From Limibacter armeniacum (GTDB lineage Bacteria; Bacteroidota; Bacteroidia; Cytophagales; Flammeovirgaceae): a stretch of 64,000 nt of DNA. The stretch spans positions 186,001 through 250,000 of the forward strand of contig NZ_JBAJNO010000001.1 of assembly GCF_036880985.1 (NCBI RefSeq), given 5' to 3'. The notes beneath the pieces are model-generated. The model did no database searches. It was not told the DNA's origin and was given only the letters and a program-made list of their open reading frames with translations. Of this stretch, positions 1 to 64,000 are shown piece after piece (positions within the stretch are counted from its first letter, which is position 1; each line of letters begins with the position of its first letter). The translations under genes were made by a program, and so were the position numbers.

Positions 1-2
1 AA

Positions 3-3000
3 GGATTGTTCTGGCAAAGACAGGGAGTAGCCAAAGAGAATATCGACGGTAGCCTTATACCAAGAGACCACCACCCAGATGACATTACCTGGAAATGGGA
101 CAACAGCTGGCTGCCCAAGGACAATCATGGTGACACCAACTACAATTCGTCCAATGCCGTAGTCATTAACGGTATCTATGGCTATTACCACGATGCAGGA
201 GACTGGGACGGCTACGTATCGCATGCCCGTGTACCGATGGCATTGCTGCTACTTTATGATCTTGCTCCTAGCAGCTTTTATGATGGAGAAATCGGGAACC
301 GTTACAAGTTGACTGATACGGGTGCCTGGATTGATGAAGGCAGTAATGGACTTCCTGACTTGTTGGACGAAGCTGTTTGGCTGATCAACTATTACAAAAG
401 AGCCCGTAATACTTTGAAGAACAATTATGGCGGAACAGGCGGTGTGCCTGGCTATGTGGGTCGTGATGGTGTGCCGAACAACAATATCACAGCTTGGCAG
501 GATACACGGGAATGGCGCCTGTCGGGTGAAGATGCGATTGCGACATTTACCTATGCAGGACTGGCAGCCTGGTATGCGACCTGTCTCAATGAATTTCACC
601 AGCTGACAGGAACAGGTAACCACCCAGATTACAGCTCGTGGATTACAGAGGCAGAACAGGCATTTGCCTGGGGCGAAGCTAACCGACAAAACACTAACCT
701 AAGTAGCAATGCCAATGATGAATACAGGGCAAGAGGGTTTGCGGGTGCTGCCTTATACAGAGCTACAGGCAATACGACCTATCAGACCGCTTTTCAGGAT
801 TTCTTTAACTGGGAGCCTTACGATGACGGAGAGTGGGCCAACCAAAACTACATTGATGTAGCCATGTCGGTCTTTGCTATGATTCCTTCCGGACATCCGG
901 GCTTAAATACAACTTTACTCAGTGACTGTCAGGCGAAGGTGATCAGCAAAGCTGATACACACAAGGTCACGAACAATCAGGATAATGCTTTCCGAATGGG
1001 AATTGAGAAGAATCAGTTTATTCAGCTAGGTGGCATGACCACACCACGCCTGACTTTAGTTCCTGTTGCCCACTTGCTGACGGGAGACCAAAAGTATGTG
1101 GATGTCATCCATAATTCCCTGAACTATGCTTTGGGAGGTAACCAGATGAATATGACATACCTTTCAGGCCTTGGAGAGCGGTCTGACAGATGGATTTTCA
1201 GCCCGAACGGCTGGTTGACCGGAGACAAGAACAGCATGGTCTATCCGAATGAACCTTTTGTCGGCTATACTTCCTATTACACTGCTACCAGTTACTGGTT
1301 TACCCAATCTGCACATTCAGAATACTTCTCCCGTCAAGCGAGCTATCCTTATGCACTGAATAACCCAAACAAGTGGCCCGGTGGTGAGCAGAAGTTTTTC
1401 AATATGTACAGCATACAAGGGGGAGAGTTCACTGTGCATCAGCAAAACAACTATATGATCTATGCGACCGGTTACCGAAAAGTATTGGACAACCCAACTG
1501 GAAATGCTTTTCGCATCTCAGCCAAGCCGACTACTTCCCTGAATTTATCCGACGGTCAAACTGTTGATCAATTCAATGTATCACTAAGCTGTACAACTTC
1601 TGGCAATACACGGTCGGTCAGGTACTATTATGACTGGCACTTTATCGGAGAAAGCTTTGATGCAAGCAACAACTTCCAACTGGATTGGGAACCTACCGTG
1701 CCACCACAAACCACTATACTCATTACTGCTGTAGCCGTGGATGAGCATGGTAGAATTGGTGAGCCTTCGGCCAATGGAGACAAATCAGTCACAATTGGCG
1801 GTACATTTATCAATACAACTGGTGTTTCTGTCTCTCCAACGAATACCAACCTTACGCTGGGAAGACGTCTTCAGCTTGACGCCACTGTAACTCCGTCAAA
1901 TGCCTCCATCAAAGACGTAAGCTGGTCCAGCCTGAACCCTAGCATTGCAACAGTAGACGACTATGGCAAAGTAACTGCAGTAGGAATCGGGACAGCTACC
2001 ATCAGGGTTACAACCGATAACGGAGGCCATACAGCTGATGCAACCATTACGGTAACAGACCTTGACTGTTCTACAGGTCTAAATAATGCCAGCTTTGAAT
2101 CAGGGTTAACAGGTTGGACCACCAACTCAGGTACTCCAACCATCTCCACGGATGCGGTTGACGGCACACAATCTGCACAGCTTTCCGGTGGTGGCAGCGG
2201 GGTGGAACAGCAAATAACCCAAAGCATACCTGAAGGTACCAGTGTACTGCTAAAATTCAATGCCAAAGTAAATGCTACAGCTGGCTGGACAGGAGTGGGC
2301 ATTGATTTCAAGGATGCCTCAGGTACCACAATCACCTCATACAATATTCAGATTACAGCTACCAGCTGGCAACAGTTTTTGATTTCGGAAACAGCCCCAG
2401 CCAATACCGAAAAAGTCAATATTTGGTTCTATGCTCAAAGTGATGTATTGAACGTGGATGCCTTCTGTCTGGATATTGAAGATACCACTCCAACAGGAGG
2501 TCCTAACCCTTCTGTCAATATCACTTCTCCAACTAGTGGACAAACATTCTTACTTGGAGAAACCATTTCAATTCAAGCTGTTGCCTCAGATAGTGATGGC
2601 AGCATTGCTCAGGTAACCTTTTGGAGAGTTGTTGGAGGACAATGGAATTGGTTAAAAAATGACACTTCTGCTCCGTACAATTATAGTGCTTCCAACTTTC
2701 CGTTAGGCACTTGTAAAATTGTAGCAAGAGCAACTGACAATGACGGGAATGTCTCTACAGATTCGGAAGTCACTATCACGGTATCAGAACTGACAACTGA
2801 CTATACGCAGGACAGTGGCACTGCAGGCATTGTCTCTATGGAAGCGGAAGGATTTTCGGAAAAGCTGAACGGAACAGGCTCATTTTCTTCTATGTTATGG
2901 AGTGAGAATACCGATACCAATGCCAGTGGTGGAGCTTATATGGTGGTGCCTAGTGCAGGCAATACCAACTCGGCAGGTACACAAAACGGCCCAGTACTAA

Positions 3001-3575
3001 ACTTTGATATTGAATTTGTGAAGACAGGTACTCATTACGTTTGGGTAAGGCAAAAATCCCCTTCAGATTCCGACAATTCCATTATTCCTGCCTTTGATGG
3101 TACTTCTCTAGCTGATTGGAATATGCCTGTATCATCTAGCAGTTGGGTCTGGTCAAAAGCAAGTGCTACCTTTAATGTCAGTACAACGGGCGCGCATACT
3201 TTTAGCATATACATGCGTGAAGACGCCACTCCTATAGACAAGATTGTACTTACAACAAGTAGCTCGTACACCCCATCAGGAACAGGTCCGACCACTTCCA
3301 GTAATGCGAGAGTGACAGCTGCTCTAGACAATTTTGACGAGACAGCCAATGACTATGAATTGACTATTTATCCAAATCCAGCAACAAATAGCATTAAGCT
3401 GTTAAGAGGTAATAGTGAACCAATCGATGTATCCATTATAGATCTGACAGGAAAAGTGGTTTTCAAACAGGAACAGGTTAAGCTTAAAGTAGATGTAAAC
3501 CTACCATCTGGGATTTATATCCTAAAAGCTCAAAACAGTGCAGTGGAATACAACAAAAAACTGATTATCAAGTAA
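3..3575 (+). CDS. GH9 family glycoside hydrolase, multidomain, T9SS-secreted (5' partial)
   Basis: The reading frame is open to the left edge, so the N-terminus lies outside the window. The first ~490 residues look like a GH9 (alpha/alpha)6-barrel: an FWQRQG segment, the DAGD catalytic-base motif at about nt 192-203, and a GLPDLLDEAVW helix. Then come an Ig-like module, a Big_2 module (about nt 1810-2055), a CBM4/9-like jelly roll (about 2060-2490), a second Ig-like module (about 2510-2790) and a CBM6/35-like module (about 2820-3260). The end is a type IX secretion C-terminal domain with YPNPATNS and a final KKLIIK. GH9 enzymes usually cut beta-glucans, but this divergent sequence gives no firm substrate. 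A strong terminator follows. The family call is good; the substrate is unknown. Confidence 0.8.
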   Translation, partial: GLFWQRQGVAKENIDGSLIPRDHHPDDITWKWDNSWLPKDNHGDTNYNSSNAVVINGIYGYYHDAGDWDGYVSHARVPMALLLLYDLAPSSFYDGEIGNRYKLTDTGAWIDEGSNGLPDLLDEAVWLINYYKRARNTLKNNYGGTGGVPGYVGRDGVPNNNITAWQDTREWRLSGEDAIATFTYAGLAAWYATCLNEFHQLTGTGNHPDYSSWITEAEQAFAWGEANRQNTNLSSNANDEYRARGFAGAALYRATGNTTYQTAFQDFFNWEPYDDGEWANQNYIDVAMSVFAMIPSGHPGLNTTLLSDCQAKVISKADTHKVTNNQDNAFRMGIEKNQFIQLGGMTTPRLTLVPVAHLLTGDQKYVDVIHNSLNYALGGNQMNMTYLSGLGERSDRWIFSPNGWLTGDKNSMVYPNEPFVGYTSYYTATSYWFTQSAHSEYFSRQASYPYALNNPNKWPGGEQKFFNMYSIQGGEFTVHQQNNYMIYATGYRKVLDNPTGNAFRISAKPTTSLNLSDGQTVDQFNVSLSCTTSGNTRSVRYYYDWHFIGESFDASNNFQLDWEPTVPPQTTILITAVAVDEHGRIGEPSANGDKSVTIGGTFINTTGVSVSPTNTNLTLGRRLQLDATVTPSNASIKDVSWSSLNPSIATVDDYGKVTAVGIGTATIRVTTDNGGHTADATITVTDLDCSTGLNNASFESGLTGWTTNSGTPTISTDAVDGTQSAQLSGGGSGVEQQITQSIPEGTSVLLKFNAKVNATAGWTGVGIDFKDASGTTITSYNIQITATSWQQFLISETAPANTEKVNIWFYAQSDVLNVDAFCLDIEDTTPTGGPNPSVNITSPTSGQTFLLGETISIQAVASDSDGSIAQVTFWRVVGGQWNWLKNDTSAPYNYSASNFPLGTCKIVARATDNDGNVSTDSEVTITVSELTTDYTQDSGTAGIVSMEAEGFSEKLNGTGSFSSMLWSENTDTNASGGAYMVVPSAGNTNSAGTQNGPVLNFDIEFVKTGTHYVWVRQKSPSDSDNSIIPAFDGTSLADWNMPVSSSSWVWSKASATFNVSTTGAHTFSIYMREDATPIDKIVLTTSSSYTPSGTGPTTSSNARVTAALDNFDETANDYELTIYPNPATNSIKLLRGNSEPIDVSIIDLTGKVVFKQEQVKLKVDVNLPSGIYILKAQNSAVEYNKKLIIK

Positions 3576-3598
3576 GTCAATCGTTAGTAATTGATCTC

Positions 3599-3631
3599 AG
3601 CCTTGCGGATTCATTTCCGCAAGGCTTTTTT
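3599..3631 (+). terminator. Rho-independent terminator after the GH9 gene
   Basis: A perfect 11-bp stem, AGCCTTGCGGA (3599-3609) with TCCGCAAGGCT (3616-3626), has a 6-nt loop and is followed by a run of T. It lies 24 bp past the GH9 stop codon. Confidence 0.9.
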
Positions 3632-3783
3632 CATATACACATAAGCTTCTGATTTAGTTGAACTATTTAAAATAAGTGGAATGTTGTCTATTTAAGGTTA
3701 TTAATAGTGTGTTTTTTCCTTCCATAGTCAAGCGCCTTTCCTCATGGCACATACTTCTATTGACTATTTAAACACTTCCACCA

Positions 3784-6612
3784 ATGAGCCATTTACTACA
3801 TATTTTAATTGTGTGTTTTTGTTTGGGCATATCAGACCTATCAGCCCAGTCAGTTACATTCGCTCTCTATCGAGCAGATACTGATACCGAAATAGGAGAC
3901 CTCAATGACGGGGATGTGATTCAGCAAGCTGATTTTCCAGCGGGTACATTTAGTGTGCGTGCTATCGTGCCTCCAGAAGCAAGAAGTGTCCGGTTTGAAT
4001 ATGACGGTAAATTCTCTACCATAGAAAACAGGCAACCTTATGCCTTGTTTGGAGATAACAATGGGGACTTCAAAGGAGGAACGTTGACTATTGGCACCCA
4101 TACCTTAAGAGCCGCTGCTTACAATGGGGAGCAGGGAAGTGGCGATGTGGTAGCCCGATCGGACATTCAGTTTGAGGTAACTGGGGAAGAGGAATTAAAG
4201 CTCTATCTGGTACAAACTACCACTGGTGATACGGTCAAACAATTACAGGATGGAGATGAAATATTTCTACCATCTGAAGTGAATGCTTACAATATTCTTG
4301 CAGAAGAAGGACCGGATATAAAGAGTGTCTATTTTGTGTTCAATGATGAATCGCGTACCGAAAACGAAGAGCCTTATGCTGTATTTGGAGATGTGAGGGG
4401 CGTACTAAACAGTCGCCCTTTGATATCTGGCGAAAATAGGATTCGAGCGATAGGATATAGCGAAACCAATGGAAATGGCAATATAGTAGCCGCTACTGAA
4501 ATTACATTTGAGATGATTGGTGGTGTAAGTCCTCCTGAACCGGGAACAGGCATACCAATTCGGCTAACTTATGTCAAAAGTGGAGGATCAACTGAATTGA
4601 CCGATGGAGAAGTATTTACTTCTTCTTCACCAGATGGAGTCCCTCCTTTTTTCTACCTGGAAGGCATTCCTCCAGAAGGTACTGAAAGTATGGAGCTTAC
4701 TGTCAATGGACAGACCCGAACTGAAAATGTAGCTCCCTATTCGTTTTATGGAGACGCTAATGGAGACTTCAAATCCGTACAGTTTGAATCCGGAAAGACA
4801 TATACGTTTACAGCAAAAGCCTATAGTGAAGACAACCTGCAAGGAACATTATTGGAAGAAAGTACCGTAACGATTACTTACGAGCTACAAATAACTGTAG
4901 GAATTAAGGCTAACATTATATACACCCCTGAAAACCGTACAGTCTGGGAATTTGGAGGTCTAGCTATTAAATCTGGCCCGACATCTATCAATTTCTCACA
5001 AAATGAATATGGGGAGAACCAATTTAATATTACCATTACTCCAGATAAACCAGTAGGTAGTATGCTGATATGTGTGTATCGGAGAGCATCTAGTAAAGAA
5101 CCTGCAAAGCTTGAAACAGAATTGATTCTCAATGACCCACCCTATGCTATTTATGGGGAGACTGATGGTGTGCTGAATGGGGAAGAACTAAAACCTGGTA
5201 TATATGAAATAGTGGTAACAGTGTTTTCTGAGCCTGATGCACAAGGAGAAGAGCTTCTTCTGACACGTGATGGAAATCTTTTTTTCTTTAATGTATTTGA
5301 GTTTGAAACAACTCCAGTACTGTTGCTCAGAAATGCTGAAACAGACGAAGTAGTCGAAAAACTAACTGATGGGGAAACAGTGGATGTCAACCAACTTGGT
5401 GGATCACAGTACTATTTTGAGTTGCAGACAGGGGATCCTATTGTTCCTCTATCATCAGGGCATATTATTTCCTTTGAATCCTCACCTTTAGGGCCGCAGA
5501 CACCTATTTCATTAGAAGATGGGGAAGGAAGACCGCTTCCATTCCCATTGCAGGACGGAGCGTATTTTCTTATTTATGATTACTATACAGATGTTGATCT
5601 CTCCTATAGAGTGAACTTTACGATTGAAAATGCTCCTACTTACCCTTCTCTTCCGGGTGAGAATTTTCTTATGATTTCTTCCGATTACCTGCCATCGCCA
5701 CTAAAAGGACAATCACTACCGGATGGAGTGAGAGTCTACCAGTCACAATATACTTTTTCATTAGACTCTATATTATTAAGGACAGAGCTAAATGATAATA
5801 GTGATCTCCTGACAGACTTCGGTGGCATAGATGACTTCTTCCTGACGGCTCCTCCCTATGATTTCTTTGAAGGGAATACGCGTATGAGGTTTCCTGATGG
5901 TTATTACGTCAGGCTTCCCAATGAACCAATCCGGTTAATATCCTACAAGGTGGAAGACGGAAGAAGAGTACTCTCTGGGTATACCGAGTTCAATTATATT
6001 TTTGAAGCGTCGGAAGGTTTTAATACCACTAATTACTTCGACACTGAACAGCAGAAAATCATTGGGTCATTTGAGTATTCACCAAGTGATATGGACTACG
6101 ACACTTATCCAAAGCAAACCATTCTAATAAATGACTCTCCTTATTTTAACGAAGAAAGTATGCGCTTTCTAATCAATGGAGAAGTTGTTCGTACAGACAA
6201 TACACCTCCTTATACCCTCACGGAAGAAGATGAAACAGGCAATGTATTACCTTTTATTCCCCCCTCTTCTCCCTTCGAACTAATGGTTGAGCTCTACGAA
6301 GAAGATGATGCCTCAGGTGTACTGCTGCAGCGATATGTTAGAAGTATAACCGTACTCAATAACAACTTACCACTGCAAGGAGTCACCACTTCTGAAAATG
6401 AGAGTATTCTACTGAAACCAAACCCTTCAACTGGATCAGTCACTGTCGTAACCCCTGCAGAGAAGGGACAACTGACCATTTATAGTATGGAAGGCACAAA
6501 ATTAAAGCAACTGGATGGAGGAGAACACCTGCTAACACTACCAAAAGGTTTGTACTTACTCAAGTATATCAGTAACCAACAGATCATGACTGAAAAGTTG
6601 ATTATCCGCTAA
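3784..6612 (+). CDS. Large secreted repeat protein with T9SS C-terminal domain, function unknown
   Basis: This 942-residue protein has an N-terminal signal peptide (hydrophobic ILIVCFCLGI, cleavage after SDLSAQ). It ends in a type IX sorting domain (KPNPSTG, then EKLIIR). No catalytic domain was recognised. Between these lie Ig-sized repeats of about 110-120 residues. Each begins with a strand plus an L-x-DG-[DE] turn and carries a signature N-x-x-PYAxFGDxNGDF, seen near residues 83, 193, 314 and 449, with weaker forms near 688 and 805. The repeated D/N/G turns could bind calcium, but that is an inference. It is probably an adhesin or surface glycan-interacting protein exported by T9SS. The gene is flanked by the GH9 terminator and the bestrophin gene and appears monocistronic. 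Confidence 0.75.
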   Translation: MSHLLHILIVCFCLGISDLSAQSVTFALYRADTDTEIGDLNDGDVIQQADFPAGTFSVRAIVPPEARSVRFEYDGKFSTIENRQPYALFGDNNGDFKGGTLTIGTHTLRAAAYNGEQGSGDVVARSDIQFEVTGEEELKLYLVQTTTGDTVKQLQDGDEIFLPSEVNAYNILAEEGPDIKSVYFVFNDESRTENEEPYAVFGDVRGVLNSRPLISGENRIRAIGYSETNGNGNIVAATEITFEMIGGVSPPEPGTGIPIRLTYVKSGGSTELTDGEVFTSSSPDGVPPFFYLEGIPPEGTESMELTVNGQTRTENVAPYSFYGDANGDFKSVQFESGKTYTFTAKAYSEDNLQGTLLEESTVTITYELQITVGIKANIIYTPENRTVWEFGGLAIKSGPTSINFSQNEYGENQFNITITPDKPVGSMLICVYRRASSKEPAKLETELILNDPPYAIYGETDGVLNGEELKPGIYEIVVTVFSEPDAQGEELLLTRDGNLFFFNVFEFETTPVLLLRNAETDEVVEKLTDGETVDVNQLGGSQYYFELQTGDPIVPLSSGHIISFESSPLGPQTPISLEDGEGRPLPFPLQDGAYFLIYDYYTDVDLSYRVNFTIENAPTYPSLPGENFLMISSDYLPSPLKGQSLPDGVRVYQSQYTFSLDSILLRTELNDNSDLLTDFGGIDDFFLTAPPYDFFEGNTRMRFPDGYYVRLPNEPIRLISYKVEDGRRVLSGYTEFNYIFEASEGFNTTNYFDTEQQKIIGSFEYSPSDMDYDTYPKQTILINDSPYFNEESMRFLINGEVVRTDNTPPYTLTEEDETGNVLPFIPPSSPFELMVELYEEDDASGVLLQRYVRSITVLNNNLPLQGVTTSENESILLKPNPSTGSVTVVTPAEKGQLTIYSMEGTKLKQLDGGEHLLTLPKGLYLLKYISNQQIMTEKLIIR

Positions 6613-6719
6613 TTTGAATACAAAAAAGCAGTGAATTGTTAGAGATTAAAAGGCTTGCTTTCAATACAAGAAGAATCGTTTTGTAAGGGTTAGGTTATAT
6701 ACCATAAATTTCTTTTGAT

Positions 6720-7742
6720 ATGCTTACCAACCGTAGTCTTCGCCAGAGACATTTAGTTGCTTGGCTTACGAAACATATTGTATGGTTACTCATATTTAAT
6801 GGAATCATCGCTGCGCTGTATGCATACGATCTTCTTGCTATTTCGATTCCTTGGCTTCCTGTTTCTGTCATTGGTACTGCGGTGGCATTCTTTGTGGGGT
6901 TCAAGAATAATCAGGCTTATGACAGGTTATGGGAAGCTCGCAAAATATGGAGTGGCATCAAGAATAACAGTCGTACATGGGGAATGATGGTTATGGGTTT
7001 TGTTTGTCCTTTTGATAGTGAAAGTCACAAGCATATCTCTGAGGTAAGAAAGCAATTGATCTACAGGCATATTGCTTGGATATATGCCCATCGAAAACAG
7101 CTTCTAGAACCTATGGCTTGGGAACGAGCTAGTTCTAAAAGTTATGAAGGCAGAAGGGCTAAAAAGTTTGATAGGAAGTTTGGCTTAGGAACGGTAAAAG
7201 ATGTTTCCATTGATGACCTGACCCAATTTATAAGTGCAGAAGAGCTCCAACAAATGAAAGGATATAAAAATATGACTACTCAGTTGATCAATGAACAATC
7301 TCTGGAACTTACTAAACTGAAAGACCAAGGCTATTTTGACGATTTCCGACATATGGAACTGGTAAAGCTCTTACAACTATTTTATACCCTGCAAGGACAA
7401 AACGAGCGAATCAAAAAGTTTCCATTACCAAGAGGCTACTCTTATATGAGCAATTTAATCGTAGTGCTATTTACTTTCTTAATTCCTTTTAGCCTAATAC
7501 CAGAACTGATGAAACTAGGGCATTGGGCTTTATGGTTAAGCATACCTATCTCAACTTTGGTTGGATTAGTTTTTATCATCATGGAAGACTTGGGAGATTA
7601 TAACGAAAGCCCTTTTATGGGTACACCAAATTCCACACCTATGCTTTCATTATGCAGAACTATTGAAAATGACTTAAGAGAAATGCTGGGAGAGAAAGAT
7701 TTACCTCCTTCAATAAACGATGTTGGTGGTGTTTTGATGTAA
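6720..7742 (+). CDS. Bestrophin family (UPF0187) ion channel
   Basis: The 340-residue product matches bacterial bestrophins. It has two N-terminal membrane segments (about residues 17-36 and 43-60). The FVGFKNNQAYDRLWEARKIW segment follows, the family's conserved stretch after TM2. A second pair of hydrophobic segments lies at about 245-290, and the acidic stretch MEDLGDYNESPF is typical of the C-terminal part. Bestrophins are pentameric anion or cation channels of the inner membrane. It has no evident link to the polysaccharide genes and appears monocistronic. It is convergent with the DUF1501 gene, with a shared hairpin between them. Confidence 0.85.
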   Translation: MLTNRSLRQRHLVAWLTKHIVWLLIFNGIIAALYAYDLLAISIPWLPVSVIGTAVAFFVGFKNNQAYDRLWEARKIWSGIKNNSRTWGMMVMGFVCPFDSESHKHISEVRKQLIYRHIAWIYAHRKQLLEPMAWERASSKSYEGRRAKKFDRKFGLGTVKDVSIDDLTQFISAEELQQMKGYKNMTTQLINEQSLELTKLKDQGYFDDFRHMELVKLLQLFYTLQGQNERIKKFPLPRGYSYMSNLIVVLFTFLIPFSLIPELMKLGHWALWLSIPISTLVGLVFIIMEDLGDYNESPFMGTPNSTPMLSLCRTIENDLREMLGEKDLPPSINDVGGVLM

Positions 7743-7779
7743 GTCCTCTGCCATTATAAATAACTGCAAGACTAAAAAA

Positions 7780-7808
7780 GGGAGTATTTAACAAGTAAAA
7801 TACCTCCC
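7780..7808. terminator. Bidirectional terminator-like hairpin
   Basis: GGGAGTATTT (7780-7789) pairs with AAATACCTCCC (one bulged base). The hairpin lies between the convergent bestrophin and DUF1501 genes, with an A run before the left arm that would give a T run on the minus strand. Confidence 0.6.
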
Positions 7809-7821
7809 TCATTAAATCCAT

Positions 7822-9009
7822 CTATACAAAGTCTAACTGACTAAAACCTTTTCCAATAACCCGTTTTGCATCCACATGCATCCAATTGTTAAGAATGGAG
7901 GCATATACTTCTCGGAAATCAATCTTATGCCTGACATCTCCACTATCTAAATCCATCAGGTCTGGCATGGCATTGTATAGCCCCTGCTGCTTAAGTTTTC
8001 CTCCCATCAGAAACAGGTTGTTTGCCTTTCCGTGGTCTGTACCCCGACTCCCATTTTCCTTCACCCGTCTACCAAACTCAGAGAAGGTCATTACCAAAGT
8101 ATCATTCCAACAATTAGCCGCCTTCAAGTCTTCTGTAAAAACCTTGATCGCATCACTATATATCTTTAACAGACGCTCCTGCCTGCCTTGCTGATTATTA
8201 TGGGTGTCAAAACCTGATAAGCTTACATAATAAACCGGTGATTCAACTCCTGAAATAATCATCTCTGCTACTTCGCGTAACTGATTACCAAACTGATTGT
8301 CTGGATAACTTTTCTTCGACTTGTAAATCTTATTTTTCTCAAAAAGATAGGCTGCACTACTTTTTACATCTGCCTGTGTCTTATAGAGATAAGCTGCCAT
8401 TGGATTTTCTCCTTCATAAGCATGCGCATTATTAATTCTTTTGGATGATTTATAAAACTGTTGCACATCTACCAATGGAATGCCTTTCTTGGATTTCCCT
8501 TTCATCGCCATACTCAGCACATTGCCCATTTCCACTGCTGTTACAGGGGCAGCATCAGGACATTCACGATCCAGATATCGCCCCAACCAACCTGTCGTCA
8601 GATATTCATCGGATTCACTTGCCGTATGCCAAATATCCATACTCCGAAAATGAGATCGGTTAGGGTTTGGATAGCCTACACTGTTTAGGATACAAAGATC
8701 CCCTTGATCATATAATGCTCCGAGTCCCTTCATTACAGGGTTGAGCGCAACCTCATCGGTTAGTTTTAGTAACTTATCTCGATGCTGTAGAAGGTTAGGT
8801 CGATTTTGAATCAAGATATCATTTCTAAAGGGTATAACGGTATTAAGACCATCATTACCACCAGACAATTGAATCACAACCAACCTGTTGCCTACGGTAT
8901 TGCTGTTTGGACTCGCTTTCAAAAAAGATGGCAGCAATAAACTTCCTGAAGCCACAATAGCGGACTGCTTCAGAAACTGTCTTCTTGAGTTTTTCTGTTC
9001 TCCTAACAT
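7822..9009 (-). CDS. DUF1501 family protein, Tat-exported
   Basis: This 395-residue protein begins with a twin-arginine signal (SRRQFLKQSAI, then a hydrophobic stretch to SFLKA). It continues with family landmarks VVIQLSGGNDGLNTVIPF, GFDTHNNQQGRQ and FSEFGRRVKENGSRGTDHG. DUF1501 proteins belong to the alkaline phosphatase/sulfatase-like superfamily; their activity is not established. The gene overlaps the 3' end of the upstream DUF1800 gene by 7 bp, so the two are co-transcribed, the usual DUF1800-DUF1501 pairing. It is a separate locus from the second DUF1501 gene at 14.8-16.3 kb, which is paired with a PSCyt protein instead. Confidence 0.9.
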   Translation of the reverse strand: MLGEQKNSRRQFLKQSAIVASGSLLLPSFLKASPNSNTVGNRLVVIQLSGGNDGLNTVIPFRNDILIQNRPNLLQHRDKLLKLTDEVALNPVMKGLGALYDQGDLCILNSVGYPNPNRSHFRSMDIWHTASESDEYLTTGWLGRYLDRECPDAAPVTAVEMGNVLSMAMKGKSKKGIPLVDVQQFYKSSKRINNAHAYEGENPMAAYLYKTQADVKSSAAYLFEKNKIYKSKKSYPDNQFGNQLREVAEMIISGVESPVYYVSLSGFDTHNNQQGRQERLLKIYSDAIKVFTEDLKAANCWNDTLVMTFSEFGRRVKENGSRGTDHGKANNLFLMGGKLKQQGLYNAMPDLMDLDSGDVRHKIDFREVYASILNNWMHVDAKRVIGKGFSQLDFV

Positions 9010-10352
9010 AGTTGGAATTCCGGTTTGGATGTGAAGTCAATGACCTGATCAATAAAGTCCCCTGTTGAGGTAATACCCTTAACTTCAGTCTGAAGTAAAT
9101 AATCAGCCAGCTCTACAGGCTTCAATCTGCTAAAGCTTTTTTGCATGGAGGCTTTATCCCAGATGGTTTCCAGTTTCCTGAGCGGACCTTTCAACTTAAA
9201 CTTGTCATTGTCATCAAAGGAGTCATCCTGCTGCTGGATAAGAGCTGCCTTAAATACAAGTTGAGGTAGGTTCATCCTGAACATCAGTGTAGCACTGTCT
9301 ACCCAATCCTGACCATCGCACCAGCCTGCTACATTAGGCGGGTTAAACAGAACCTGTCCCAAGGTCCTTTGCAGAAACAGTAAACTCTGATCATGGGTGA
9401 TCGTTACATGAAGCTGACGCTGCATACTGGCTATCAACTCAATGGGTGATTTGATTCTTCTACCTATATTGCTGTCATGATAAAACTCACGGGATGTGAA
9501 GAGTACTTCAAGCCCTGCAAGGATATTATAGTCAGTCCTGTAAAGCTCATCAGCAATCTGCTTTTCCAACTTTTTATCGCCCTCATAATTCATAAAATAA
9601 CTCACCCACTTCTGACTGATATAACTTGCCGTTTGCTTGTTCTTCAGCAGGAGATCAATCACATCATCTCCATCCAGATTGCCCGATTTTCCCAAAACTG
9701 TTTTCACACCTTGGTCATGCTGTTTTTCTCTAATAATAAACGTCCCTTTTTTGTCAAAGCTCCATCCTGTAAAAGCTCTAGCAGCCTCAGAGATATCGTT
9801 CTCTGTATACCCCTGATCCCTTCCAAGGGTAAAAAGCTCCATCACTTCCCTAGCAAAGTTCTCATTGGGAGATGACTTCTTGTTTTGCTGATTATTCAGG
9901 TATTGCAACATAGCCGGACTCTTGGATACAGCCCGAAGTAACTCTCCAAAATTTCCCAATGCATTTTCCCTGATTGCGTCAAGATATCCTTGTAAAAAAT
10001 TTGGGTTTTGAGAACGACAAGCAAAGTGATCATGCCAAAAGAAAGCCATCTTCTCTCGAAGCTGAGCATCCGAGGACGCCATTTCCTTTAGCCACTTGAT
10101 ATTAAGTTCCTTTACCTCTTCCCTACCTGCTTTGGCCATTTCCTGACGGCTCTTAGCAGACATTTGTTTTAGTTCTCCCGGACTAGCAAAATCGGATTCT
10201 ACCTTTACAGGAACAGTTTTTTTGCTTAGGGCAACCTGTTCCTCAAATAGGCTTTGTGGCGTTTTTCCTAGTGATTCCGCTACCTTTTCAAGAGGCTCTC
10301 CAAAGCCTGCTCTCAAGAAAAAGTGTTGTATTTGTTTTTGATTGAGTTTCAT
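9003..10352 (-). CDS. DUF1800 family protein
   Basis: The 449-residue protein starts MKLNQKQIQHFFLRAGFG and contains the family hallmarks: EKMAFFWHDHFACR, NFAREVMELFTLG, YTENDISEAARAFTGW and FNPPNVAGWCDG. No classic Sec or lipoprotein signal is visible. DUF1800 proteins are almost always encoded just before a DUF1501 protein, as here, with a 7-bp overlap. Their biochemical role is unknown. The upstream 270 bp holds a dispersed repeat copy rather than a clear promoter. Confidence 0.9.
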   Translation of the reverse strand: MKLNQKQIQHFFLRAGFGEPLEKVAESLGKTPQSLFEEQVALSKKTVPVKVESDFASPGELKQMSAKSRQEMAKAGREEVKELNIKWLKEMASSDAQLREKMAFFWHDHFACRSQNPNFLQGYLDAIRENALGNFGELLRAVSKSPAMLQYLNNQQNKKSSPNENFAREVMELFTLGRDQGYTENDISEAARAFTGWSFDKKGTFIIREKQHDQGVKTVLGKSGNLDGDDVIDLLLKNKQTASYISQKWVSYFMNYEGDKKLEKQIADELYRTDYNILAGLEVLFTSREFYHDSNIGRRIKSPIELIASMQRQLHVTITHDQSLLFLQRTLGQVLFNPPNVAGWCDGQDWVDSATLMFRMNLPQLVFKAALIQQQDDSFDDNDKFKLKGPLRKLETIWDKASMQKSFSRLKPVELADYLLQTEVKGITSTGDFIDQVIDFTSKPEFQLC

Positions 10353-10403
10353 AGTGGTTCTTAGACTAATTCTCCCATGAAAGGTTTAATCAAAAAATCC
10401 GAT

Positions 10404-10535
10404 TTTTTTATAAACTCCTGAATTAATGATTAAAGAAATCTCCTTCGACTTCGCTCAGGAACCTTGCATTGTTAGCTGAGCGGAGCCGAAGCCGATAAAA
10501 CGAGTTTATCTTCTAATTAGGAGATCTATAAATGA
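10404..10535 (-). repeat. Dispersed hairpin repeat, family A, copy 1 (inverted)
   Basis: Read on the minus strand this matches copies at 38.1-38.5 and 42.5-42.6 kb: TTTATAGATC end, CTAATT, GTTTTATCGGCTTCGGCT, CGCTCAGC, a short variable loop, GGTTCCTGAGCGAAGTCGAA, GGAGATTTCTTTA and a TTTATAAA end. The two GC-rich arms form a long stem, and the AT-rich ends are inverted repeats. It fills most of the gap between the DUF1800 and GH28-like genes. No coding capacity. Confidence 0.8.
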
Positions 10536-10622
10536 AGAAAAAATAGGTTACACGCTAAGCAAAGGTTCGTTATGAAGCGATTCAAATTCTTCTTTCCTTC
10601 CTTGGGATAAAAAATACACCTT

Positions 10623-12215
10623 CTATTTTATTTTCAATGCTTTTTCCTTCGCATTTTCTGAATAGGTTACTACATTTTTTGCTTCCAATAGGTTTATGTT
10701 TGTATCGGTAAGATTGATATTTTTTGAGTCCTCTCCTTTTATTTCAATAAGGTTTTCAATCTTGCCAACCGGTTTCAAATGCTTGATATTTAATTTTTGT
10801 GTATTCTTTAAAACTATGGCAGCTCCTGCTTCCGGCTTGATATCCAAGTTCAGTTGCTCAAAACTGCTTTCCCGTACATCATCCATTACAATTGCCGGAC
10901 GATTGTCGTGATTACGCAATGACATGGTTACATTCTTCATTTTCAAACCTTTTACGTGCCTGATATACATACCATAAGACGGTAAAGCTCCAAAGAAATG
11001 TTGTTCCGGATAACGGGCTTCATCTTCCGGGATTTCTCTATTTTTCGCATCCTCTAAGTCTCCAAAACCTGTGTATGAAAAATGGATATTTTCCATGGTT
11101 ACATTTTCGATATAATGGTTCGGTAATCCCGTAAACATAATGCCTTCTGTAGGCGGGTCCATTCGCCCTGTCAGCCTTCCTTCGATATTTTTGAACGTTA
11201 TGTTTCTGATTTTTCCCACCGGGCGACCTTCAGGTTTAACATCCGATTTAAATACTTGCCTGATGGATGCGGAGTAATCACGCCCTCTATTTCCTAACCT
11301 CAAAAAGATCGGTCCACCACAGTTGTACATCTTGATATTGGACATTTCCACATTTTCTATCACTGCTCCATCCACTGCCAAAAGCTTAATGGCACCGCGT
11401 CTGCTATCAAAAAATTGACAATCCGTTACTTTTATATTCCTGAAACCAGACTTGGAAGCCGTTCCAAATTTTACTGAAGCCCAATAACTGCTGATCGTAC
11501 AGTTTAATATATTGAAATTCTCACAAATTTTATCCACACTGCTTTTTAGACAAATCGCATCATCTAACACTTGAATATTGCAGTCTGTGATCCACACATT
11601 GGAACAACCATCATAGTTCATTCCATCATTGTTTCTATTTTCCTTGCTGTAAATGGCAGACTTGTTAAAATAAATCGTGTCACACTCCCTGAAATACACG
11701 CACCAAGAGCCTGAATTTTTGATGGTTACATTATCAAAACGAATATTCCTGCACTCTTCAATTCTGAATAATTTTGGTCTTTGGGGGCTATGCTTAAACA
11801 TATATCCTTTTCCATTTATTTCAGAACGGGGGTGTCCAGTAATCGTAATATTTTCCTGCCCGTTTGCATAAAAAAGACTCTTTGAAAAGTGTGGTTCTTC
11901 AGTAGCGACTGGCAATTCAGCATAATCTTCCAATGAAGAACTGCCGAACAACTCTACGAATTCATCCAACTTCAGGTGTATATTGCTTTTCAAAAATAAT
12001 GTTCCCGTCACGTAGGTACCTTTAGGGAAAAAAACAGTCCCTCCACCTGCCTCTGCTGCTGCATCAATCGCAGATTGTATCGCTTTGGTGCTAACTACCT
12101 TATGAGATTTTTTGGCTCCATAGTCAAGAATATTATATACCCTATCTGATGCATTTGCTACTGAAACAAGTAACAAGCCAACTATCATGGCTATACATTT
12201 AATCAATAATTTCAT
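10623..12215 (-). CDS. GH28-like right-handed beta-helix protein (polygalacturonase family)
   Basis: A Sec signal peptide (KLLIKCIAMIVGLLLVSVANAS) precedes a pectate-lyase-like start: YNILDYGAKKS, then AIQSAIDAAAEAGGGTVFFP. Parallel beta-helix rungs follow. The GH28 core acidic motifs appear as NNDGMNYDG and DDAICLKS (family NTDG and DD). The usual GHG histidine position reads SVKFGT, so classical polygalacturonase activity is doubtful. In this galactan locus the substrate may be another glycan side chain. It lies downstream of the PSCyt/DUF1501 block on the same strand but behind a terminator, so it probably has its own promoter. Confidence 0.75.
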   Translation of the reverse strand: MKLLIKCIAMIVGLLLVSVANASDRVYNILDYGAKKSHKVVSTKAIQSAIDAAAEAGGGTVFFPKGTYVTGTLFLKSNIHLKLDEFVELFGSSSLEDYAELPVATEEPHFSKSLFYANGQENITITGHPRSEINGKGYMFKHSPQRPKLFRIEECRNIRFDNVTIKNSGSWCVYFRECDTIYFNKSAIYSKENRNNDGMNYDGCSNVWITDCNIQVLDDAICLKSSVDKICENFNILNCTISSYWASVKFGTASKSGFRNIKVTDCQFFDSRRGAIKLLAVDGAVIENVEMSNIKMYNCGGPIFLRLGNRGRDYSASIRQVFKSDVKPEGRPVGKIRNITFKNIEGRLTGRMDPPTEGIMFTGLPNHYIENVTMENIHFSYTGFGDLEDAKNREIPEDEARYPEQHFFGALPSYGMYIRHVKGLKMKNVTMSLRNHDNRPAIVMDDVRESSFEQLNLDIKPEAGAAIVLKNTQKLNIKHLKPVGKIENLIEIKGEDSKNINLTDTNINLLEAKNVVTYSENAKEKALKIK

Positions 12216-12287
12216 CGTATAACTGTTTTAGTATTTAAAATTTCTTTCTGCCGTAGGCAACCGATCCCTTAGCTTTATTTTCTTAAA

Positions 12288-12325
12288 AAAATAGGATAAC
12301 CATCTGACTACGGTTACCCTATTTT
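12288..12325 (-). terminator. Terminator of the PSCyt/DUF1501 operon
   Basis: AAAATAGGATAACC (12288-12301) pairs with GGTTACCCTATTTT (12312-12325), with one wobble pair. The A run on the plus strand gives the T run for minus-strand transcripts. It lies just past the stop codon at 12332. Confidence 0.8.
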
Positions 12326-12331
12326 CATTTA

Positions 12332-13693
12332 TCAAATAATAACTTCCAGATCTGGCAACATTTGCTTTAGTTGCTCAATCTCCTGATCTGTGATATTGGT
12401 ATTCCACAAATACACTCGCTTGAGGGTCGGAAGCTTCTGCAAAACCTCAAAGCTTTTTGAAGTTACGGCTGTACCGTACAGGTTCAATACTTCTAAGTGC
12501 TTCAGCGACTTCAAGCTTGTAAGTCCTTCATCCGTGATCGGATTGTTGCAAATTTTGAGGTAAGTCAGGTTTTCAAATTGGCTTACCGTAGTCAACATAT
12601 CGTCTTTCAACTGATTCTCCGAAAGGTTAAGCCAAGTGACCTGCTGCTTGATGTTGCTCAGTTGAGCTAGTTGTTCAGCTTCCAGTTTCTTGATCTTCAG
12701 TTTGACATCTACCAATGGGCTGTTCGCTGCCAAATCCCGTAACATCCACCCTGACTTTACCAATTCCGTCCTTATGCCTTTCGGTATTGGCGCAACCTTT
12801 ACCTGCTCATAAAATGGCTTAGGCGAAACGTCCAACCCATAATCCCTCATCAGGAGAGCCGCTAAAGAGGCTGATGCTTTACCTTCAGTCAGGGTCATTG
12901 CGGAATCGGCTCCATTCCTGATCCACCAAGCCAATATCTCCTGTTCCGTAAAGGTCAAGGGTTCACCACTTGGCGGCATAAACTTCACATGCCCATGCGG
13001 ATAGGTGGTTCTGACAAACAGCGGACTTTTATAAGGCTGCTCTGCCAACACTACCTGACCGTGCTCCCCGCCTGCCATCAATCCCTGATAGGATGTAAGG
13101 TTCAGTTTTCCTTTGGCTTTTGCCGGATTATGGCAACTGACACATTTCTGTTGAAATACCGGCTGTAGCAAGTGAGTGAATACCTGCACAGAATCAGGGC
13201 TATCGGGTAGACTTAATATCTGTCCACTGTCTGAAGTATCTCCCGCCAATTTTTTGACTACTTCGGGCGCATATTGGATCAGGTATTCCTCTCCGTGGGT
13301 CAAGTTGCCACCCAAATGTCCTGTCAAGGATAACATCAATATAATGACTGAGGAGATTAGAATGGACTCCACTTTATTTTTCAAGAAAACCCCAACTCTT
13401 AACCCCCAGTACACGAGTGACAAAATTGTCACCCCTATACCAAACCACTTATGCCAAGCCAATGCTTCGTTGCCATAGCCTCCTCCTTGTTCAAGCATCA
13501 GACCTGCTCCAACCGATGCCATTGAACCAAAAACGCCAGAAAGCAGGGAAAATGAGATGGCTTTATTCAGATAACCGAACCGGTCGGGCTTAAAATAATA
13601 TAGCAGTTCCATCAGGAATGCCAATACCAAAAAGCCTATCGGCAAGTGTACCAGCAATGGATGGAAGCGTCCTAAAAACAGTGCGATATTCAT
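12332..13693 (-). CDS. DUF2231 membrane protein with c-type cytochrome and leucine-rich repeats
   Basis: The 453-residue protein starts with RFHPLLVHLPIGFLVLAFLM and three further membrane helices (to about residue 130), a DUF2231-type module. Next is a Planctomycete-type cytochrome c domain with one CVSCH heme site and the distal MPPSGEPLTFTEQEIL...WIRNGA signature. The C-terminal ~110 residues are leucine-rich repeats (LTYLKICNNPITDEGLTSL and similar). The heme domain should lie on the periplasmic side. It is the last gene of a four-gene minus-strand operon with 7-21 bp gaps. The partner set suggests an extracytoplasmic redox or carbohydrate-modifying complex, but no reaction is known. Confidence 0.85.
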   Translation of the reverse strand: MNIALFLGRFHPLLVHLPIGFLVLAFLMELLYYFKPDRFGYLNKAISFSLLSGVFGSMASVGAGLMLEQGGGYGNEALAWHKWFGIGVTILSLVYWGLRVGVFLKNKVESILISSVIILMLSLTGHLGGNLTHGEEYLIQYAPEVVKKLAGDTSDSGQILSLPDSPDSVQVFTHLLQPVFQQKCVSCHNPAKAKGKLNLTSYQGLMAGGEHGQVVLAEQPYKSPLFVRTTYPHGHVKFMPPSGEPLTFTEQEILAWWIRNGADSAMTLTEGKASASLAALLMRDYGLDVSPKPFYEQVKVAPIPKGIRTELVKSGWMLRDLAANSPLVDVKLKIKKLEAEQLAQLSNIKQQVTWLNLSENQLKDDMLTTVSQFENLTYLKICNNPITDEGLTSLKSLKHLEVLNLYGTAVTSKSFEVLQKLPTLKRVYLWNTNITDQEIEQLKQMLPDLEVII

Positions 13694-13714
13694 ATCAATA
13701 CAGATAAAAAATAG

Positions 13715-14827
13715 TTAAACTCTTTCCAGCTTCAACGGTGGTGTGCCGTTTGCATTCCACTGGCATACATACAGGTTCTTGTCTTCATCAATACATACAT
13801 CATGACCGTGAAAGATCGGTTTTTCAGGCAACTGGAATGCAGGCTGCAAACCTCCGTCAATGTATTCAGGGGCTGTTCCTCCCGGATTGGATACCACGGT
13901 ATCTCCTTCCAAGACAGTTACAAATCCTGTATGGGCTTTCCAGTCAAACTCTCCTTCCCTTGTCTTTGACCAGCACACCCCAGCATAAAGATTCTGGTCG
14001 TCAAAAACAGGACGGCAGACAAACATATTCGGCAATGCCAATGTGCGGACATACTTTCCATCAAGCGTGAAGAACTTAAAGGCATTCTGACTTCTGGACG
14101 TACACACCACCAAAGGCTGCTTGGGATCTCTGTAGTCGATCGCCACGCCGTGGGCATTGCGCAGGTCATAGTTTTTATCCTTATTGTTATGTCCTCCCCA
14201 ATGTCGGATGTATTCACCACGAGAATTGTACTGAATGATATAATCCATACCGTAACCATCCGCCACATAGATGTCCCCATTCGGTCCAACCGCTACTTCT
14301 GTTGGACAGAATGCATCTCCGGGCTTATAGATGCCAATGGTTTGCGGATGCCCGATATCAAAAACTACTCTGCCATCCATGGTGGTTTTGGTCACACGTC
14401 CATTGTGCTTGACCCACTTGCCGTTTTTGTCCAAATACCAACCTGAATCCGTCAGGTACAGGAAATCTTCTCCTCCTTCATCCATAATGGACAGTCCATG
14501 TCCGCCAGGATAGGCAGTACCCCAGTAATCCAGTAGCTTTCCTGACTTGTCAAAGATCATGATGTTGTTTTGGGGATGATCTCCAATCATGACCAATCTT
14601 CCCTTGCTGTCCATGACCATTTCATGGCAGTTCAGGATCGGGTTTCTTACCTTGCTGATCTTGCACCAGTCATTCACTACCTTGTACTGGTAATCTCCAT
14701 GCCCGACAATGACAGGCTCCTTCAGGGTTTTGCCTAAGAGGTTGCCAGCTCCCAAAAATGGTGTGAGTGCCATCAATCCTCCTGCCTGCATCCCTTTCTT
14801 TATAAATTTTCTTCTCGATTCCATCAA
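13715..14827 (-). CDS. NHL-repeat beta-propeller protein, Tat-exported
   Basis: The product (370 residues) opens with a twin-arginine signal (SRRKFIKKGMQAGG, then hydrophobic LMALTPFLGAGN). NHL-type propeller blades follow: GDHPQNNIMIFDKSGKLLDY, PTEVAVGPNGDIYVADGYG, and NAHGVAIDYRDPKQPLVVC. Similar propellers occur in peptidyl-alpha-hydroxyglycine amidating lyases, but activity cannot be assigned. It sits 7 bp after the DUF1501 gene and 21 bp before the DUF2231 gene, so it is co-transcribed with both. Like its DUF1501 neighbour it would be exported folded. Confidence 0.8.
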   Translation of the reverse strand: MMESRRKFIKKGMQAGGLMALTPFLGAGNLLGKTLKEPVIVGHGDYQYKVVNDWCKISKVRNPILNCHEMVMDSKGRLVMIGDHPQNNIMIFDKSGKLLDYWGTAYPGGHGLSIMDEGGEDFLYLTDSGWYLDKNGKWVKHNGRVTKTTMDGRVVFDIGHPQTIGIYKPGDAFCPTEVAVGPNGDIYVADGYGMDYIIQYNSRGEYIRHWGGHNNKDKNYDLRNAHGVAIDYRDPKQPLVVCTSRSQNAFKFFTLDGKYVRTLALPNMFVCRPVFDDQNLYAGVCWSKTREGEFDWKAHTGFVTVLEGDTVVSNPGGTAPEYIDGGLQPAFQLPEKPIFHGHDVCIDEDKNLYVCQWNANGTPPLKLERV

Positions 14828-14834
14828 ATCCGGT

Positions 14835-16319
14835 TTAAGTCAGTATATCATGTACCACATGTCCATGTACATCAGTCAGCCTGTACCTTCTGCCTTGAGC
14901 CTTATAAGTCAAGCGCTCATGGTCAACTCCCATCAGGTGGAGCAATGTTGCATGGAAATCATGTACGTGAACCGGATTTTCCGCCACGTTGTAACTGAAG
15001 TCGTCCGTAGCGCCATAGGTAAAGCCCGGCTTGACACCAGCGCCCGCCATCCACATGGTAAAGCACCTTGGGTGATGATCCCTACCATAATTGGTATTGG
15101 TCAGCTTGCCTTGTGAGTACACAGTTCTGCCAAACTCACCGCCCCATATTACCAAGGTATCTTCCAGTAATCCGCGTTGTTTCAGGTCCTTGATCAGTGC
15201 AGCATTCGCCTGATCCGTATTCTTGCATTGGCGTTTGATGGCACCCGGCAGGTATGAATGGTGATCCCATCCTCTGTGGTACAGCTGCACAAACTTTACA
15301 TCCTTTTCGAGCAGCTTACGCGCCAGCAGACAGTTGGCAGCATAGGTTCCCGGATTTTTGCTGTCCTTACCATACATCTCAAAAGTCGCTTCTGACTCAT
15401 CAGACATATCCGTTACTTCAGGCACAGAGGTTTGCATTCTGTAAGCCATCTCGTACTGGGAAATTCTGGCTTCCACCTCAGGGTCACCATATGCGCTGTT
15501 TTGCAACTGATTGATATTCTTGAGATAGTCCAGCATTCTGCCCCTGTCATGCCCGTCATAGTTTTCAGGATTGTTCAGGAAAAGCACCGGATCAGCCCCT
15601 GATCGGAATTGAACTCCTTGATGTTCTGTGGGCAAAAAGCCATTGCCCCAAAGGCGGGAATAAAGCGGCTGTCCTCCTCCATTCTTGGAAACGAGTACGA
15701 CAAACGTGGGCAGGTTCTGGTTGTCAGAACCCAAACCATAGCTGACCCATGACCCGATAGAGGGTCTTCCTGCCAACTGGTGTCCAGTCTGGAAGAAGGT
15801 AATCGCCGGATCGTGGTTGATCTGCTCAGTGTACATGGACTTGATGAAACACAGGTCGTCCACCACTTCAGCCGTATGCGGCATCAGTTCGCTGACCCAT
15901 GCACGGCTTTCCCCGTACTGGTCAAATTTGTACATGGAAGGCGCAATCGGCAACGACGACTGAGAGGCACTCATGCCTGTCAATCGTTGTGTTCCCCGCA
16001 CAGAACCGGGCAGATCTTTACCGAACATATTTTGCAGTTCGGGTTTGTAATCAAACGTCTCGAACTGGGAAGGTCCCCCACTCTGGAACAGGTAGATAAC
16101 CCTTTTTGCCTTTGGGGCAAAGTGAGGCAGTCCTGCCAATCCATTTGCAGGAGATGGTGCTGAACCTGCGAACAGGTTACCAGCTCCCATCAAGTTACCA
16201 AGCGCCACCGCTCCCAGTCCCAAAGAGGTTTTGGTCAGGAAGTTTCTTCTGCTCATCATCTTCTCCTCCTGCTCCAGCGCTTTGTGCGTTATCTTTTTCT
16301 TGTGATGTTCATTACACAT
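14835..16319 (-). CDS. DUF1501 family (sulfatase-superfamily) protein, Tat-exported
   Basis: This 494-residue DUF1501 protein of the planctomycete type has a twin-arginine signal ([19 protein letters not shown] at about residue 23). Landmarks include [20 protein letters not shown], a [10 protein letters not shown] segment, HRGWDHHSY and GEFGRTVY. The C-terminal [20 protein letters not shown] is the usual end. The ATG may lie at the annotated first codon or at the MMSRR pair. It follows the PSCyt gene by 21 bp. PSCyt (DUF1549/DUF1553) and DUF1501 genes are a conserved pair in Planctomycetes, Verrucomicrobia and some Bacteroidota; the biochemistry is unproven. Confidence 0.9.
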
Positions 16320-16340
16320 AATATCGTTGCAATTAGCGTT

Positions 16341-19300
16341 TTATCGTTTGGTAATACTTGCATCAGAATTCATCATGACGCTGGCTACTATCGCATTGGC
16401 AGCCACCCTGTTCAGGTCAAGTGCCTGATCAATCTTGTACTCTCCAGCTTCCAGCCATCCTTTTGCTTTTTTCGGATCATTGCGGAACTGTTCATACTCT
16501 TTTTGGGACATTTCCACCAATACCGTCATCTCCGCAGCAGAAGGTTGTTTACCCGTCAACCTGCGGTAAGCATTCTTGATGCTTTGTTCTGTACTTCCCT
16601 CTCTTGTGATGCTTTCGCCAATCACTTTTGCCGCTTCCAGATAAGTCGGATCATTGAGCAGTACCAAAGCCTGTAATGGCGTATTGGTTTTCTGTCTCGT
16701 TACGGTACACTCTGTCCGCTCCGGCTGATCAAAAGTGGCCAGTGTCGGATTCGGTACGGTCCTTTTCCATATCGTGTAAAGGCTTCTGCGGTATAGTTTA
16801 TCCCCTGTGTCCTGCACGTATTTGGCACTGTTCATTGCCCACAGTCCTTCCGGCTGATATGTTCTGACACTTTCTCCTCCAATGGTATCATTCAGCAGTC
16901 CGCTAGCCAATAGGGCATTGTCTCGCATCATTTCACTGGATAGCCTCAAGCTTGGCCCTCTTGCCAGCAGGATATTGTTCGGATCCTGCTCACGCAATGT
17001 TTTGGAAGCCTTGGATGATTGTCTATAGGTGGCAGACATCACGATCTGCTTAACGGTTTGCTTAATGTCCCAACCTGATTCGATAAAAGAGATTGCCAAC
17101 CAATCCAATAACTCCGGATGGCTTGGCAGACTTCCCTGATTACCAAAGTCATCTGCTGTATCGACCAATCCTTTACCAAAGAACTGCTGCCAGTACCTGT
17201 TGACGGTCACCCTTGATGTGAGAGGATGTTGCGGATTCATCAGCCATTTAGCCAATCCCAAACGGTTTTTAGGCAATGAATCATTCCATGCCAGAATGGA
17301 GGATGGTACATCAGGGAATACTTCCTCTCCATGTGCATCGTAGTTGCCTCTTTCCAAGATATAGGATGGTCTTCGTTCTTCCATCTCCTTCATCACCATC
17401 ATTTCCTGTACAGGCTCTATGCTATCAAACAGCACTGTTCTTGATGCCAGCAATGTTTGTTTTGCCTTTTGGATTTCCGGTACCTGTGTAGTCAGGTAAT
17501 GCTGTGTCAGCAGTTCTTTTTGTGTTGCTGTCAGCGCATCCGGTTTGGTACGGCATAGCTCCGTCAGGTATTCAGGGTTGACCAATGCTTTGACTTCCAA
17601 TGCTGTCAGTGTTCTGCGATACACGCTGATATTGTCCACTGAAGCACCTTTGATGCCTACACCTCTCCATCTTGCCCCGATCTGCAATCCGGGTTCGATG
17701 GCATCTTTATAGATCTGATCCCTGTAATCGAAGAAAATGATGTCCTTGTAAAGGTTGTCGGTTTCCGTTTGAGTGGCTACTTCTGTCCCGTTCATGTACA
17801 GCTTTAAGCCTGAAGCCTTGCTGCTGCCATCATAGGTCATCATCAGGTGTATCCATTTATTCCTTTCAACCGTATCTGCCGAAAGTTTGACAATGGCATT
17901 ATCCGGCCAAGTATGTGCGAGCATCAGTTCCAGCTTGTTGTCTTTCAGATAGAGATGGTAACCTTTGTAGCTGTGCAGTCTTGTTCCCTTGTTCTTGTGG
18001 AAAATGACACCTTCCTTCAGGCTGTCCGGCAGGTTGACCCAGATGCCAATACTGAACGGATCTTTACGTTTGAAGACACCTACTTTCTCAAGATCCAGCC
18101 AAGCATCTCCGTCCATACGCAGTCCCATCTGGTTGTAGCCTTTCGAAAACGTTGGCTCTTCCTTGGCTGAAAACTGTCGGTCCATCTTGCCGGATTTTCT
18201 GTTGCCAACCTTATTCTTAAGGTTTCCATCCAACAGGTATTCCCCTTCCTTATTTTTTTCAGCAGGCAATTTACCAAGCTTTTGGTAGCCAAAATGGCTT
18301 ACCCAATCCTGTGCCTCATTCTTGTGAGCGGTGACAGTTTCTGCCAATTTACTTTCATCTTCCTTCGCTACTTTCTGCAAATAGCTGATCACTTCTTCCT
18401 GTATTTTGTTTGGCAAAAGCATGGTCGGAACAGGCATTGCCATATCCCATGAAATCTGTCCGGTCTCATTGACATTATTGAAAAAGCTGTAAAGCTCATA
18501 GAAGTTCTTTTGTGAAATCGGGTCGTACTTATGGTCATGGCAACGGGCACATGCCACCGTCAGTCCCATCAGTCCTTTCCCTACTGTAGACGCTCTATCT
18601 GCCACATATTCTACCCTGAATTCCTCATCTACAATTCCTCCTTCCAGGTTCTGTGGATGCAACCTATTAAATGCCGTTGCCAATAGCTGTTCTTTGGTAG
18701 GATTGGGCAACAGGTCACCTGCCAATTGCCATTCCACAAACTGGTCAAATGGCATATTCTCATTGTAGGACTTGATCACCCAGTCACGCCAAGGGCTTAC
18801 ATCCCTGTAGCGGTCTACCTGATAGCCATGCGTATCGGCATAACGTGCAAGGTCCATCCATCCGGCTGCCATCTGCTCGCCATAATGGTTTGAATTGAGC
18901 AAACGATCCACCTGCTTTTCGTAAGCATTTTCCGAGCGGTCTTCCAAGAAGTTGTTGATCTCTTCCGGTGTTGGCGGCAAACCTGTCAGGTCAAGTGAAA
19001 GACGACGCAACAAGGTTGCCTTATCTGCTTCTTCTGAAGGATTGTAACCGTCTATTTCCAGCTTTTTGACCACAAACTGGTCAATCGGATTTTTGACCCA
19101 ATCCTTATGTTTTACTTCGGGTAGTGCCGGTTTCTTAGGTGAGATAAATGCCCAGTGTGGACGGTATTCCGCACCATCCTCAATCCATTTAATCAGGATA
19201 GCCTTTTCTCTATCTGTCAGGTTCAGGTTGGATTCCTTCGTAGGCATTACATAATCCTTGTCCTCTGACACAATCCGGTGAAATACCTCACTTGCCTCCA

Positions 19301-19613
19301 GGTCACCCGGCTTGATTGCCACACGTCCCGTTTCCTCGTTGTATTTGGCGTAAGCAGTTTCTGCAATATCCAGCCTAAGTCCACCTTTCTGGTTTGCCTT
19401 GTCAGGTCCGTGACAGAGGTAACATTTATCAGAAAGGATTGGCTTCACGTGTATGTTGAAGTCCAGTTCTGCCGGCAGGTCATTGTAGGCTTCCAGCTGT
19501 GCTGTCGGGACTTTAGTGGAACAGCCCACCATCCAATAACAACAAAGTAGAAATCCTGCAAAAACTGACAGCATCAGGTATTTGCTAGGTGTTTTCATCA
19601 TATCATTTTTCAA
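16341..19613 (-). CDS. PSCyt1-DUF1549-LamG-DUF1553 lipoprotein (Planctomycete-type cytochrome)
   Basis: A lipoprotein signal (lipobox MVGC-S) precedes a PSCyt1 domain with the heme site CYLCHGPDKANQ and the distal MPTKESNLNLT methionine. A DUF1549 domain follows with LRRLSLDLTGLPPTPEEI and a second CxxCH (ACARCHDHKYDPIS). Then come a Laminin-G/concanavalin-like insert (about residues 490-680), probably carbohydrate-binding, and a C-terminal DUF1553 domain (NRYWQQFFGKGLVDTADDFG; RTECTVTRQKTNTPLQAL). The 1090-residue length is usual for LamG-containing members. It is the first gene of the four-gene operon. About 110 bp upstream of its ATG lies the CCCCC-type motif shared with the agar genes. 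Confidence 0.9.
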   Translation of the reverse strand: MKNDMMKTPSKYLMLSVFAGFLLCCYWMVGCSTKVPTAQLEAYNDLPAELDFNIHVKPILSDKCYLCHGPDKANQKGGLRLDIAETAYAKYNEETGRVAIKPGDLEASEVFHRIVSEDKDYVMPTKESNLNLTDREKAILIKWIEDGAEYRPHWAFISPKKPALPEVKHKDWVKNPIDQFVVKKLEIDGYNPSEEADKATLLRRLSLDLTGLPPTPEEINNFLEDRSENAYEKQVDRLLNSNHYGEQMAAGWMDLARYADTHGYQVDRYRDVSPWRDWVIKSYNENMPFDQFVEWQLAGDLLPNPTKEQLLATAFNRLHPQNLEGGIVDEEFRVEYVADRASTVGKGLMGLTVACARCHDHKYDPISQKNFYELYSFFNNVNETGQISWDMAMPVPTMLLPNKIQEEVISYLQKVAKEDESKLAETVTAHKNEAQDWVSHFGYQKLGKLPAEKNKEGEYLLDGNLKNKVGNRKSGKMDRQFSAKEEPTFSKGYNQMGLRMDGDAWLDLEKVGVFKRKDPFSIGIWVNLPDSLKEGVIFHKNKGTRLHSYKGYHLYLKDNKLELMLAHTWPDNAIVKLSADTVERNKWIHLMMTYDGSSKASGLKLYMNGTEVATQTETDNLYKDIIFFDYRDQIYKDAIEPGLQIGARWRGVGIKGASVDNISVYRRTLTALEVKALVNPEYLTELCRTKPDALTATQKELLTQHYLTTQVPEIQKAKQTLLASRTVLFDSIEPVQEMMVMKEMEERRPSYILERGNYDAHGEEVFPDVPSSILAWNDSLPKNRLGLAKWLMNPQHPLTSRVTVNRYWQQFFGKGLVDTADDFGNQGSLPSHPELLDWLAISFIESGWDIKQTVKQIVMSATYRQSSKASKTLREQDPNNILLARGPSLRLSSEMMRDNALLASGLLNDTIGGESVRTYQPEGLWAMNSAKYVQDTGDKLYRRSLYTIWKRTVPNPTLATFDQPERTECTVTRQKTNTPLQALVLLNDPTYLEAAKVIGESITREGSTEQSIKNAYRRLTGKQPSAAEMTVLVEMSQKEYEQFRNDPKKAKGWLEAGEYKIDQALDLNRVAANAIVASVMMNSDASITKR

Positions 19614-19719
19614 GAAAAAAGTAGCACTCTATTTATTAGTCAAATTGTTAAATGAGATAAAGCGTCTATCCTCTAAAGTAAATCTATTCTATACAATACG
19701 AGTAGAATAAACACTTATG

Positions 19720-19737
19720 AAAAAGGGGGTGAAATCT
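19720..19737 (-). promoter_or_regulatory. CCCCC-type upstream motif, PSCyt operon site
   Basis: On the minus strand this reads AGATTTCACCCCCTTTTT, about 110 bp before the PSCyt start. It matches the same motif, in the same orientation relative to the gene, upstream of GH2, BNR/sulfatase, SusC and GH29. A second, oppositely oriented match (ACAGATTTACCCCC) lies at 19787-19800. Confidence 0.55.
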
Positions 19738-19832
19738 TGCTTAAACATTAAAGTCAGGTTGATGCGCAGCCATCCTCAATATTTTTACAGATTTACCCCC
19801 GTACCGCTTTGGTTTTAGCCTATTGATGCCAA

Positions 19833-20963
19833 TTAGCGAATCAGTACCTTGCTGCTGAACTCCTGAATTTCTCCTTTAACCAGAAGCTGATAATATCCGG
19901 CAGGCAACACCGCCACATCCAATTTCACGCTACCTTGAACAGCTAATTGCTTTTGCAACTGCTTCTCTCCACTAAGGTTGAAGAATACAAATGTGTATTT
20001 ACCAGGTATTAGACCTGATAAATTCAATGTATCAGCTGCAGGGTTCGGATAGAGTTTGATTCCTTCAGGTAACGAGGTTTCAATCCCTGTAACTTCATTG
20101 CTCTCAACGGGCTTATATACACGCACCCAATCCACATACATCACATTTTTGCTGTCATCTGCCAATTCCTCATCTGTCGCCACAGTCCCTTGGTTGGAAC
20201 GCCAATCGTGGTCTTCTATATCGATGATTATGTACAGCGGACGGTCAAAGAATTTGCCCGAAGGATCCGTCATGTTCTGATCGCTGAAAGTATTTTTCAC
20301 TTCCCCATCAATGTAGAAAGTCATCTCTGTAGCCGATTTCCAATACACACCGAAGGTATGGTAATCATTGCGCCAAGGTTCATTGTTGGGTAAATGATGA
20401 TGTGTCTGCTTGTTATGATTCGCAATAATCGAATTGTTGACGCTGTCCCGTTCAAAAATATGGTAGTTGGTTGACATGTTTGCCGCGAACCAAGTTTGGT
20501 CAGGGCGGTCACCACCATACACTTCCAAGGCATCGATCTCACGGGTATCGTCATCGCTCAGCATCCAGAAATTGGAAGAAAGCACTTGGTTACTCACCTT
20601 GATGCTCGCCTCCATATAGACAGGATACATCACTGTCTCCTTGGAAGTCACCACGCCGCAGTACACCTTGTCGGTTCCGCTTTTTCGGGATGCTTTGATT
20701 TGCAGGTTACCGCCGGTCACTTCACTGTGTCCGTTGTTCCACTCGGTAAGCCCTGGACCTAGCCATTTGTTGAAATAGACATCCTTCCAGTTTTGTTCAA
20801 ATTCAGCTCCTTTTCCCTCATAATTGAAATCATCAGAAAACTGCTCCTGCAATTCCCATTTCATTCCCTCACCGGCTGGTGCAGGGACTTTCATATCTTT
20901 CCAATCCTGTGCCCGCACTAGGGCGGGCAGCAGGAAAAGAAGCATAGACAAAAAAGATTTCAT
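19833..20963 (-). CDS. GH16 beta-agarase, T9SS-secreted
   Basis: A signal peptide (MKSFLSMLLFLLPALVRA) leads into a GH16 jelly-roll domain of about 270 residues. The catalytic motif is EIDALEVYG: nucleophile E142, D144 and acid/base E147. The residues around it (WLGPGLTEWNNGHS, SSNFWMLSDDDTREID, HTFGVYWKSATEMTFYIDG, DWVRVYKP) match characterised beta-agarases such as Zobellia AgaA/AgaB, which cut the beta-1,4 bonds of agarose to neoagaro-oligosaccharides. Porphyranase is a less likely alternative. The last ~75 residues form a T9SS sorting domain (LYPNPAADTL, ending SKVLIR). It sits downstream of GH117 with a 47-bp gap, so endo-cleavage and end trimming are genetically coupled. Confidence 0.88.
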   Translation of the reverse strand: MKSFLSMLLFLLPALVRAQDWKDMKVPAPAGEGMKWELQEQFSDDFNYEGKGAEFEQNWKDVYFNKWLGPGLTEWNNGHSEVTGGNLQIKASRKSGTDKVYCGVVTSKETVMYPVYMEASIKVSNQVLSSNFWMLSDDDTREIDALEVYGGDRPDQTWFAANMSTNYHIFERDSVNNSIIANHNKQTHHHLPNNEPWRNDYHTFGVYWKSATEMTFYIDGEVKNTFSDQNMTDPSGKFFDRPLYIIIDIEDHDWRSNQGTVATDEELADDSKNVMYVDWVRVYKPVESNEVTGIETSLPEGIKLYPNPAADTLNLSGLIPGKYTFVFFNLSGEKQLQKQLAVQGSVKLDVAVLPAGYYQLLVKGEIQEFSSKVLIR

Positions 20964-21010
20964 CTTTACATCTATTTAACCAACAAATTTATTTTTATAA
21001 GTCAGGCAGA

Positions 21011-22255
21011 TCAGTTCTTCTCGTCACTGCTCTTTTTGGAACCTGCTTCACCTCTTGCCGTATGCGTCGTCTTGCGCTTGCCTTGGAACCTGCGGATGTA
21101 CTGCCAGTCGTAATTATGATACTTGTGCGTCAGTCCCCATTCGAAAATGCCGAAAGGCTCTGTTGTATCCAGTGACCTGTTCAGACCTATTGCGTGTGGC
21201 GCACCTGGAATTACCGCCTTGATCTCGAAGTTGATACCATCAGGAGAGTACTGAATGGTGTTTTTCTCCGGACCATCCGTAGTGATCAAAGACATGATGC
21301 CGTCACCCTGTTTCCATACACAGATCTCGTGACCACTGTTGGAAATTGGGTTGTATTTTGACTTCACATATGGACCTTTCGGGTTGTCGGCAATCGCTAC
21401 ACCGTGTCTGATCTGTCTACCACCAAAAGTGATTTCCTCACCCATCTGCTCACCTTTGTAATACAGGTAGAATTTTCCTTTGTAAGGAATGATACAAGGA
21501 TCATGTACCTTGTGGCTATCAAAGTCGCCTTTCTTCTCTACCAGGAATCTGTTGTCCTCATCGCCTTTCCATACGCCATTGTCAGCAGGGCTTAGAATCG
21601 GTTCTTCGCTCTTTGTCCAAGGGCCGTTCGGTGAAGAAGACCAAGCCAGTCCCACCTGATTTTTCACTCTTACATTGTAAGGCGATTTCACTGTCTGGTA
21701 GCACAGGTAATACATACCGTCATGCTGCATGATTTCCACTGTGAATACCGAGCGGTCGTCATAGGCGCCTTTTTCACCACGCTTTACCGCTACGCCTTCC
21801 TCTTTCCAAGTCCAGCCGTCTTCAGAAGTCGCATACCAGATATCGCATCTGTCCCAAGGGAATACCTTGTCATTCTCGATGTCACCAGCAAAACCATCCG
21901 TTTTATCCACGCTTTTCGAATACCATACATAGTATTTGCCATCTATTTTGATCACGGCACTTGGGTCTCTTCTTACTACGCCTTCCTCATAGGCAAGATC
22001 GCCTTTCAGGTCATGCACCGTAAATTCGCCAAACCATTCGTTGGTCAGGTCATCCGACCAAGCCAAGGCACGCTTGGAAGCGGCACTCAGGTAGTCCCTG
22101 TTGGTGATACCCAAATGATCCAGTTTCTCTTCCGTGATCTGTAGGTCTTCGCTTTGTGTCGTCATCTGACCTTTCTGGTTCTGGCAACCTATGATGGTCA
22201 TCATACCAGCAGCCAACAATATTTTTCCGATTCTTTTACTGATATATTTCTGCAT
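21011..22255 (-). CDS. GH117 alpha-1,3-(3,6-anhydro-L-galactosidase), lipoprotein
   Basis: The 414-residue product has a lipobox (TIIGC-QN) and the helical SAASKRALAW segment of GH117, followed by a five-bladed propeller. Expected active-site residues are present at D97 (RRDPSAVIK), D252 (VHDPCII) and the H309-E310 pair (SGHEICVW), agreeing with the catalytic set described for GH117. The enzyme should remove the non-reducing-end 3,6-anhydro-L-galactose from neoagaro-oligosaccharides made by the GH16 agarase. Lipid anchoring places it at a membrane facing the periplasm or surface. A basic tail (RRFQGKRKTTHTARGEAGSK) follows the domain. The gene begins 35 bp after the transporter gene. Confidence 0.92.
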   Translation of the reverse strand: MQKYISKRIGKILLAAGMMTIIGCQNQKGQMTTQSEDLQITEEKLDHLGITNRDYLSAASKRALAWSDDLTNEWFGEFTVHDLKGDLAYEEGVVRRDPSAVIKIDGKYYVWYSKSVDKTDGFAGDIENDKVFPWDRCDIWYATSEDGWTWKEEGVAVKRGEKGAYDDRSVFTVEIMQHDGMYYLCYQTVKSPYNVRVKNQVGLAWSSSPNGPWTKSEEPILSPADNGVWKGDEDNRFLVEKKGDFDSHKVHDPCIIPYKGKFYLYYKGEQMGEEITFGGRQIRHGVAIADNPKGPYVKSKYNPISNSGHEICVWKQGDGIMSLITTDGPEKNTIQYSPDGINFEIKAVIPGAPHAIGLNRSLDTTEPFGIFEWGLTHKYHNYDWQYIRRFQGKRKTTHTARGEAGSKKSSDEKN

Positions 22256-22290
22256 TGTATGTTGTTATATTGATCAGTTTAAGTAATATT

Positions 22291-23292
22291 TTAAGAAAGC
22301 CCGTTGCCTACTGCTACTATCACAATCCCTACGATCATGCAGGCAAGTCCCAGATACAGGGAACCTTTTGCCTTGAAAGAAGCATTGACCCACTCTTTTG
22401 TGATCAGTCCGCTGACAATCGCCACCGCTACCGATACCGTGTTGAAAATGGCATAACCTACCGTTCCTCCATTGTTGCCCAACTTAAAGGCAGCATAAGC
22501 AAAAGCGGCAGAAGCAGCGAAATTGAAGATACCCATGATAGTTGCTAGCAGTGTGTTGCGTCCGAAGCTTGGTGTACGGAAACGCCCCCACAGTTTCTTG
22601 GCAGTCAGTTGCCACGAGAAGTATGCGGCAATGGCAATACCTCCAAAAATATAGATGATGTACATCACAGCGATAGCACTTACCCATTCAGGGTTACCTG
22701 CCTGCTGGCAAGCCTCGTGGATCACTGCACCTCCAACTGTATTGGCATAGCTGAAGCCTGTCGCCAGCAAACCGCCGATTACCGCAATCATTATTCCTGT
22801 TGACATAGATCCTTTCTTCTGCTCACCCTCCTCATCTTTCTGACGAAGGATGCCAGCTCTACCGTTAGTCACAACTCCGATCAGCACCACAGCAATACCT
22901 GCCAAGATCGTGATAAACACCTGCGTATCCGGCAGACCACCCACCATAAATGGAATCAGTGAACCGACCAGAATGATGGTGCCAATAAAAATGGAGAACC
23001 CAAGAGACAGTCCGATGTGGTTGATGGCTTTGCCCCACATCATCACGCCGATACCCCACAGGAAACTCGATACACCCATTCCGATCAGTACACTCATTGG
23101 AATAGCGGCCAATACCTCTGAAAAACCGTCAATCAGTCCGAAAGCGGCGATGTTGGGAATCAAAAAGGTATTGATGGCGAAAAACAATCCCCATGTATTT
23201 TCAAATTCAAAGTCCTTCGCATATTTCTCAGGAAGGGCATACAAGCCTAACATCAGACCCGCCATAATTGCCCAGATAATTCCTTCTATCAT
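22291..23292 (-). CDS. RhaT-like DMT-superfamily sugar transporter
   Basis: The 333-residue inner-membrane protein has about ten hydrophobic segments from the first residues (MIEGIIWAIMAGLMLGLYAL) to the last (LYLGLACMIVGIVIVAVGNG). It resembles the L-rhamnose/H+ symporter RhaT and related GRP-type carriers of the drug/metabolite transporter fold. The loop KDEEGEQKKGS lies mid-protein. Placed between the GH117 gene and the anhydro-galactose catabolic genes, it is a natural candidate to import 3,6-anhydro-L-galactose or D-galactose. The substrate is inferred from context only. Confidence 0.75.
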   Translation of the reverse strand: MIEGIIWAIMAGLMLGLYALPEKYAKDFEFENTWGLFFAINTFLIPNIAAFGLIDGFSEVLAAIPMSVLIGMGVSSFLWGIGVMMWGKAINHIGLSLGFSIFIGTIILVGSLIPFMVGGLPDTQVFITILAGIAVVLIGVVTNGRAGILRQKDEEGEQKKGSMSTGIMIAVIGGLLATGFSYANTVGGAVIHEACQQAGNPEWVSAIAVMYIIYIFGGIAIAAYFSWQLTAKKLWGRFRTPSFGRNTLLATIMGIFNFAASAAFAYAAFKLGNNGGTVGYAIFNTVSVAVAIVSGLITKEWVNASFKAKGSLYLGLACMIVGIVIVAVGNGLS

Positions 23293-23338
23293 GTTTTTAT
23301 CTGTTTTATTGGTTAAATAATTTGCCTATGGCAGTGTG

Positions 23339-24403
23339 TTAGTTTTGTGTTGTCTCAAACCCGAACCTGAAAACCGTACGGCTCTGGTAAGGATTGTCGG
23401 GACCGGTCATCACGTCCGGTGCTCCTTCAATGTTGGGTCCGTTCGGATAGCGATGTGTCTCACAGCAAAAGCCCTTGAACCTTCCGTATTGGTTACCGGA
23501 TTCTCTCTTGAGCTTATCGTCTGTAAAATAGCCTGTGTAGAAAAGCATGCCCGGCTCGGTCGTGTAGACTTGCAGGCTTCTTCCGGTTGCCTCATCCGAG
23601 AATTCAGCGACTGGTGCTGCTTCATTCCTGTTGTCAAACACAAAGTAGTGTTCGAAACCTGTCGGCAATTCACGAAACGCATCTCCCAATTGACGTGGCG
23701 TTCTCAAATCCGCAGGGTCATTCTGCACTGATTTTACTTCCCCTACCGGCACATTGGTATCATCCGGCATCAGGTAGCTGTCCGCTTTAATGCTTGCCAC
23801 TGTACTTTCCACAGTCCGCTCAAATCCTGACAGATTAAAGTAGGTATGATTGGTTAGCGACAGCGGCGTTTCCTGATCGGCAGTTGCTTCGTAGGAAATC
23901 ACCAGCTCATTTTCATCTGATAACCTGAAAGATACACTCACTTCCACATTTGCCGGAAAACCTTCTTCCAGATGGGGACTGAACAGCTTCATCACTACCG
24001 TATCTTCCTGCATCTCTGCCGCCCATATTCTTTTGTCAAATGCATTCAGACCACCGTGCAGATGGTTGGAACTATCATTGCAAGCCACCTCATAAGCTGT
24101 CCCATTGACCGAGAACTTGCCATCCTTGATTCTTGAGGCAAACCTGCCTACTGTACAACCGAAGTATGGCGCATTCGCCTTATATGCTTCTGACTGATAC
24201 CCTTCCAGGGTATCAAAGCCGCATACCACTTCCTGCTGCTGATGCGGTGACCCGTCAGGAATCCTGATGGAGGTAATGGTCGCGCCGTAGTTGATGACCT
24301 GAACCTTCATGCCATTTCGGTTGGTGAGCGTATAGGCATCTATGCGCTCACCATCCAGATAGCCGAAAGTGTGCTTCGTGATATTTTTTACTGTCTTAAG
24401 CAT
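23339..24403 (-). CDS. galM: Aldose 1-epimerase (galactose mutarotase)
   Basis: The 354-residue protein is a GalM-type mutarotase. It shows [13 protein letters not shown] near the N-terminus, the substrate-binding histidine motif [18 protein letters not shown] with the catalytic histidine, and a C-terminal [12 protein letters not shown] segment carrying the catalytic glutamate. It interconverts alpha- and beta-aldopyranoses, here probably the D-galactose released by the GH2 enzyme. No signal peptide is seen, so it acts in the cytoplasm. Its 5' end overlaps the cycloisomerase gene by 8 bp, indicating translational coupling. Confidence 0.88.
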
Positions 24404-25520
24404 GGGCTGTTTCCGTTATGGGTTTTTGATTTACCTGATAAGGTGCCAGCTTTTCCCAGTCAAACGTGACGCCTGTACCCGGTACATCCGGTGCGACGGC
24501 ACGGTGATTTTCCACCACCAATGGTCGGATAGTATACTCATCGATCGGGAAGCTGTGTACTTCCAGCCATCCGCTGTTCGACTGTGCCGAAACAAGGCTG
24601 ACGTGCAGTTCCTGCATTCCGTGCGAACAAACCGGAATGTCATATTCACGTGACAGTTCCGCCGCTTTCAGCCAGCCCGTGATACCACCACAATTGGAAG
24701 CGTCAGGCTGAATAAAAGACAGTTCTGCCTGCTCGAAAGCATACTCAAACTCATAGATCGTGTGTAGGTTTTCACCCATTGCCAAAGGCATTCCCGTCTC
24801 CTTTGCGATTTGAGCATAACCTTTATAATTATCTGGAATTGTTGGTTCCTCAAACCAAGTGATGTCATATTGCTTGAAAGCTTCTGCCGCCTTGATCGCC
24901 TGTTCAACAGACATGGAGTAATTGGCATCCACCATAAACGGCACATCCGGACCGATCAGCTCACGGACAGCGGCAATGCGCTCGATATCCTCCTGCAGGT
25001 TTGGTCTGCCGATCTTGATCTTCACAGCATTGTATCCTGCCGCCAAGTAGCCCCTGATATTGGACAGCAACTTCTCCAACGGAAACTGCAGGTCTATGCC
25101 GCCGCAATATGCCTTACAGGTATTGCCTGCGCCACCTGCCATTTTCCAGAGCGGCAATCCCGCCTTCTTGCAACGGATATCCCAAAGGGCAATATCGACC
25201 GTAGACACCGCGAAAGATACGATTCCTCCTCTGCCTACGTAGTGCATATGCCACTCCAAAAAGTCGTAGATCTCCTCAATCTTGTCACCTTCCTTGCCAA
25301 TCAGGGCAGGAATGATATCGTGCTGTAACATAGCTAAAATGGCATGTCCGCCCTTTCCTCCTGTGTAAGTGTAACCTGTTCCCTCACTGCCATCTTCCAA
25401 TGTGATGGTAGTTGTAACCAACTCAAAGTGGGTATGATCGCCATGCTTAGCGTCATTGAGTACTTCAGGCAAAGGCACCTTGAACAGCTTTGCCTCTATA
25501 TTTTTGATCAGATTGCTCAT
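24396..25520 (-). CDS. Enolase-superfamily 3,6-anhydro-L-galactonate cycloisomerase (predicted)
   Basis: The protein belongs to the mandelate racemase/muconate lactonizing group. Catalytic features are visible: K167-x-K169 in VKIKIG, metal ligands D198 (MVDANY), E224 (FEEP) and E250 (GENLH), and H300 (CSHGMQELH). In L-anhydro-galactose catabolism a member of this group converts 3,6-anhydro-L-galactonate to 2-keto-3-deoxy-L-galactonate. The neighbouring aldehyde dehydrogenase, KduD-like gene and GH117 make this the best assignment; a plain sugar-acid dehydratase is the alternative. I chose the ATG at 25520 (MSNLIKN), since the region upstream is not protein-like. Between it and the preceding gene lies a 135-bp hairpin element. 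Confidence 0.82.
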
Positions 25521-25539
25521 AGTAGTAAGTGGGATGAAA

Positions 25540-25674
25540 CAGGGCAATAATTAGAATGGATTTGATTGAACTAATCAACAGGAGTTATCCCATTCTCCAA
25601 TTCGATGGATTTAAATCCATCGCTTCTATATTTTGTCCCTTCGGGACAGAATTTATAGTTTAATTATTGTCCTG
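25540..25674. repeat. 135-bp inverted-repeat hairpin element inside the anhydro-galactose operon
   Basis: The ends CAGGGCAATAATTA (25540-25553) and TAATTATTGTCCTG (25661-25674) are 14-bp inverted repeats with one mismatch. Inside are a perfect 20-bp palindrome, CGATGGATTTAAATCCATCG (25603-25622), and the hairpin GTCCCTTCGGGAC (25635-25647). Both internal hairpins recur in altered form in the element at 38.14-38.34 kb. It fills the space between the aldehyde dehydrogenase and cycloisomerase genes. Confidence 0.75.
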
Positions 25675-25690
25675 CCTTATTCCTGTCCTG

Positions 25691-27142
25691 TTAGTACTTT
25701 ACATAAAATGTTTTCTTCTCGAGGTACTGCTCAAAGCCGTACTTGCCATCTTCACCGCCGCTTCCGCTCAGCTTGTAGCCATTGTGGAATCCTTGGTGCT
25801 GCTCGCCGTGACCACGGTTGACGTAGATCTCGCCAAATTCCAGCTCATCGTTACATCTCAGAATTTTCTGCATGTCTTTGGTAAAGACCATAGCAGCCAG
25901 TCCGTATTCGCAGTCGTTGGCATAACCGATTACTTCTTCAAATTCCTTGAACTTGATCACCGGCAGAATCGGACCAAATGATTCCTCATGTACGATGGTC
26001 ATCTCCTGTGACACATTTGTCAATACAGTTGGCTCGAACCAGAAACCTTTCTCAAACATTTTACCTTCCGGCACCTTGCCACCGTGAGCGATCACGGCAC
26101 CTTCTTCAATACTTTTCGCTACCAGCTTTTTCATGTTGTTCAGCTCTGAAGCGTTGACTTTCGGTCCCATATCCGAGTCGATGTCCATTGGGTCACCTAC
26201 TTTCAGCCCTTTGACTTTCGTCATGAATTTCTCCATGAACACGTCATAGATAGCCTCATGCACATACATACGCTCGTTGCAGGTACATACCTGACCGCAG
26301 TTGTCGAAACGGGAATGGAAAGCGCCTTCTACAGCCTGATCGATGTCGGCATCTTCAAAGACAATACAGGGTGCCTTTCCGCCCAACTCCAGCTGAACGT
26401 GTGTCAGGTTGGTGGCAGCTGCCCTGAATATCTGCTGACCTGCCGGTGTACTGCCGGTCATGGTCACCATCTTCGTGATCGGGTTTTCTACCAATGCATT
26501 ACCCAATACTCTTCCTGAACCCGTCACGATATTCAGAAGCCCTTTCGGTAATCCTACTTTCTGCGCAATGTTGCCCAGCTCCAAGGTAGCCAATGGTGTT
26601 TCCTGCGTAGGTTTCACCACGATACTGTTACCTGCCACCAATGCCGGACCGATCTTTCTGCCAGCCAGCGCCAATGGGAAATTCCAAGCCGTGATGGCGA
26701 CCACTACCCCTTTTGGGATCTTATGAATCCAAATATGCTCATTCGGATTGTCCGAAGGCATGATGTCTCCTTCAATATGTCTTGCCCAATCACAAGCATA
26801 TTCGATAAAAGTGGCAGTCACTTCCACTTCAATCTCTGCCAGCGAAAGTAATTTTCCTTGCTCACGTACCAGCAGCTTGGACAGGTACGGCTTGTTTGCT
26901 CTAATTTCAGCTGCAAAAGCACGCATCAGTTCTGCACGCTTACGGGCAGGTACTTTTTTCCATTGTTGCTGTGCTTCTTGTGCAGCTTCCAATGCTTTTT
27001 GTGCATCAGCTTCCAGTCCCATTTGCGTATAGCCCACTACAGACTCATCAGACGGGCTGATCACAGCCGCTTGCTCTCCGGAAGTGGCGTTAGTCCACTC
27101 CCCATTTATAAACAGTTGATATTCTTTTGCTTCGATTGTCAT
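25691..27142 (-). CDS. NAD(P)-dependent aldehyde dehydrogenase, predicted 3,6-anhydro-L-galactose dehydrogenase
   Basis: The 483-residue protein has the full aldehyde dehydrogenase architecture. ITAWNFPLALAGRKIGPAL is the cofactor-domain opening, VKPTQETPL and TGSTPAGQQI shape the NAD(P) site, LELGGKAP carries the general base and DNCGQVCTC the catalytic cysteine. It most resembles the lactaldehyde/AldA group. Enzymes of this group oxidise 3,6-anhydro-L-galactose to its acid, the first catabolic step. The product would feed the adjacent cycloisomerase. The neighbourhood supports that role better than lactaldehyde oxidation. It lies in the minus-strand operon 31 bp after the KduD-like pseudogene. 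Confidence 0.85.
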   Translation of the reverse strand: MTIEAKEYQLFINGEWTNATSGEQAAVISPSDESVVGYTQMGLEADAQKALEAAQEAQQQWKKVPARKRAELMRAFAAEIRANKPYLSKLLVREQGKLLSLAEIEVEVTATFIEYACDWARHIEGDIMPSDNPNEHIWIHKIPKGVVVAITAWNFPLALAGRKIGPALVAGNSIVVKPTQETPLATLELGNIAQKVGLPKGLLNIVTGSGRVLGNALVENPITKMVTMTGSTPAGQQIFRAAATNLTHVQLELGGKAPCIVFEDADIDQAVEGAFHSRFDNCGQVCTCNERMYVHEAIYDVFMEKFMTKVKGLKVGDPMDIDSDMGPKVNASELNNMKKLVAKSIEEGAVIAHGGKVPEGKMFEKGFWFEPTVLTNVSQEMTIVHEESFGPILPVIKFKEFEEVIGYANDCEYGLAAMVFTKDMQKILRCNDELEFGEIYVNRGHGEQHQGFHNGYKLSGSGGEDGKYGFEQYLEKKTFYVKY

Positions 27143-27173
27143 GATTGTTATCGGATTTTCAGGTTACAAGAAA

Positions 27174-27946
27174 TTATCTGCCCATCCAGCCACCGTCTAC
27201 CAGCATGATGGAACCATGCATGTAATCGGCTGCCTTGGATGCCAGAAAAACAGTTGGTCCTGCAAAATCCTGCGGCTCACCCCAACGACCTGCCGGAATT
27301 CTGCTCAGGATAGAAGATGCTCTTTCAGGATCGTTACGCAATGCTTCTGTATTGTCTGTGCTGATATAGCCCGGTGCAATCGCATTAACATTCACACCTT
27401 TGGAAGCCCACTCATTGGCAAATGCCATTGTCAGCTGACCTACTGCACCTTTACTTGCCGCATAGCCCGGTACTGTAATACCTCCTGGAAAGTTAGCAGG
27501 GAAGCCGTGAAGATGACCTTGCCGCTTCTTCTTTCCATCATTTCTTTACCGATCTCCCTTGTCAGGATAAACTGTGCATTCTGGTTTACTTCCACCACTT
27601 TATCCCACATTTCATCCGGATGCTCAGCTGCCGGTGTTCTCAGGATGGTTCCCGCATTGTTTACCAGAATATCAATCACCGGAAACTCTGCCTTTACTGT
27701 TGAAATAAAACCGTAGAGTGCTTTTCTGTCCGAGAAGTCGCAAGCGTAACCCTTGAAGTTTCTACCCAATGCTGTCACCTCTTTTTCCACTTCACTGCCT
27801 GAAGTTTCCAAAGTAGCACTTACCCCGATAATGTCTGCGCCAGCACCTGCCAAGGCTACTGCCATTGCTTTACCGATTCCTCTCTTGCAACCTGTCACCA
27901 AAGCAACTTTGCCTTTCAGGCTAAACTGATTTAATATATCTTTCAT
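27174..27946 (-). pseudogene. kduD: KduD-like short-chain dehydrogenase, frameshifted
   Basis: Two frames together give one complete 2-dehydro-3-deoxygluconate 5-dehydrogenase-like protein. The first part starts at 27946 (MKDILNQFSLKGKVALVTGC) and runs through the Rossmann glycine motif GCKRGIG, NNAG and FTASLLTFQ. It then shifts at about 27481-27487 and ends early. The second part carries YAASK (catalytic Tyr and Lys), then [20 protein letters not shown] and the C-terminal VDGGWMGR. Restoring one G in CAGGAGG (CAGGGAGG) on the coding strand rejoins the frames as [18 protein letters not shown]. As written, the product lacks its active site. A real mutation and a sequencing error cannot be told apart here. 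The expected role is reducing 2,5-diketo-3-deoxygluconate to KDG. Confidence 0.88.
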
Positions 27947-27978
27947 GTCTATGCTTCTTTTTAAATTTGATGGTTGTT

Positions 27979-28998
27979 TTAGTTCTGACAATCAATCAGG
28001 TATTTCATACCTGCCGGATTATTGTCGATCGTTTCAAATACCGACTGAATATTGGAAAGCGTATCGACTTGCGTGATCAGCTGCTCGAATGGAACGGCAC
28101 CTGAAGCGGCAATACTGATGGCTTCCTCATAATCCTCTTCTTCGTAAAGTCTTGCGCCCAGCAGCTCGATCTCTGCCCAGAAAAACTTGAACAGGTCAAC
28201 CGGCTTTTTCTCTCCGCCATGAATAGCTACCATCACGATTCTGCCTCTTACATTGACTACCTCTGTCATGGTTGCTGCGCCCGGCGCCGAGCCGGATACC
28301 TCAAAGGCACAATCGATCATAGCATCGCCAGTCAGTTCAGCAATGCGCTCAAGCAGGTTTTCCTTAACGGGGTTAATCGTACTGAAACCCAACTCATTCA
28401 GCATCGCAAGCCTGTTCTCATTTACTTCAGAGATATAGACATGCGCGCCTTTCTCTCTCAATACATAAGCGATCAGCGTTCCGATTGGTCCACCGCCAAT
28501 CACCAGGCAATGCTCACCTGCTTTCACTCTTCCGATCTTCACGTCGTGGCAAGCCACTGCCAAAGGCTCGATAAAGGCACCGTGCATCAGCGAAAGGTTT
28601 TCAGGCAGCTTGTGCAAAGTATAGGCAGGTACTGTCCAGCTGTTCTGGAATGCACCGGCACTGTCAATACCGATAAACTTCAGGTTTTTACCCACGTGGT
28701 TGAAACCTTTATCATACGGATGAGGCGCTCCGAATTTCAACGGCCTTACGGCTACCTTGTCGCCCACTTTTACGTTGGTCACGCCCGGTCCTACTTCCGC
28801 CACTACTGCCGAAGCCTCGTGCCCAACTGTCTGCGGAGGTTTTACCCTTGTATCCATCACACCGTGGTAGATGTGCACATCCGTACCGCAGACGCCACAG
28901 TAGGCTACTTCCAATCTTACTTCTCCTTCTGCCGGCTTCACTACGTCACATGTGCCGATCTCAAATTTTTGATTTCCTGTATAAAATGCTGCTTTCAT
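27979..28998 (-). CDS. Zinc-dependent medium-chain dehydrogenase, predicted 2-keto-3-deoxy-L-galactonate 5-dehydrogenase
   Basis: This 339-residue MDR enzyme has the catalytic-zinc cysteine in YCGVCGTDVHIY, GHEASAVVAEVGPGV and the Rossmann VIGGGPIGTLIAYVLREKG. The structural-zinc cysteine cluster is missing: the segment reads GAPHPYDKGFNHVG. It resembles threonine/sorbitol-type dehydrogenases. In the described L-anhydro-galactose route, a dehydrogenase oxidises 2-keto-3-deoxy-L-galactonate at C5 and a KduD-type enzyme then reduces the diketo acid to KDG. The adjacent KduD-like gene fits this exactly. The paralogue at 60.3-61.3 kb probably does the corresponding step on L-galactonate. It is 12 bp after GH2 and 32 bp before the KduD start. 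Confidence 0.8.
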   Translation of the reverse strand: MKAAFYTGNQKFEIGTCDVVKPAEGEVRLEVAYCGVCGTDVHIYHGVMDTRVKPPQTVGHEASAVVAEVGPGVTNVKVGDKVAVRPLKFGAPHPYDKGFNHVGKNLKFIGIDSAGAFQNSWTVPAYTLHKLPENLSLMHGAFIEPLAVACHDVKIGRVKAGEHCLVIGGGPIGTLIAYVLREKGAHVYISEVNENRLAMLNELGFSTINPVKENLLERIAELTGDAMIDCAFEVSGSAPGAATMTEVVNVRGRIVMVAIHGGEKKPVDLFKFFWAEIELLGARLYEEEDYEEAISIAASGAVPFEQLITQVDTLSNIQSVFETIDNNPAGMKYLIDCQN

Positions 28999-29010
28999 TA
29001 TTGGAGCGAT

Positions 29011-31608
29011 TTAATTTTTTACTGATGCGAATTCAATGTTATCCTGCTTGTTATCCGATTCCTGCAATACGAGTTTCAGCTGGTCCCCTTTCAGTCCGTC
29101 ACTGCTTACCGATACATCTACCTGCCCTTCTTTGCTTCGGATGGATTGCAATACCAGCAAAGCCCTTCCCTGATGGGTTACCAGCTCATTGGTTCTGTGA
29201 AGCTGTACATTTTCCAATGCCCCATTGTCCACGCCCAACAGGCGAACTCCTTCAGGCAGGTTAAAAGTCACTTTTCTTTCTGTATGGCTCACTGGGTTTC
29301 CGGCTGCATCCACAAGCTGTGCTACGACATGTGCTACATCATAGCCGTCAGTCTTAAGGTGTGTACGGTCTGCCACCAATGTCACCCCTACCGGATTGCC
29401 TGCTGTATTCAGGTAAGTCACTTGTGTTTCACCATCCTTGGTGCCGACTGCTTTCAGCTCTCCAGTCTCGAAAGCCACACCCCACTTGTAGATATGGTCC
29501 TCAAACTCATCCAATGTTCTTTTACCCAAGCTTCTGTCGTTGAGGAACAGCTCGATCTCATCGCAGTTAGAGTAGATCTCCACGCTGATCATCTGTCCTT
29601 CAGGGTAATTCCAGTGATTGTTGACCTTATGCCAATTCCAAAGCGCCTGTTTCCATGCATCCGGTTTTTTGGCAACTAATTTCCCTGTGGCAGGATCTAT
29701 TTTGTTGATGGATTTTTCCAATTGCTGTGTAGCGATAAACGTATGTGGCTTATCCGTCCACAGTGTCTTGATCATATGGTAAGAAGGGTTAGGGAAACCC
29801 GCAAAATCAACCATGCCTGAGCCGCTACCCTTTTGTGGCCACGGACCACGGATTTCACCCATATAATGGATACCTGTCCAGAAGAAAGTACCCGCAATAA
29901 ATGGTCTTTCCATAATGGCTTTCCACTCATGGTACTGCGCCAAATTTTCGGTACCCATGATCACCTTGTCTGGGTATAGTTCATGTCCGTAATCATACAG
30001 CACACGACGGTAGCTATAACCCACAATGTCCAGTGATTTGCCGTAGTCAGTCAAGTGGCTTGCTGATGGCAGGATACAGTTGGCGATCACTGGTCTTGTG
30101 GTATCCATTTCCTTGGTCCATTTCACCAGCTTGCTCGCTGTTGTTCCGATATCGTATTTGCCTTTCGGCAAGGTTTCCAATTGCTTTTTGATTTGCTCCG
30201 GCGAGAATGGCGGTTCTGACCAGAAATAGTTGCCGCTCCAGTTCATGTTGTTGAAGAAGCCTGTAGCCGCCTGTGCTCTAGGGTATGTCCACTCAATCTC
30301 ATTACCGATACTCCATTGAAAAATGGAAGGGTGGTTGCGGTGTGCGAGTACTGTATTTTTCAGATCCTGCTCTGCCCATTCCTGAAACTGCAGGGCATAG
30401 CCCTCTGTTACATATTCCTGTTTTCTCTCTTTCTGATTCCAGCGTTTGTCTTTAGGGTTGTCCCACTCATCAAAGAATTCATCCTGCACCAAAAAGCCCA
30501 TTTCATCACAAAGGTCAAGGAACTCCTGAGAACCTGGGTTGTGAGAAATTCTAATCGCGTTACAGCCGCCGTCTTTCAACAGTTGCAGCCTTCTTCTCCA
30601 AACGCCTTTTGGCACTGCCGTTCCAACGAGTCCAGCATCATGGTGAAGACACACGCCCTTGATCTTGCGGTTCTGTCCATTAAGGAAAAACCCTGAATCC
30701 GGATCAAAGCGAATCTCACGAACGCCAAATTTTGTCAGCACTTCCTCCAGTTGCTTTCCTTCATTCAGGATAGTTGTGCGTGCCGTGTACATATAAGGAC
30801 TCTCAATGTCCCAAAGTCTTGGCTTTTTCACGGCTACCTGCACATCAAATGTGTTTTCCGAAGCTGCCGAAAGCTGCTGCTTCTCTTCTGTTTCGGATAC
30901 TACCTGACCTTGTGCGTCCAGTATTTCCGTTTTCAGCGTAAAAGTTTGTCCGGCCTTATATTGATTTGACACCGTAGTGGCTACCTGAACCATTGCCTGC
31001 TCCTCAGAAATTTCAGGGGTTGTTACAAAAGTGCCCCAAACCGGCACATGAAGTTTGTCTGTCACGACCAGTTCCACATTTCGATAGATGCCCGCTCCGG
31101 TATACCAACGGCTGTCCGCATAGCGTGTATGGTCTACTTTTACAGCCAATATGTTTTCTTTTCCATCCTTATTCAGGTAAGGCGTCATGTCAAACTGAAA
31201 CGGCACGTAGCCATAAGGACGTCCGCCAAGTTTCTGTCCGTTCAGGAATACTTCTGAGTGGTTGTATACACCGTCAAAGACGATAAATGCTTTCTGATGA
31301 TCTTCTAAATTGAGGTTAAAATGTTTTCTGTACCAACCGATGCCTCCTCCATAAATATAACCTGTGGCAGGTGCAGTGTTAGCGTTGGCAGTGTCATAAG
31401 GGTGTTCAATGACCCAATCATGTGGCAGATTAAGGCTTTCCCATTGCTGATCATCGAAACTGATTGCAACAGGAGATTGAGCCAAATCCTGTTCCGTCAG
31501 CTTAAATTTCCAGTCAAAATTAAAGTCATTGACTCTCTGCATTGGCTCAGTTTGCTTACTGCAGCTAACGATTAGAAATATTGCAATCAGATAAAAAATT
31601 CTCTTCAT
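29011..31608 (-). CDS. GH2 beta-galactosidase, lipoprotein
   Basis: A lipoprotein signal (IFLIVSC-SK) is followed by the GH2 sandwich domain ([23 protein letters not shown]), an Ig-like domain, and the TIM barrel with [12 protein letters not shown], acid/base E437 (SIGNEIEW) and nucleophile E554 (MGTENLA). C-terminal Ig-like modules (DUF4982-like and Big-type) complete the 865 residues. Family members in agar and porphyran loci remove beta-linked D-galactose from the non-reducing end of agaro-oligosaccharides. It is the first gene of a minus-strand run of at least nine genes down to the GH16 agarase. A CCCCC-type motif lies about 130 bp upstream, so it likely carries the main promoter of the anhydro-galactose operon. 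Confidence 0.9.
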
Positions 31609-32084
31609 CTCTCTCTTTGGCTAATTATTACGCTTTTAAAAATCCCTTATGATTTCCCCACACAACAGAATCTCCTGATGGATACTGCAACCAAATTACC
31701 CCCCTGAACATTAGGTGTAATGGTATTTTTCATTGAAAAAAAGGGGGGGAATCTGTATTTCAGTTAGTACAGGCAGAACCAATAAAACTTACCCCTATCT
31801 CTTATAACTGTATAGTGTACATTTTATATAAAAGCAGTAGAACCTACCTTAAAGAGGTGAGCATAAAAACATTTCTCACGATTTGGATTTGCTTTAAATA
31901 GCGAAAGGCTATTTGAAGAAAAGAACCTACGCATCAAAAAATTGGGCACCGCTCTGAGGTAAGGCAACTATCTTGGTCGGCTCTTTTCAGTTGGAAAATG
32001 TGATCATAAGGACCCGAGAAGTTGCAAGGATATTCTCAATAACTTACTTCTCGGGTGCTTTGCAACAATTATTGTAAAGTCACC
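31609..32084. other. Upstream region of the GH2 operon, no gene seen
   Basis: These 476 bp contain two CCCCC-type motif matches (31687-31706 and 31736-31754) and a perfect 11-bp inverted repeat, ACCCGAGAAGT (32012-32022) with ACTTCTCGGGT (32046-32056). No convincing coding sequence was found. Confidence 0.6.
31736..31754 (-). promoter_or_regulatory. CCCCC-type upstream motif, GH2/anhydro-galactose operon site
   Basis: Minus-strand reading AGATTCCCCCCCTTTTTTT, about 130 bp before the GH2 start. An oppositely oriented, weaker match (AAATTACCCCCCTGAAC on the plus strand) lies at 31693-31709. Confidence 0.5.
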
Positions 32085-32297
32085 TTAATTTTCAGTCACG
32101 ACCTTTCCGATGGCTTTCCAAATGTGCGTGCGCTGCGCCTGCTTCTTCCAATAAAAATGGTGCTCATTAACGATTGGCTTTAAATGTCCGGCTTCCACAA
32201 TTTTGGCGATAAAACCGTCATCCATTACCACCTGATCAGTGAGAAACTGCGTTTCAATGAACTGAGGAAATTGATGCTGACTGTAACAAAAAGAACG
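32085..32297 (-). pseudogene. C-terminal remnant of a zinc-type quinone oxidoreductase/alcohol dehydrogenase
   Basis: The minus strand between 32297 and the stop at 32085 encodes about 70 residues, including FIAKIVEAGHLKPIVNEHHF and ending RTHIWKAIGKVVTEN. This resembles the terminal part of MDR oxidoreductases (LIEAGKLKPV..., then GKVVI). No start codon or upstream domain remains; a stop precedes the segment. Its head abuts the truncated HxlR remnant. Confidence 0.6.
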
Positions 32298-32464
32298 TTA
32301 AGTTTACAGCTCAAGTCCTTGGAGGAAGACAATCTGATCAGAAGGACGGTTTAGCATAAAAAGCCGCCGTTAAAAGTGGTGTACAATTTGACTGAACTGG
32401 GCAGTAGCTTATTCCGATCGTTCAGTCCATTGCGGATTGGGGAGATTTTGTGGTGGCGAAATAG
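32274..32464 (+). pseudogene. C-terminal remnant of an HxlR-family transcriptional regulator
   Basis: The plus strand encodes LQLKSLEEDNLIRRTV, then a TAG stop at 32352-32354 where the family has tyrosine, then KPPLKVVYNLTELGSSL. After a one-base shift near 32410 it continues as IPIVQSIADWGDFVVAK and stops at 32464. These are the winged-helix wing and C-terminal helix of HxlR/MarR-like regulators. The N-terminal half is missing. There are three independent lesions: truncation, nonsense and frameshift. Confidence 0.75.
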
Positions 32465-32563
32465 ACTTGGTACAGCAAACAACCGCAAAAAACAAGATCG
32501 TTTTTACCTTGAAATATTTTAAACCTCACAAGAGGTATTTTTCAAATCACCTTTTTTCAACTT

Positions 32564-33409
32564 ATGAAAGCTGTTTTAGAAAAAATTCATGTTCCGGAGA
32601 AACAATCCCTGATTGCCTACCATTATGAGAAACCATCTTTTGAGACGCCTTGGCATTTCCATCCGGAACATGAGCTAACCTATATTAAGAAAAGCAGCGG
32701 CATCCGATATGTGGGGAACAGTATGGCTGCTTTTGAAGAGGGTGACTTGGTACTGATTGCCAGTCAGCTTCCTCATTGCTGGAAGAATGATGAACACTAC
32801 CAAAGCACTTCCAAGGCACTTGTCATACAATGGCATACACAACTTTTTCATGATATTCCAGAGCTGCAGGCAATCCATCGGCTACTGAAATTGGCACAAA
32901 GAGGGATCAGCTTTTCTGCTGTCAGTGCCGCCTTGGTGGATAAGATGGAAGAAGTCATAGAGGCTCCTCCTCTCAACAAATACCTGCTGCTGCATGAGAT
33001 TCTTGATGAACTTGCCAACAGAACTGACTACCAGTTATTGGCGGGTGACTCCTATGTGTATGACCATTCTCCTGAAACCTCCAACCGGATCATGAAAGTG
33101 CAGCAATTCGTTCAGCAGCATTACAAGCAGAAAATCATGCTGACGGACATTGCCCATGAATTGCATATGAGTGAGCAGTCTTTCTCAAGGTTCTTTAGCA
33201 AGGTGATGCAGCGCTCATTTTTTATCTACCTGAATGAGTACCGGATCAATATTGCGAGCCGGATGCTACTGGAAACCGATAGGCAAGTGGCTGAAATCGG
33301 ATTTGAATGTGGCTATGAGAGTTTGCCATTCTTTTATAAACAGTTCAAGAAATTCAAGCATTGCTCTCCACTTGTTTTCCGGAAAATGTTTAGCAAAGCA
33401 CAGCATTAA
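32564..33409 (+). CDS. AraC-family transcriptional regulator with cupin sensor domain
   Basis: The 281-residue protein has an N-terminal cupin (HFHPEHELTYIKKSSGIRYVG, then EEGDLVLIASQLPHCW). The C-terminal pair of helix-turn-helix motifs begins at about residue 185 (QQHYKQKIMLTDIAHELHMS, FSRFFSKVMQRSFFIYLNEY, AEIGFECGYESLPFFYKQFK). Such regulators usually sense a sugar or sugar derivative. It lies 185 bp upstream of, and on the same strand as, the ferredoxin reductase/oxygenase operon and is the obvious local regulator. It could be sensing 6-O-methyl-galactose or galactose, an inference from position only. Confidence 0.88.
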   Translation: MKAVLEKIHVPEKQSLIAYHYEKPSFETPWHFHPEHELTYIKKSSGIRYVGNSMAAFEEGDLVLIASQLPHCWKNDEHYQSTSKALVIQWHTQLFHDIPELQAIHRLLKLAQRGISFSAVSAALVDKMEEVIEAPPLNKYLLLHEILDELANRTDYQLLAGDSYVYDHSPETSNRIMKVQQFVQQHYKQKIMLTDIAHELHMSEQSFSRFFSKVMQRSFFIYLNEYRINIASRMLLETDRQVAEIGFECGYESLPFFYKQFKKFKHCSPLVFRKMFSKAQH

Positions 33410-33594
33410 TAGAAATTGAATTTAATCATCTATTCCACTACATTTTTGATCAAAATTATAATACGAAATACAGAATAGATTACTTTTTAGCCAAAATAAA
33501 GGAAGATTACGACCCTTCAGTAGCGCAATTTTGCATGAATACCCAACCAAAATTGGGCAAGATCATCTCGTAACTGAAACACACAACATGCGCT

Positions 33595-34665
33595 ATGGAG
33601 CTGGAAGTCGTAAATATAGAAGCACTGACAGAGGATTGTAAGGCTTTTTATTTTGCTGTGCCTAAAGGGAAAATCCCGTTCAAGGCTGGGCAATTCCTCA
33701 CCTTTGTCCTGAAAATCAACCAAGAAGAAATCAGAAGGTCTTACTCTATCTGCACCGCAGAAGAAACCGATCCTTTTATAGGAGTGGCAGTCAAAAGAGT
33801 AAAAGGAGGGCTAGTCTCCAACTACCTGAATGACCACATCAACATTGGAGACAAGCTAAAAATAGAGGCTCCCGCCGGTCAGTTTGTCTACGAGCCAGAC
33901 AAGGAAGTGACGCCTGAAGTACTGCTTATTGCCGGTGGCAGTGGCATTACCCCTATGCTTTCCATTATCAAAACTGCCCTTTACCAGCACCCGACCAAGC
34001 GGCTGTCCCTTTTATATGTCAACCGTTCTGAAGCTGATATCATCTTCTATAAGGCTCTGAAGCAGTTAGAGCATCAGTTCCCTGACCGCTTGAAAATTGT
34101 GCATTACCTGAATGAAGCGCATAAAGGAAGTGTCATCGTAGAAAAGAAACTCTTTGGACTTTTCAACAGCAAGTCGTTCAACAAAGATGGGTTTATCACC
34201 ACTGCAAAAGCCCAAGAAATCATCACCAGTTTCTCACTTTCCAATCAGACGCCTGTGTACCTGTGTGGTCCAATCGGATTGATGAATATCATGGAGGAAA
34301 GCCTCCAACACATGGGATTTCAGCAGCTCCGTAAAGAACATTTTGTATCCAACCTTACGCCTTCCAATGTCAAAGTCCCCTCCAATGCAATTGGAAAGGC
34401 GACTATAACCGTGCGCCTGAATGGTAAAAAGCAACAGTTTGACGTCTTGAAAGGGCAATCCATTCTTGAAGGGGCTGTCTTATCGGGCATCGACTTGCCG
34501 CATTCCTGCAAGCAGGGCAACTGTACTGCCTGCTACGGAGTCTGTACTTCCGGCGATGTAGCCATGATCACGGACGAAGCACTGACAGATGAAGAGTTGG
34601 CAGAAGGCGGCATCCTTGCCTGTGTTGGTTACCCAACCACCAAAAAAGTAAGTATCAAACTATAA
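33595..34665 (+). CDS. FAD/[2Fe-2S] ferredoxin-NAD(P)H reductase (MocF/PaaE-like)
   Basis: The 356-residue electron-transfer protein has three parts. An FAD-binding barrel carries RRSYSIC at residues 47-53. An NAD(P)-binding domain has AGGSGITPM near residue 113 and VYLCGPIGLMN. A C-terminal plant-type ferredoxin domain has the cluster cysteines SCKQGNCTACYGVC plus a later LACVG cysteine. It would pass electrons from NAD(P)H to the Rieske domain of the next gene's product, 13 bp downstream. The order reductase, then oxygenase-Rieske, corresponds to MocF with MocD/MocE of the rhizopine demethylase. Phenylacetyl-CoA epoxidase reductase has the same architecture, but its partner subunits are absent here. 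Confidence 0.88.
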   Translation: MELEVVNIEALTEDCKAFYFAVPKGKIPFKAGQFLTFVLKINQEEIRRSYSICTAEETDPFIGVAVKRVKGGLVSNYLNDHINIGDKLKIEAPAGQFVYEPDKEVTPEVLLIAGGSGITPMLSIIKTALYQHPTKRLSLLYVNRSEADIIFYKALKQLEHQFPDRLKIVHYLNEAHKGSVIVEKKLFGLFNSKSFNKDGFITTAKAQEIITSFSLSNQTPVYLCGPIGLMNIMEESLQHMGFQQLRKEHFVSNLTPSNVKVPSNAIGKATITVRLNGKKQQFDVLKGQSILEGAVLSGIDLPHSCKQGNCTACYGVCTSGDVAMITDEALTDEELAEGGILACVGYPTTKKVSIKL

Positions 34666-34678
34666 AACGATTATCAAG

Positions 34679-36115
34679 ATGGTAAACCCTCAAGACTATA
34701 TACAGGAAGCCCCGTGGGCAAAAGTTGACATGCCTCGAAACGAATTCAGGCAGTTTATGCAGAAAAACAACCTTTATGGTATCCTCAATACCTTGTTGTG
34801 GATCATCTCCCTATTCGGGACGGGGTATTTGGCTTATTTATCTTTAGACTCCTATTGGGTGATTCCTGCCTTTTTCCTTTATGGCGTGATGTACTGTGCC
34901 TGTGATGCCCGTTGGCATGAAAGCTCCCACGGCACTGTTTTCAAAACTCCTTGGATGAACACCGCACTTTGTTTTATTGCTACCGCAATGCAACAAAGAG
35001 ATATTATTTTTACAAACTGGTCCCATGTCAGGCATCATTCCTATACCATAATCAATGATATCGATCCTGAAATTACGGTCACCAGACCACCTACTTTTTG
35101 GGAACATTTCCTTAACTTTTTCAGTTTGGGCGAGTCCAAGTACTATATTCCTGTTTTGGTCAAACATGCTTTCGGAATCGTCAGCGAGGATGCCCGAAAA
35201 TTTGTCCCTGAAGAAGAATATAACCGTATGTTCTGGTGGGCAAGAGCCAGCCTGCTGCTGAATCTTATCCCCATCATCGTGGCTGGTTTAACACAATCAT
35301 GGCTTCCTTTGCTGTTTGTCGGACCGCTTCCGAAGATGTACGGCAATATTATCCAGCGTTCGTTTGTGCTTGCCCAACACGCAGGACTTGATGAGGACGT
35401 GTGGGATCACCGCAAAAACTCAAGAACCATTCTGGTTAACCCATTTTTCGGTTTTCTATTTATGAATATGCAATACCATGTGGAGCATCATATGTATCCA
35501 CTGATGCCATTCCACCAGTTGCCTCGCTTTCATAGACGGGTACAGGACCAAATGCCGAAGCCATACAAAGGCATGATCGAGGTTTACCGCGAAATGATTC
35601 CTGCCCTGATCAAGCAAAGTAAAGACACCACTTATTTTATTGACCGTAAGGTACCGGGTGCAGAAGAACCCCAAAAGGTTGTCCGCATCAAGGAGATGGA
35701 AGCTTCAAGTGCCATGATCCCTATGGCTGCCAAAGGAGCGGAAACCGTTATGGCCAATCAGACAACTTCTGCTGTGCCTGAAGAATTGGAGTGGCATGCT
35801 GTGACTTCGGTAAAAGACCTTGCGTCCAATGATGTCATCAATGTCAAAATTGAAGGAACTGATTATGCCATTGTCCATACGGATAAGGGCGAATATTATA
35901 GCGTCAGCGGCATCTGTACCCATGAACATGCCTATATGGCTGATGGTGTAGTGGAAAGCTGTACCATTTCATGTCCGAAACACAACTCCAAATTTGATTT
36001 GAAGACCGGCAACGCACTGAACAGACCTGCTAAAAAAGCCTTGAAAACCTATCCGGTAAAAGTGGAAGATGGACAGGTTCTGATAGGATTGGCAGCCGAA
36101 ACGATTAAGTCATAA
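34679..36115 (+). CDS. Membrane di-iron oxygenase (MocD-like) fused to a Rieske ferredoxin (MocE-like); predicted sugar O-demethylase
   Basis: Residues 1-320 form a fatty-acid-desaturase-type membrane domain with hydrophobic pairs at about 35-75 and 190-225. Three histidine boxes are present: H80-ESS-H84, H116-VR-HH120 and H267-VE-HH271. The HAGLDEDVWDHRKNSRT stretch resembles the rhizopine-oxygenase (MocD) subgroup. After a ~50-residue linker, residues 365-470 form a Rieske domain with C413-x-H415 and C432-x2-H435. MocD and MocE are separate proteins in rhizobia; here they are one chain. With the reductase upstream it should be a complete monooxygenase. An alcohol dehydrogenase and an esterase follow. 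In an agar locus, 6-O-methyl-D-galactose is the likely substrate; a lipid desaturase role is the main alternative. Confidence 0.85.
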   Translation: MVNPQDYIQEAPWAKVDMPRNEFRQFMQKNNLYGILNTLLWIISLFGTGYLAYLSLDSYWVIPAFFLYGVMYCACDARWHESSHGTVFKTPWMNTALCFIATAMQQRDIIFTNWSHVRHHSYTIINDIDPEITVTRPPTFWEHFLNFFSLGESKYYIPVLVKHAFGIVSEDARKFVPEEEYNRMFWWARASLLLNLIPIIVAGLTQSWLPLLFVGPLPKMYGNIIQRSFVLAQHAGLDEDVWDHRKNSRTILVNPFFGFLFMNMQYHVEHHMYPLMPFHQLPRFHRRVQDQMPKPYKGMIEVYREMIPALIKQSKDTTYFIDRKVPGAEEPQKVVRIKEMEASSAMIPMAAKGAETVMANQTTSAVPEELEWHAVTSVKDLASNDVINVKIEGTDYAIVHTDKGEYYSVSGICTHEHAYMADGVVESCTISCPKHNSKFDLKTGNALNRPAKKALKTYPVKVEDGQVLIGLAAETIKS

Positions 36116-36139
36116 AAACTAACAGCAAGAAGAATTAAG

Positions 36140-37258
36140 ATGAGCATACAAGCAAAAGCCGCCATTGCAGATGGAAAAGGAGGGTTCGTCATCGACATCA
36201 TAGAAGTAGGTGACCCAATGCCCGATGAAATTTTGGTCAAGGTAAAAGCTACAGGGCTTTGCCATACTGACCATGATTCCCTCTCATGGGGGAAACCCAT
36301 TGTTTTAGGACATGAAGGAGCTGGCGTTGTCGAAAAAGTAGGAAAGGAAGTCCGTGATTTCAAAATCGGTGACAAAGTGATCCTGAATTGGGCAACTCCT
36401 TGTCTGCAATGTTTCCAATGTCAGGAAGGGAATCAGCATATCTGTGAACAAAATTCTCCTGTCACCGCCGGTGGTAATGGCTATACACCCGGACACGCCC
36501 ACTTGGAAGGTACCAAATGGAAAGGTGAAACAATCGAACGGTCTTTTAATCTCGGCACCCTCTCAGAATATACCCTTGTCAAAGCATCTGCCTGTATCAA
36601 ACTGGAAAGTGAAATGCCGTTCAGCTCTGCCAGCGTGATCAGTTGCGGTGTGATGACCGGCTATGGGTCTGTGGTCAATTCAGCTAAGCTTCAGGCAGGC
36701 AGCTCTGCAGTTGTACTCGGCACGGGTGGCGTCGGTTTGAATGTGATTCAAGGCGCCCGAATTGCCGGTGCTGCCATGATCATCGCCGTTGACATTAACC
36801 CTGATCGATTGGAAATGGCTACCCGATTTGGCGCCACCCATACCCTCTTGGCAGATCCGAATGACAAGGGATTGCTTAATACAGCTCGTGAGGTAAAAGA
36901 AATGACCAATGGCAGAGGGGCTGACTATGCTTTTGAGTGTACTGCCATTCCTGCGTTGGGAGCGGCTCCACTCGCCATGATCAGAAATGCGGGAACTGCG
37001 GTACAGGTAAGTGGGATTGAAGAAGAAATCACCATTGACATGCGCCTTTTTGAATGGGATAAAATCTATATCAACCCATTGTATGGAAAATGCAGACCAC
37101 AGATTGACTTTCCCAAACTTGTATCACTGTATAATAAGGGTACACTGATGCTCGATGAAATGATCACCAATACCTATCCTCTGGAAGAACTTCAATTGGC
37201 ATTGGAAGATATGCTGGCAGGAAAAAATGCAAAAGGCGTAATTTTATTGGAAGCATGA
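36140..37258 (+). CDS. Zinc-dependent class III-like alcohol dehydrogenase, predicted formaldehyde detoxification
   Basis: This 372-residue MDR enzyme resembles S-(hydroxymethyl)thiol/class III alcohol dehydrogenases. The catalytic-zinc residues are in GLCHTDHDSLSW and LGHEGAGVVEKVG. The structural-zinc cluster is CLQCFQCQEGNQHIC, and the Rossmann motif is GTGGVGLNVIQGARIAGA. Class III enzymes oxidise the thiol adduct of formaldehyde. Oxidative O-demethylation by the preceding oxygenase would release formaldehyde, and dehydrogenases next to the P450 demethylase in other marine Bacteroidota have been linked to formaldehyde removal. The stop overlaps the esterase start by 4 bp (ATGA). Direct oxidation of another alcohol cannot be excluded. 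Confidence 0.8.
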   Translation: MSIQAKAAIADGKGGFVIDIIEVGDPMPDEILVKVKATGLCHTDHDSLSWGKPIVLGHEGAGVVEKVGKEVRDFKIGDKVILNWATPCLQCFQCQEGNQHICEQNSPVTAGGNGYTPGHAHLEGTKWKGETIERSFNLGTLSEYTLVKASACIKLESEMPFSSASVISCGVMTGYGSVVNSAKLQAGSSAVVLGTGGVGLNVIQGARIAGAAMIIAVDINPDRLEMATRFGATHTLLADPNDKGLLNTAREVKEMTNGRGADYAFECTAIPALGAAPLAMIRNAGTAVQVSGIEEEITIDMRLFEWDKIYINPLYGKCRPQIDFPKLVSLYNKGTLMLDEMITNTYPLEELQLALEDMLAGKNAKGVILLEA

Positions 37259-38061
37259 GCAATTCATCATTCAGAACAACAGAACGCTCCATGCCGAAGT
37301 TTGAAAGGGAAAACCTTCGGTTTATCACTGTTAAGTCCAGACATTTGCAAGGGCGTGGAGATATTTGCGTATTTGTACCCCAAGATGTAAAGGAAGAAAA
37401 CTTGCCTATCGCAATCCTGCTGCATGGAGTTTATGGAAGTGCATGGGTCTGGTCTTTCTTGGGAGGCGCACACCTGACTGCCCAACAAATGATAGAGGAA
37501 GGACGCATCCGACCGATGGTACTTGCTATGCCTTCTGACGGACTTTGGGGTGACGGATCTGGATACCTGAAGCACCACAGCGGACAGGACTTTGAAAAAT
37601 GGATCGTGGAAGATGTCGTACAAGCGGTCAGAGAGAATATTTCTTGTACCTCTTCCTCTTCGCCCCTTTTTATTGGAGGGCTTTCCATGGGAGGATTTGG
37701 TGCACTGAAATTAGGTTCCAAATACGGGCATTTGTTCAAAGGCATTTCTGCCCATAGCGCTATCACGGAAGTTGAACAAATGCAGCTGTTTGTAGAAGAG
37801 CCACTGGAAAATTACCGTCAACACGAGCGGTCTGACGAAGATGTCTTGACCAGCATACGCCAAAGTCCTCAATTGCCTGCGCTCCGATTTGATTGCGGCA
37901 CGTCAGATGAACTGATTGACTTTAACAGGCACTTGCATAAGCAACTGATCGATCACAATATCGAACACCAATACGAGGAATTTGATGGCGGGCATCAATG
38001 GGAATATTGGCAGCTACACCTTCAGGATTCACTCTGCTTTTTTGATCGCCTGCTGCCTTAA
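37255..38061 (+). CDS. Esterase D-like alpha/beta hydrolase, possible S-formylthiol hydrolase
   Basis: The 268-residue protein is an esterase-D/S-formylglutathione-hydrolase-like alpha/beta hydrolase. It shows LPIAILLHGVYGSAWVW (oxyanion region), the nucleophile elbow GLSMGGFGALKLG and a C-terminal GGHQWEYW with the catalytic histidine. No signal peptide is seen, so it is cytoplasmic. It is translationally coupled to the dehydrogenase. That pairing parallels the two-step thiol-dependent formaldehyde pathway ending in formate. A carbohydrate esterase role is possible but less fitting for a cytoplasmic protein. It is the last gene of the operon, 32 bp before a strong terminator. Confidence 0.75.
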   Translation: MSNSSFRTTERSMPKFERENLRFITVKSRHLQGRGDICVFVPQDVKEENLPIAILLHGVYGSAWVWSFLGGAHLTAQQMIEEGRIRPMVLAMPSDGLWGDGSGYLKHHSGQDFEKWIVEDVVQAVRENISCTSSSSPLFIGGLSMGGFGALKLGSKYGHLFKGISAHSAITEVEQMQLFVEEPLENYRQHERSDEDVLTSIRQSPQLPALRFDCGTSDELIDFNRHLHKQLIDHNIEHQYEEFDGGHQWEYWQLHLQDSLCFFDRLLP

Positions 38062-38092
38062 AGCTTTGTCAACGATATTATTCATTCAAAAT

Positions 38093-38126
38093 AAAAGGGG
38101 TAAGCTTGTTTAAGCTTACCCCTTTT
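38093..38126. terminator. Strong bidirectional terminator
   Basis: A perfect 15-bp stem, AAAAGGGGTAAGCTT (38093-38107) and AAGCTTACCCCTTTT (38112-38126), has a 4-nt loop. It ends the oxygenase operon and could also stop the opposing sulfatase transcript. Confidence 0.9.
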
Positions 38127-38460
38127 ATATATCCGCTAATTAACGTGAATGATGGTTTATAATGCCCTTAAATCGATGCCATTGCATGGCACGATGAAAT
38201 GCTGACATATTTAGTCCCTTCGGGAGACATGCCCTGAAAGGGCTATATACAACAGCGATGGGATTTATTCCATCGTCTGAAAGCAAGTGTTTACAGGCAT
38301 GCAAGGGCTAAATAGTGCGTTTCTAATTCATAACTCACGTTAAATAGAAGTTAAACTTGTTTTATCGACTTCGGCTACGCTCAGCCACCAATACTAGGTT
38401 CCTGAGCGTAGTCGAAGGAGATTTCTTTAGTATCCAATTCAAGGATCTATAATATAAAGT
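38124..38460 (+). repeat. Dispersed hairpin repeat, family A, copy 2, interrupted
   Basis: The left end TTTTATATATCCGCTAATT (38123-38141) matches the start of copy 3 (TTTTATAGATCCGCTAATT). The remainder resumes at about 38344 with GAAGTTAAAC, GTTTTATCGACTTCGGCT, CCTGAGCGTAGTCGAAGG, AGATTTCTTTA and an AAGGATCTATAATATAAA end. The arms CTTCGGCTACGCTCAG and CTGAGCGTAGTCGAAG pair with one mismatch. The 204-bp element at 38140-38343 splits it. Confidence 0.75.
38140..38343. repeat. 204-bp hairpin element with terminal inverted repeats, nested in family A copy 2
   Basis: The ends TTAACGTGA (38140-38148) and TCACGTTAA (38335-38343) are perfect 9-bp inverted repeats that could include a TTAA or TAA duplication. 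Internal hairpins are TGCCATTGCATGGCA (38177-38191), GTCCCTTCGGGA (38214-38225), GCCCTGAAAGGGC (38231-38243) and CGATGGGATTTATTCCATCG (38256-38275). Two of these recur in the element at 25.5 kb. No open frame of note; it looks like a non-autonomous, MITE-like element. Confidence 0.65.
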
Positions 38461-38462
38461 AA

Positions 38463-39878
38463 TCAATTATCCAGTACGGGTGTTCTTTTCTCATCCATCC
38501 GTTTCATCGCGTTGACCTCATAAACGCGCTTCAGCTGCCAAAGCGGTCTTTCCAGTGTTCCTTCCCACTCAAAAAGCAGCTTATACATTTCCCTTACTTT
38601 GTCAGGGTACTCATATGCCAAATTATTGGACTCCGAAATATCCTCCGCTATATTATACAGTTCGGCAGGTCTGTCCGGAAAACGGAGCATTTTCCAGTCT
38701 CCCTGACGTACCACTCCCCTGTTTTCCTTCTTCCAAAACAATACTTCATGAGGCACCGAGTTGTTTTCACCTGTCAGATATGGAATAAGGTCGACACCGT
38801 CCAATCCTTGGATTTCAGCCGCATTTCCTCCAGCTGCATTGACAAAAGTTGGCAACATATCCAACATGCTAACAGGTTGCTGATACACTGTTCCTGCCTT
38901 GATCACTTTTGGCAATTTGACAATACACGGTACCCTGATTCCCCCTTCCAAATGGTTGGACTTGCAGCCACTCAAAGGATAGTTGCAGGTTAAGGTACCG
39001 TCGGGACCACCATTGTCGTTGGCAAAAACCACCAAGGTGTTTTCATCCAATCCTAGTTCCTTCAGCTTACCCAGAATCTGTCCACAAGCCCTGTCCATCG
39101 CAATGGTCATGGCTGCCAACATTTTCCGTTTGCCTGTCAGCCCCTTCACTTTTTCCAAATCTTCTTTTGTCGCGTGCAGTGGTGCATGTACAGCATTGAA
39201 AGAGACATACATAAAGAATGGCTTGTTCTTGTTTCTGTCCATAAAGTCACAGGCCTCGTCAGCTAGGGCATCGGTCAGGTACTTATCAGGCTCCTGAAAA
39301 TTGCCGAATCCTCTTTCCATCCTATCTGCTGGTCTGTCAAATGCTTCCTTCTGCGAAAGTGGGAAAAAGCTTCTGGCTCCTCCTCTGAACCCATAAAATT
39401 CATCAAAACCTCTACCCAATGGGTGATACTTATCGGCATTGCCCATATGCCATTTCCCTAAAATGATAGATTGGTAACCCAGTGGTTCCAAATAGTCTGC
39501 AATGGTTTTCAGGTGAACAGGCAATCCCATTTCATCGCCTATCTTATTAGAAGAAGTACTCATATAGCCCGGCACATTGTTCTCCTCAAAACCAAACCTT
39601 TGCTGATACATTCCCGTCAGCAAACCAGCCCGTGAAGGACCGCATACCGCTGCGGTGGTATAGGCTTCCCGCATGATCATTCCCTCAGAAGCCAGCTTAT
39701 CGAGGTGCGGGGTAGGAAAGGTCTTGCTTCCCTGAAAACCGAAATCATGGTAACCAGCATCGTCCGCAAAAAGAAGTATAATGTTGGTCTTTTTCTGTGC
39801 CAAAAGTTGTCCTGTGCAAAGCATATTGAGCAGGACCGTCAAGAAGAAAATAGGTCTAATTAAAAAATTATGTTTCAT
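38463..39878 (-). CDS. Family S1 sulfatase, secreted
   Basis: The ATG at 39878 was chosen because it begins a signal peptide (MKHNFLIRPIFFLTVLLNML, cleavage near LLA-Q). The longer upstream frame only overlaps the BNR gene. The 471-residue protein has the metal-binding ILLFADDAGYHD start and the sulfatase signature CGPSRAG, with C79 converted to formylglycine. GKWHMG and FANDNGGPDG are further active-site elements. Family S1 enzymes remove ester sulfate; candidate sites are the 6-sulfate of L-galactose in porphyran or sulfate on agar galactose. The maturation enzyme is not in the window. It lies 34 bp after the BNR gene, in the same transcript. Confidence 0.88.
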   Translation of the reverse strand: MKHNFLIRPIFFLTVLLNMLCTGQLLAQKKTNIILLFADDAGYHDFGFQGSKTFPTPHLDKLASEGMIMREAYTTAAVCGPSRAGLLTGMYQQRFGFEENNVPGYMSTSSNKIGDEMGLPVHLKTIADYLEPLGYQSIILGKWHMGNADKYHPLGRGFDEFYGFRGGARSFFPLSQKEAFDRPADRMERGFGNFQEPDKYLTDALADEACDFMDRNKNKPFFMYVSFNAVHAPLHATKEDLEKVKGLTGKRKMLAAMTIAMDRACGQILGKLKELGLDENTLVVFANDNGGPDGTLTCNYPLSGCKSNHLEGGIRVPCIVKLPKVIKAGTVYQQPVSMLDMLPTFVNAAGGNAAEIQGLDGVDLIPYLTGENNSVPHEVLFWKKENRGVVRQGDWKMLRFPDRPAELYNIAEDISESNNLAYEYPDKVREMYKLLFEWEGTLERPLWQLKRVYEVNAMKRMDEKRTPVLDN

Positions 39879-39912
39879 GCCAAATGTGTGTTTTAATGCA
39901 ATCAATAATATC

Positions 39913-42474
39913 TTACTGCTCCGCCCATCCGTCTGATGTTCCTTTGAAATACCCGACTGTCCAGCCACTTCCTTTTTGTGCCATCCAGAATACATCTTCA
40001 CGGTAAGGATCAGGCTTGAAGTCCGTAATCCTATCTTGCTGACCCAAATTCTTATTGACCTTGTGCCAAGTTTTGCCGCCATCCATTGACAGGTAAGCCC
40101 CTGCATTCAACTTAGCTTCAGGTGATTTGGCTCTGATTGGCAATGCTGCACTAACCGTGATAATTTTCGGATTGATTGGAGAGGTTTCCACTTGCCAGAT
40201 ATAAGGCATGTCAAAGATTTTCTCCCATGACTTGCCATTATTGCGGCTTCTCCAAACACCTCCACCTTGGTCGGTTGCCTGCTCATTGCCGCATGCGATC
40301 AGGATATCCTTTGTGTTGCGGTCGATAAACACATTGTTGACAAAGTCGATTTCTGAAGGAATCTTGACTTCCTCCCAATGACTTCCTTTATCCTTGGTCA
40401 CAAACAATCCACCATTCTTGTCATTGACCGCTGCATACAGCATTTCAGAATGGTCAGGATGCATGGCAATCCTACGGATACTCGCATTCTTATGCAGCCC
40501 ATTGTTGCTTAACTCCCAAGTGTAACCGCCATCCATTGAACGATAGAAACCATAGTCACCTTTAGTGTGTTTTTGTGCATTTGGACCTGCTACTTCTGAG
40601 ATCATTTTACGGGTAGCACAGAAATACATATTGTCAGGATTGACAGGATCAATCAGCAGGGAGTTTTGTGCCGCCAGTCCCATCCACGGGCTATTTGCTG
40701 CCTCAAAGATGGTGGCGATATTTTCCCATGTTTTACCTCCGTCAGTGGATCTTCTCAGTTTACCTCTGTGCTCTTGTCTCCAAGACAGAAAATAGATGAT
40801 ATCAGGATTTTTGGGATGTACTGCCACAGTAGAAATCGAATGCGCTCCACCATGATTGTTCTGTCCTTCCAGTTGTTTTACTGCTACTGCTTTCTTGTCA
40901 GGATAGTTGCCAAGCGGAGCCGTTTGCCATAGTCCATGCTCTCCACTGCTTAGCAGATAACGGTCCTTGATACCCGTTTCCAGCAACATAAACCTGCCAG
41001 GAAGGTTACTGCCTCCACGACCTACCCAATGGTTGCTTCCTTTCTCTGTCTCGTTGTCATCGATCTGTTCCCAGCTTTTGCCATGATTGTCTGATGCCAT
41101 CACCTGCTGATCCAAGCAGATGTACACACGACCGTCTGCACCAATTTCAAGAAAACGGTTGCCCCACATTTCCTCTGTCACATTGATTTCCGGTTGTAGG
41201 TGAGCAAAAGTGGTATTGGCGCCTATTGGGTTATTTCTGGATTGCCAGTATGCATTGTCTTTTCCTTCGATCCAATATTTACCTGCTCTTGCCGCAGCAA
41301 TCCAAGTCTTGCCACCATCTGCCGTTTTCCATGCGCCACCCGGCAGGAAGGCTTTATCATGCTTGTTGTTTTGAGAAAGGTAAACCTCGTCCTTATTATT
41401 TGGATTTACCTGAATGCGATGAAAAATAGAGAATACCTCGTTTGGCAACTCAGGGTATTTAGCTTGAATGGTTTTTACATCTTCCTGAAACCAAAAAGCC
41501 AATGACTTCCAGTACTTGTCTTTCAATACTCGGCTACTGATCTGATTGAAATCCACCGCCAGATTACCCGTCATGCTTTGCCAGCTTTTGCCGTGGTCTG
41601 TACTTTTGAAAACCCCTCCTTTTACCTTGACCGTTTTGCCATCGCTTTCAAAAGCTGTTTGCTCCACCATATAAAGGATAAACTCCTTTGTGTTTTTATC
41701 GAAATAATAGTCCAGATCACGGGGGCGGTTGACAGGAAGTCCATCACTGCTAGGCTTCCATGACTTGCCACGGTTGGTGCTTCTGAAAACGCCTTGGTTG
41801 GTAATCGCCACTACCACTTTCCCATCGGTAGGGTCTACCACAATGCGCCCTATGTCCAAATCAGTATAATTACCTATGGTCAATTTTTCCCAGGTTCTTC
41901 CACCATCCATACTTCTGTAGATACCATCATTTTCCACATTGCTGGTCTGTCCGTTTTGGTGGCGGTGATTCTTCTTCACATTCCAAAAATCACCGGGAGC
42001 TGCAAACCAAACCTTATCGTCAGATGGATCTACGGCAAGCTCTGCAAACTTGCCTTTGAATTTTTTGATCTCTTTCCAACTTCTACCTGTGTCAATGGTA
42101 CTGTACAGCTTTCCGTTACCGCATATTGCCATTCCAAATGACGGGTGCTGATACGAAAAAGTGAACTTCCGTACCCTAGCCAAATCAAGCCCGTCCCCGT
42201 TGACATCCTTGACGGTATGCCATGTTTTGCCAGCATCCCATGAGCCATAAGTGTTGTACATATCCGGAGACATCATGATAACATTCTTGTCTGTCGGGTG
42301 GCACCAAAACTCTTCACAGTAACCTGCCATGCCTGGACCTACTTGTCTCCAGTCAATCAAGTCTGTTGTTGCAACCTGCTCAGCTTGCAGTTTGGTGAAA
42401 TATTCTTTATTCAGCTGTGCATTTGTCTCCACACAGAAAAGCAGTGACAATGCCAAAAAAGCAAATTTCTTCAT
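39913..42474 (-). CDS. BNR/Asp-box beta-propeller protein, secreted
   Basis: The start at 42474 gives a signal peptide (MKKFAFLALSLLFCVETNA). The ~850-residue protein contains many Asp-box repeats of the S-x-D-x-G-x-[ST]-W type (STIDTGRSW, RSMDGGRTW, RSTNRGKSW, KSTDHGKSW, KTADGGKTW, RSRNNGKSW, LSMDGGKTW). This implies two stacked propellers, as in VPS10/sortilin- or GH74-like proteins. Sialidase catalytic residues were not recognised. No activity is assigned. Upstream of, and co-transcribed with, a sulfatase, it may be an unrecognised glycan lyase, hydrolase or binding protein for agar/porphyran. Its upstream region contains a family A repeat and a CCCCC-type motif. Confidence 0.75.
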   Translation of the reverse strand: MKKFAFLALSLLFCVETNAQLNKEYFTKLQAEQVATTDLIDWRQVGPGMAGYCEEFWCHPTDKNVIMMSPDMYNTYGSWDAGKTWHTVKDVNGDGLDLARVRKFTFSYQHPSFGMAICGNGKLYSTIDTGRSWKEIKKFKGKFAELAVDPSDDKVWFAAPGDFWNVKKNHRHQNGQTSNVENDGIYRSMDGGRTWEKLTIGNYTDLDIGRIVVDPTDGKVVVAITNQGVFRSTNRGKSWKPSSDGLPVNRPRDLDYYFDKNTKEFILYMVEQTAFESDGKTVKVKGGVFKSTDHGKSWQSMTGNLAVDFNQISSRVLKDKYWKSLAFWFQEDVKTIQAKYPELPNEVFSIFHRIQVNPNNKDEVYLSQNNKHDKAFLPGGAWKTADGGKTWIAAARAGKYWIEGKDNAYWQSRNNPIGANTTFAHLQPEINVTEEMWGNRFLEIGADGRVYICLDQQVMASDNHGKSWEQIDDNETEKGSNHWVGRGGSNLPGRFMLLETGIKDRYLLSSGEHGLWQTAPLGNYPDKKAVAVKQLEGQNNHGGAHSISTVAVHPKNPDIIYFLSWRQEHRGKLRRSTDGGKTWENIATIFEAANSPWMGLAAQNSLLIDPVNPDNMYFCATRKMISEVAGPNAQKHTKGDYGFYRSMDGGYTWELSNNGLHKNASIRRIAMHPDHSEMLYAAVNDKNGGLFVTKDKGSHWEEVKIPSEIDFVNNVFIDRNTKDILIACGNEQATDQGGGVWRSRNNGKSWEKIFDMPYIWQVETSPINPKIITVSAALPIRAKSPEAKLNAGAYLSMDGGKTWHKVNKNLGQQDRITDFKPDPYREDVFWMAQKGSGWTVGYFKGTSDGWAEQ

Positions 42475-42516
42475 GGTGTTTATCTCTATCAAAAAGTGTT
42501 GTCCGTTCAATGTTTC

Positions 42517-42647
42517 CTCATTTTATAGATCCGCTAATTGGAAGTTAAATCCGTTTTATCGGCTTCGACTTCGCTCAGCCACCAATACTAGCTTCCTAAA
42601 CGTAGCCGAAGGAGATTTCTTTAGTCTTTAAGGATTTATAAAATGAG
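42517..42647 (+). repeat. Dispersed hairpin repeat, family A, copy 3
   Basis: This intact 131-bp copy has 16-bp terminal inverted repeats, CTCATTTTATAGATCC (42517-42532) and GGATTTATAAAATGAG (42632-42647), with one mismatch. The interior carries CGGCTTCGACTTCGCTCAG and CTAAACGTAGCCGAAGG arms. It lies between the BNR start and the CCCCC-type motif and so separates the motif from its gene by about 130 bp. Confidence 0.8.
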
Positions 42648-42674
42648 TCATTGCAAATGTAGGTTTAAAGAAGA

Positions 42675-42695
42675 AAACAGGGGGGAAAGGATTAT
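42675..42695 (-). promoter_or_regulatory. CCCCC-type upstream motif, BNR/sulfatase operon site
   Basis: Minus-strand reading TAATCCTTTCCCCCCTGTTT. It is the weakest of the same-orientation matches. It lies about 205 bp before the BNR start, or about 75 bp if the intervening repeat is discounted. Confidence 0.4.
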
Positions 42696-42737
42696 GGCGA
42701 ATAGGTGGCGTAAATTCTTATCAGGCGTAAATAAAAA

Positions 42738-42776
42738 AATACATACCACTTACTGATAGTTTCAGTGGTATGTATT
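42738..42776 (-). terminator. Terminator of the 611-residue sulfatase gene
   Basis: A perfect 13-bp stem, AATACATACCACT (42738-42750) with AGTGGTATGTATT (42764-42776), is followed on the minus strand by a T run. It lies 13 bp past the sulfatase stop. Confidence 0.85.
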
Positions 42777-42789
42777 AAGGAAAACGTCC

Positions 42790-44625
42790 CTATTTGTTTA
42801 GCCTTAGTTTATAATCGTGTGCACCTTCTGCAAAGTTGCTTCGGAAGATTTCAGTACCGTCAGCCTTCTTGCCCCACTCCACTTCTACACGACCATCGCC
42901 CAGTACAATATTCATCAGTTTCTCTTTCATTGCCATGGCGATATGCTCATACTTTTTATTGAAAGCCAAGTTATTCACCTCCCCCGGATCCTTGGATGTG
43001 TAATACAAGCCCGGATCCAGTTCCTCGTAAGAAGCATGCAATGCCCACTCCATATTTTGCCCTCTTTTCCTGTCCGGACGTGTTTGCATGGAGAACATAA
43101 AATCCTTGGTTCTGATATAGGCACGAGGTCCTGTTACCGCATGGCTTTCCCCCACTACATAATCCCTTACAGGTACTTCTTTAGCGGCAACCTTTGCCAT
43201 GTCAAACCCATCCAGGTAATCAAATTTCTGATCATTCAGTTTGGCTCCTGCAGCTGACAGAATCGTAGGCGCTATATCCACAAACTCTGTAAAATCCTTT
43301 ACCACCTTTCCTGCCGGAAATGCTTTCTTGTCTGAAGACACCACAATGATCGGGTTGTGGTTGTCAATATCCCAAGGAGTGAATTTAGATACTGCACCAT
43401 GATCATTCAGTTTCCAGCCATGATCACCACATACATAGACAATCATCCACTCTTGCTTGTTCTTCTCGCTGTATTCGATAAAGGCATCTACCGTCTGACC
43501 AATCAGCTGATCGCCATAAGCACAGAAAGCGAAATAGTCCTGTACCATTGCCTGTTTCTCAGCATCTGTAAAATTGTCGGATTCCGATACCAATACTGCC
43601 TTTTTAAGTTGAGCTGGCATCTTGTTTAACTCCTTTCTATCAAACTCAGGCACTTTGTAAGTATGCTTTCTGAAACGCGCTCTGAAATCTGCGGGAGGAA
43701 GCACTGGCGTATGAGGAAAATCAAAACCAATGTGACAGAAAAGTGGCTTAGACCTGTCAATTCCATCAAATGTACGGCTGCCAATGGTAATTTGCTTTTC
43801 CTCGTTATTTACATAATCTGTAAAGATAGAAGCATAGTAACCGTCCCTTGTCTTGCCTGCAGGCTGAGCGCTTACACCTGACAAGATTCCTGTGTTGAAC
43901 GGAGATTGTGGTCCCTTCTTCTTGTTATAATGCGCCAACAAATCATATTTTTCATAAATACTTTTTGCCGAACCTGCATACTCAGGTTTCAGTTGTTCCA
44001 ATTCTTTGGACTTGTACTCAAACTTACCGTCAGGCGTCACAAAGAATTCCACGTTTTTTAATGGCTTGTCCAGTTTTTCACCATCAAATTCATGGAACCA
44101 GTCCTTGCCCCAGTCTGTCAAGCCATCCAATCTTAATTGCTTGAAATCAATATCCGTTTGGTAAATGTCGTAAGGCTTGGCTTTTCCATTCTCCACGGTC
44201 TTGATTCTCATACCAAGCTTACCAATATGCAAAGTCTGGTATCCCAAGTCCGCCATATGTTCAGGCAAGGTAGGCTGGCTGTGTTCCGCATTGTTGTTGT
44301 AGTACTCAAACTCATACACACCCGAGCGGAAAGGATAACGTCCCATATGCATGGAAGTACGGGAAGGTGCACAACCTGCTGCCTGACAATAGGTATTGAT
44401 AAAAGTGGTCCCCATGCTCGCAAGTCTGTCCACGTTAGGAGATTCCACGTAACCAAGCGCACTTGAGTCCCGACCATGTAGCATCTTGTTGAAAGCACCA
44501 ATTGTATCATAGCGTTGATCATCTGTCAGGAGCCAAAGCACATTCGGCTGCTGTTGGGCTATCCCTTTATGGCAAAGCATCAGGAACGAAGCCATGATCA
44601 ATGACAGTATCGAAAGTTTTTTCAT
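42790..44625 (-). CDS. Family S1 sulfatase (iduronate-sulfatase-like), secreted
   Basis: A signal peptide ([23 protein letters not shown]) precedes the metal-binding [12 protein letters not shown]. The signature is GCAPSRT, with C85 as the formylglycine precursor. Other core elements are [34 protein letters not shown] and [13 protein letters not shown]. At 611 residues it is longer than the other sulfatase and belongs to a different S1 subfamily, so the pair probably attacks different sulfate positions. The start lies 105 bp after the surface glycan-binding gene, beyond a terminator. It may be read through from the SusCD operon or have its own promoter. Confidence 0.88.
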
Positions 44626-44676
44626 CTGATTTTTATTAAAGTGTACCCCTCCAACCCCTGATTATTGAATTAAAAA

Positions 44677-44708
44677 AATCGGCTATACCCTTATGGATAT
44701 AGCCGATT
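44677..44708 (-). terminator. Terminator of the SusCD operon
   Basis: AATCGGCTATA (44677-44687) pairs perfectly with TATAGCCGATT (44698-44708), with a T run on the minus strand. It lies 22 bp past the stop of the glycan-binding lipoprotein gene. Confidence 0.85.
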
Positions 44709-44730
44709 GAAATTTATAATGGAATAGCCA

Positions 44731-46329
44731 TTACAAAGGTCTTACGTTTTTCTTCACTACTTTGAAATCATCAAAGTACATCACACCAACTCCTTTGAAT
44801 CTCATCTGAATAAACATGATTTCTGTTCTTTCAGCTTTCCACTCTTTCTCTACTGTTACCCATTCACCTCTAGGCATACCATCAATTCCTGTCCAACGTT
44901 GCTGGTTACCTCCCGGTCTCATAAACCAAGGACCAAAGTGGTTCGGACCTCCATCTGCGAAAGCAGGATTGTTAGGATCAATCCAAATCTTGAAAGTCAG
45001 GATATAAGTTTCACCAGCTACCCAATCTACCGGATGGTTACCACTGTTTGCAATTACCCAATCATCGCTAACTCCTGTCAGTTTCAAACTGGTTGTGCCT
45101 GAAGCTGCCTGCTCTGTAGAGTATTCTACAATACCTGTATTATCTGTCTTGTCAGGTTCACTTCCTTCCAGCCAGCCGGGTGCTTCAAAATCGTAAACTG
45201 CTTTATCAAACATATTGGCATCGTACTTCACCACCACCTTGTCAGCAAATGCTTTTGACTTTCTTGTATCTGTTGATTTCAGACCACCCGCATAAGATAC
45301 CGTAATGACATCATCGCTGTAAATGGTTTCAGCCAATTTCAGGTCAATAATTGTGGCATCATCCTTATTCAAGCTTACTGACTGTATTGCGACAGATGCG
45401 CCGTTCAGTGTTGCTGTAAACAGGTCTTTCGCATCAGGCGTCACCTCGTTAAACTCACCATTATACGCCACGTGAATAGTTTGGTCTTCTTGCTCCATAA
45501 GCTCACCGAACAATTCAAATGGCTTGGTTGATGGGATTACTTTCACAACAGCTGGCATTCTGTAACGGGTAGCTGCTGCAGGGATATTCTGTGCCGTTCT
45601 TCTGGCTGTCAGGAATACTCTTGATGAACCCAGTTTCTTATAAGTGATTGTTACCTCTTTCTGGTCTGAAGTAATACCAGCCGCTTCCCAAGTTCTTGAG
45701 TCAGGCTCACCTTGTGTAGTAAGGTCTAAGAAGGTCAGTGTCTCACCTGCTTCCACTCTTATGGTATCTGCCTCATTGGTATGGTCTATCACTGTACCTT
45801 TCGCATCCTTTACTTGCATCTCTACAGCAATGGTGTCATACACTTTTACCAAGAACTCCTTCTCCATTACCCAACGCCCATTTTCATAAACAGCTGGTAT
45901 GGTGTCGATACCTCTGAATGACACTGAGTCTGGAAAAGTATTGTAAAGTGTCACCGAGAATACTGAGTCTCTACCATCTGCTGTTTTTGGTGTTGGCTCT
46001 GTAAACAATACATGGATCGTATTTTCAGATGATTTCACTCCACCATTCTCCACAATAAATTGAGTGTAGGTACTGTCATGACGAGTTATGGTACCAGACA
46101 GGAATTTACCACTTTCCGGAATTGTCCAAGAGTGTTCAAGTGTACCCTGAGACAAATCTGAGAATGAAATATATTTGTCTACTGCAACCCTCATGGTATC
46201 CAGGTTGTACTGAAGCATACTTGTATACCAACCTACATCAGAAAACTGATTCGGTTCTTCCAGTTCTTCCTCACAAGCTGTCAGGAACAGCGCGAACAGA
46301 AGAGCCAATAAGATATATTTATTTTTCAT
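44731..46329 (-). CDS. Surface glycan-binding lipoprotein (SusE/SGBP-like)
   Basis: A lipobox (LFLTAC-EEE) followed by acidic residues fits outer-membrane surface export. The 532-residue chain has PKD/Ig-like modules in the first ~350 residues (SWTIPESGKFLSGT, TFLDLTTQGEPDSRTWEAAG). A C-terminal jelly roll of about 150 residues (YDFEAPGWLEG, AASGTTSLKLTG, MYFDDFKVVKK) resembles CBM4/9-type binding modules. It is the third gene of the SusC-SusD operon, the normal position of a surface glycan-binding protein. It should capture algal galactan chains for the SusCD complex. Sequence alone does not give the ligand. Confidence 0.8.
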   Translation of the reverse strand: MKNKYILLALLFALFLTACEEELEEPNQFSDVGWYTSMLQYNLDTMRVAVDKYISFSDLSQGTLEHSWTIPESGKFLSGTITRHDSTYTQFIVENGGVKSSENTIHVLFTEPTPKTADGRDSVFSVTLYNTFPDSVSFRGIDTIPAVYENGRWVMEKEFLVKVYDTIAVEMQVKDAKGTVIDHTNEADTIRVEAGETLTFLDLTTQGEPDSRTWEAAGITSDQKEVTITYKKLGSSRVFLTARRTAQNIPAAATRYRMPAVVKVIPSTKPFELFGELMEQEDQTIHVAYNGEFNEVTPDAKDLFTATLNGASVAIQSVSLNKDDATIIDLKLAETIYSDDVITVSYAGGLKSTDTRKSKAFADKVVVKYDANMFDKAVYDFEAPGWLEGSEPDKTDNTGIVEYSTEQAASGTTSLKLTGVSDDWVIANSGNHPVDWVAGETYILTFKIWIDPNNPAFADGGPNHFGPWFMRPGGNQQRWTGIDGMPRGEWVTVEKEWKAERTEIMFIQMRFKGVGVMYFDDFKVVKKNVRPL

Positions 46330-46433
46330 CGGAATGATATTTTAAATCTGTTTGTATCCTCTTAATCATTGATGTACTAAACTTAGTAACAGGTGTTATT
46401 AAAATAAGTCCATACCACCTGCCCTAATTTTGT

Positions 46434-48191
46434 TTAGTTGATGTTTGGGTTTGAGATTGCCTCACTGTTTGGCAGTGGCCAATAACCATGTACATCAGGA
46501 ATAAAGTTGATGGCAGCCTCTCTGTAGTCAAAAAGATCCTGCGCGCTATTGACTGGGTGTTCTCCACGTTCAAGTACGGAACTCCAACGCGTTACCTTTT
46601 TACCATCCTCATCAATGAATGGGAAGTCTACTCCATGGTATATTTCAAGTGAAAGTGTCTGGAAACGCTCTTTGGTAATGCCCCATCTTCTCATGTCAAG
46701 GTGACGGATAGCATGTCCTTCAAGTGAGAGTTCTAGCGGTCTTTCCACGTACATCAGGTGATCCATTACCTGTTCAGCGGAGTACACCTGTTCGTCATAT
46801 TGACCTGAGAACTCACCACCGGAAGACAAACCAATCATTTTAAGTGCAGACCTGTGTCTTACCTTGTTGATGTACATCAAAGCTTCAGCTACACCTGCCT
46901 CATTGGTACCGCCTTCAATCAGGATTTCTGCATACATCAGGTAGATATCCGCCAGACGTATCACCCTGATATTGATGCCCGAACGTTGGGTAGGGTTGAT
47001 ATCCAACTCAGTGGTACCCGTTTCCCAGTTGGTATATTTCCTGTAATAAGCCGTTTCTTTGTTGTTGAACTTCGCTCTGTGGTAGGGAGGAGCCTGATAG
47101 TAACTCAGTGAGTCATCAATGAAAGCCAATGAATAAGAAGCCCTCAGCGAATATGGCTTCAATATATCGTTACCATCCTCATCCTGGAAATAGTTTCTTG
47201 GATCATTCTCATCCATTTCCTCATGCCTGTAAGCGTCAATCAGCCACAAGCTTGGCAGTACACTTCTGTAACCTCCTACCGGACTCAGTAAGAATGCTAA
47301 GTTAGTCGACACTTGCTCTTCAGCACCTGGGTTTTCTTCCGACTTATAGTTAAGCGAGTGTGCAATCTCTAGAATGGATTCACTGTTGAACTCTGTCTGA
47401 GAACTGAAGTTATCCCCAATATTATCTGTCAGTGCATAACCATAGTTGTCGATTACATCCTTGAAGTAAACACTTGCATTCGCATAGTCCTTTTGGTACA
47501 AATAACTTTTACCAATCACGGCAGCTGCAGCACCGGCAGTCACTCTTCCCAAATCTTTGTCATCCCATTTTGCCGGAAGGTTTTCATAGGCAAACTGCAA
47601 GTCTGCCAAGAAGAATTCCCTTACCTTATCCTCAGACTGAAGCTTCTGGTAGAAATCTTTCTCCTCTTTAGGGACAAAATCAAAGATGATGATGCTTCCC
47701 TTGTTAAAAGAAGAATGCAGGTAGAAGTGGAACAATCCTCTAAAGAATCGGGCTTGTGCCAGAATCAGGTTTGCACTTTCCTGCTCCGTTTCAGAAGTGA
47801 GGGTAGGCGCCAGCCGCTCATATGCCTCAATTACCTGGTTAGCTCTGAAAATGCCCTTGTAAAGCGCTTGCCATTTATTATTAGGAGCACCAGACGCTGA
47901 ATTAAAGGTCTGCAGGTAATAGATATCCTTTGTATTGGGACGTCCCCAACCTGGATAAGTCAGATCTGACCTGTGATTCTCTTCAACGGTCGATAAAATA
48001 CTTCTATCCTTAAATGTATTGTAGACAGAAACCATTCCCATCTCCAAGTCGGGTATACTTTTCCAGAAGTTGTCTGTTGACAATTCGTTAGGGTTAGCCT
48101 CCTCTAAAAAGTCTGTATCTGTACATGCTGACATTGGAAGCAACAATGCCAACCCTAATGAGAGTTTATAGATCAATTTTTTCATTTTCAT
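46434..48191 (-). CDS. SusD/RagB-like outer-membrane glycan-binding lipoprotein
   Basis: The 585-residue protein has a lipoprotein signal (LALLLPMSAC-TD). SusD features include the N-terminal FLEEANPNELSTDNFWKS, tetratricopeptide-like helices (ANLILAQARFFRGLFHFYL, AAAVIGKSYLYQKDYANASV) and a C-terminal INKVRHR plus ERPLELSLEGHAIRHLDMRRWG segment. SusD proteins cap the SusC transporter and bind oligosaccharides outside the cell. Its start lies 12 bp after the SusC stop. Confidence 0.95.
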   Translation of the reverse strand: MKMKKLIYKLSLGLALLLPMSACTDTDFLEEANPNELSTDNFWKSIPDLEMGMVSVYNTFKDRSILSTVEENHRSDLTYPGWGRPNTKDIYYLQTFNSASGAPNNKWQALYKGIFRANQVIEAYERLAPTLTSETEQESANLILAQARFFRGLFHFYLHSSFNKGSIIIFDFVPKEEKDFYQKLQSEDKVREFFLADLQFAYENLPAKWDDKDLGRVTAGAAAAVIGKSYLYQKDYANASVYFKDVIDNYGYALTDNIGDNFSSQTEFNSESILEIAHSLNYKSEENPGAEEQVSTNLAFLLSPVGGYRSVLPSLWLIDAYRHEEMDENDPRNYFQDEDGNDILKPYSLRASYSLAFIDDSLSYYQAPPYHRAKFNNKETAYYRKYTNWETGTTELDINPTQRSGINIRVIRLADIYLMYAEILIEGGTNEAGVAEALMYINKVRHRSALKMIGLSSGGEFSGQYDEQVYSAEQVMDHLMYVERPLELSLEGHAIRHLDMRRWGITKERFQTLSLEIYHGVDFPFIDEDGKKVTRWSSVLERGEHPVNSAQDLFDYREAAINFIPDVHGYWPLPNSEAISNPNIN

Positions 48192-48203
48192 AAATCATTT
48201 TGA

Positions 48204-51200
48204 TTAGAAATCAAATTGTAAACCTGCTCTGTAGGATGCTGTAACTGGGTAGTTTCCTCTGTCAATTCCTCTTGTGCTCAGTCCGTTGTTACCTACTTCA
48301 GGATCATAACCTGTATATTTGGTAAATGTCAAAGGGTTTTGTGCTCCCAGGTATACTCTGAATTTAGAGACACCCATTTTTTCTGTCAGCTTTTTAGGAA
48401 TTGTATAACCTAACGTTACATTTCTCAATCTGACAAAAGTTCCGTCTTCCAACCAGTAATCCGTTTGTCCACGGTAGTTCTCATGGTCACCACCCCTGTT
48501 GGCAGGCACATCAGAAGTTGGGTTACCCTCTGACCACTGATAAAGCAAATCCCTGTGCGTACCTTCCTTGTAGGCGGCGGCCTTGTTACCATTGATTACT
48601 TTTCCTCCAACTGCAGCATACCACTGTAATGACAAATCAAAACCTTTGTAGTCAGCCCCCAGATTCAGACCAAGCTCATACTCAGGCATACCACTACCGC
48701 TGTAAACTCTGTCTTCGTTGTCGATGATGCCATCACCATTCTGGTCTACCATTTTCAAGTCACCCACTTTGGCTGTTGAGTTTGGCAAACTTTCTAAGTA
48801 ATTGTTCAACTCCTGCTCCGTATGGATGACACCATCTGTTTCAATCAGGAAGAAGGCACCCGCTTCATATCCCTCTTTCAGTACAGATACTTTATCCTCA
48901 TTTCTACCAATCGCCACTTCACTACCATTCAGGTAAACGGTCTTGTTAGCACCTGCCATTTTGGTAATCACGTTTCTGTTTTTAGAGTAAGTCCCCCCTA
49001 TGTTAAAGTTGATACCATTGGCTGTCATATGACGGAAGTTAGCAGCTAACTCCATACCCTTATTGTTCATGTTACCCACGTTCAGTACTACCGTAGCATT
49101 GGCTCCTGCTCCTGTTGAAGAAGGGAGTAACACAGGGAAAAGCATATCTTCCTTGTTCGTATCATAGACATCTGCCGTCACAGTCAGCTTATCATTGAAG
49201 AAACCTAAGTCTATACCAAAGTTTGTTTGGATAGTAGTTTCCCATTTCACATTTGCATTGGCATAAGCTGTTTGAATTGCACCTAACGCCAATATATCAC
49301 TCTCTTCCCTTCCAAAGACGTAGTCTCTTTCCAAGGTAATAGTAGCTGCATTGCTATAATCCAGGAAGTTTTGATTACCCGTTGTACCATAGCTACCTCT
49401 GAGCTTAAAAGTACCTACATAATCTTTCAGACCTTCGCTCCAGAATGCCTCTTCAGAAATGTTCCATCCTGCCGAAACTGAAGGGAATATACCCCATCTT
49501 GATTCTGTGTTGAAGCGGGAAGAGCCATCTCTTCTGGCACTTACGCTCAACAGGTAACGGCTCTTGTAGTTGTACTGGAAACGACTCAACATACCTATCA
49601 ACTTGTTAGTTTTATCTTGGTTATAGCCAGTCTGGTTACCCACAATCGGGTCTAAGGTAGCACCGTTCAGGATTGTTACATCATTACTGATCAAGTCGTG
49701 CTTCTGCGCAAAGAAAGATGAGTATGAGTAGTTTTCCATTGAGAATACACCCAACAATTTAAACTGGTGCCCTTTAATTCGTTTCGAATAATTCAATGAA
49801 CTCTCCCAAGCCCAGTTGTTTCTAGATGCACTTTGGTTTTTTACACTTGACCTGTAGTTTCTTGAAGTAATTACATCTCCTTCGGCATCATATGCCAAGA
49901 AAATCGGAGCAATTGTCACTCTAGTGTCATCTGTAAAGCTACCACCAAAACGAGTCATAAAAGTCAACCCTTTAAATACATCGTAGTTTGCTGTAAAGTT
50001 GTAGTTGAACTGATTTGACTTATTGTTATCTGACCTTTTAAATCTGGTCATCAGGTAGCTCATATTTAAAGCCTCATTGGATCCTTCCTGATCACTTCCA
50101 CTTTGAATCGTTTCAGCATCCGGATCCAGTGCTGGCTGGTATGGCTTGTACTTGTAAGCTTCAAGCAACACTTGATAAGGTGCATACTCTGTGTTTTCTG
50201 TCTTAAAACCTAGACCGGTATTGAATGTCCATTTCTTCTTCTTGTATATCGTGTTAGCACGTACACTCATACGGTCAAAGCTAGAGTTGATCACCGAACC
50301 ATCCTGCTGGAAATAGTTACCTGTGATATTGTACTTCAAGCCATCTTTACCACCTGCAATACTCACACTGTGGTTCTGGATGGGTGCATTGTCACGCTGA
50401 ACAACATCTTTCAGACTAGTATTAAGGGTGAAGGCATAAGGGTTGTTTTCAAGCGGCGTCCAAGTACCGTCGAAAGGGGTACCGTTGTTGTGGCTTTTCT
50501 GAAGGAAGTATGTGTACATATACTCTTCAAAGTTCAGGAGCTCTACACCTGAAGTAATTTTCTGGATACCGTAGTAACTATCCACACTGACTTTCATCAC
50601 ATCATCCTTACCGCTTTTTGTTGTGATCAGAATCACACCGCCTGCACCTCTTGTACCATATACAGAAGCTGAAGCAGCATCCTTCAATACATCGATAGAA
50701 GCGATCTCATTGGGGGAAAGTCTAGGGTCACCTTCGTAAGGGATACCATCCACTACAAAAAGTGGAGAGCTAGCACCTGTGATAGAGCTAAGACCACGAA
50801 TCATAATGTTAGCACCAGCCCCTGGATCACCTGATGAGGCTTGTACGTTTACACCGGCAATCTGTCCTTGCAGTGCTGAAGCAAGGTCTGATGTAGCTGT
50901 TTTGGTCAGTGTTTCAGAATCCACTTGCACTACGGCACCAGTGACTTCTTTTTTCTTCTGCTCACCATAACCAATCACTACAATCTCATCCAATTGCTCT
51001 AAGTCAAGTTCCATTGTGATATAGATATAAGACTTACCATCAATGGAAATCCTCTTTTTTGTATATCCAATAGCAGAGAAAATAAGTTTAGCATTCTTGT
51101 TTGGTACATTTAACTTAAACTTACCATCATAGTCTGTTACTGTACCTTTCGTTGTTCCTTCAAGAACAATGTTTACTCCAGGTAATGGTTGAGATTCCTC

Positions 51201-51323
51201 ATCAACCACTGTTCCTGTGATTAGATTTTCTTGCGCATGCAGTGGTAGTGTTAGCAATGCCAACAGAATGAAACACAATAAGTGTTTGCCTAGTAGCGCG
51301 TTCTGTTTAAGAGAGTATATCAT
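48204..51323 (-). CDS. SusC-like TonB-dependent outer-membrane transporter
   Basis: A signal peptide (ending LLTLPLHA-Q) precedes a carboxypeptidase-like domain (TGTVVDEESQPLPGVNIVLE, then GYTKKRISID). The TonB box region reads LDEIVVIGYGEQKKKEVTGAV. The plug domain follows (SALQGQIAGVNVQ, YGTRGAGGVILITTKSG), then a beta-barrel ending YRAGLQFDF. The 1039-residue length is typical. With SusD it imports oligosaccharides, here most likely agar/porphyran fragments, across the outer membrane. It heads the SusC-SusD-SGBP operon. Tandem CCCCC-type motifs lie about 280-330 bp upstream. Confidence 0.95.
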   Translation of the reverse strand: MIYSLKQNALLGKHLLCFILLALLTLPLHAQENLITGTVVDEESQPLPGVNIVLEGTTKGTVTDYDGKFKLNVPNKNAKLIFSAIGYTKKRISIDGKSYIYITMELDLEQLDEIVVIGYGEQKKKEVTGAVVQVDSETLTKTATSDLASALQGQIAGVNVQASSGDPGAGANIMIRGLSSITGASSPLFVVDGIPYEGDPRLSPNEIASIDVLKDAASASVYGTRGAGGVILITTKSGKDDVMKVSVDSYYGIQKITSGVELLNFEEYMYTYFLQKSHNNGTPFDGTWTPLENNPYAFTLNTSLKDVVQRDNAPIQNHSVSIAGGKDGLKYNITGNYFQQDGSVINSSFDRMSVRANTIYKKKKWTFNTGLGFKTENTEYAPYQVLLEAYKYKPYQPALDPDAETIQSGSDQEGSNEALNMSYLMTRFKRSDNNKSNQFNYNFTANYDVFKGLTFMTRFGGSFTDDTRVTIAPIFLAYDAEGDVITSRNYRSSVKNQSASRNNWAWESSLNYSKRIKGHQFKLLGVFSMENYSYSSFFAQKHDLISNDVTILNGATLDPIVGNQTGYNQDKTNKLIGMLSRFQYNYKSRYLLSVSARRDGSSRFNTESRWGIFPSVSAGWNISEEAFWSEGLKDYVGTFKLRGSYGTTGNQNFLDYSNAATITLERDYVFGREESDILALGAIQTAYANANVKWETTIQTNFGIDLGFFNDKLTVTADVYDTNKEDMLFPVLLPSSTGAGANATVVLNVGNMNNKGMELAANFRHMTANGINFNIGGTYSKNRNVITKMAGANKTVYLNGSEVAIGRNEDKVSVLKEGYEAGAFFLIETDGVIHTEQELNNYLESLPNSTAKVGDLKMVDQNGDGIIDNEDRVYSGSGMPEYELGLNLGADYKGFDLSLQWYAAVGGKVINGNKAAAYKEGTHRDLLYQWSEGNPTSDVPANRGGDHENYRGQTDYWLEDGTFVRLRNVTLGYTIPKKLTEKMGVSKFRVYLGAQNPLTFTKYTGYDPEVGNNGLSTRGIDRGNYPVTASYRAGLQFDF

Positions 51324-51604
51324 TTTGCATACTAAGATTGTTGAACATTCATTTTCTGTGTTGATAAATCAAATCTAGCGTACGCATTCTTAATAAGTGT
51401 AAATAAAACCTGTAAAAACAGGGTGTAAAAAACACATCTATATGGATCCATTTCTCCTATTCGGAATATCAACAATTATATCCCCCATCCTTTCAAGCAG
51501 CGTATTGCTGATAAAAAAATCATATTCTCATATTATAGACCTACCTCCATATTCATTTAAACTAGTTGTGTATTATCAATTGAGGCTATTTCAACCAATT
51601 ACTC

Positions 51605-51649
51605 AACAAGGGGTAATAATCTCTCAGATAACAAGGGGGAAATTTCTGA
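51605..51649 (-). promoter_or_regulatory. Tandem CCCCC-type motifs, SusC operon
   Basis: Two direct repeats are offset by 25 bp. On the minus strand they read AGATTATTACCCCTTGTT (51605-51622) and AGAAATTTCCCCCTTGTT (51630-51647). Both have the same orientation relative to SusC as the other sites have to their genes. Confidence 0.6.
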
Positions 51650-51908
51650 CAACTATATAACCAATAATAAGACCTGTCAATATATGACTCAAATTAAAGT
51701 GTACCAAAGATACTTTTATTTCTTTACCTCTCTTGATTGAGTCCACTTTTCAAAAAAATAACCTGTTTTTTTTCGCTATTATAATCGGGCTTATTTGGAG
51801 TAAGAGATAATCTTTATTTTTTGAATTTTTCTAATTAAAAAGAGATGATATGATCCTATTAAGTGGAATGTATTTCCATCGTATTATCATCCTTATTTAT
51901 AGTACAAC

Positions 51909-51927
51909 AGATTATTCCCCCTTTTTT
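51909..51927 (+). promoter_or_regulatory. CCCCC-type upstream motif, GH29 site
   Basis: Plus-strand reading AGATTATTCCCCCTTTTTT, about 140 bp before the GH29 start and in gene-sense orientation. It is the closest match to the consensus AGATTATTCCCCCTTKTT. Confidence 0.6.
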
Positions 51928-52067
51928 AAAATGAAAATTCGCTGAAGGCCGTAAACGTACGACATACATTTGATTACATAATTTTCAAACAAGAGCTAAT
52001 CCTTATTTAAGGAAGAGTATTCATCAAATGTAAGGCATCAGATTGGTGCATAAAGTATATATAGTTT

Positions 52068-53609
52068 ATGAAAAGAATCTTCATCATAATTACCTCACTT
52101 CTAGTTGCTTGTTCTAGCCAAAAACAAAGCAATGTAGCAAGTCAAAAGAACTTTGAACCTAATTGGGAGTCTCTTCAAGAATACGATGTTCCTGAGTGGT
52201 TTCAGGATGCAAAACTTGGGATTTTCATCCACTGGGGACCATACGCAGTACCGGCCTATCGATCAGAATGGTATCCAAGATTCATGTATATGGACAGTGT
52301 AGTATGGGGACCAAAAGGAGAAGTAAAGAGTATAGGAGCTACCAATGTTTACAAACACCATATTGAAAAATACGGAACGCTGGATAAGTTTGGCTATAAG
52401 GATTTTATCCCAATGTTTAAGGGTGAAAATTTCAACGCTAAAGAATGGGTGGATATTTTCGAAAAATCAGGTGCCAAATATATCGTCCCTGTAGCAGAGC
52501 ACCACGATGGGTTTGCAATGTATAAATCTAACCATACCCGTTGGAATGCTGTAGACATGGGACCAAAAAAAGATATTCTAGGTGAACTAACTACAGAAGC
52601 AAGAAAGAGAAAAATGAAAATCGGTGCTTCTTCCCACTTTGCTTTCAACTGGAACTACTATAACCACAAGGAAGGGTTTGATACCATGGACCCTCAATAT
52701 GCAGACCTTTACGGCAAAAGCCATGATCACTATACAGCTGCTGATGAAGAGTTTCTTGAACTGTGGTGGAACAGAACTACAGACATCATAGACAACTATA
52801 AACCCGATATTCTATGGTTTGACTTTTATATTGACAGAGAAGAATTTATGCCATACCACCCTAAGGTAGCTGCTTATTACTATAATAAAGGCATCGAGTG
52901 GAACAAGGATGTAGTTTTACAAACTAAAAACTTTAAGATGGCTACTTTCCCTGAAGGAACACACGTGCTGGATATTGAAAGGGGCAAAATGTCTGATATC
53001 CGTCAGGAGCCTTGGCAAACAGATACTTCAATTGGTAAAAATTCTTGGTCCTATGTGGAGAACTGGATTTCCAAAGATGCCAACACCATTATTGATGACC
53101 TAGTGGACATTGTTAGTAAAAACGGTTGTCTACTGCTAAATGTAGGTCCAAAAGCTGACGGTACAATTCCAGAAGACCAGCAAGCCATTCTGTTTGAGAT
53201 CGGTAATTGGATGAATGTCAATGGCGATGCCATCTACGGATCAAGACCTTGGAAAATATTTGGAGAAGGTCCAACAGAAGTAGCTACAGGTCACCATACT
53301 GAAGGCAAAAACAAAGAACTAACTGCTGATGACTTCCGCTTCACGACCAATAATGGAAAGCTATATGCCATTTCAATGGACTGGGCTGAGAATGGTAAAG
53401 TGACGATTCCTGCACTTAGCAAAGGCAACGAGTATGTAGCCTCCCAGATCAAGCAGGTGAAACTGCTGGGCAGCAAGGAAAAACTAGCCTGGGAACAGAC
53501 TGCAGATGGGTTGCAGGTCAGCCTTCCGGCTGAGCAGCCTTGTAACCATGCTTTTGTTTTTGAAGTTGCTTTCGAAGACAATAATGCAGTGGCCTGGGTG
53601 GGTAAATAA
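52068..53609 (+). CDS. GH29 alpha-L-fucosidase-family enzyme, possible alpha-L-galactosidase, lipoprotein
   Basis: A lipobox (LLVAC-SS) is followed by a GH29 barrel: WFQDAKLGIFIHWGPYAVPAY, AKYIVPVAEHHDGFAMYKS, and ILWFDFYIDREE with the nucleophile Asp at residue 252. The C-terminal region has KNGCLLLNVGPKADGTIPE and a beta-sandwich. GH29 enzymes usually release alpha-L-fucose. L-galactose differs from L-fucose only by a 6-hydroxyl, and GH29 members acting on L-galactose 6-sulfate ends have been reported from porphyran loci. The nearby L-galactose operon makes that the favoured role. It is divergent from SusC and preceded by a CCCCC-type motif. Confidence 0.85.
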   Translation: MKRIFIIITSLLVACSSQKQSNVASQKNFEPNWESLQEYDVPEWFQDAKLGIFIHWGPYAVPAYRSEWYPRFMYMDSVVWGPKGEVKSIGATNVYKHHIEKYGTLDKFGYKDFIPMFKGENFNAKEWVDIFEKSGAKYIVPVAEHHDGFAMYKSNHTRWNAVDMGPKKDILGELTTEARKRKMKIGASSHFAFNWNYYNHKEGFDTMDPQYADLYGKSHDHYTAADEEFLELWWNRTTDIIDNYKPDILWFDFYIDREEFMPYHPKVAAYYYNKGIEWNKDVVLQTKNFKMATFPEGTHVLDIERGKMSDIRQEPWQTDTSIGKNSWSYVENWISKDANTIIDDLVDIVSKNGCLLLNVGPKADGTIPEDQQAILFEIGNWMNVNGDAIYGSRPWKIFGEGPTEVATGHHTEGKNKELTADDFRFTTNNGKLYAISMDWAENGKVTIPALSKGNEYVASQIKQVKLLGSKEKLAWEQTADGLQVSLPAEQPCNHAFVFEVAFEDNNAVAWVGK

Positions 53610-53927
53610 TAGAATGTTAGGTAAGGCTGGTTGTTTAATCAGCCTTACTCATTTTAATAAAATGTTGATTGACAATGTTGTCATCAGCTGTCTGAAAATA
53701 ATACTGATAAGAAAGGGAACTCATCTAGGTTCTGTCGCATCAATTACTGAGTTGCCACAAAATCACTTGCTTCTACTTAGGCAACCTCAGTCATCTCTCA
53801 CTTCCAAAGGCTTGTCCTTTGATTCCAACCTCAAATTCAAGCAAATTTTGCTCTTTTCAATTCTTCAAACAGAAACGTGGTCATTCCTTATTGACCCATA
53901 TTATTAATTCATCTATAAATTATTATT
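53610..53927. other. Intergenic region between GH29 and GH16, nothing recognised
   Basis: These 318 bp contain only short frames without family features, and neither a CCCCC-type motif nor a clear terminator. A promoter for the second GH16 gene may lie here. Confidence 0.5.
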
Positions 53928-55142
53928 ATGAAAAAAACCCAAAAACTCACTCTAGTAATGCTCCTTTCCATTTTTTTTGCTGTCAGCCTGTACGCTCAAC
54001 GTGTACCCGATCTGCCAGCAGAAATAAGCGGTAAATACTATTCTTACATCAACACCAATCGTTCCGATGACTTTGAGGGTGCTTCGTTGAATAGTTCCAA
54101 ATGGCTCCGACGGGAAGCCACCAACCAAACCAACAAGAGGATTACCGAAGACCCAAGTTTTATTGTTTTGAGCAACGGTACCCTTATCTGTAAAGGAAAG
54201 GATAATACTGCTGGGGGTATTGTTTCAAAAAACTCCATGAAATATGGTTTCTATATGGTCCGGTGGAAACTCTCCGGTTTCAGTCCAACCCGAAAGTCCA
54301 GCTATCATCCTTCTATTTGGTCTGCCAACTGTAATGGATATAACGGCCCTGAACGTACGTGCCTGAGCGGTTCAAACTGGACCGAGATTGACCTGATAGA
54401 AGTGACCAACTATGGAGGGGGAGCCAGAACCCAGGCGGATGCACCTTGCCGCATAAATGGTACAAAAATCAATGATCCAGCTGCCAACGGTTCTTTAGGT
54501 GAAAAGGCCATCATGAAATCCTTCTATGATTTTGACATAGATACCGACTGGCATATTTACGGTCTGGAGTATAACTGGAATTACATGCAGGTATGGAGGT
54601 ATGTTAACGGCGAATGGCTTAAACTGGGCAGACAGGTCGTTTTCAATTCCAGCAGTACCGGTAGCATCTCCTCCATCCCCAAAGTGTGCAGGTCTGATAT
54701 GTTCTGGTATATCGGCAACCTCTGGACAGGCGGCGGTGATTCCAATGAGCCCGATGTCACCAAATTGGTAGTGGATTATTTTAGGCTCTATCAAGTAAAA
54801 TCGGGAGCAACCTTTGCGTCCTCTTTTGTAGGGCCAGAAATCAATGAACTTAATTTGAACAGATTTAAATTTGATCCTACCGATGCATTTGAATATGATG
54901 AAAATATGAAATTCAGTGGGTTATCCATATCGCAAGGCACGTTACGCATTGAGGGGCTGAACTATGAGGATGCACATGTACTGATTTACAGCATGAACGG
55001 CGCTTTAGTATATGATGGCTACAACTATTTTAAAAAGGGCAAGCTGTCTCTAGATGTGAGTGCTTACAAAAACGGCGTTTATGTTTTAAAGATCATAGAA
55101 CCCCATCAAACCATCACACGTAAATTCCTGATCAAAAAGTAA
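53928..55142 (+). CDS. GH16 family glycoside hydrolase, second copy, T9SS-secreted
   Basis: A signal peptide (LVMLLSIFFAVSLYA-Q) leads to a GH16 domain: DDFEGASLNSSKW, GGIVSKNSMKYGFYMVRWKL, catalytic WTEIDLIEVT (E153, D155, E158) and DWHIYGLEYNWNYMQVWRY. It lacks the agarase-specific EIDxLExYG context of the other GH16 gene and has two nearby cysteine-containing loops (NCNGYNGPERTCLSG). A different GH16 subfamily is therefore likely, perhaps a porphyranase or an enzyme on another galactan. The last ~80 residues are a T9SS sorting domain (VLIYSMNGALVYDG, ending RKFLIKK). It lies downstream of GH29 on the same strand. Confidence 0.8.
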   Translation: MKKTQKLTLVMLLSIFFAVSLYAQRVPDLPAEISGKYYSYINTNRSDDFEGASLNSSKWLRREATNQTNKRITEDPSFIVLSNGTLICKGKDNTAGGIVSKNSMKYGFYMVRWKLSGFSPTRKSSYHPSIWSANCNGYNGPERTCLSGSNWTEIDLIEVTNYGGGARTQADAPCRINGTKINDPAANGSLGEKAIMKSFYDFDIDTDWHIYGLEYNWNYMQVWRYVNGEWLKLGRQVVFNSSSTGSISSIPKVCRSDMFWYIGNLWTGGGDSNEPDVTKLVVDYFRLYQVKSGATFASSFVGPEINELNLNRFKFDPTDAFEYDENMKFSGLSISQGTLRIEGLNYEDAHVLIYSMNGALVYDGYNYFKKGKLSLDVSAYKNGVYVLKIIEPHQTITRKFLIKK

Positions 55143-55171
55143 TTTTACCTGAAAAAAACGATTGATTTTTT

Positions 55172-55206
55172 AGGCCTGTAAATCCTATTTTACGGACCTT
55201 TTTTTA
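55172..55206 (+). terminator. Terminator after the second GH16 gene
   Basis: AGGCCTGTAAA (55172-55182) pairs with TTTACGGACCT (55189-55199), with one mismatch and one wobble, followed by seven T. It lies 30 bp past the stop codon. Confidence 0.7.
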
Positions 55207-55260
55207 TGAATGCCACGGTACTAATACAGATGTTTTATTGGCAAAGAATTGCCAAAAGAA

Positions 55261-55283
55261 AAGGGGGATAAATTAGCCCCCTT
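55261..55283 (-). terminator. Terminator of the L-galactose operon
   Basis: AAGGGGG (55261-55267) pairs with CCCCCTT (55277-55283), with a short T run on the minus strand. It lies 28 bp past the uxaB stop. The GGGGG run slightly resembles the CCCCC-type motif, but the hairpin and position favour a terminator. Confidence 0.6.
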
Positions 55284-55310
55284 CTTATTTTCCCAACTTA
55301 TAACCAATAT

Positions 55311-56756
55311 TTAAACCAGATTTAAATTCTCTTCGAGCAAAACACCAATCCCTTCTTCCTGAATCTGAGCAAGATATTGTGTCAGTTTTGCTTTCAAATT
55401 TCCCAGATTATTCAGATTAGCTCCCCAAACTGTTTCGAAAGCCAAGACACCTGCCACTACGCTTTCCAGATTTCCTTGGGTAGCATAATAGTTTTCCCAA
55501 AGTGACCTCAGCAAGTCTACTACTTCCTGATCGTCCTGTGGTTCAAAACCTTGCTCATTTTTTGGGTCATACAATTTGATCAAGGCTGCAAAAGCAACCA
55601 GTAGTCGCTGTGAAAACTTACCTTCCTTGATAAAATACCCCGATATAGAAGGGAGTACCCTTGTGTTGAATTTCGGGAATGAGTTCAGCGAAATGCTGTT
55701 CAGGTAATGCTTGACAAACGGGTTCCGGAAACGGTCCAATACATCTTCCGCAAATTCATGAATGCCTTCCGAAGCCGGCAAGGTCGGCACGATTTCCTCC
55801 TTGATCAGCTGCTTCAGAAATGCACCCACCTGCTCGTGGTCGAGTCCTTCCTTCACTGTCTCTACACCTGACAGGATACCAATCGGCACCAGTGAAGTGT
55901 GCGCGCCATTCAGGATGCGCACTTTACGGGTACGGTAAGGCGCCTGATTGTCCGTTACGATCACGTTCAGTCCGATTTTTTCGGCAGGAAATACTTCCTT
56001 GATTTTCTCGTCTCCCTCAATCACAAACAGGTGAAACTGTTCGCCTTCCACGACCAGTTGGTCTTCAAAACCCAGTTCCTTGTGGATCTCTTCGATGCGG
56101 TCTTTCGGGAAGCCCGGTACGATGCGGTCCACCAAGGTATTGTAGAAAGTACAAGCCGTTTCTATCCAGTTTTGGAATGCCTTGGGCAGCTGCCAGTTCT
56201 CGATATTCTTAAGAATTGTTTCCTTCAGAATCTGACCGTTCTTGTCAATCAATTCGCAAGGCAGAATGTGGAGTCCTTTCGAAATGTTTCCCCCAAAATG
56301 ACGGAAACGTTCATACAGCAAGGCAGTCAGTTTTGCCGGAAAACTGTCCTGCACTTCATCAAGCTTATCCGCTTCATGGTAGCGGATACCCGCCTCTGTT
56401 GTGTTGGAAAAGATAAACTGCAATGTTTCTACCTTCGCAAGCTCAAGGTAACCCTGATAGTCTTCGTAAGGATTGACCACCTGCTGAATACAGTCCACCA
56501 GTTGGTGCCGGTTGATCAGTTTGCCTTTCTCGATGCCTTTAAGGTAAAGGTGATACAGACCGTCCTGTGCATTCAACAGCTCCCCCAAACCTTGGGGAAT
56601 CGGCTGAACCACTGCCACGCCTGCATCAAAATCAGCCTTCTCATTCAGTTCCTGAATCATCCAGTCGATAAACGCCCGAAGAAAGTTTCCTTCCCCAAAC
56701 TGCACGACACGTATTGGACGGGCTGCTGTATTTATATTATTCCGATTGAGTTTCAT
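55311..56756 (-). CDS. uxaB: Tagaturonate reductase (altronate oxidoreductase)
   Basis: The start at 56756 (MKLNRNNINTAARPIRVVQFG) is preferred over the upstream frame because it begins the Rossmann motif VVQFGEGNFLRAF of the mannitol dehydrogenase family. Further features are IFSNTTEAGIRY, ILPCELIDKNG and RKVRILNGAHTSLVPIG with the catalytic lysine. UxaB reduces D-tagaturonate to D-altronate with NADH. The classic role is galacturonate catabolism. In this operon no uronate isomerase is present; tagaturonate would instead come from L-galactonate oxidation by the 60.3-61.3 kb enzyme. It is the last gene of the operon, 29 bp after uxaA. Confidence 0.92.
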   Translation of the reverse strand: MKLNRNNINTAARPIRVVQFGEGNFLRAFIDWMIQELNEKADFDAGVAVVQPIPQGLGELLNAQDGLYHLYLKGIEKGKLINRHQLVDCIQQVVNPYEDYQGYLELAKVETLQFIFSNTTEAGIRYHEADKLDEVQDSFPAKLTALLYERFRHFGGNISKGLHILPCELIDKNGQILKETILKNIENWQLPKAFQNWIETACTFYNTLVDRIVPGFPKDRIEEIHKELGFEDQLVVEGEQFHLFVIEGDEKIKEVFPAEKIGLNVIVTDNQAPYRTRKVRILNGAHTSLVPIGILSGVETVKEGLDHEQVGAFLKQLIKEEIVPTLPASEGIHEFAEDVLDRFRNPFVKHYLNSISLNSFPKFNTRVLPSISGYFIKEGKFSQRLLVAFAALIKLYDPKNEQGFEPQDDQEVVDLLRSLWENYYATQGNLESVVAGVLAFETVWGANLNNLGNLKAKLTQYLAQIQEEGIGVLLEENLNLV

Positions 56757-56785
56757 TGTTTGATCTGGTTTCGGTATTGGGTTTA

Positions 56786-58435
56786 CTACAGTGAAATACC
56801 TCGTTTCCAAGGAATAAAGTCATCCTGTCTGAGGCGCATGGCGTTGGTTTCTGCCTCTCCGCTTGCTACTGCCAGCAGGTACTCCAGCATTTGCGCTGCC
56901 TTGGAAGCAATGCTGTCCTCCCCGCTGATCACCGAGCCGGCATCAAAGTCGATGATGTCTTTCATTCGGTTTGCCAGAATGGAGTTAGAGGATACCTTGA
57001 TAACAGGCGTAATCGGATTACCTGTAGGCGTTCCCAGTCCTGTGCTGAACGTAATCAGGGTAGCGCCGGATCCTGCCAGTGCCGTAGTGGATTCCACATC
57101 ATTGCCGGGCGTACACAGCAGGTTCAAGCCTTTTCGCTTCAGCTGCTCGGTGTAGTCCAGTACGTCCACGATTGGCGAGCTGCCGCCTTTTTTGGCTGCC
57201 CCTGCAGACTTCATGGCATCCGTGATCAGCCCGTCCTTGATATTGCCAGGCGAAGGATTGGCGTCAAAACCGGAACCTACCGCTTCGGCTCTGTGCTTGT
57301 AAAGTGCCATCAGTTCCACAAAACGTTGGGCGTCCTTTTCTTCCACACAACGGTCTGTCAGGCTTTGCTCCACGCCATTCAGCTCCGGAAACTCTGCCAG
57401 AATTGGCGTTGCGCCCAGTGCCACCAGCATATCGGACACATAGCCCATCACAGGGTTGGCGGAGATACCTGAGAAACCATCCGAACCACCGCATTCCAGT
57501 CCCAGTCTCAAGGCTGAAATAGGGGCTTCTTTTCTTTCGCATTTATTGGCTTCCACCAAACCTGCCATTGTTTTCTTGACAATGTCTTCGATGAATTTGC
57601 CTTCCGAAGCGCTTTTCTGCTGCTCCACGAAGAACATAGGTTTATCCATTGCAGGATTCATGTCATGAATGGCTTTCTGCAAGATTTCCACCTGCGCATT
57701 CTGACAGCCCAGACTCAGGAATGTAGCGCCTGCCACGTTCGGATTGTTCAGGTAACCTGCCAACAGATTACACAGCGTATCAGAATCCTGTCTGATGCCG
57801 CCACAACCTCCGTCATGCAGCAGGAACTTGATGCCATCCACATTCGGGAACACCCTCTCCTTTTTGGCATCCTCTACTTCCACAAGGATATCCTCCTCCA
57901 TCAGTTCCATTGCGCTTGCGCCCAAAAGGCTTTGCGCAATCAGCCGATCGATATCCAACTCATAGTCGCGCCCTTTCTTGTAGCCCAGTTTTTCTTCCAA
58001 AATTTCCTTGGCAGCCAGCACGTTCCTGTTTTCACAGAATACCAATGGCACTACCAGCCACATGTTCTGCGTACCGATCTGACCGTCATTTCTGTGATAG
58101 CCCATAAAGGTTCTGCCTTCAAAAGCTGAGACGTCGGGCTTAACCCACTCCGTTCTTCTGTCCCTTACATGCACATCGCTGGCGGCATGCTTGACATTGC
58201 CTGTTGTAATGGCTTGCCCTTTCAGAATTTTTTGAGTGGCTTTGCCTACCAAAACCCCGTACATCATGATCTCATCCCCTATTTCAAGATCTTCGATCAC
58301 AAATTTATGTTTTGCCTTGATAGGCTCTATTGGTGTAAAATGCTTGCCTTCGTAGTGGATAGTTTCCGATGCATGAAGATCAGTGAGGGCTACCATCACA
58401 TTGTCAGAAGGATGCACCATCAATACTTTATTCAT
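56786..58435 (-). CDS. uxaA: Altronate dehydratase
   Basis: The 549-residue UxaA has an N-terminal SAF-type domain (MVHPSDNVMVALTDLHASET, KHKFVIEDLEIGDEIMMYG). The large catalytic domain has TFMGYHRNDGQIGTQNMWLV, HDGGCGGIRQDSDTL, LGLECGGSDGFSGISANPVMG and a C-terminal FSTGLGTPTGNPITPV. It dehydrates D-altronate to 2-keto-3-deoxy-D-gluconate with an iron cofactor. KDG kinase and KDPG aldolase needed afterwards are not in the window. It follows the mutarotase gene by 12 bp. Confidence 0.93.
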   Translation of the reverse strand: MNKVLMVHPSDNVMVALTDLHASETIHYEGKHFTPIEPIKAKHKFVIEDLEIGDEIMMYGVLVGKATQKILKGQAITTGNVKHAASDVHVRDRRTEWVKPDVSAFEGRTFMGYHRNDGQIGTQNMWLVVPLVFCENRNVLAAKEILEEKLGYKKGRDYELDIDRLIAQSLLGASAMELMEEDILVEVEDAKKERVFPNVDGIKFLLHDGGCGGIRQDSDTLCNLLAGYLNNPNVAGATFLSLGCQNAQVEILQKAIHDMNPAMDKPMFFVEQQKSASEGKFIEDIVKKTMAGLVEANKCERKEAPISALRLGLECGGSDGFSGISANPVMGYVSDMLVALGATPILAEFPELNGVEQSLTDRCVEEKDAQRFVELMALYKHRAEAVGSGFDANPSPGNIKDGLITDAMKSAGAAKKGGSSPIVDVLDYTEQLKRKGLNLLCTPGNDVESTTALAGSGATLITFSTGLGTPTGNPITPVIKVSSNSILANRMKDIIDFDAGSVISGEDSIASKAAQMLEYLLAVASGEAETNAMRLRQDDFIPWKRGISL

Positions 58436-58447
58436 CTTTTTACCTGT

Positions 58448-58858
58448 TTAAAAAGTCGTGACTTTTGATGTGTTTTTGAGCTGCCCTTCTTCCTTGCCGT
58501 ATTCCTGCTCCTGTTCCAGCTCGTAGATGCGTTCCATTAGTTGCCATTTGTTCTTGGCTGAAGCGGTAGCATCCGTTTCTTGAAAACGAGATACATAGGC
58601 TTCCCACTCCGACTGACGAGGTTTTTCTGCCAGAAGGCTCATTGCATGGTCGTGGTCGAAGTCTTCCACTGTATCCATGATCATAAATAGCTGCGTATCC
58701 AACAGGTAAATCTCCATATCAACGATGCCCACATCTTTCATCCCTTGGGTAATTTCGGGCCAGGCAGCACCTTTGGCGTGTACTTTCTTGTATTCCTCAA
58801 TCAGTGTTGTATTATCTGTGAGGCTTAGTGCTTTACAGTATCTTTTGTAGCGGCTCAT
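58448..58858 (-). CDS. L-rhamnose/L-fucose mutarotase-family protein
   Basis: The start at 58858 (MSRYKRYCKALSLTD) leaves 4 bp to fucP and fits the family start. The longer frame would overlap fucP. The ~136-residue protein resembles RhaM/DUF718 mutarotases, with LIEEYKKVHAKGAAWPEI, VDMEIYLLDTQLFMIMDT and the C-terminal WEAYVSRFQ. These interconvert anomers of 6-deoxy-L-sugars. Here L-galactose, which shares the L-galacto configuration with L-fucose, is the likely substrate. It is cytoplasmic, with no signal peptide. Confidence 0.82.
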   Translation of the reverse strand: MSRYKRYCKALSLTDNTTLIEEYKKVHAKGAAWPEITQGMKDVGIVDMEIYLLDTQLFMIMDTVEDFDHDHAMSLLAEKPRQSEWEAYVSRFQETDATASAKNKWQLMERIYELEQEQEYGKEEGQLKNTSKVTTF

Positions 58859-58862
58859 TTCG

Positions 58863-60206
58863 TTAGGATTGTTTGGTTTTCCATCTTCTGTATCCAAATG
58901 TTGAAATGACACAGAAACAAATCAGTGGAATGATAAAGGAGGCATTAACTGCTTTCAATCCCATGACATTTTCCATATCAATGATAGCTCCCTGCATAGG
59001 TGGCATCAGTGCTCCCCCAACAATCGCCATCACCAAACCTGCTGCACCAAACTCTGCATCATCTCCTACCTCTTCCAGCGCAATACCATAAATGGTCGGA
59101 AACATCAGTGACATAAATGCGGAAGTAGCAATCAGGGTATAAAGCCCAAATTCACCACCTATAAAAATGGTACAAGATATCATCACAATACCGCCCAAGG
59201 CAAAGTAGGTCAGCAGTTGTGTGGCTTTCAGATACTTCATTAGAGCTGTGGCAATAAAGCGGCTTGCTAGGAATAATACCATAGCAATGATATTGAAGCT
59301 TTGTGCTTCTGCCTTTGTATAACCAATGCTTTCCGCATACTGAATAATGAAAGTCCAGCACATGATTTGTGCGCCTACGTAGAATATCTGAGCGATAACA
59401 CCTTCCTTATAGGTGCTATTTTTAACTAATCTCCTGATTGTTTGACTGAGTGAGAAGTTGTGATCCACTTTTCTTTCTTCTGGAATTTTAAACATCAGAA
59501 TCACTACGGCAAATGCCAGTACAATCAGTCCAATCATCACATATGGATCACGTATGACCATCAGGTCATGCGTTTTGATAGCTTCCTTTTCCACCATTTC
59601 CAAGCCTGAATAGATCAGGTTACCTTGAGCATCTTTTTCTGCTGATGACAAAGAGGAAAGGATAAACTGCTGTGCGACAAACATCCCAACCAGCGATCCA
59701 ATTGGATTGAATGATTGTGCCAGATTCAAACGTTGTGTTGCTGTTTCTTTGGCTCCCAAAGACAGAATCAACGGGCTTGCAGTTGTTTCGAGGAACGCCA
59801 GTCCGAAAGTCAAGATATAAAGCGATACCAAGAAAAAACCGAACATTTCGAACTGTGCTGCTGGAAAGAATAGTAAGGCTCCAACTGCATAAAGTGCTAA
59901 ACCGATCAGAATAGCAGTCTTATATGAGTATTTCTTAACAAATAATGCAGCTGGCAGTGCCATCGTGAAATATCCACCATAGAAAGCAAACTGTACCAGT
60001 GATGCCTTAAAATTTGAGATCTCCATCACGGTTTTAAAGGCGGATACCATCGGGTTGGTAATATCATTGGCAAAACCCCAAAGTGTAAACAGAAATGTGA
60101 TCAGAATAAATGGAAAGATATATTTCTTTTCCACTACCTTCTTGTTGGAAGAATTTGCCTGTACGGCCTTTTCCAATTTTATATGTTCAGTTGCTAAATT
60201 GTCCAT
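58863..60206 (-). CDS. fucP: FucP-like L-fucose/L-galactose:H+ symporter
   Basis: The 447-residue major-facilitator protein has about twelve hydrophobic segments. It matches FucP with FILITFLFTLWGFANDITNP, FAFYGGYFTMALPAALFVKK, LAFLETTASPLILSLG and SFNPIGSLVGMFVAQQF. FucP of Escherichia coli imports L-fucose and also accepts L-galactose, so it suits this operon. It sits in the inner membrane. Its start is 90 bp after the preceding gene's stop, the largest gap in the operon. Confidence 0.9.
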   Translation of the reverse strand: MDNLATEHIKLEKAVQANSSNKKVVEKKYIFPFILITFLFTLWGFANDITNPMVSAFKTVMEISNFKASLVQFAFYGGYFTMALPAALFVKKYSYKTAILIGLALYAVGALLFFPAAQFEMFGFFLVSLYILTFGLAFLETTASPLILSLGAKETATQRLNLAQSFNPIGSLVGMFVAQQFILSSLSSAEKDAQGNLIYSGLEMVEKEAIKTHDLMVIRDPYVMIGLIVLAFAVVILMFKIPEERKVDHNFSLSQTIRRLVKNSTYKEGVIAQIFYVGAQIMCWTFIIQYAESIGYTKAEAQSFNIIAMVLFLASRFIATALMKYLKATQLLTYFALGGIVMISCTIFIGGEFGLYTLIATSAFMSLMFPTIYGIALEEVGDDAEFGAAGLVMAIVGGALMPPMQGAIIDMENVMGLKAVNASFIIPLICFCVISTFGYRRWKTKQS

Positions 60207-60296
60207 AGTAGAAGTTGTTATATTGGTTAATTTATACTCAGAAAAGCATAATAAAGAGATCTAAAATCTTCATTTGGGTTTATATTTTATTGCTTT

Positions 60297-61325
60297 CTAA
60301 GAGAGTGTAAGCATAGCTTTGATCACGCCTGTTTCTGGTTTCAACCAGCTATCAAAATGGTTGGCAATGTCAGTAAATACAATTTTGTGGGTGATCCAAG
60401 GTGTTGTATCAATCTGTCTGTTTTCAATCATGTTGATAATCTGCTCGAAATCAGAAGGCAATGAATTCCGACTTGCCATAATTGTCAATTCCTTCTTGTG
60501 GAAAAACGGATCGTGGAAAGAAAAATCGCCAGGGAATAGTCCTACAAAAACGATCCGCCCTGCTGCTGCCGTAAAAGTCAGGGTATTTGACATGGAGTGC
60601 TTGTTTCCTGTTGCATCGATGACTACAGTCGGTAAGTTGCCATCAAACTGTGCTCTCAGTGAAGCTTCCGTCACTTCCACTTCAGCTACCCGAACTGTTC
60701 CGTCCACACCGATATGTTTCTGACAGAAATCAAGACGATTTTGGTTGATGTCCATCATCACGGTTCTGGCACCAGCTGCCATGGCAAACTGACATGCTCC
60801 CATTCCAATTGGACCAGCTCCGATTACGGCTACAGTATCTTCTCCTGTTACCTTAGCGCGGTTAACTGCATGACAACCAATACTCAAGGTTTCAACTAGT
60901 GCCAACTGGTCATAAGACAATATTTTAGAGGTATGTAGGTATTTTGCTGGGATTCTGAAGTATTCTCTCATACCCCCATCCTCATGTACCCCAAACACGG
61001 AGATATTCTCTCCACAATTAGTAAAACCTCTCTGTACAGCATGATCCTCTCTCTTATTGAAGTAAGGCTCCACTGAGCACTTGTCACCAACTTTTACATT
61101 CTCAACTCCTTTCCCTACTTTCAATACTTCTACTCCTAACTCATGCCCTAAAATTCTTGGGTAAGTAAAAAATGGTTGTTTGCCTGAATATGCATGCAAG
61201 TCTGTACCACAAATACCAATGCGGTGTACTTTAACAAGTGCTTCTCCTGCTTCCAGCTGATCACTGGGTGGCATCAATTCATTTACTTTAAATTGTCCTG
61301 GTTCGTTCAGTATAATCGCTTTCAT
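60297..61325 (-). CDS. Zinc-dependent dehydrogenase, predicted L-galactonate 5-dehydrogenase
   Basis: The 342-residue MDR enzyme shows IGICGTDLHAYSGKQPFFTY, LGHELGVEVLKVGKGV and the Rossmann AVIGAGPIGMGACQFAMAAG. A typical structural-zinc cysteine cluster is absent. It is paralogous to the 28-29 kb dehydrogenase. Related enzymes such as LgoD oxidise L-galactonate to D-tagaturonate, the substrate of UxaB encoded in the same operon. In Bacteroides vulgatus an equivalent three-enzyme route from L-galactose to tagaturonate has been described. L-fuconate oxidation is an alternative, but UxaA/UxaB do not fit L-fucose. Confidence 0.82.
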   Translation of the reverse strand: MKAIILNEPGQFKVNELMPPSDQLEAGEALVKVHRIGICGTDLHAYSGKQPFFTYPRILGHELGVEVLKVGKGVENVKVGDKCSVEPYFNKREDHAVQRGFTNCGENISVFGVHEDGGMREYFRIPAKYLHTSKILSYDQLALVETLSIGCHAVNRAKVTGEDTVAVIGAGPIGMGACQFAMAAGARTVMMDINQNRLDFCQKHIGVDGTVRVAEVEVTEASLRAQFDGNLPTVVIDATGNKHSMSNTLTFTAAAGRIVFVGLFPGDFSFHDPFFHKKELTIMASRNSLPSDFEQIINMIENRQIDTTPWITHKIVFTDIANHFDSWLKPETGVIKAMLTLS

Positions 61326-61337
61326 GGTATGTTTTGC

Positions 61338-62288
61338 TTAGTGGTAAATAGCATCTGTGATCTTTTGGAAAATTTCTTCCGACAGCGCTCCCTTCTGCCA
61401 AAAGTCAATTGTGTTTTGGACCTGATAACTTTTTCTAGCTCCAATCACGACACGATCCGCTTCCTTCACCGACAACACATAACGAAGTCCTAGTTCTGCT
61501 ATATCGATGCCCAGCTCATCTGCGATTGGTTTCACTTTGATGGCTACATCCACGTCACGGTTAGAGATCCATTCGTTGTTTGGTCGCTGCTCACAGTATT
61601 CCTCATATCTTCTGCCAAGTAAACCCATATGTAATGCAGAGGCTGCGTAATAGGCTATTCCCTTCTGCTGGAAATAGGGAATGTCTTTCTCAAAAGCACT
61701 CATGTTACAGGCGTCCATCTTAGTAAATCCTGACACTACCTCGAACAGTCCTGAATCGAGGAAAGGATAGAATTCATCTACCGGATTTCCGCCAACCCCA
61801 ATCTTTCTAGCCCATCCTTTTTCCTTGATGTACCGAAGCGTCTCAATGATCTCGTCTTTGCGCTCAAATGGTACTAAATGTGGCTCATGAAGGAAAAGTA
61901 AATCCACTTGCTCCACTCCGATCGTTTCCAGACTACATTCCACACTTCTGATCATTCCCTCATGGGTATAATCCAGATGATATTCGTCTGCTTTTTCCGC
62001 AACAAGGCGACCTACTTTTGTACTGATGTAAGGCTTTTCACCTTTCCACTGTCTTAAAGCTTTTCCAAGAAACGCTTCTGCTCTGCTGTAAGAGGGTGCC
62101 GAGTCCATTGAAAGAATGCCATTTTCCAAGGCATAGAGGATACAATCAATGGATTCCTGTTCATCAACTGGTCCCCATACGCCACCCAAACCTGACGTTC
62201 CCAACACAAGGCGGGAACCATGTGAGAAAGCGTCGTTATCCTGATAGATATCCTGTTTGTAAACAGGTTTTACTGCTGTACTAATCAT
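61338..62288 (-). CDS. Aldo/keto reductase, predicted L-galactose 1-dehydrogenase
   Basis: The start at 62288 (MISTAVKPVYKQ) lies 10 bp after the lactonase stop; the longer frame overlaps it. The ~316-residue protein is an aldo/keto reductase of the L-fucose/L-galactose/D-threo-aldose dehydrogenase group: LVLGTSGLGGVWG, MDSAPSYSRAEAFLGKAL with the catalytic Asp and Tyr, YISTKVGR with the Lys, and VDLLFLHEPH with the His. It would oxidise L-galactose to its lactone with NAD(P)+. Position between the lactonase and L-galactonate dehydrogenase genes supports this. L-fucose may also be accepted, as is common in the family. Confidence 0.85.
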   Translation of the reverse strand: MISTAVKPVYKQDIYQDNDAFSHGSRLVLGTSGLGGVWGPVDEQESIDCILYALENGILSMDSAPSYSRAEAFLGKALRQWKGEKPYISTKVGRLVAEKADEYHLDYTHEGMIRSVECSLETIGVEQVDLLFLHEPHLVPFERKDEIIETLRYIKEKGWARKIGVGGNPVDEFYPFLDSGLFEVVSGFTKMDACNMSAFEKDIPYFQQKGIAYYAASALHMGLLGRRYEEYCEQRPNNEWISNRDVDVAIKVKPIADELGIDIAELGLRYVLSVKEADRVVIGARKSYQVQNTIDFWQKGALSEEIFQKITDAIYH

Positions 62289-62298
62289 AAGGCTATAT

Positions 62299-63156
62299 TC
62301 AGATGTTTTTTTCTTCCACTTCATTTTTCGGTACCAGTCCGTAGAATCGGATGGCATTTTCACCCAATACCTTTTCCCTGTCTGAAGGGTCTGTGAAGTA
62401 GGATTCTACAGCTTCCATCACATTCTTGTAGTCTCCGGCAAGGGTACATACCGGCCAGTCCGAACCGATCATCAGACGGTCTGTTCCGAAAGCTTCCACT
62501 ACGATATCCAGGTAGTGATGTAACTGAGCTGGTGTCCAATTCTTCCAATCTGCTTCTGTCACCATACCAGACAGTTTGCAGTACACATTCGGGTTTTGTG
62601 CAATCAGCTGAATCTGAGATTTCCAAGGTTCCATTTGCCCCATTTTGATATCCGGCTTGGCAATATGGTCTATCACGAATGGCTGTTCTGGAAAACGCTT
62701 CACCAGTTCAATGGCATAAGGCAAATGTTTTGGAAAAATTAGCAGGTCATAAGTCAACCCGAATTCCTGCAGGGCTTCAATGCCTCTGACAAAGGCTTCA
62801 CGCAGCATAAACTGATCGTCGTCTTCATCCTGCAAAACGTGTCTTACCCCCTTGAAATCCGAGAAGTTTGAAAAGTAGCTTAGCCTCTCTCTGATATTCG
62901 GGTGTGATAGGTTGACCCATCCCACAACGCCTAGCATAAATGGGTTGATACTTGACTCAGAAAGCAGGAACTGTGTTTCCTGTTCGCTTTGGCTTGCCTG
63001 TACAGCCACGCAACCTACATAGCCTGCCTGCTGCATTTCTGCCCACAGGGCTGCAGGAAGGAAGTCCCTTTTCAGTACCTCCATATCTTCACTAATCCAG
63101 GCATGTTCTTTCGGCGAATATTTCCATAGGTGATGATGTGCATCTATTTTTCTCAT
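62299..63156 (-). CDS. Amidohydrolase-superfamily sugar lactonase (COG3618), predicted L-galactonolactonase
   Basis: The 285-residue cytoplasmic protein has the COG3618 layout: KIDAHHHLWKYSP, DFKGVRHVLQDED, PFVIDHIAKPDI, NVYCKLSGMVTEADW and the terminal metal ligand in LMIGSDWPVC. Characterised members hydrolyse L-fucono-, L-rhamnono- and L-galactono-lactones. It is the first gene of the minus-strand L-galactose operon. It is divergent from the LacI-type regulator gene, with the probable operator region between them. Confidence 0.88.
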   Translation of the reverse strand: MRKIDAHHHLWKYSPKEHAWISEDMEVLKRDFLPAALWAEMQQAGYVGCVAVQASQSEQETQFLLSESSINPFMLGVVGWVNLSHPNIRERLSYFSNFSDFKGVRHVLQDEDDDQFMLREAFVRGIEALQEFGLTYDLLIFPKHLPYAIELVKRFPEQPFVIDHIAKPDIKMGQMEPWKSQIQLIAQNPNVYCKLSGMVTEADWKNWTPAQLHHYLDIVVEAFGTDRLMIGSDWPVCTLAGDYKNVMEAVESYFTDPSDREKVLGENAIRFYGLVPKNEVEEKNI

Positions 63157-63227
63157 AGTATCCAGCTTTTTATTAGCCTTTTAATGGGTATCAGACTCCC
63201 TATACTGTTCAATTCTCAATTGGATTC

Positions 63228-63273
63228 ATACAAACGTATAATTGACACCTATTTTGAACAAGTCAAACGTTTG
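63228..63273. promoter_or_regulatory. Putative LacI-type operator pair
   Basis: The intergenic region between the lactonase and LacI genes contains CAAACGTTTG (63264-63273), a perfect palindrome with the central CG typical of LacI-family operators. A second site, ATACAAACGTATAAT (63228-63242), has an imperfect copy. Their CG centres are 33 bp apart, about three helical turns. Confidence 0.6.
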
Positions 63274-63328
63274 CGCTAGCATTTAAAAGGTATTTATATA
63301 TATTTATTGAATAGCATTTTTTTGGAAA

Positions 63329-64000
63329 ATGAAGAGAAAAGAAAAGGTCACTATCAAAGACATTGCGAAGGAATTGGGCATTACGCCTTCATCTGTTTCA
63401 AGAGCCTTGAATGGTGGAAGCAAGATATCGGACAAGACAAGGGAAGCGGTCATTAGGTTAGCAGATGAATGGGGATACCGTCCTAACTTGATTGCACAGA
63501 ACCTACAGAAGAGCCGTTCTGGTACTATTGGCGTGGTCATACCAGAATTCAATCACAACTTTTTCTCCATGATGCTACATGGTATTGAAGACAAGGCAAA
63601 GGAAATGGGATATCGGCTGCTAATAGAGAGTACAGGGCGTTCCTATGAGGTAGAAAAACAAGCTTGCTTTAAAATGGCTGCAGCAAAGGTGGATGGTCTG
63701 CTTATAGCCCTCTCACAGGATATGGAGGATTATGCTTACTTAAACGACATAACGGATGATGGTATACCCATCGTTCTGCTGGATCGCATCTGTGAAGATC
63801 TGGATGTGCCAGCAGTGATTACAGATGATTTTGCAGGGGCTTTTGAAGCTGTTCATTACCTACTGGAAGGGGGGCATGAGCAGGTGCTGCACCTTAAGGG
63901 AGAAGAAGGGATTTCAACGACTTTTAACCGCTATATGGGCTATGTAGAAGCCCATAAAAAGCATTCATTGGAGATCAACTCTGCTCTGATTATTCCTTAT
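63329..64000 (+). CDS. LacI-family transcriptional regulator (3' partial)
   Basis: The gene starts at 63329 (MKRKEKVTIKDIAKELG) and is open at the window end, giving 224 codons. It has the LacI helix-turn-helix (VTIKDIAKELGITPSSVSRA), hinge (NLIAQNLQKSRSGTIGVVIP) and the start of the periplasmic-binding-protein-like effector domain (FFSMMLHGIEDKAKEMGYRL, DGIPIVLLDRICED). It is divergent from the seven-gene L-galactose operon and probably controls it through the paired CAAACGT sites. The inducer may be L-galactose or a catabolite. Confidence 0.92.
   Translation, partial: MKRKEKVTIKDIAKELGITPSSVSRALNGGSKISDKTREAVIRLADEWGYRPNLIAQNLQKSRSGTIGVVIPEFNHNFFSMMLHGIEDKAKEMGYRLLIESTGRSYEVEKQACFKMAAAKVDGLLIALSQDMEDYAYLNDITDDGIPIVLLDRICEDLDVPAVITDDFAGAFEAVHYLLEGGHEQVLHLKGEEGISTTFNRYMGYVEAHKKHSLEINSALIIPY

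Follow-up and report, generated by a model that had tools for sequence, protein, structure and literature searches.

The window analyzed here is a stretch of 64,000 nucleotides from Limibacter armeniacum. It includes five open reading frames (ORFs) on the + strand, which encode, in order, an AraC regulator, a reductase, a di-iron/Rieske fusion, a zinc alcohol dehydrogenase (ADH), and an esterase:

32564..33409, + strand: AraC-family regulator (Pfam HTH_18, 76 bits; Cupin_2)
33595..34665, + strand: NAD(P)H reductase, FNR type, with a C-terminal plant-type 2Fe-2S domain (FAD_binding_6, NAD_binding_1, and Fer2)
34679..36115, + strand: MocD-like di-iron oxygenase with a fused Rieske ferredoxin domain; 478 aa (Pfam, alignment, and tree)
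34856..35581, + strand: FA_desaturase domain of the fusion, residues 60–301 (Pfam, 113 bits; three histidine boxes and NSRT)
35789..36085, + strand: Rieske [2Fe-2S] part of the fusion, residues 371–469 (PF00355/PF13806; Pfam Rieske match of 69 bits over residues 371–459)
36140..37258, + strand: zinc ADH, orthologous by sequence to FoADH/ZoADH (ADH_N and ADH_zinc_N; PDB matches)
37255..38061, + strand: esterase-D-like hydrolase, corresponding to the esterase found with this ADH elsewhere (Esterase PF00756, 70.5 bits)

The sequence-only reading had described an AraC gene and four tightly packed genes, and all of these ORFs were recovered with the same boundaries; the ADH and esterase ORFs share a 4-base overlap (36140–37258 and 37255–38061). 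A promoter and terminator scan of positions 32300–38600 gave no excess above shuffled sequence.

The di-iron domain of the fusion contains the three histidine boxes HESSH (residues 80–84), HVRHH (116–120), and HVEHH (267–271) and the NSRT stretch (247–250), all of which had been claimed earlier and were located. The box histidines, NSRT, and the Rieske residues C413, H415, C432, and H435 are invariant in all five aligned fusions, of which the window fusion is 64–71% identical to its four relatives. The oxygenase tree (calculated without L141 and L143, which are half-gene PF00487 matches) revealed that (i) the fusions form one clade across phyla (support 100/100); (ii) this clade is sister to 11 MocD rows, joined at 100/98, and is not nested among MocD; and (iii) 13 other PF00487 proteins from the same and related genomes group apart, far from the fusions. 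The proposed kinship to MocD is thus supported, and the fusions do not group with the other PF00487 proteins of these genomes. The NSRT stretch, previously taken as a pointer to MocD, is no signature, being present in only 6 of the 11 MocD rows and also in one outgroup row of the tree alignment. The Rieske part scored 98 bits against TIGR02377 (MocE family), under the cut-off of 136. The di-iron part alone had no meaningful match in the PDB, and an AlphaFold2 model of the fusion (five sequences) had a mean pLDDT of 44 and a pTM of 0.32. A phage origin was rejected; the matches, in 2 phage records, cover the Rieske part only.

MocDEF is the rhizopine demethylase of rhizobia. According to the covered part of PMC10107442, mocDEF takes part in rhizopine catabolism. 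Comparison between the window operon and MocDEF revealed that (i) MocD and MocE are homologous to the fusion end to end (38–39%) and share the HE..HG, H.RHH, and H[VI]EHH boxes; (ii) the D and E components are fused in the window; (iii) the reductases belong to different families; (iv) the window has the ADH–esterase pair, whereas the neighbours of mocDEF are PanB-like (7 of 9 D+E loci) and PurU (3 of 9); and (v) the window operon stands in an algal-galactan context. The window reductase is PaaE/GbcB-like by its matches to NCBIfam PaaE (226 bits, cut-off 421) and GbcB (147 bits, cut-off 500), both below the family cut-offs, and an equivalent reductase gene, 40–51% identical to it, precedes the oxygenase in L007–L010. 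The rhizobial reductase beside mocDE is composed of Pyr_redox_2 and Reductase_C in L107, the one scanned, and six others are annotated as "FAD-dependent oxidoreductase"; the earlier equation of the window reductase (FAD_binding_6/NAD_binding_1/Fer2) with MocF therefore fails.

The decisive clue to the function of the operon is the ADH, which the sequence-only reading overlooked. It matched PDB entries 8h2a and 8h2b with 682 and 641 bits, compared with 201 bits for the next PDB match, and is therefore orthologous, on alignment score, to FoADH/ZoADH, to which PMC10033563 (Brott 2023) ties both codes. The same paper reports that (i) the FoADH/ZoADH gene adjoins the P450 demethylase of 6-O-methyl-galactose; (ii) a Zobellia ADH knockout grows poorly on 6-O-methyl-galactose and normally on galactose; and (iii) FoADH/ZoADH showed no activity towards formaldehyde, whether or not glutathione, mycothiol, or bacillithiol was added (PMC10033563). 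Given these assays as published there, formaldehyde removal by the ADH and esterase, formerly proposed as the step after demethylation, was set aside. The class III ADH model TIGR02818 scored 223 bits on the window ADH (cut-off 544), and the S-formylglutathione hydrolase model TIGR02821 scored 31 bits on the esterase (cut-off 282), both under the cut-off. The window esterase is 59–62% identical to the esterases of the P450 loci L067 and L071. An esterase at least 40% identical to it lies within 3.5 kb of the ADH at 40 of 42 Bacteroidota loci and at all 8 gammaproteobacterial loci, and an AraC at least 34% identical to the window AraC lies within 9 kb at 30 of 42 and 0 of 8, respectively; L030, whose ADH is cut by a contig end, was omitted from these counts and from the ADH tree, and its genome was kept in the whole-genome oxygenase counts.

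A P450 demethylase of 6-O-methyl-D-galactose was reportedly described from Formosa and Zobellia by Reisky in 2018. In the P450 loci L026 and L027 the gene order is AraC–P450–ferredoxin–ferredoxin reductase–ADH–esterase, and the P450 of these ADH loci matched PDB 6g5o, presumably the Zobellia enzyme (the entry itself is labelled "Cytochrome P450"), with 625 bits, the next match being at 155. The window resembles such loci in its orthologous ADH, its matching esterase and AraC, its agar flanks, and the expected reaction; its AraC is 35% identical over the full length to that of L027 and appears similar to the AraC proteins adjoining P450 demethylase operons of Bacteroidota. By contrast, the oxygenase and redox partners are non-homologous: beside the window ADH, the di-iron/Rieske fusion and the unrelated FNR–Fer2 reductase occupy the place of the P450, ferredoxin, and Pyr_redox reductase. 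No P450 was detected among 38 window proteins in the Pfam scan. The two PF00067 proteins of the L. armeniacum genome, located away from the window, are both ~595-aa Rieske–P450 fusions, and the ADH-adjoining type of P450 has no relative in the whole genome at E ≤ 1e-60.

The fusion is present in four more genomes, one from Bacteroidales and three from gammaproteobacteria, giving at least five fusions, since the related-locus scan uses exact peptide seeds and may miss more distant ones. The ADH is present in all five fusion genomes and in 18 of 688 others (Fisher p = 2.6e-8; comparison genomes from the class of the window and the order of L009; ADH thresholds E ≤ 1e-100 and 1e-80). In none of the five was there a match to the ADH-locus P450 (E ≤ 1e-60) or to the L078-type PhyH (E ≤ 1e-30); of the 43 other ADH-positive genomes, 39 matched one of these two oxygenases or both (p = 7e-5); both tests are small and their genomes are not independent, because five fusions are known and four were found via the fusion itself. 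Four of 44 ADH-ascertained genomes matched none of the three oxygenases (P450, fusion, and PhyH), the whole-genome P450 search having left out the genomes of L110–L117. Two of the five fusion genomes are metagenome-assembled (L007 and L008), in which the absence of the P450 may be a gap, and in that of L008 the fusion and ADH are on separate contigs.

The ADHs of the fusion loci fall into two lineages, each of which also holds P450-type ADHs. A single clade of the five fusion-locus ADHs was rejected (AU p = 0.0016); one of the three gammaproteobacterial ADHs was not (p = 0.076). Because the fusions form one oxygenase clade but their ADHs belong to two lineages shared with P450-type ADHs, oxygenases have been exchanged. 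Loci L009 and L110 have in common the agarase-type proteins (47–64% identical), ADH (69%), esterase (55%), AraC (47%), IclR (48%), and a 250-aa PhyH protein (76%), and differ in the oxygenase set, which is reductase–fusion in L009 and P450–ferredoxin–ferredoxin reductase in L110. The window scan, the genome search, and the ADH clade test all bear out the earlier view that the P450 is absent and replaced.

The flanks of the operon contain the following features:

19833..31608, − strand: agar catabolism cluster, whole (Pfam and PDB)
19833–20963, − strand: GH16, agarase type (Pfam; PDB 3wz1 agarase, 264 bits)
21011–22255, − strand: GH117 (Pfam; PDB 3p2n 3,6-anhydro-alpha-L-galactosidase, 672 bits)
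22291–23292, − strand: RhaT-like protein (Pfam)
23339–24403, − strand: aldose epimerase (Pfam)
24396–25547, − strand: MR_MLE enzyme (Pfam), which we take to be a probable anhydrogalactonate cycloisomerase
25691–27142, − strand: aldehyde dehydrogenase (Pfam)
27979–28998, − strand: ADH of the agar catabolism cluster (Pfam)
29011–31608, − strand: GH2 (Pfam; PDB 5t9a glycoside hydrolase, 967 bits)
38463–40106 and 42790–44625, − strand: sulfatases (Pfam)
46434–48191 and 48204–51323, − strand: SusD and SusC (Pfam)
within 38463..51323, between the listed genes: Vps10/BNR-repeat protein and hypothetical protein (Pfam)
52068..53609, + strand: GH29, near both an exo-alpha-L-galactosidase (7ljj, 456 bits) and a protein deposited under the name alpha-L-fucosidase (7snk, 463 bits)
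55311..63156, − strand: tagaturonate reductase, altronate dehydratase-like protein, mutarotase, MFS, ADH, aldo/keto reductase, and amidohydrolase (Pfam)

The last group, in which PRK03643 scored 618 bits on the tagaturonate reductase (cut-off 359), is probably an L-galactose pathway. The GH16, GH117, GH2, and GH29 enzymes substantiate the agar setting noted earlier for the window. Across genomes the association is partial: agar or L-galactose genes occur at two of the five fusion loci, the window and L009, where agarase-type proteins lie directly upstream of the operon, and no agar gene was recognized within the locus stretch examined of L007 (a 9.6-kb contig), L008, and L010. Such markers are carried by 22 of 50 other ADH loci at the thresholds used.

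The operon probably encodes a three-component O-demethylase that takes the place of the P450 system in the catabolism of 6-O-methyl-D-galactose. The predicted electron path starts at NAD(P)H, runs via the FAD/2Fe-2S reductase and then the fused Rieske domain, and ends at a di-iron site coordinated by the three histidine boxes, where O2 would be used to hydroxylate the methyl carbon. The resulting O-hydroxymethyl hemiacetal would break down to D-galactose and a C1 unit, and the ADH and esterase, common to the P450 loci, would perform a helper step. The ADH match to FoADH/ZoADH and the occurrence of the ADH in the fusion genomes support sugar O-demethylation; of the sequence-only reading, this role, the MocD kinship, the agar context, and the P450 replacement are supported, and the MocF match and formaldehyde removal are not. 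6-O-Methyl-galactose can account for as much as 28% of the porphyran chain, according to PMC10033563. The P450 is the only demethylating enzyme named for 6-O-methyl-galactose in the literature passages covered, and no MocD-type or PhyH enzyme for methyl-galactose appeared in open-licence titles and abstract starts among the matches listed. With a second, unrelated oxygenase beside the same helpers in two phyla, the helpers and not the oxygenase would be the constant element of the pathway. The unexplained need for the ADH becomes a testable question, the MocD-type enzyme gains a predicted and obtainable substrate, and more genes become available as markers of methyl-sugar use in the genomes of marine organisms.

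The same ADH–esterase pair adjoins PhyH oxygenases at other loci, as it adjoins the fusion. These dioxygenases differ in belonging to PF05721, the L078 type being the one with no match in the fusion genomes at E ≤ 1e-30; PhyH-domain proteins of other types, which fall short of that threshold, are nonetheless encoded close to the ADH in two of these genomes (L009:19712–20470 and L118:6569–7408). Some PhyH 2-oxoglutarate dioxygenases demethylate 2'-O-methyl nucleosides, as stated in the covered part of PMC12709175. Because the ADH also goes with PhyH, it marks sugar demethylation and not that of 6-O-methyl-galactose alone. The same machinery and helpers could thus serve another red-algal O-methyl sugar, as the genes flanking the operon in the window act on anhydro-L-galactose and, probably, on L-galactose. 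Candidate methyl sugars of red-algal galactans are 2-O-methyl-anhydro-L-galactose and methylated L-galactose. The genes that L009 and L110 share outside the oxygenase set, and the lack of a match to the ADH-locus P450 in the fusion genomes, make this unlikely. Quite improbable is a MocD-type enzyme that acts on a small methyl ether or a free cyclitol (rhizopine or pinitol-like), demethylates it, and stands in an agar locus by chance: the sister MocD adjoins inositol, sugar-transport, or other sugar genes at 6 of 9 annotated D+E loci (L109, L121, L122, and L145–L147; annotations at L145/L146 resemble the rhizopine genes mocR, mocBA, and mocC), and three of the five fusion loci are without a recognized agar gene in the stretch examined, but no Gfo/Idh or inositol family and none of mocR, mocBA, and mocC was recognized among the 38 window proteins scanned, the ADH of methyl-galactose loci accompanies the fusion in five of five genomes, and L009 has its agarase-type neighbours. 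An acyl-lipid desaturase or alkane hydroxylase with no link to sugars, suggested by the FA_desaturase domain and a DesB match (NCBIfam, 53.5 bits; cut-off 500), is highly improbable in view of the tree, the Rieske fusion, and the operon partners.

It is conceivable, though doubtful, that the ADH–esterase pair serves three unrelated oxygenases (P450, MocD-type di-iron, and PhyH) as a portable exit module for oxidative sugar O-demethylation. The ADH would oxidize the oxygenase product, an O-hydroxymethyl sugar, and the O-formyl ester so formed would be hydrolysed by the esterase to sugar and formate, with no release of free formaldehyde. This route mirrors S-hydroxymethyl-thiol dehydrogenase and S-formyl-thiol hydrolase. 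It would explain the failed formaldehyde and thiol assays despite the knockout phenotype, and the same ADH–esterase pair in two phyla; the active site of FoADH/ZoADH, described in PMC10033563 as narrow and hydrophobic on its surface, speaks against it.

The operon of the window, whose gene set and domains as read from the sequence alone were borne out, consists of five genes:

32564-33409, AraC regulator (ORF call)
33595-34665, reductase (Pfam FAD_binding_6, NAD_binding_1 and Fer2)
34679-36115, di-iron/Rieske fusion (FA_desaturase and Rieske domains)
36140-37258, zinc alcohol dehydrogenase, ADH (zinc ADH domains; PDB matches 8h2a and 8h2b)
37255-38061, esterase (esterase-D domain)

The ADH, previously labeled class III-like, does not belong among generic class III enzymes: in the PDB it matched 8h2a (682 bits) and 8h2b (641 bits) best, compared with 201 bits for the third entry. 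According to excerpts of PMC10033563, these 2 structures are FoADH and ZoADH, which occur in the 6-O-methyl-D-galactose demethylation locus next to its esterase, P450, and redox partners; a Zobellia ADH knockout grew poorly on 6-O-methyl-galactose and normally on galactose. Because the ADH matches the enzymes of that locus, the window operon looks like a 6-O-methyl-D-galactose demethylation locus in which the oxygenase has been exchanged. Judging from the protein families, electrons would pass from NAD(P)H through FAD, 2Fe-2S, and the Rieske center to the di-iron site, which would hydroxylate the methyl carbon, and the hydroxylated product would break down into galactose plus a C1 unit. The formaldehyde removal proposed earlier is contradicted, as a role of the ADH and esterase, by assays on FoADH and ZoADH (excerpts of PMC10033563); in the boldest reading, the 2 enzymes would oxidize and then hydrolyze a hydroxymethyl intermediate to formate. 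The demethylation reaction and the MocD family are already known, and the titles and abstract openings listed by the literature search report no MocD-type replacement of the P450; PMC10033563 contains none of the words Rieske, desaturase, MocD, and phytanoyl. What appears new is the MocD-type enzyme that seems to stand in for the P450.

Taken together, the 2 flanks of the operon fit agar or porphyran, whose D-galactose is partly 6-O-methylated (porphyran, excerpts of PMC10033563; agarose, excerpts of PMC8360166). The left flank encodes an agarase-type GH16, a GH117 (672 bits to 3,6-anhydro-alpha-L-galactosidase), a GH2, and candidate anhydrogalactose genes. The right flank encodes sulfatases, SusCD, a GH29 (456 bits to exo-alpha-L-galactosidase and 463 bits to an entry deposited under the name alpha-L-fucosidase), tagaturonate reductase, an altronate dehydratase-like enzyme, an ADH, an aldo/keto reductase, and an amidohydrolase, which we read as L-galactose catabolism. 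Of the 50 other ADH loci, only 22 had agar or L-galactose markers within the stretch covered. The window also carries a PSD1-DUF1501-NHL-PSCyt1/LRR cassette (12332-19613), parts of which occur in 7/42 Bacteroidota and 2/8 gammaproteobacterial ADH loci.

Scanning genome contigs with the oxygenase as sole query revealed 4 relatives (64-71%), in a Bacteroidales MAG (locus L007), a Colwellia MAG (L008), Pseudocolwellia agarivorans (L009), and Marinomonas flavescens (L010). The fusion is rare: among 194 genomes of the window's taxonomic order only the window's own has it, and among 295 genomes of the order of P. agarivorans only that of P. agarivorans. All 4 other fusion genomes have the ADH (57-77%), compared with 18 of the 688 other genomes of 2 draws, from the window's class and the order of L009 (p = 2.6e-8, for genomes that are not independent). 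L007 has the gene order of the window, reductase-fusion-ADH-esterase; L009 has the esterase and ADH 3-4 kb off, while 2 agarase-type proteins immediately precede the reductase and an MR_MLE gene lies downstream; L010 has an adjacent, divergent ADH; and in the Colwellia MAG the ADH and fusion lie on separate contigs. No agar genes were recognized in the stretches covered of L007, L008, and L010. In L010, a sodium:solute symporter (11527-13113) follows the reductase and fusion and may import the methyl sugar.

Searches with the ADH (E <= 1e-100) covered 395 genomes of the window's class, 11 of which have it (own genome counted), and 349 genomes of family f56, 35 of which do, giving 44 distinct genomes. 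Excluding the window's own region and L030, 42 Bacteroidota ADH regions were usable: 24 contained the P450 (one of them with a PF05721-type dioxygenase, PhyH, too), 8 further regions contained PhyH without P450, and 10 lacked both. The usual P450 loci comprise P450, ferredoxin, and ferredoxin reductase (P450-Fd-FdR) in varying order relative to the ADH and esterase; the P450 of one such region, L026, matches PDB 6g5o (625 bits). In 40/42 regions an esterase is found no more than 3.5 kb from the ADH, and in 30/42 an AraC regulator (at least 34% identity) no more than 9 kb from it. Whole-genome searches of these 44 genomes and the 4 other fusion genomes found the P450 in 27/48, PhyH of the reference type (that of locus L078) in 19/48, and the fusion in 5/48, plus one 39% MocD domain in genome G396. 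Among the 44 ADH-ascertained genomes, 27 had the P450, 19 PhyH, 7 both, 1 (the window's own) the fusion, and 4 (G242, G351, G366, and G387) none of the three. That P450 and L078-type PhyH had no match in any of the 5 fusion genomes, 2 of which are MAGs; other PhyH-domain proteins do neighbor the ADH in 2 of these genomes, at loci L009 and L118. G242, G351, and G387 (loci L028, L031, and L029), of the window's order, have ADH-esterase without a match to any of the three oxygenases at the thresholds used and possibly have another oxygenase; L029 carries a distant PhyH.

P450-Fd-FdR was also present in 5 of 8 further gammaproteobacterial ADH loci (L110, L112, and L114-L116). A comparison of L009 with L110 shows agarase-type proteins, esterase, ADH, AraC, IclR, and a 250-aa PhyH in both loci (47-76%), and reductase-fusion in L009 where L110 has P450-Fd-FdR. 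In the oxygenase tree (33 rows, with long branches among the outgroup rows), the 5 fusions group together (100/100), with MocD as their sister group (100/98 for the joint clade) and 13 other PF00487 proteins from the same and related genomes far away, which upholds the proposed kinship with MocD; L148, a locus with both mocD and mocE, falls outside this grouping. In the ADH tree (55 rows, quick method), the ADHs of the window and L007 group with P450-locus ADHs of the flavobacterial type, and those of the gammaproteobacteria form a separate clade. A single clade for the 5 fusion-genome ADHs was rejected (p = 0.0016); one for the 3 gammaproteobacterial ADHs was not (p = 0.076), and a sister relationship of the 2 Bacteroidota ADHs was compatible (p = 0.63). 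Because the oxygenases form one clade, yet one clade of the 5 ADHs is rejected, these sequence trees require the oxygenase to have been placed at least 2 times beside different ADH lineages. The catalytic domains of the other fusions share 73-77% identity with that of the window across phyla, and the Rieske parts 45-61%. The histidines of the 3 boxes, NSRT, and C413, H415, C432, and H435 are invariant in the alignment of the 5 fusions. NSRT, earlier taken as a mark of MocD, is no signature: of the 11 MocD rows in the tree 6 have it, and one row of the outgroup has it too.

Between them, rhizobial MocD and MocE cover the full length of the fusion in alignment (38-39%). Of the suggested likeness to the rhizopine oxygenase MocDEF, kinship with MocD is supported and the match to MocF is not: the window's reductase differs in family from the one scanned at the MocF position, a Pyr_redox_2 type. 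Among the 9 annotated loci examined that have both mocD and mocE, sugar or inositol genes lie near 6 (L109, L121, L122, and L145-L147; not clearly L107, L120, and L148), a PanB-like hydroxymethyltransferase is present in 7 (all except L121 and L148), and PurU in 3; to our reading, annotations in L145 and L146 resemble the rhizopine gene set. We designate the window protein MocD-related rather than a MocDEF member. G396, a genome that also has the P450, encodes a 779-aa MocD-Rieske-FNR triple fusion (L119:8632-10968), whose neighbors are a creatininase, a RhaT-like transporter, and an aldo/keto reductase.

PhyH-type dioxygenases occur in the ADH-esterase loci L025, L071, L078, L079, L080, L085, L090, L094, and L097, several of which also carry L-galactose or uronate genes, and 10/10 proteins picked by look from ADH loci were PhyH. 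O-demethylation is reported for PhyH relatives (excerpts of PMC12709175); from these relatives and the neighborhood, PhyH is probably a third class of sugar O-demethylase. In L077, a corrinoid methyltransferase-like set (3575-7225; B12-binding protein, URO-D family, CobW, and MetH-activation domain) directly precedes ADH-esterase-P450 and may represent a B12-dependent demethylation route. The window's own genome also encodes 2 Rieske-P450 fusions of ~595 aa (L001 and L002; about 280 bits to PF00067).
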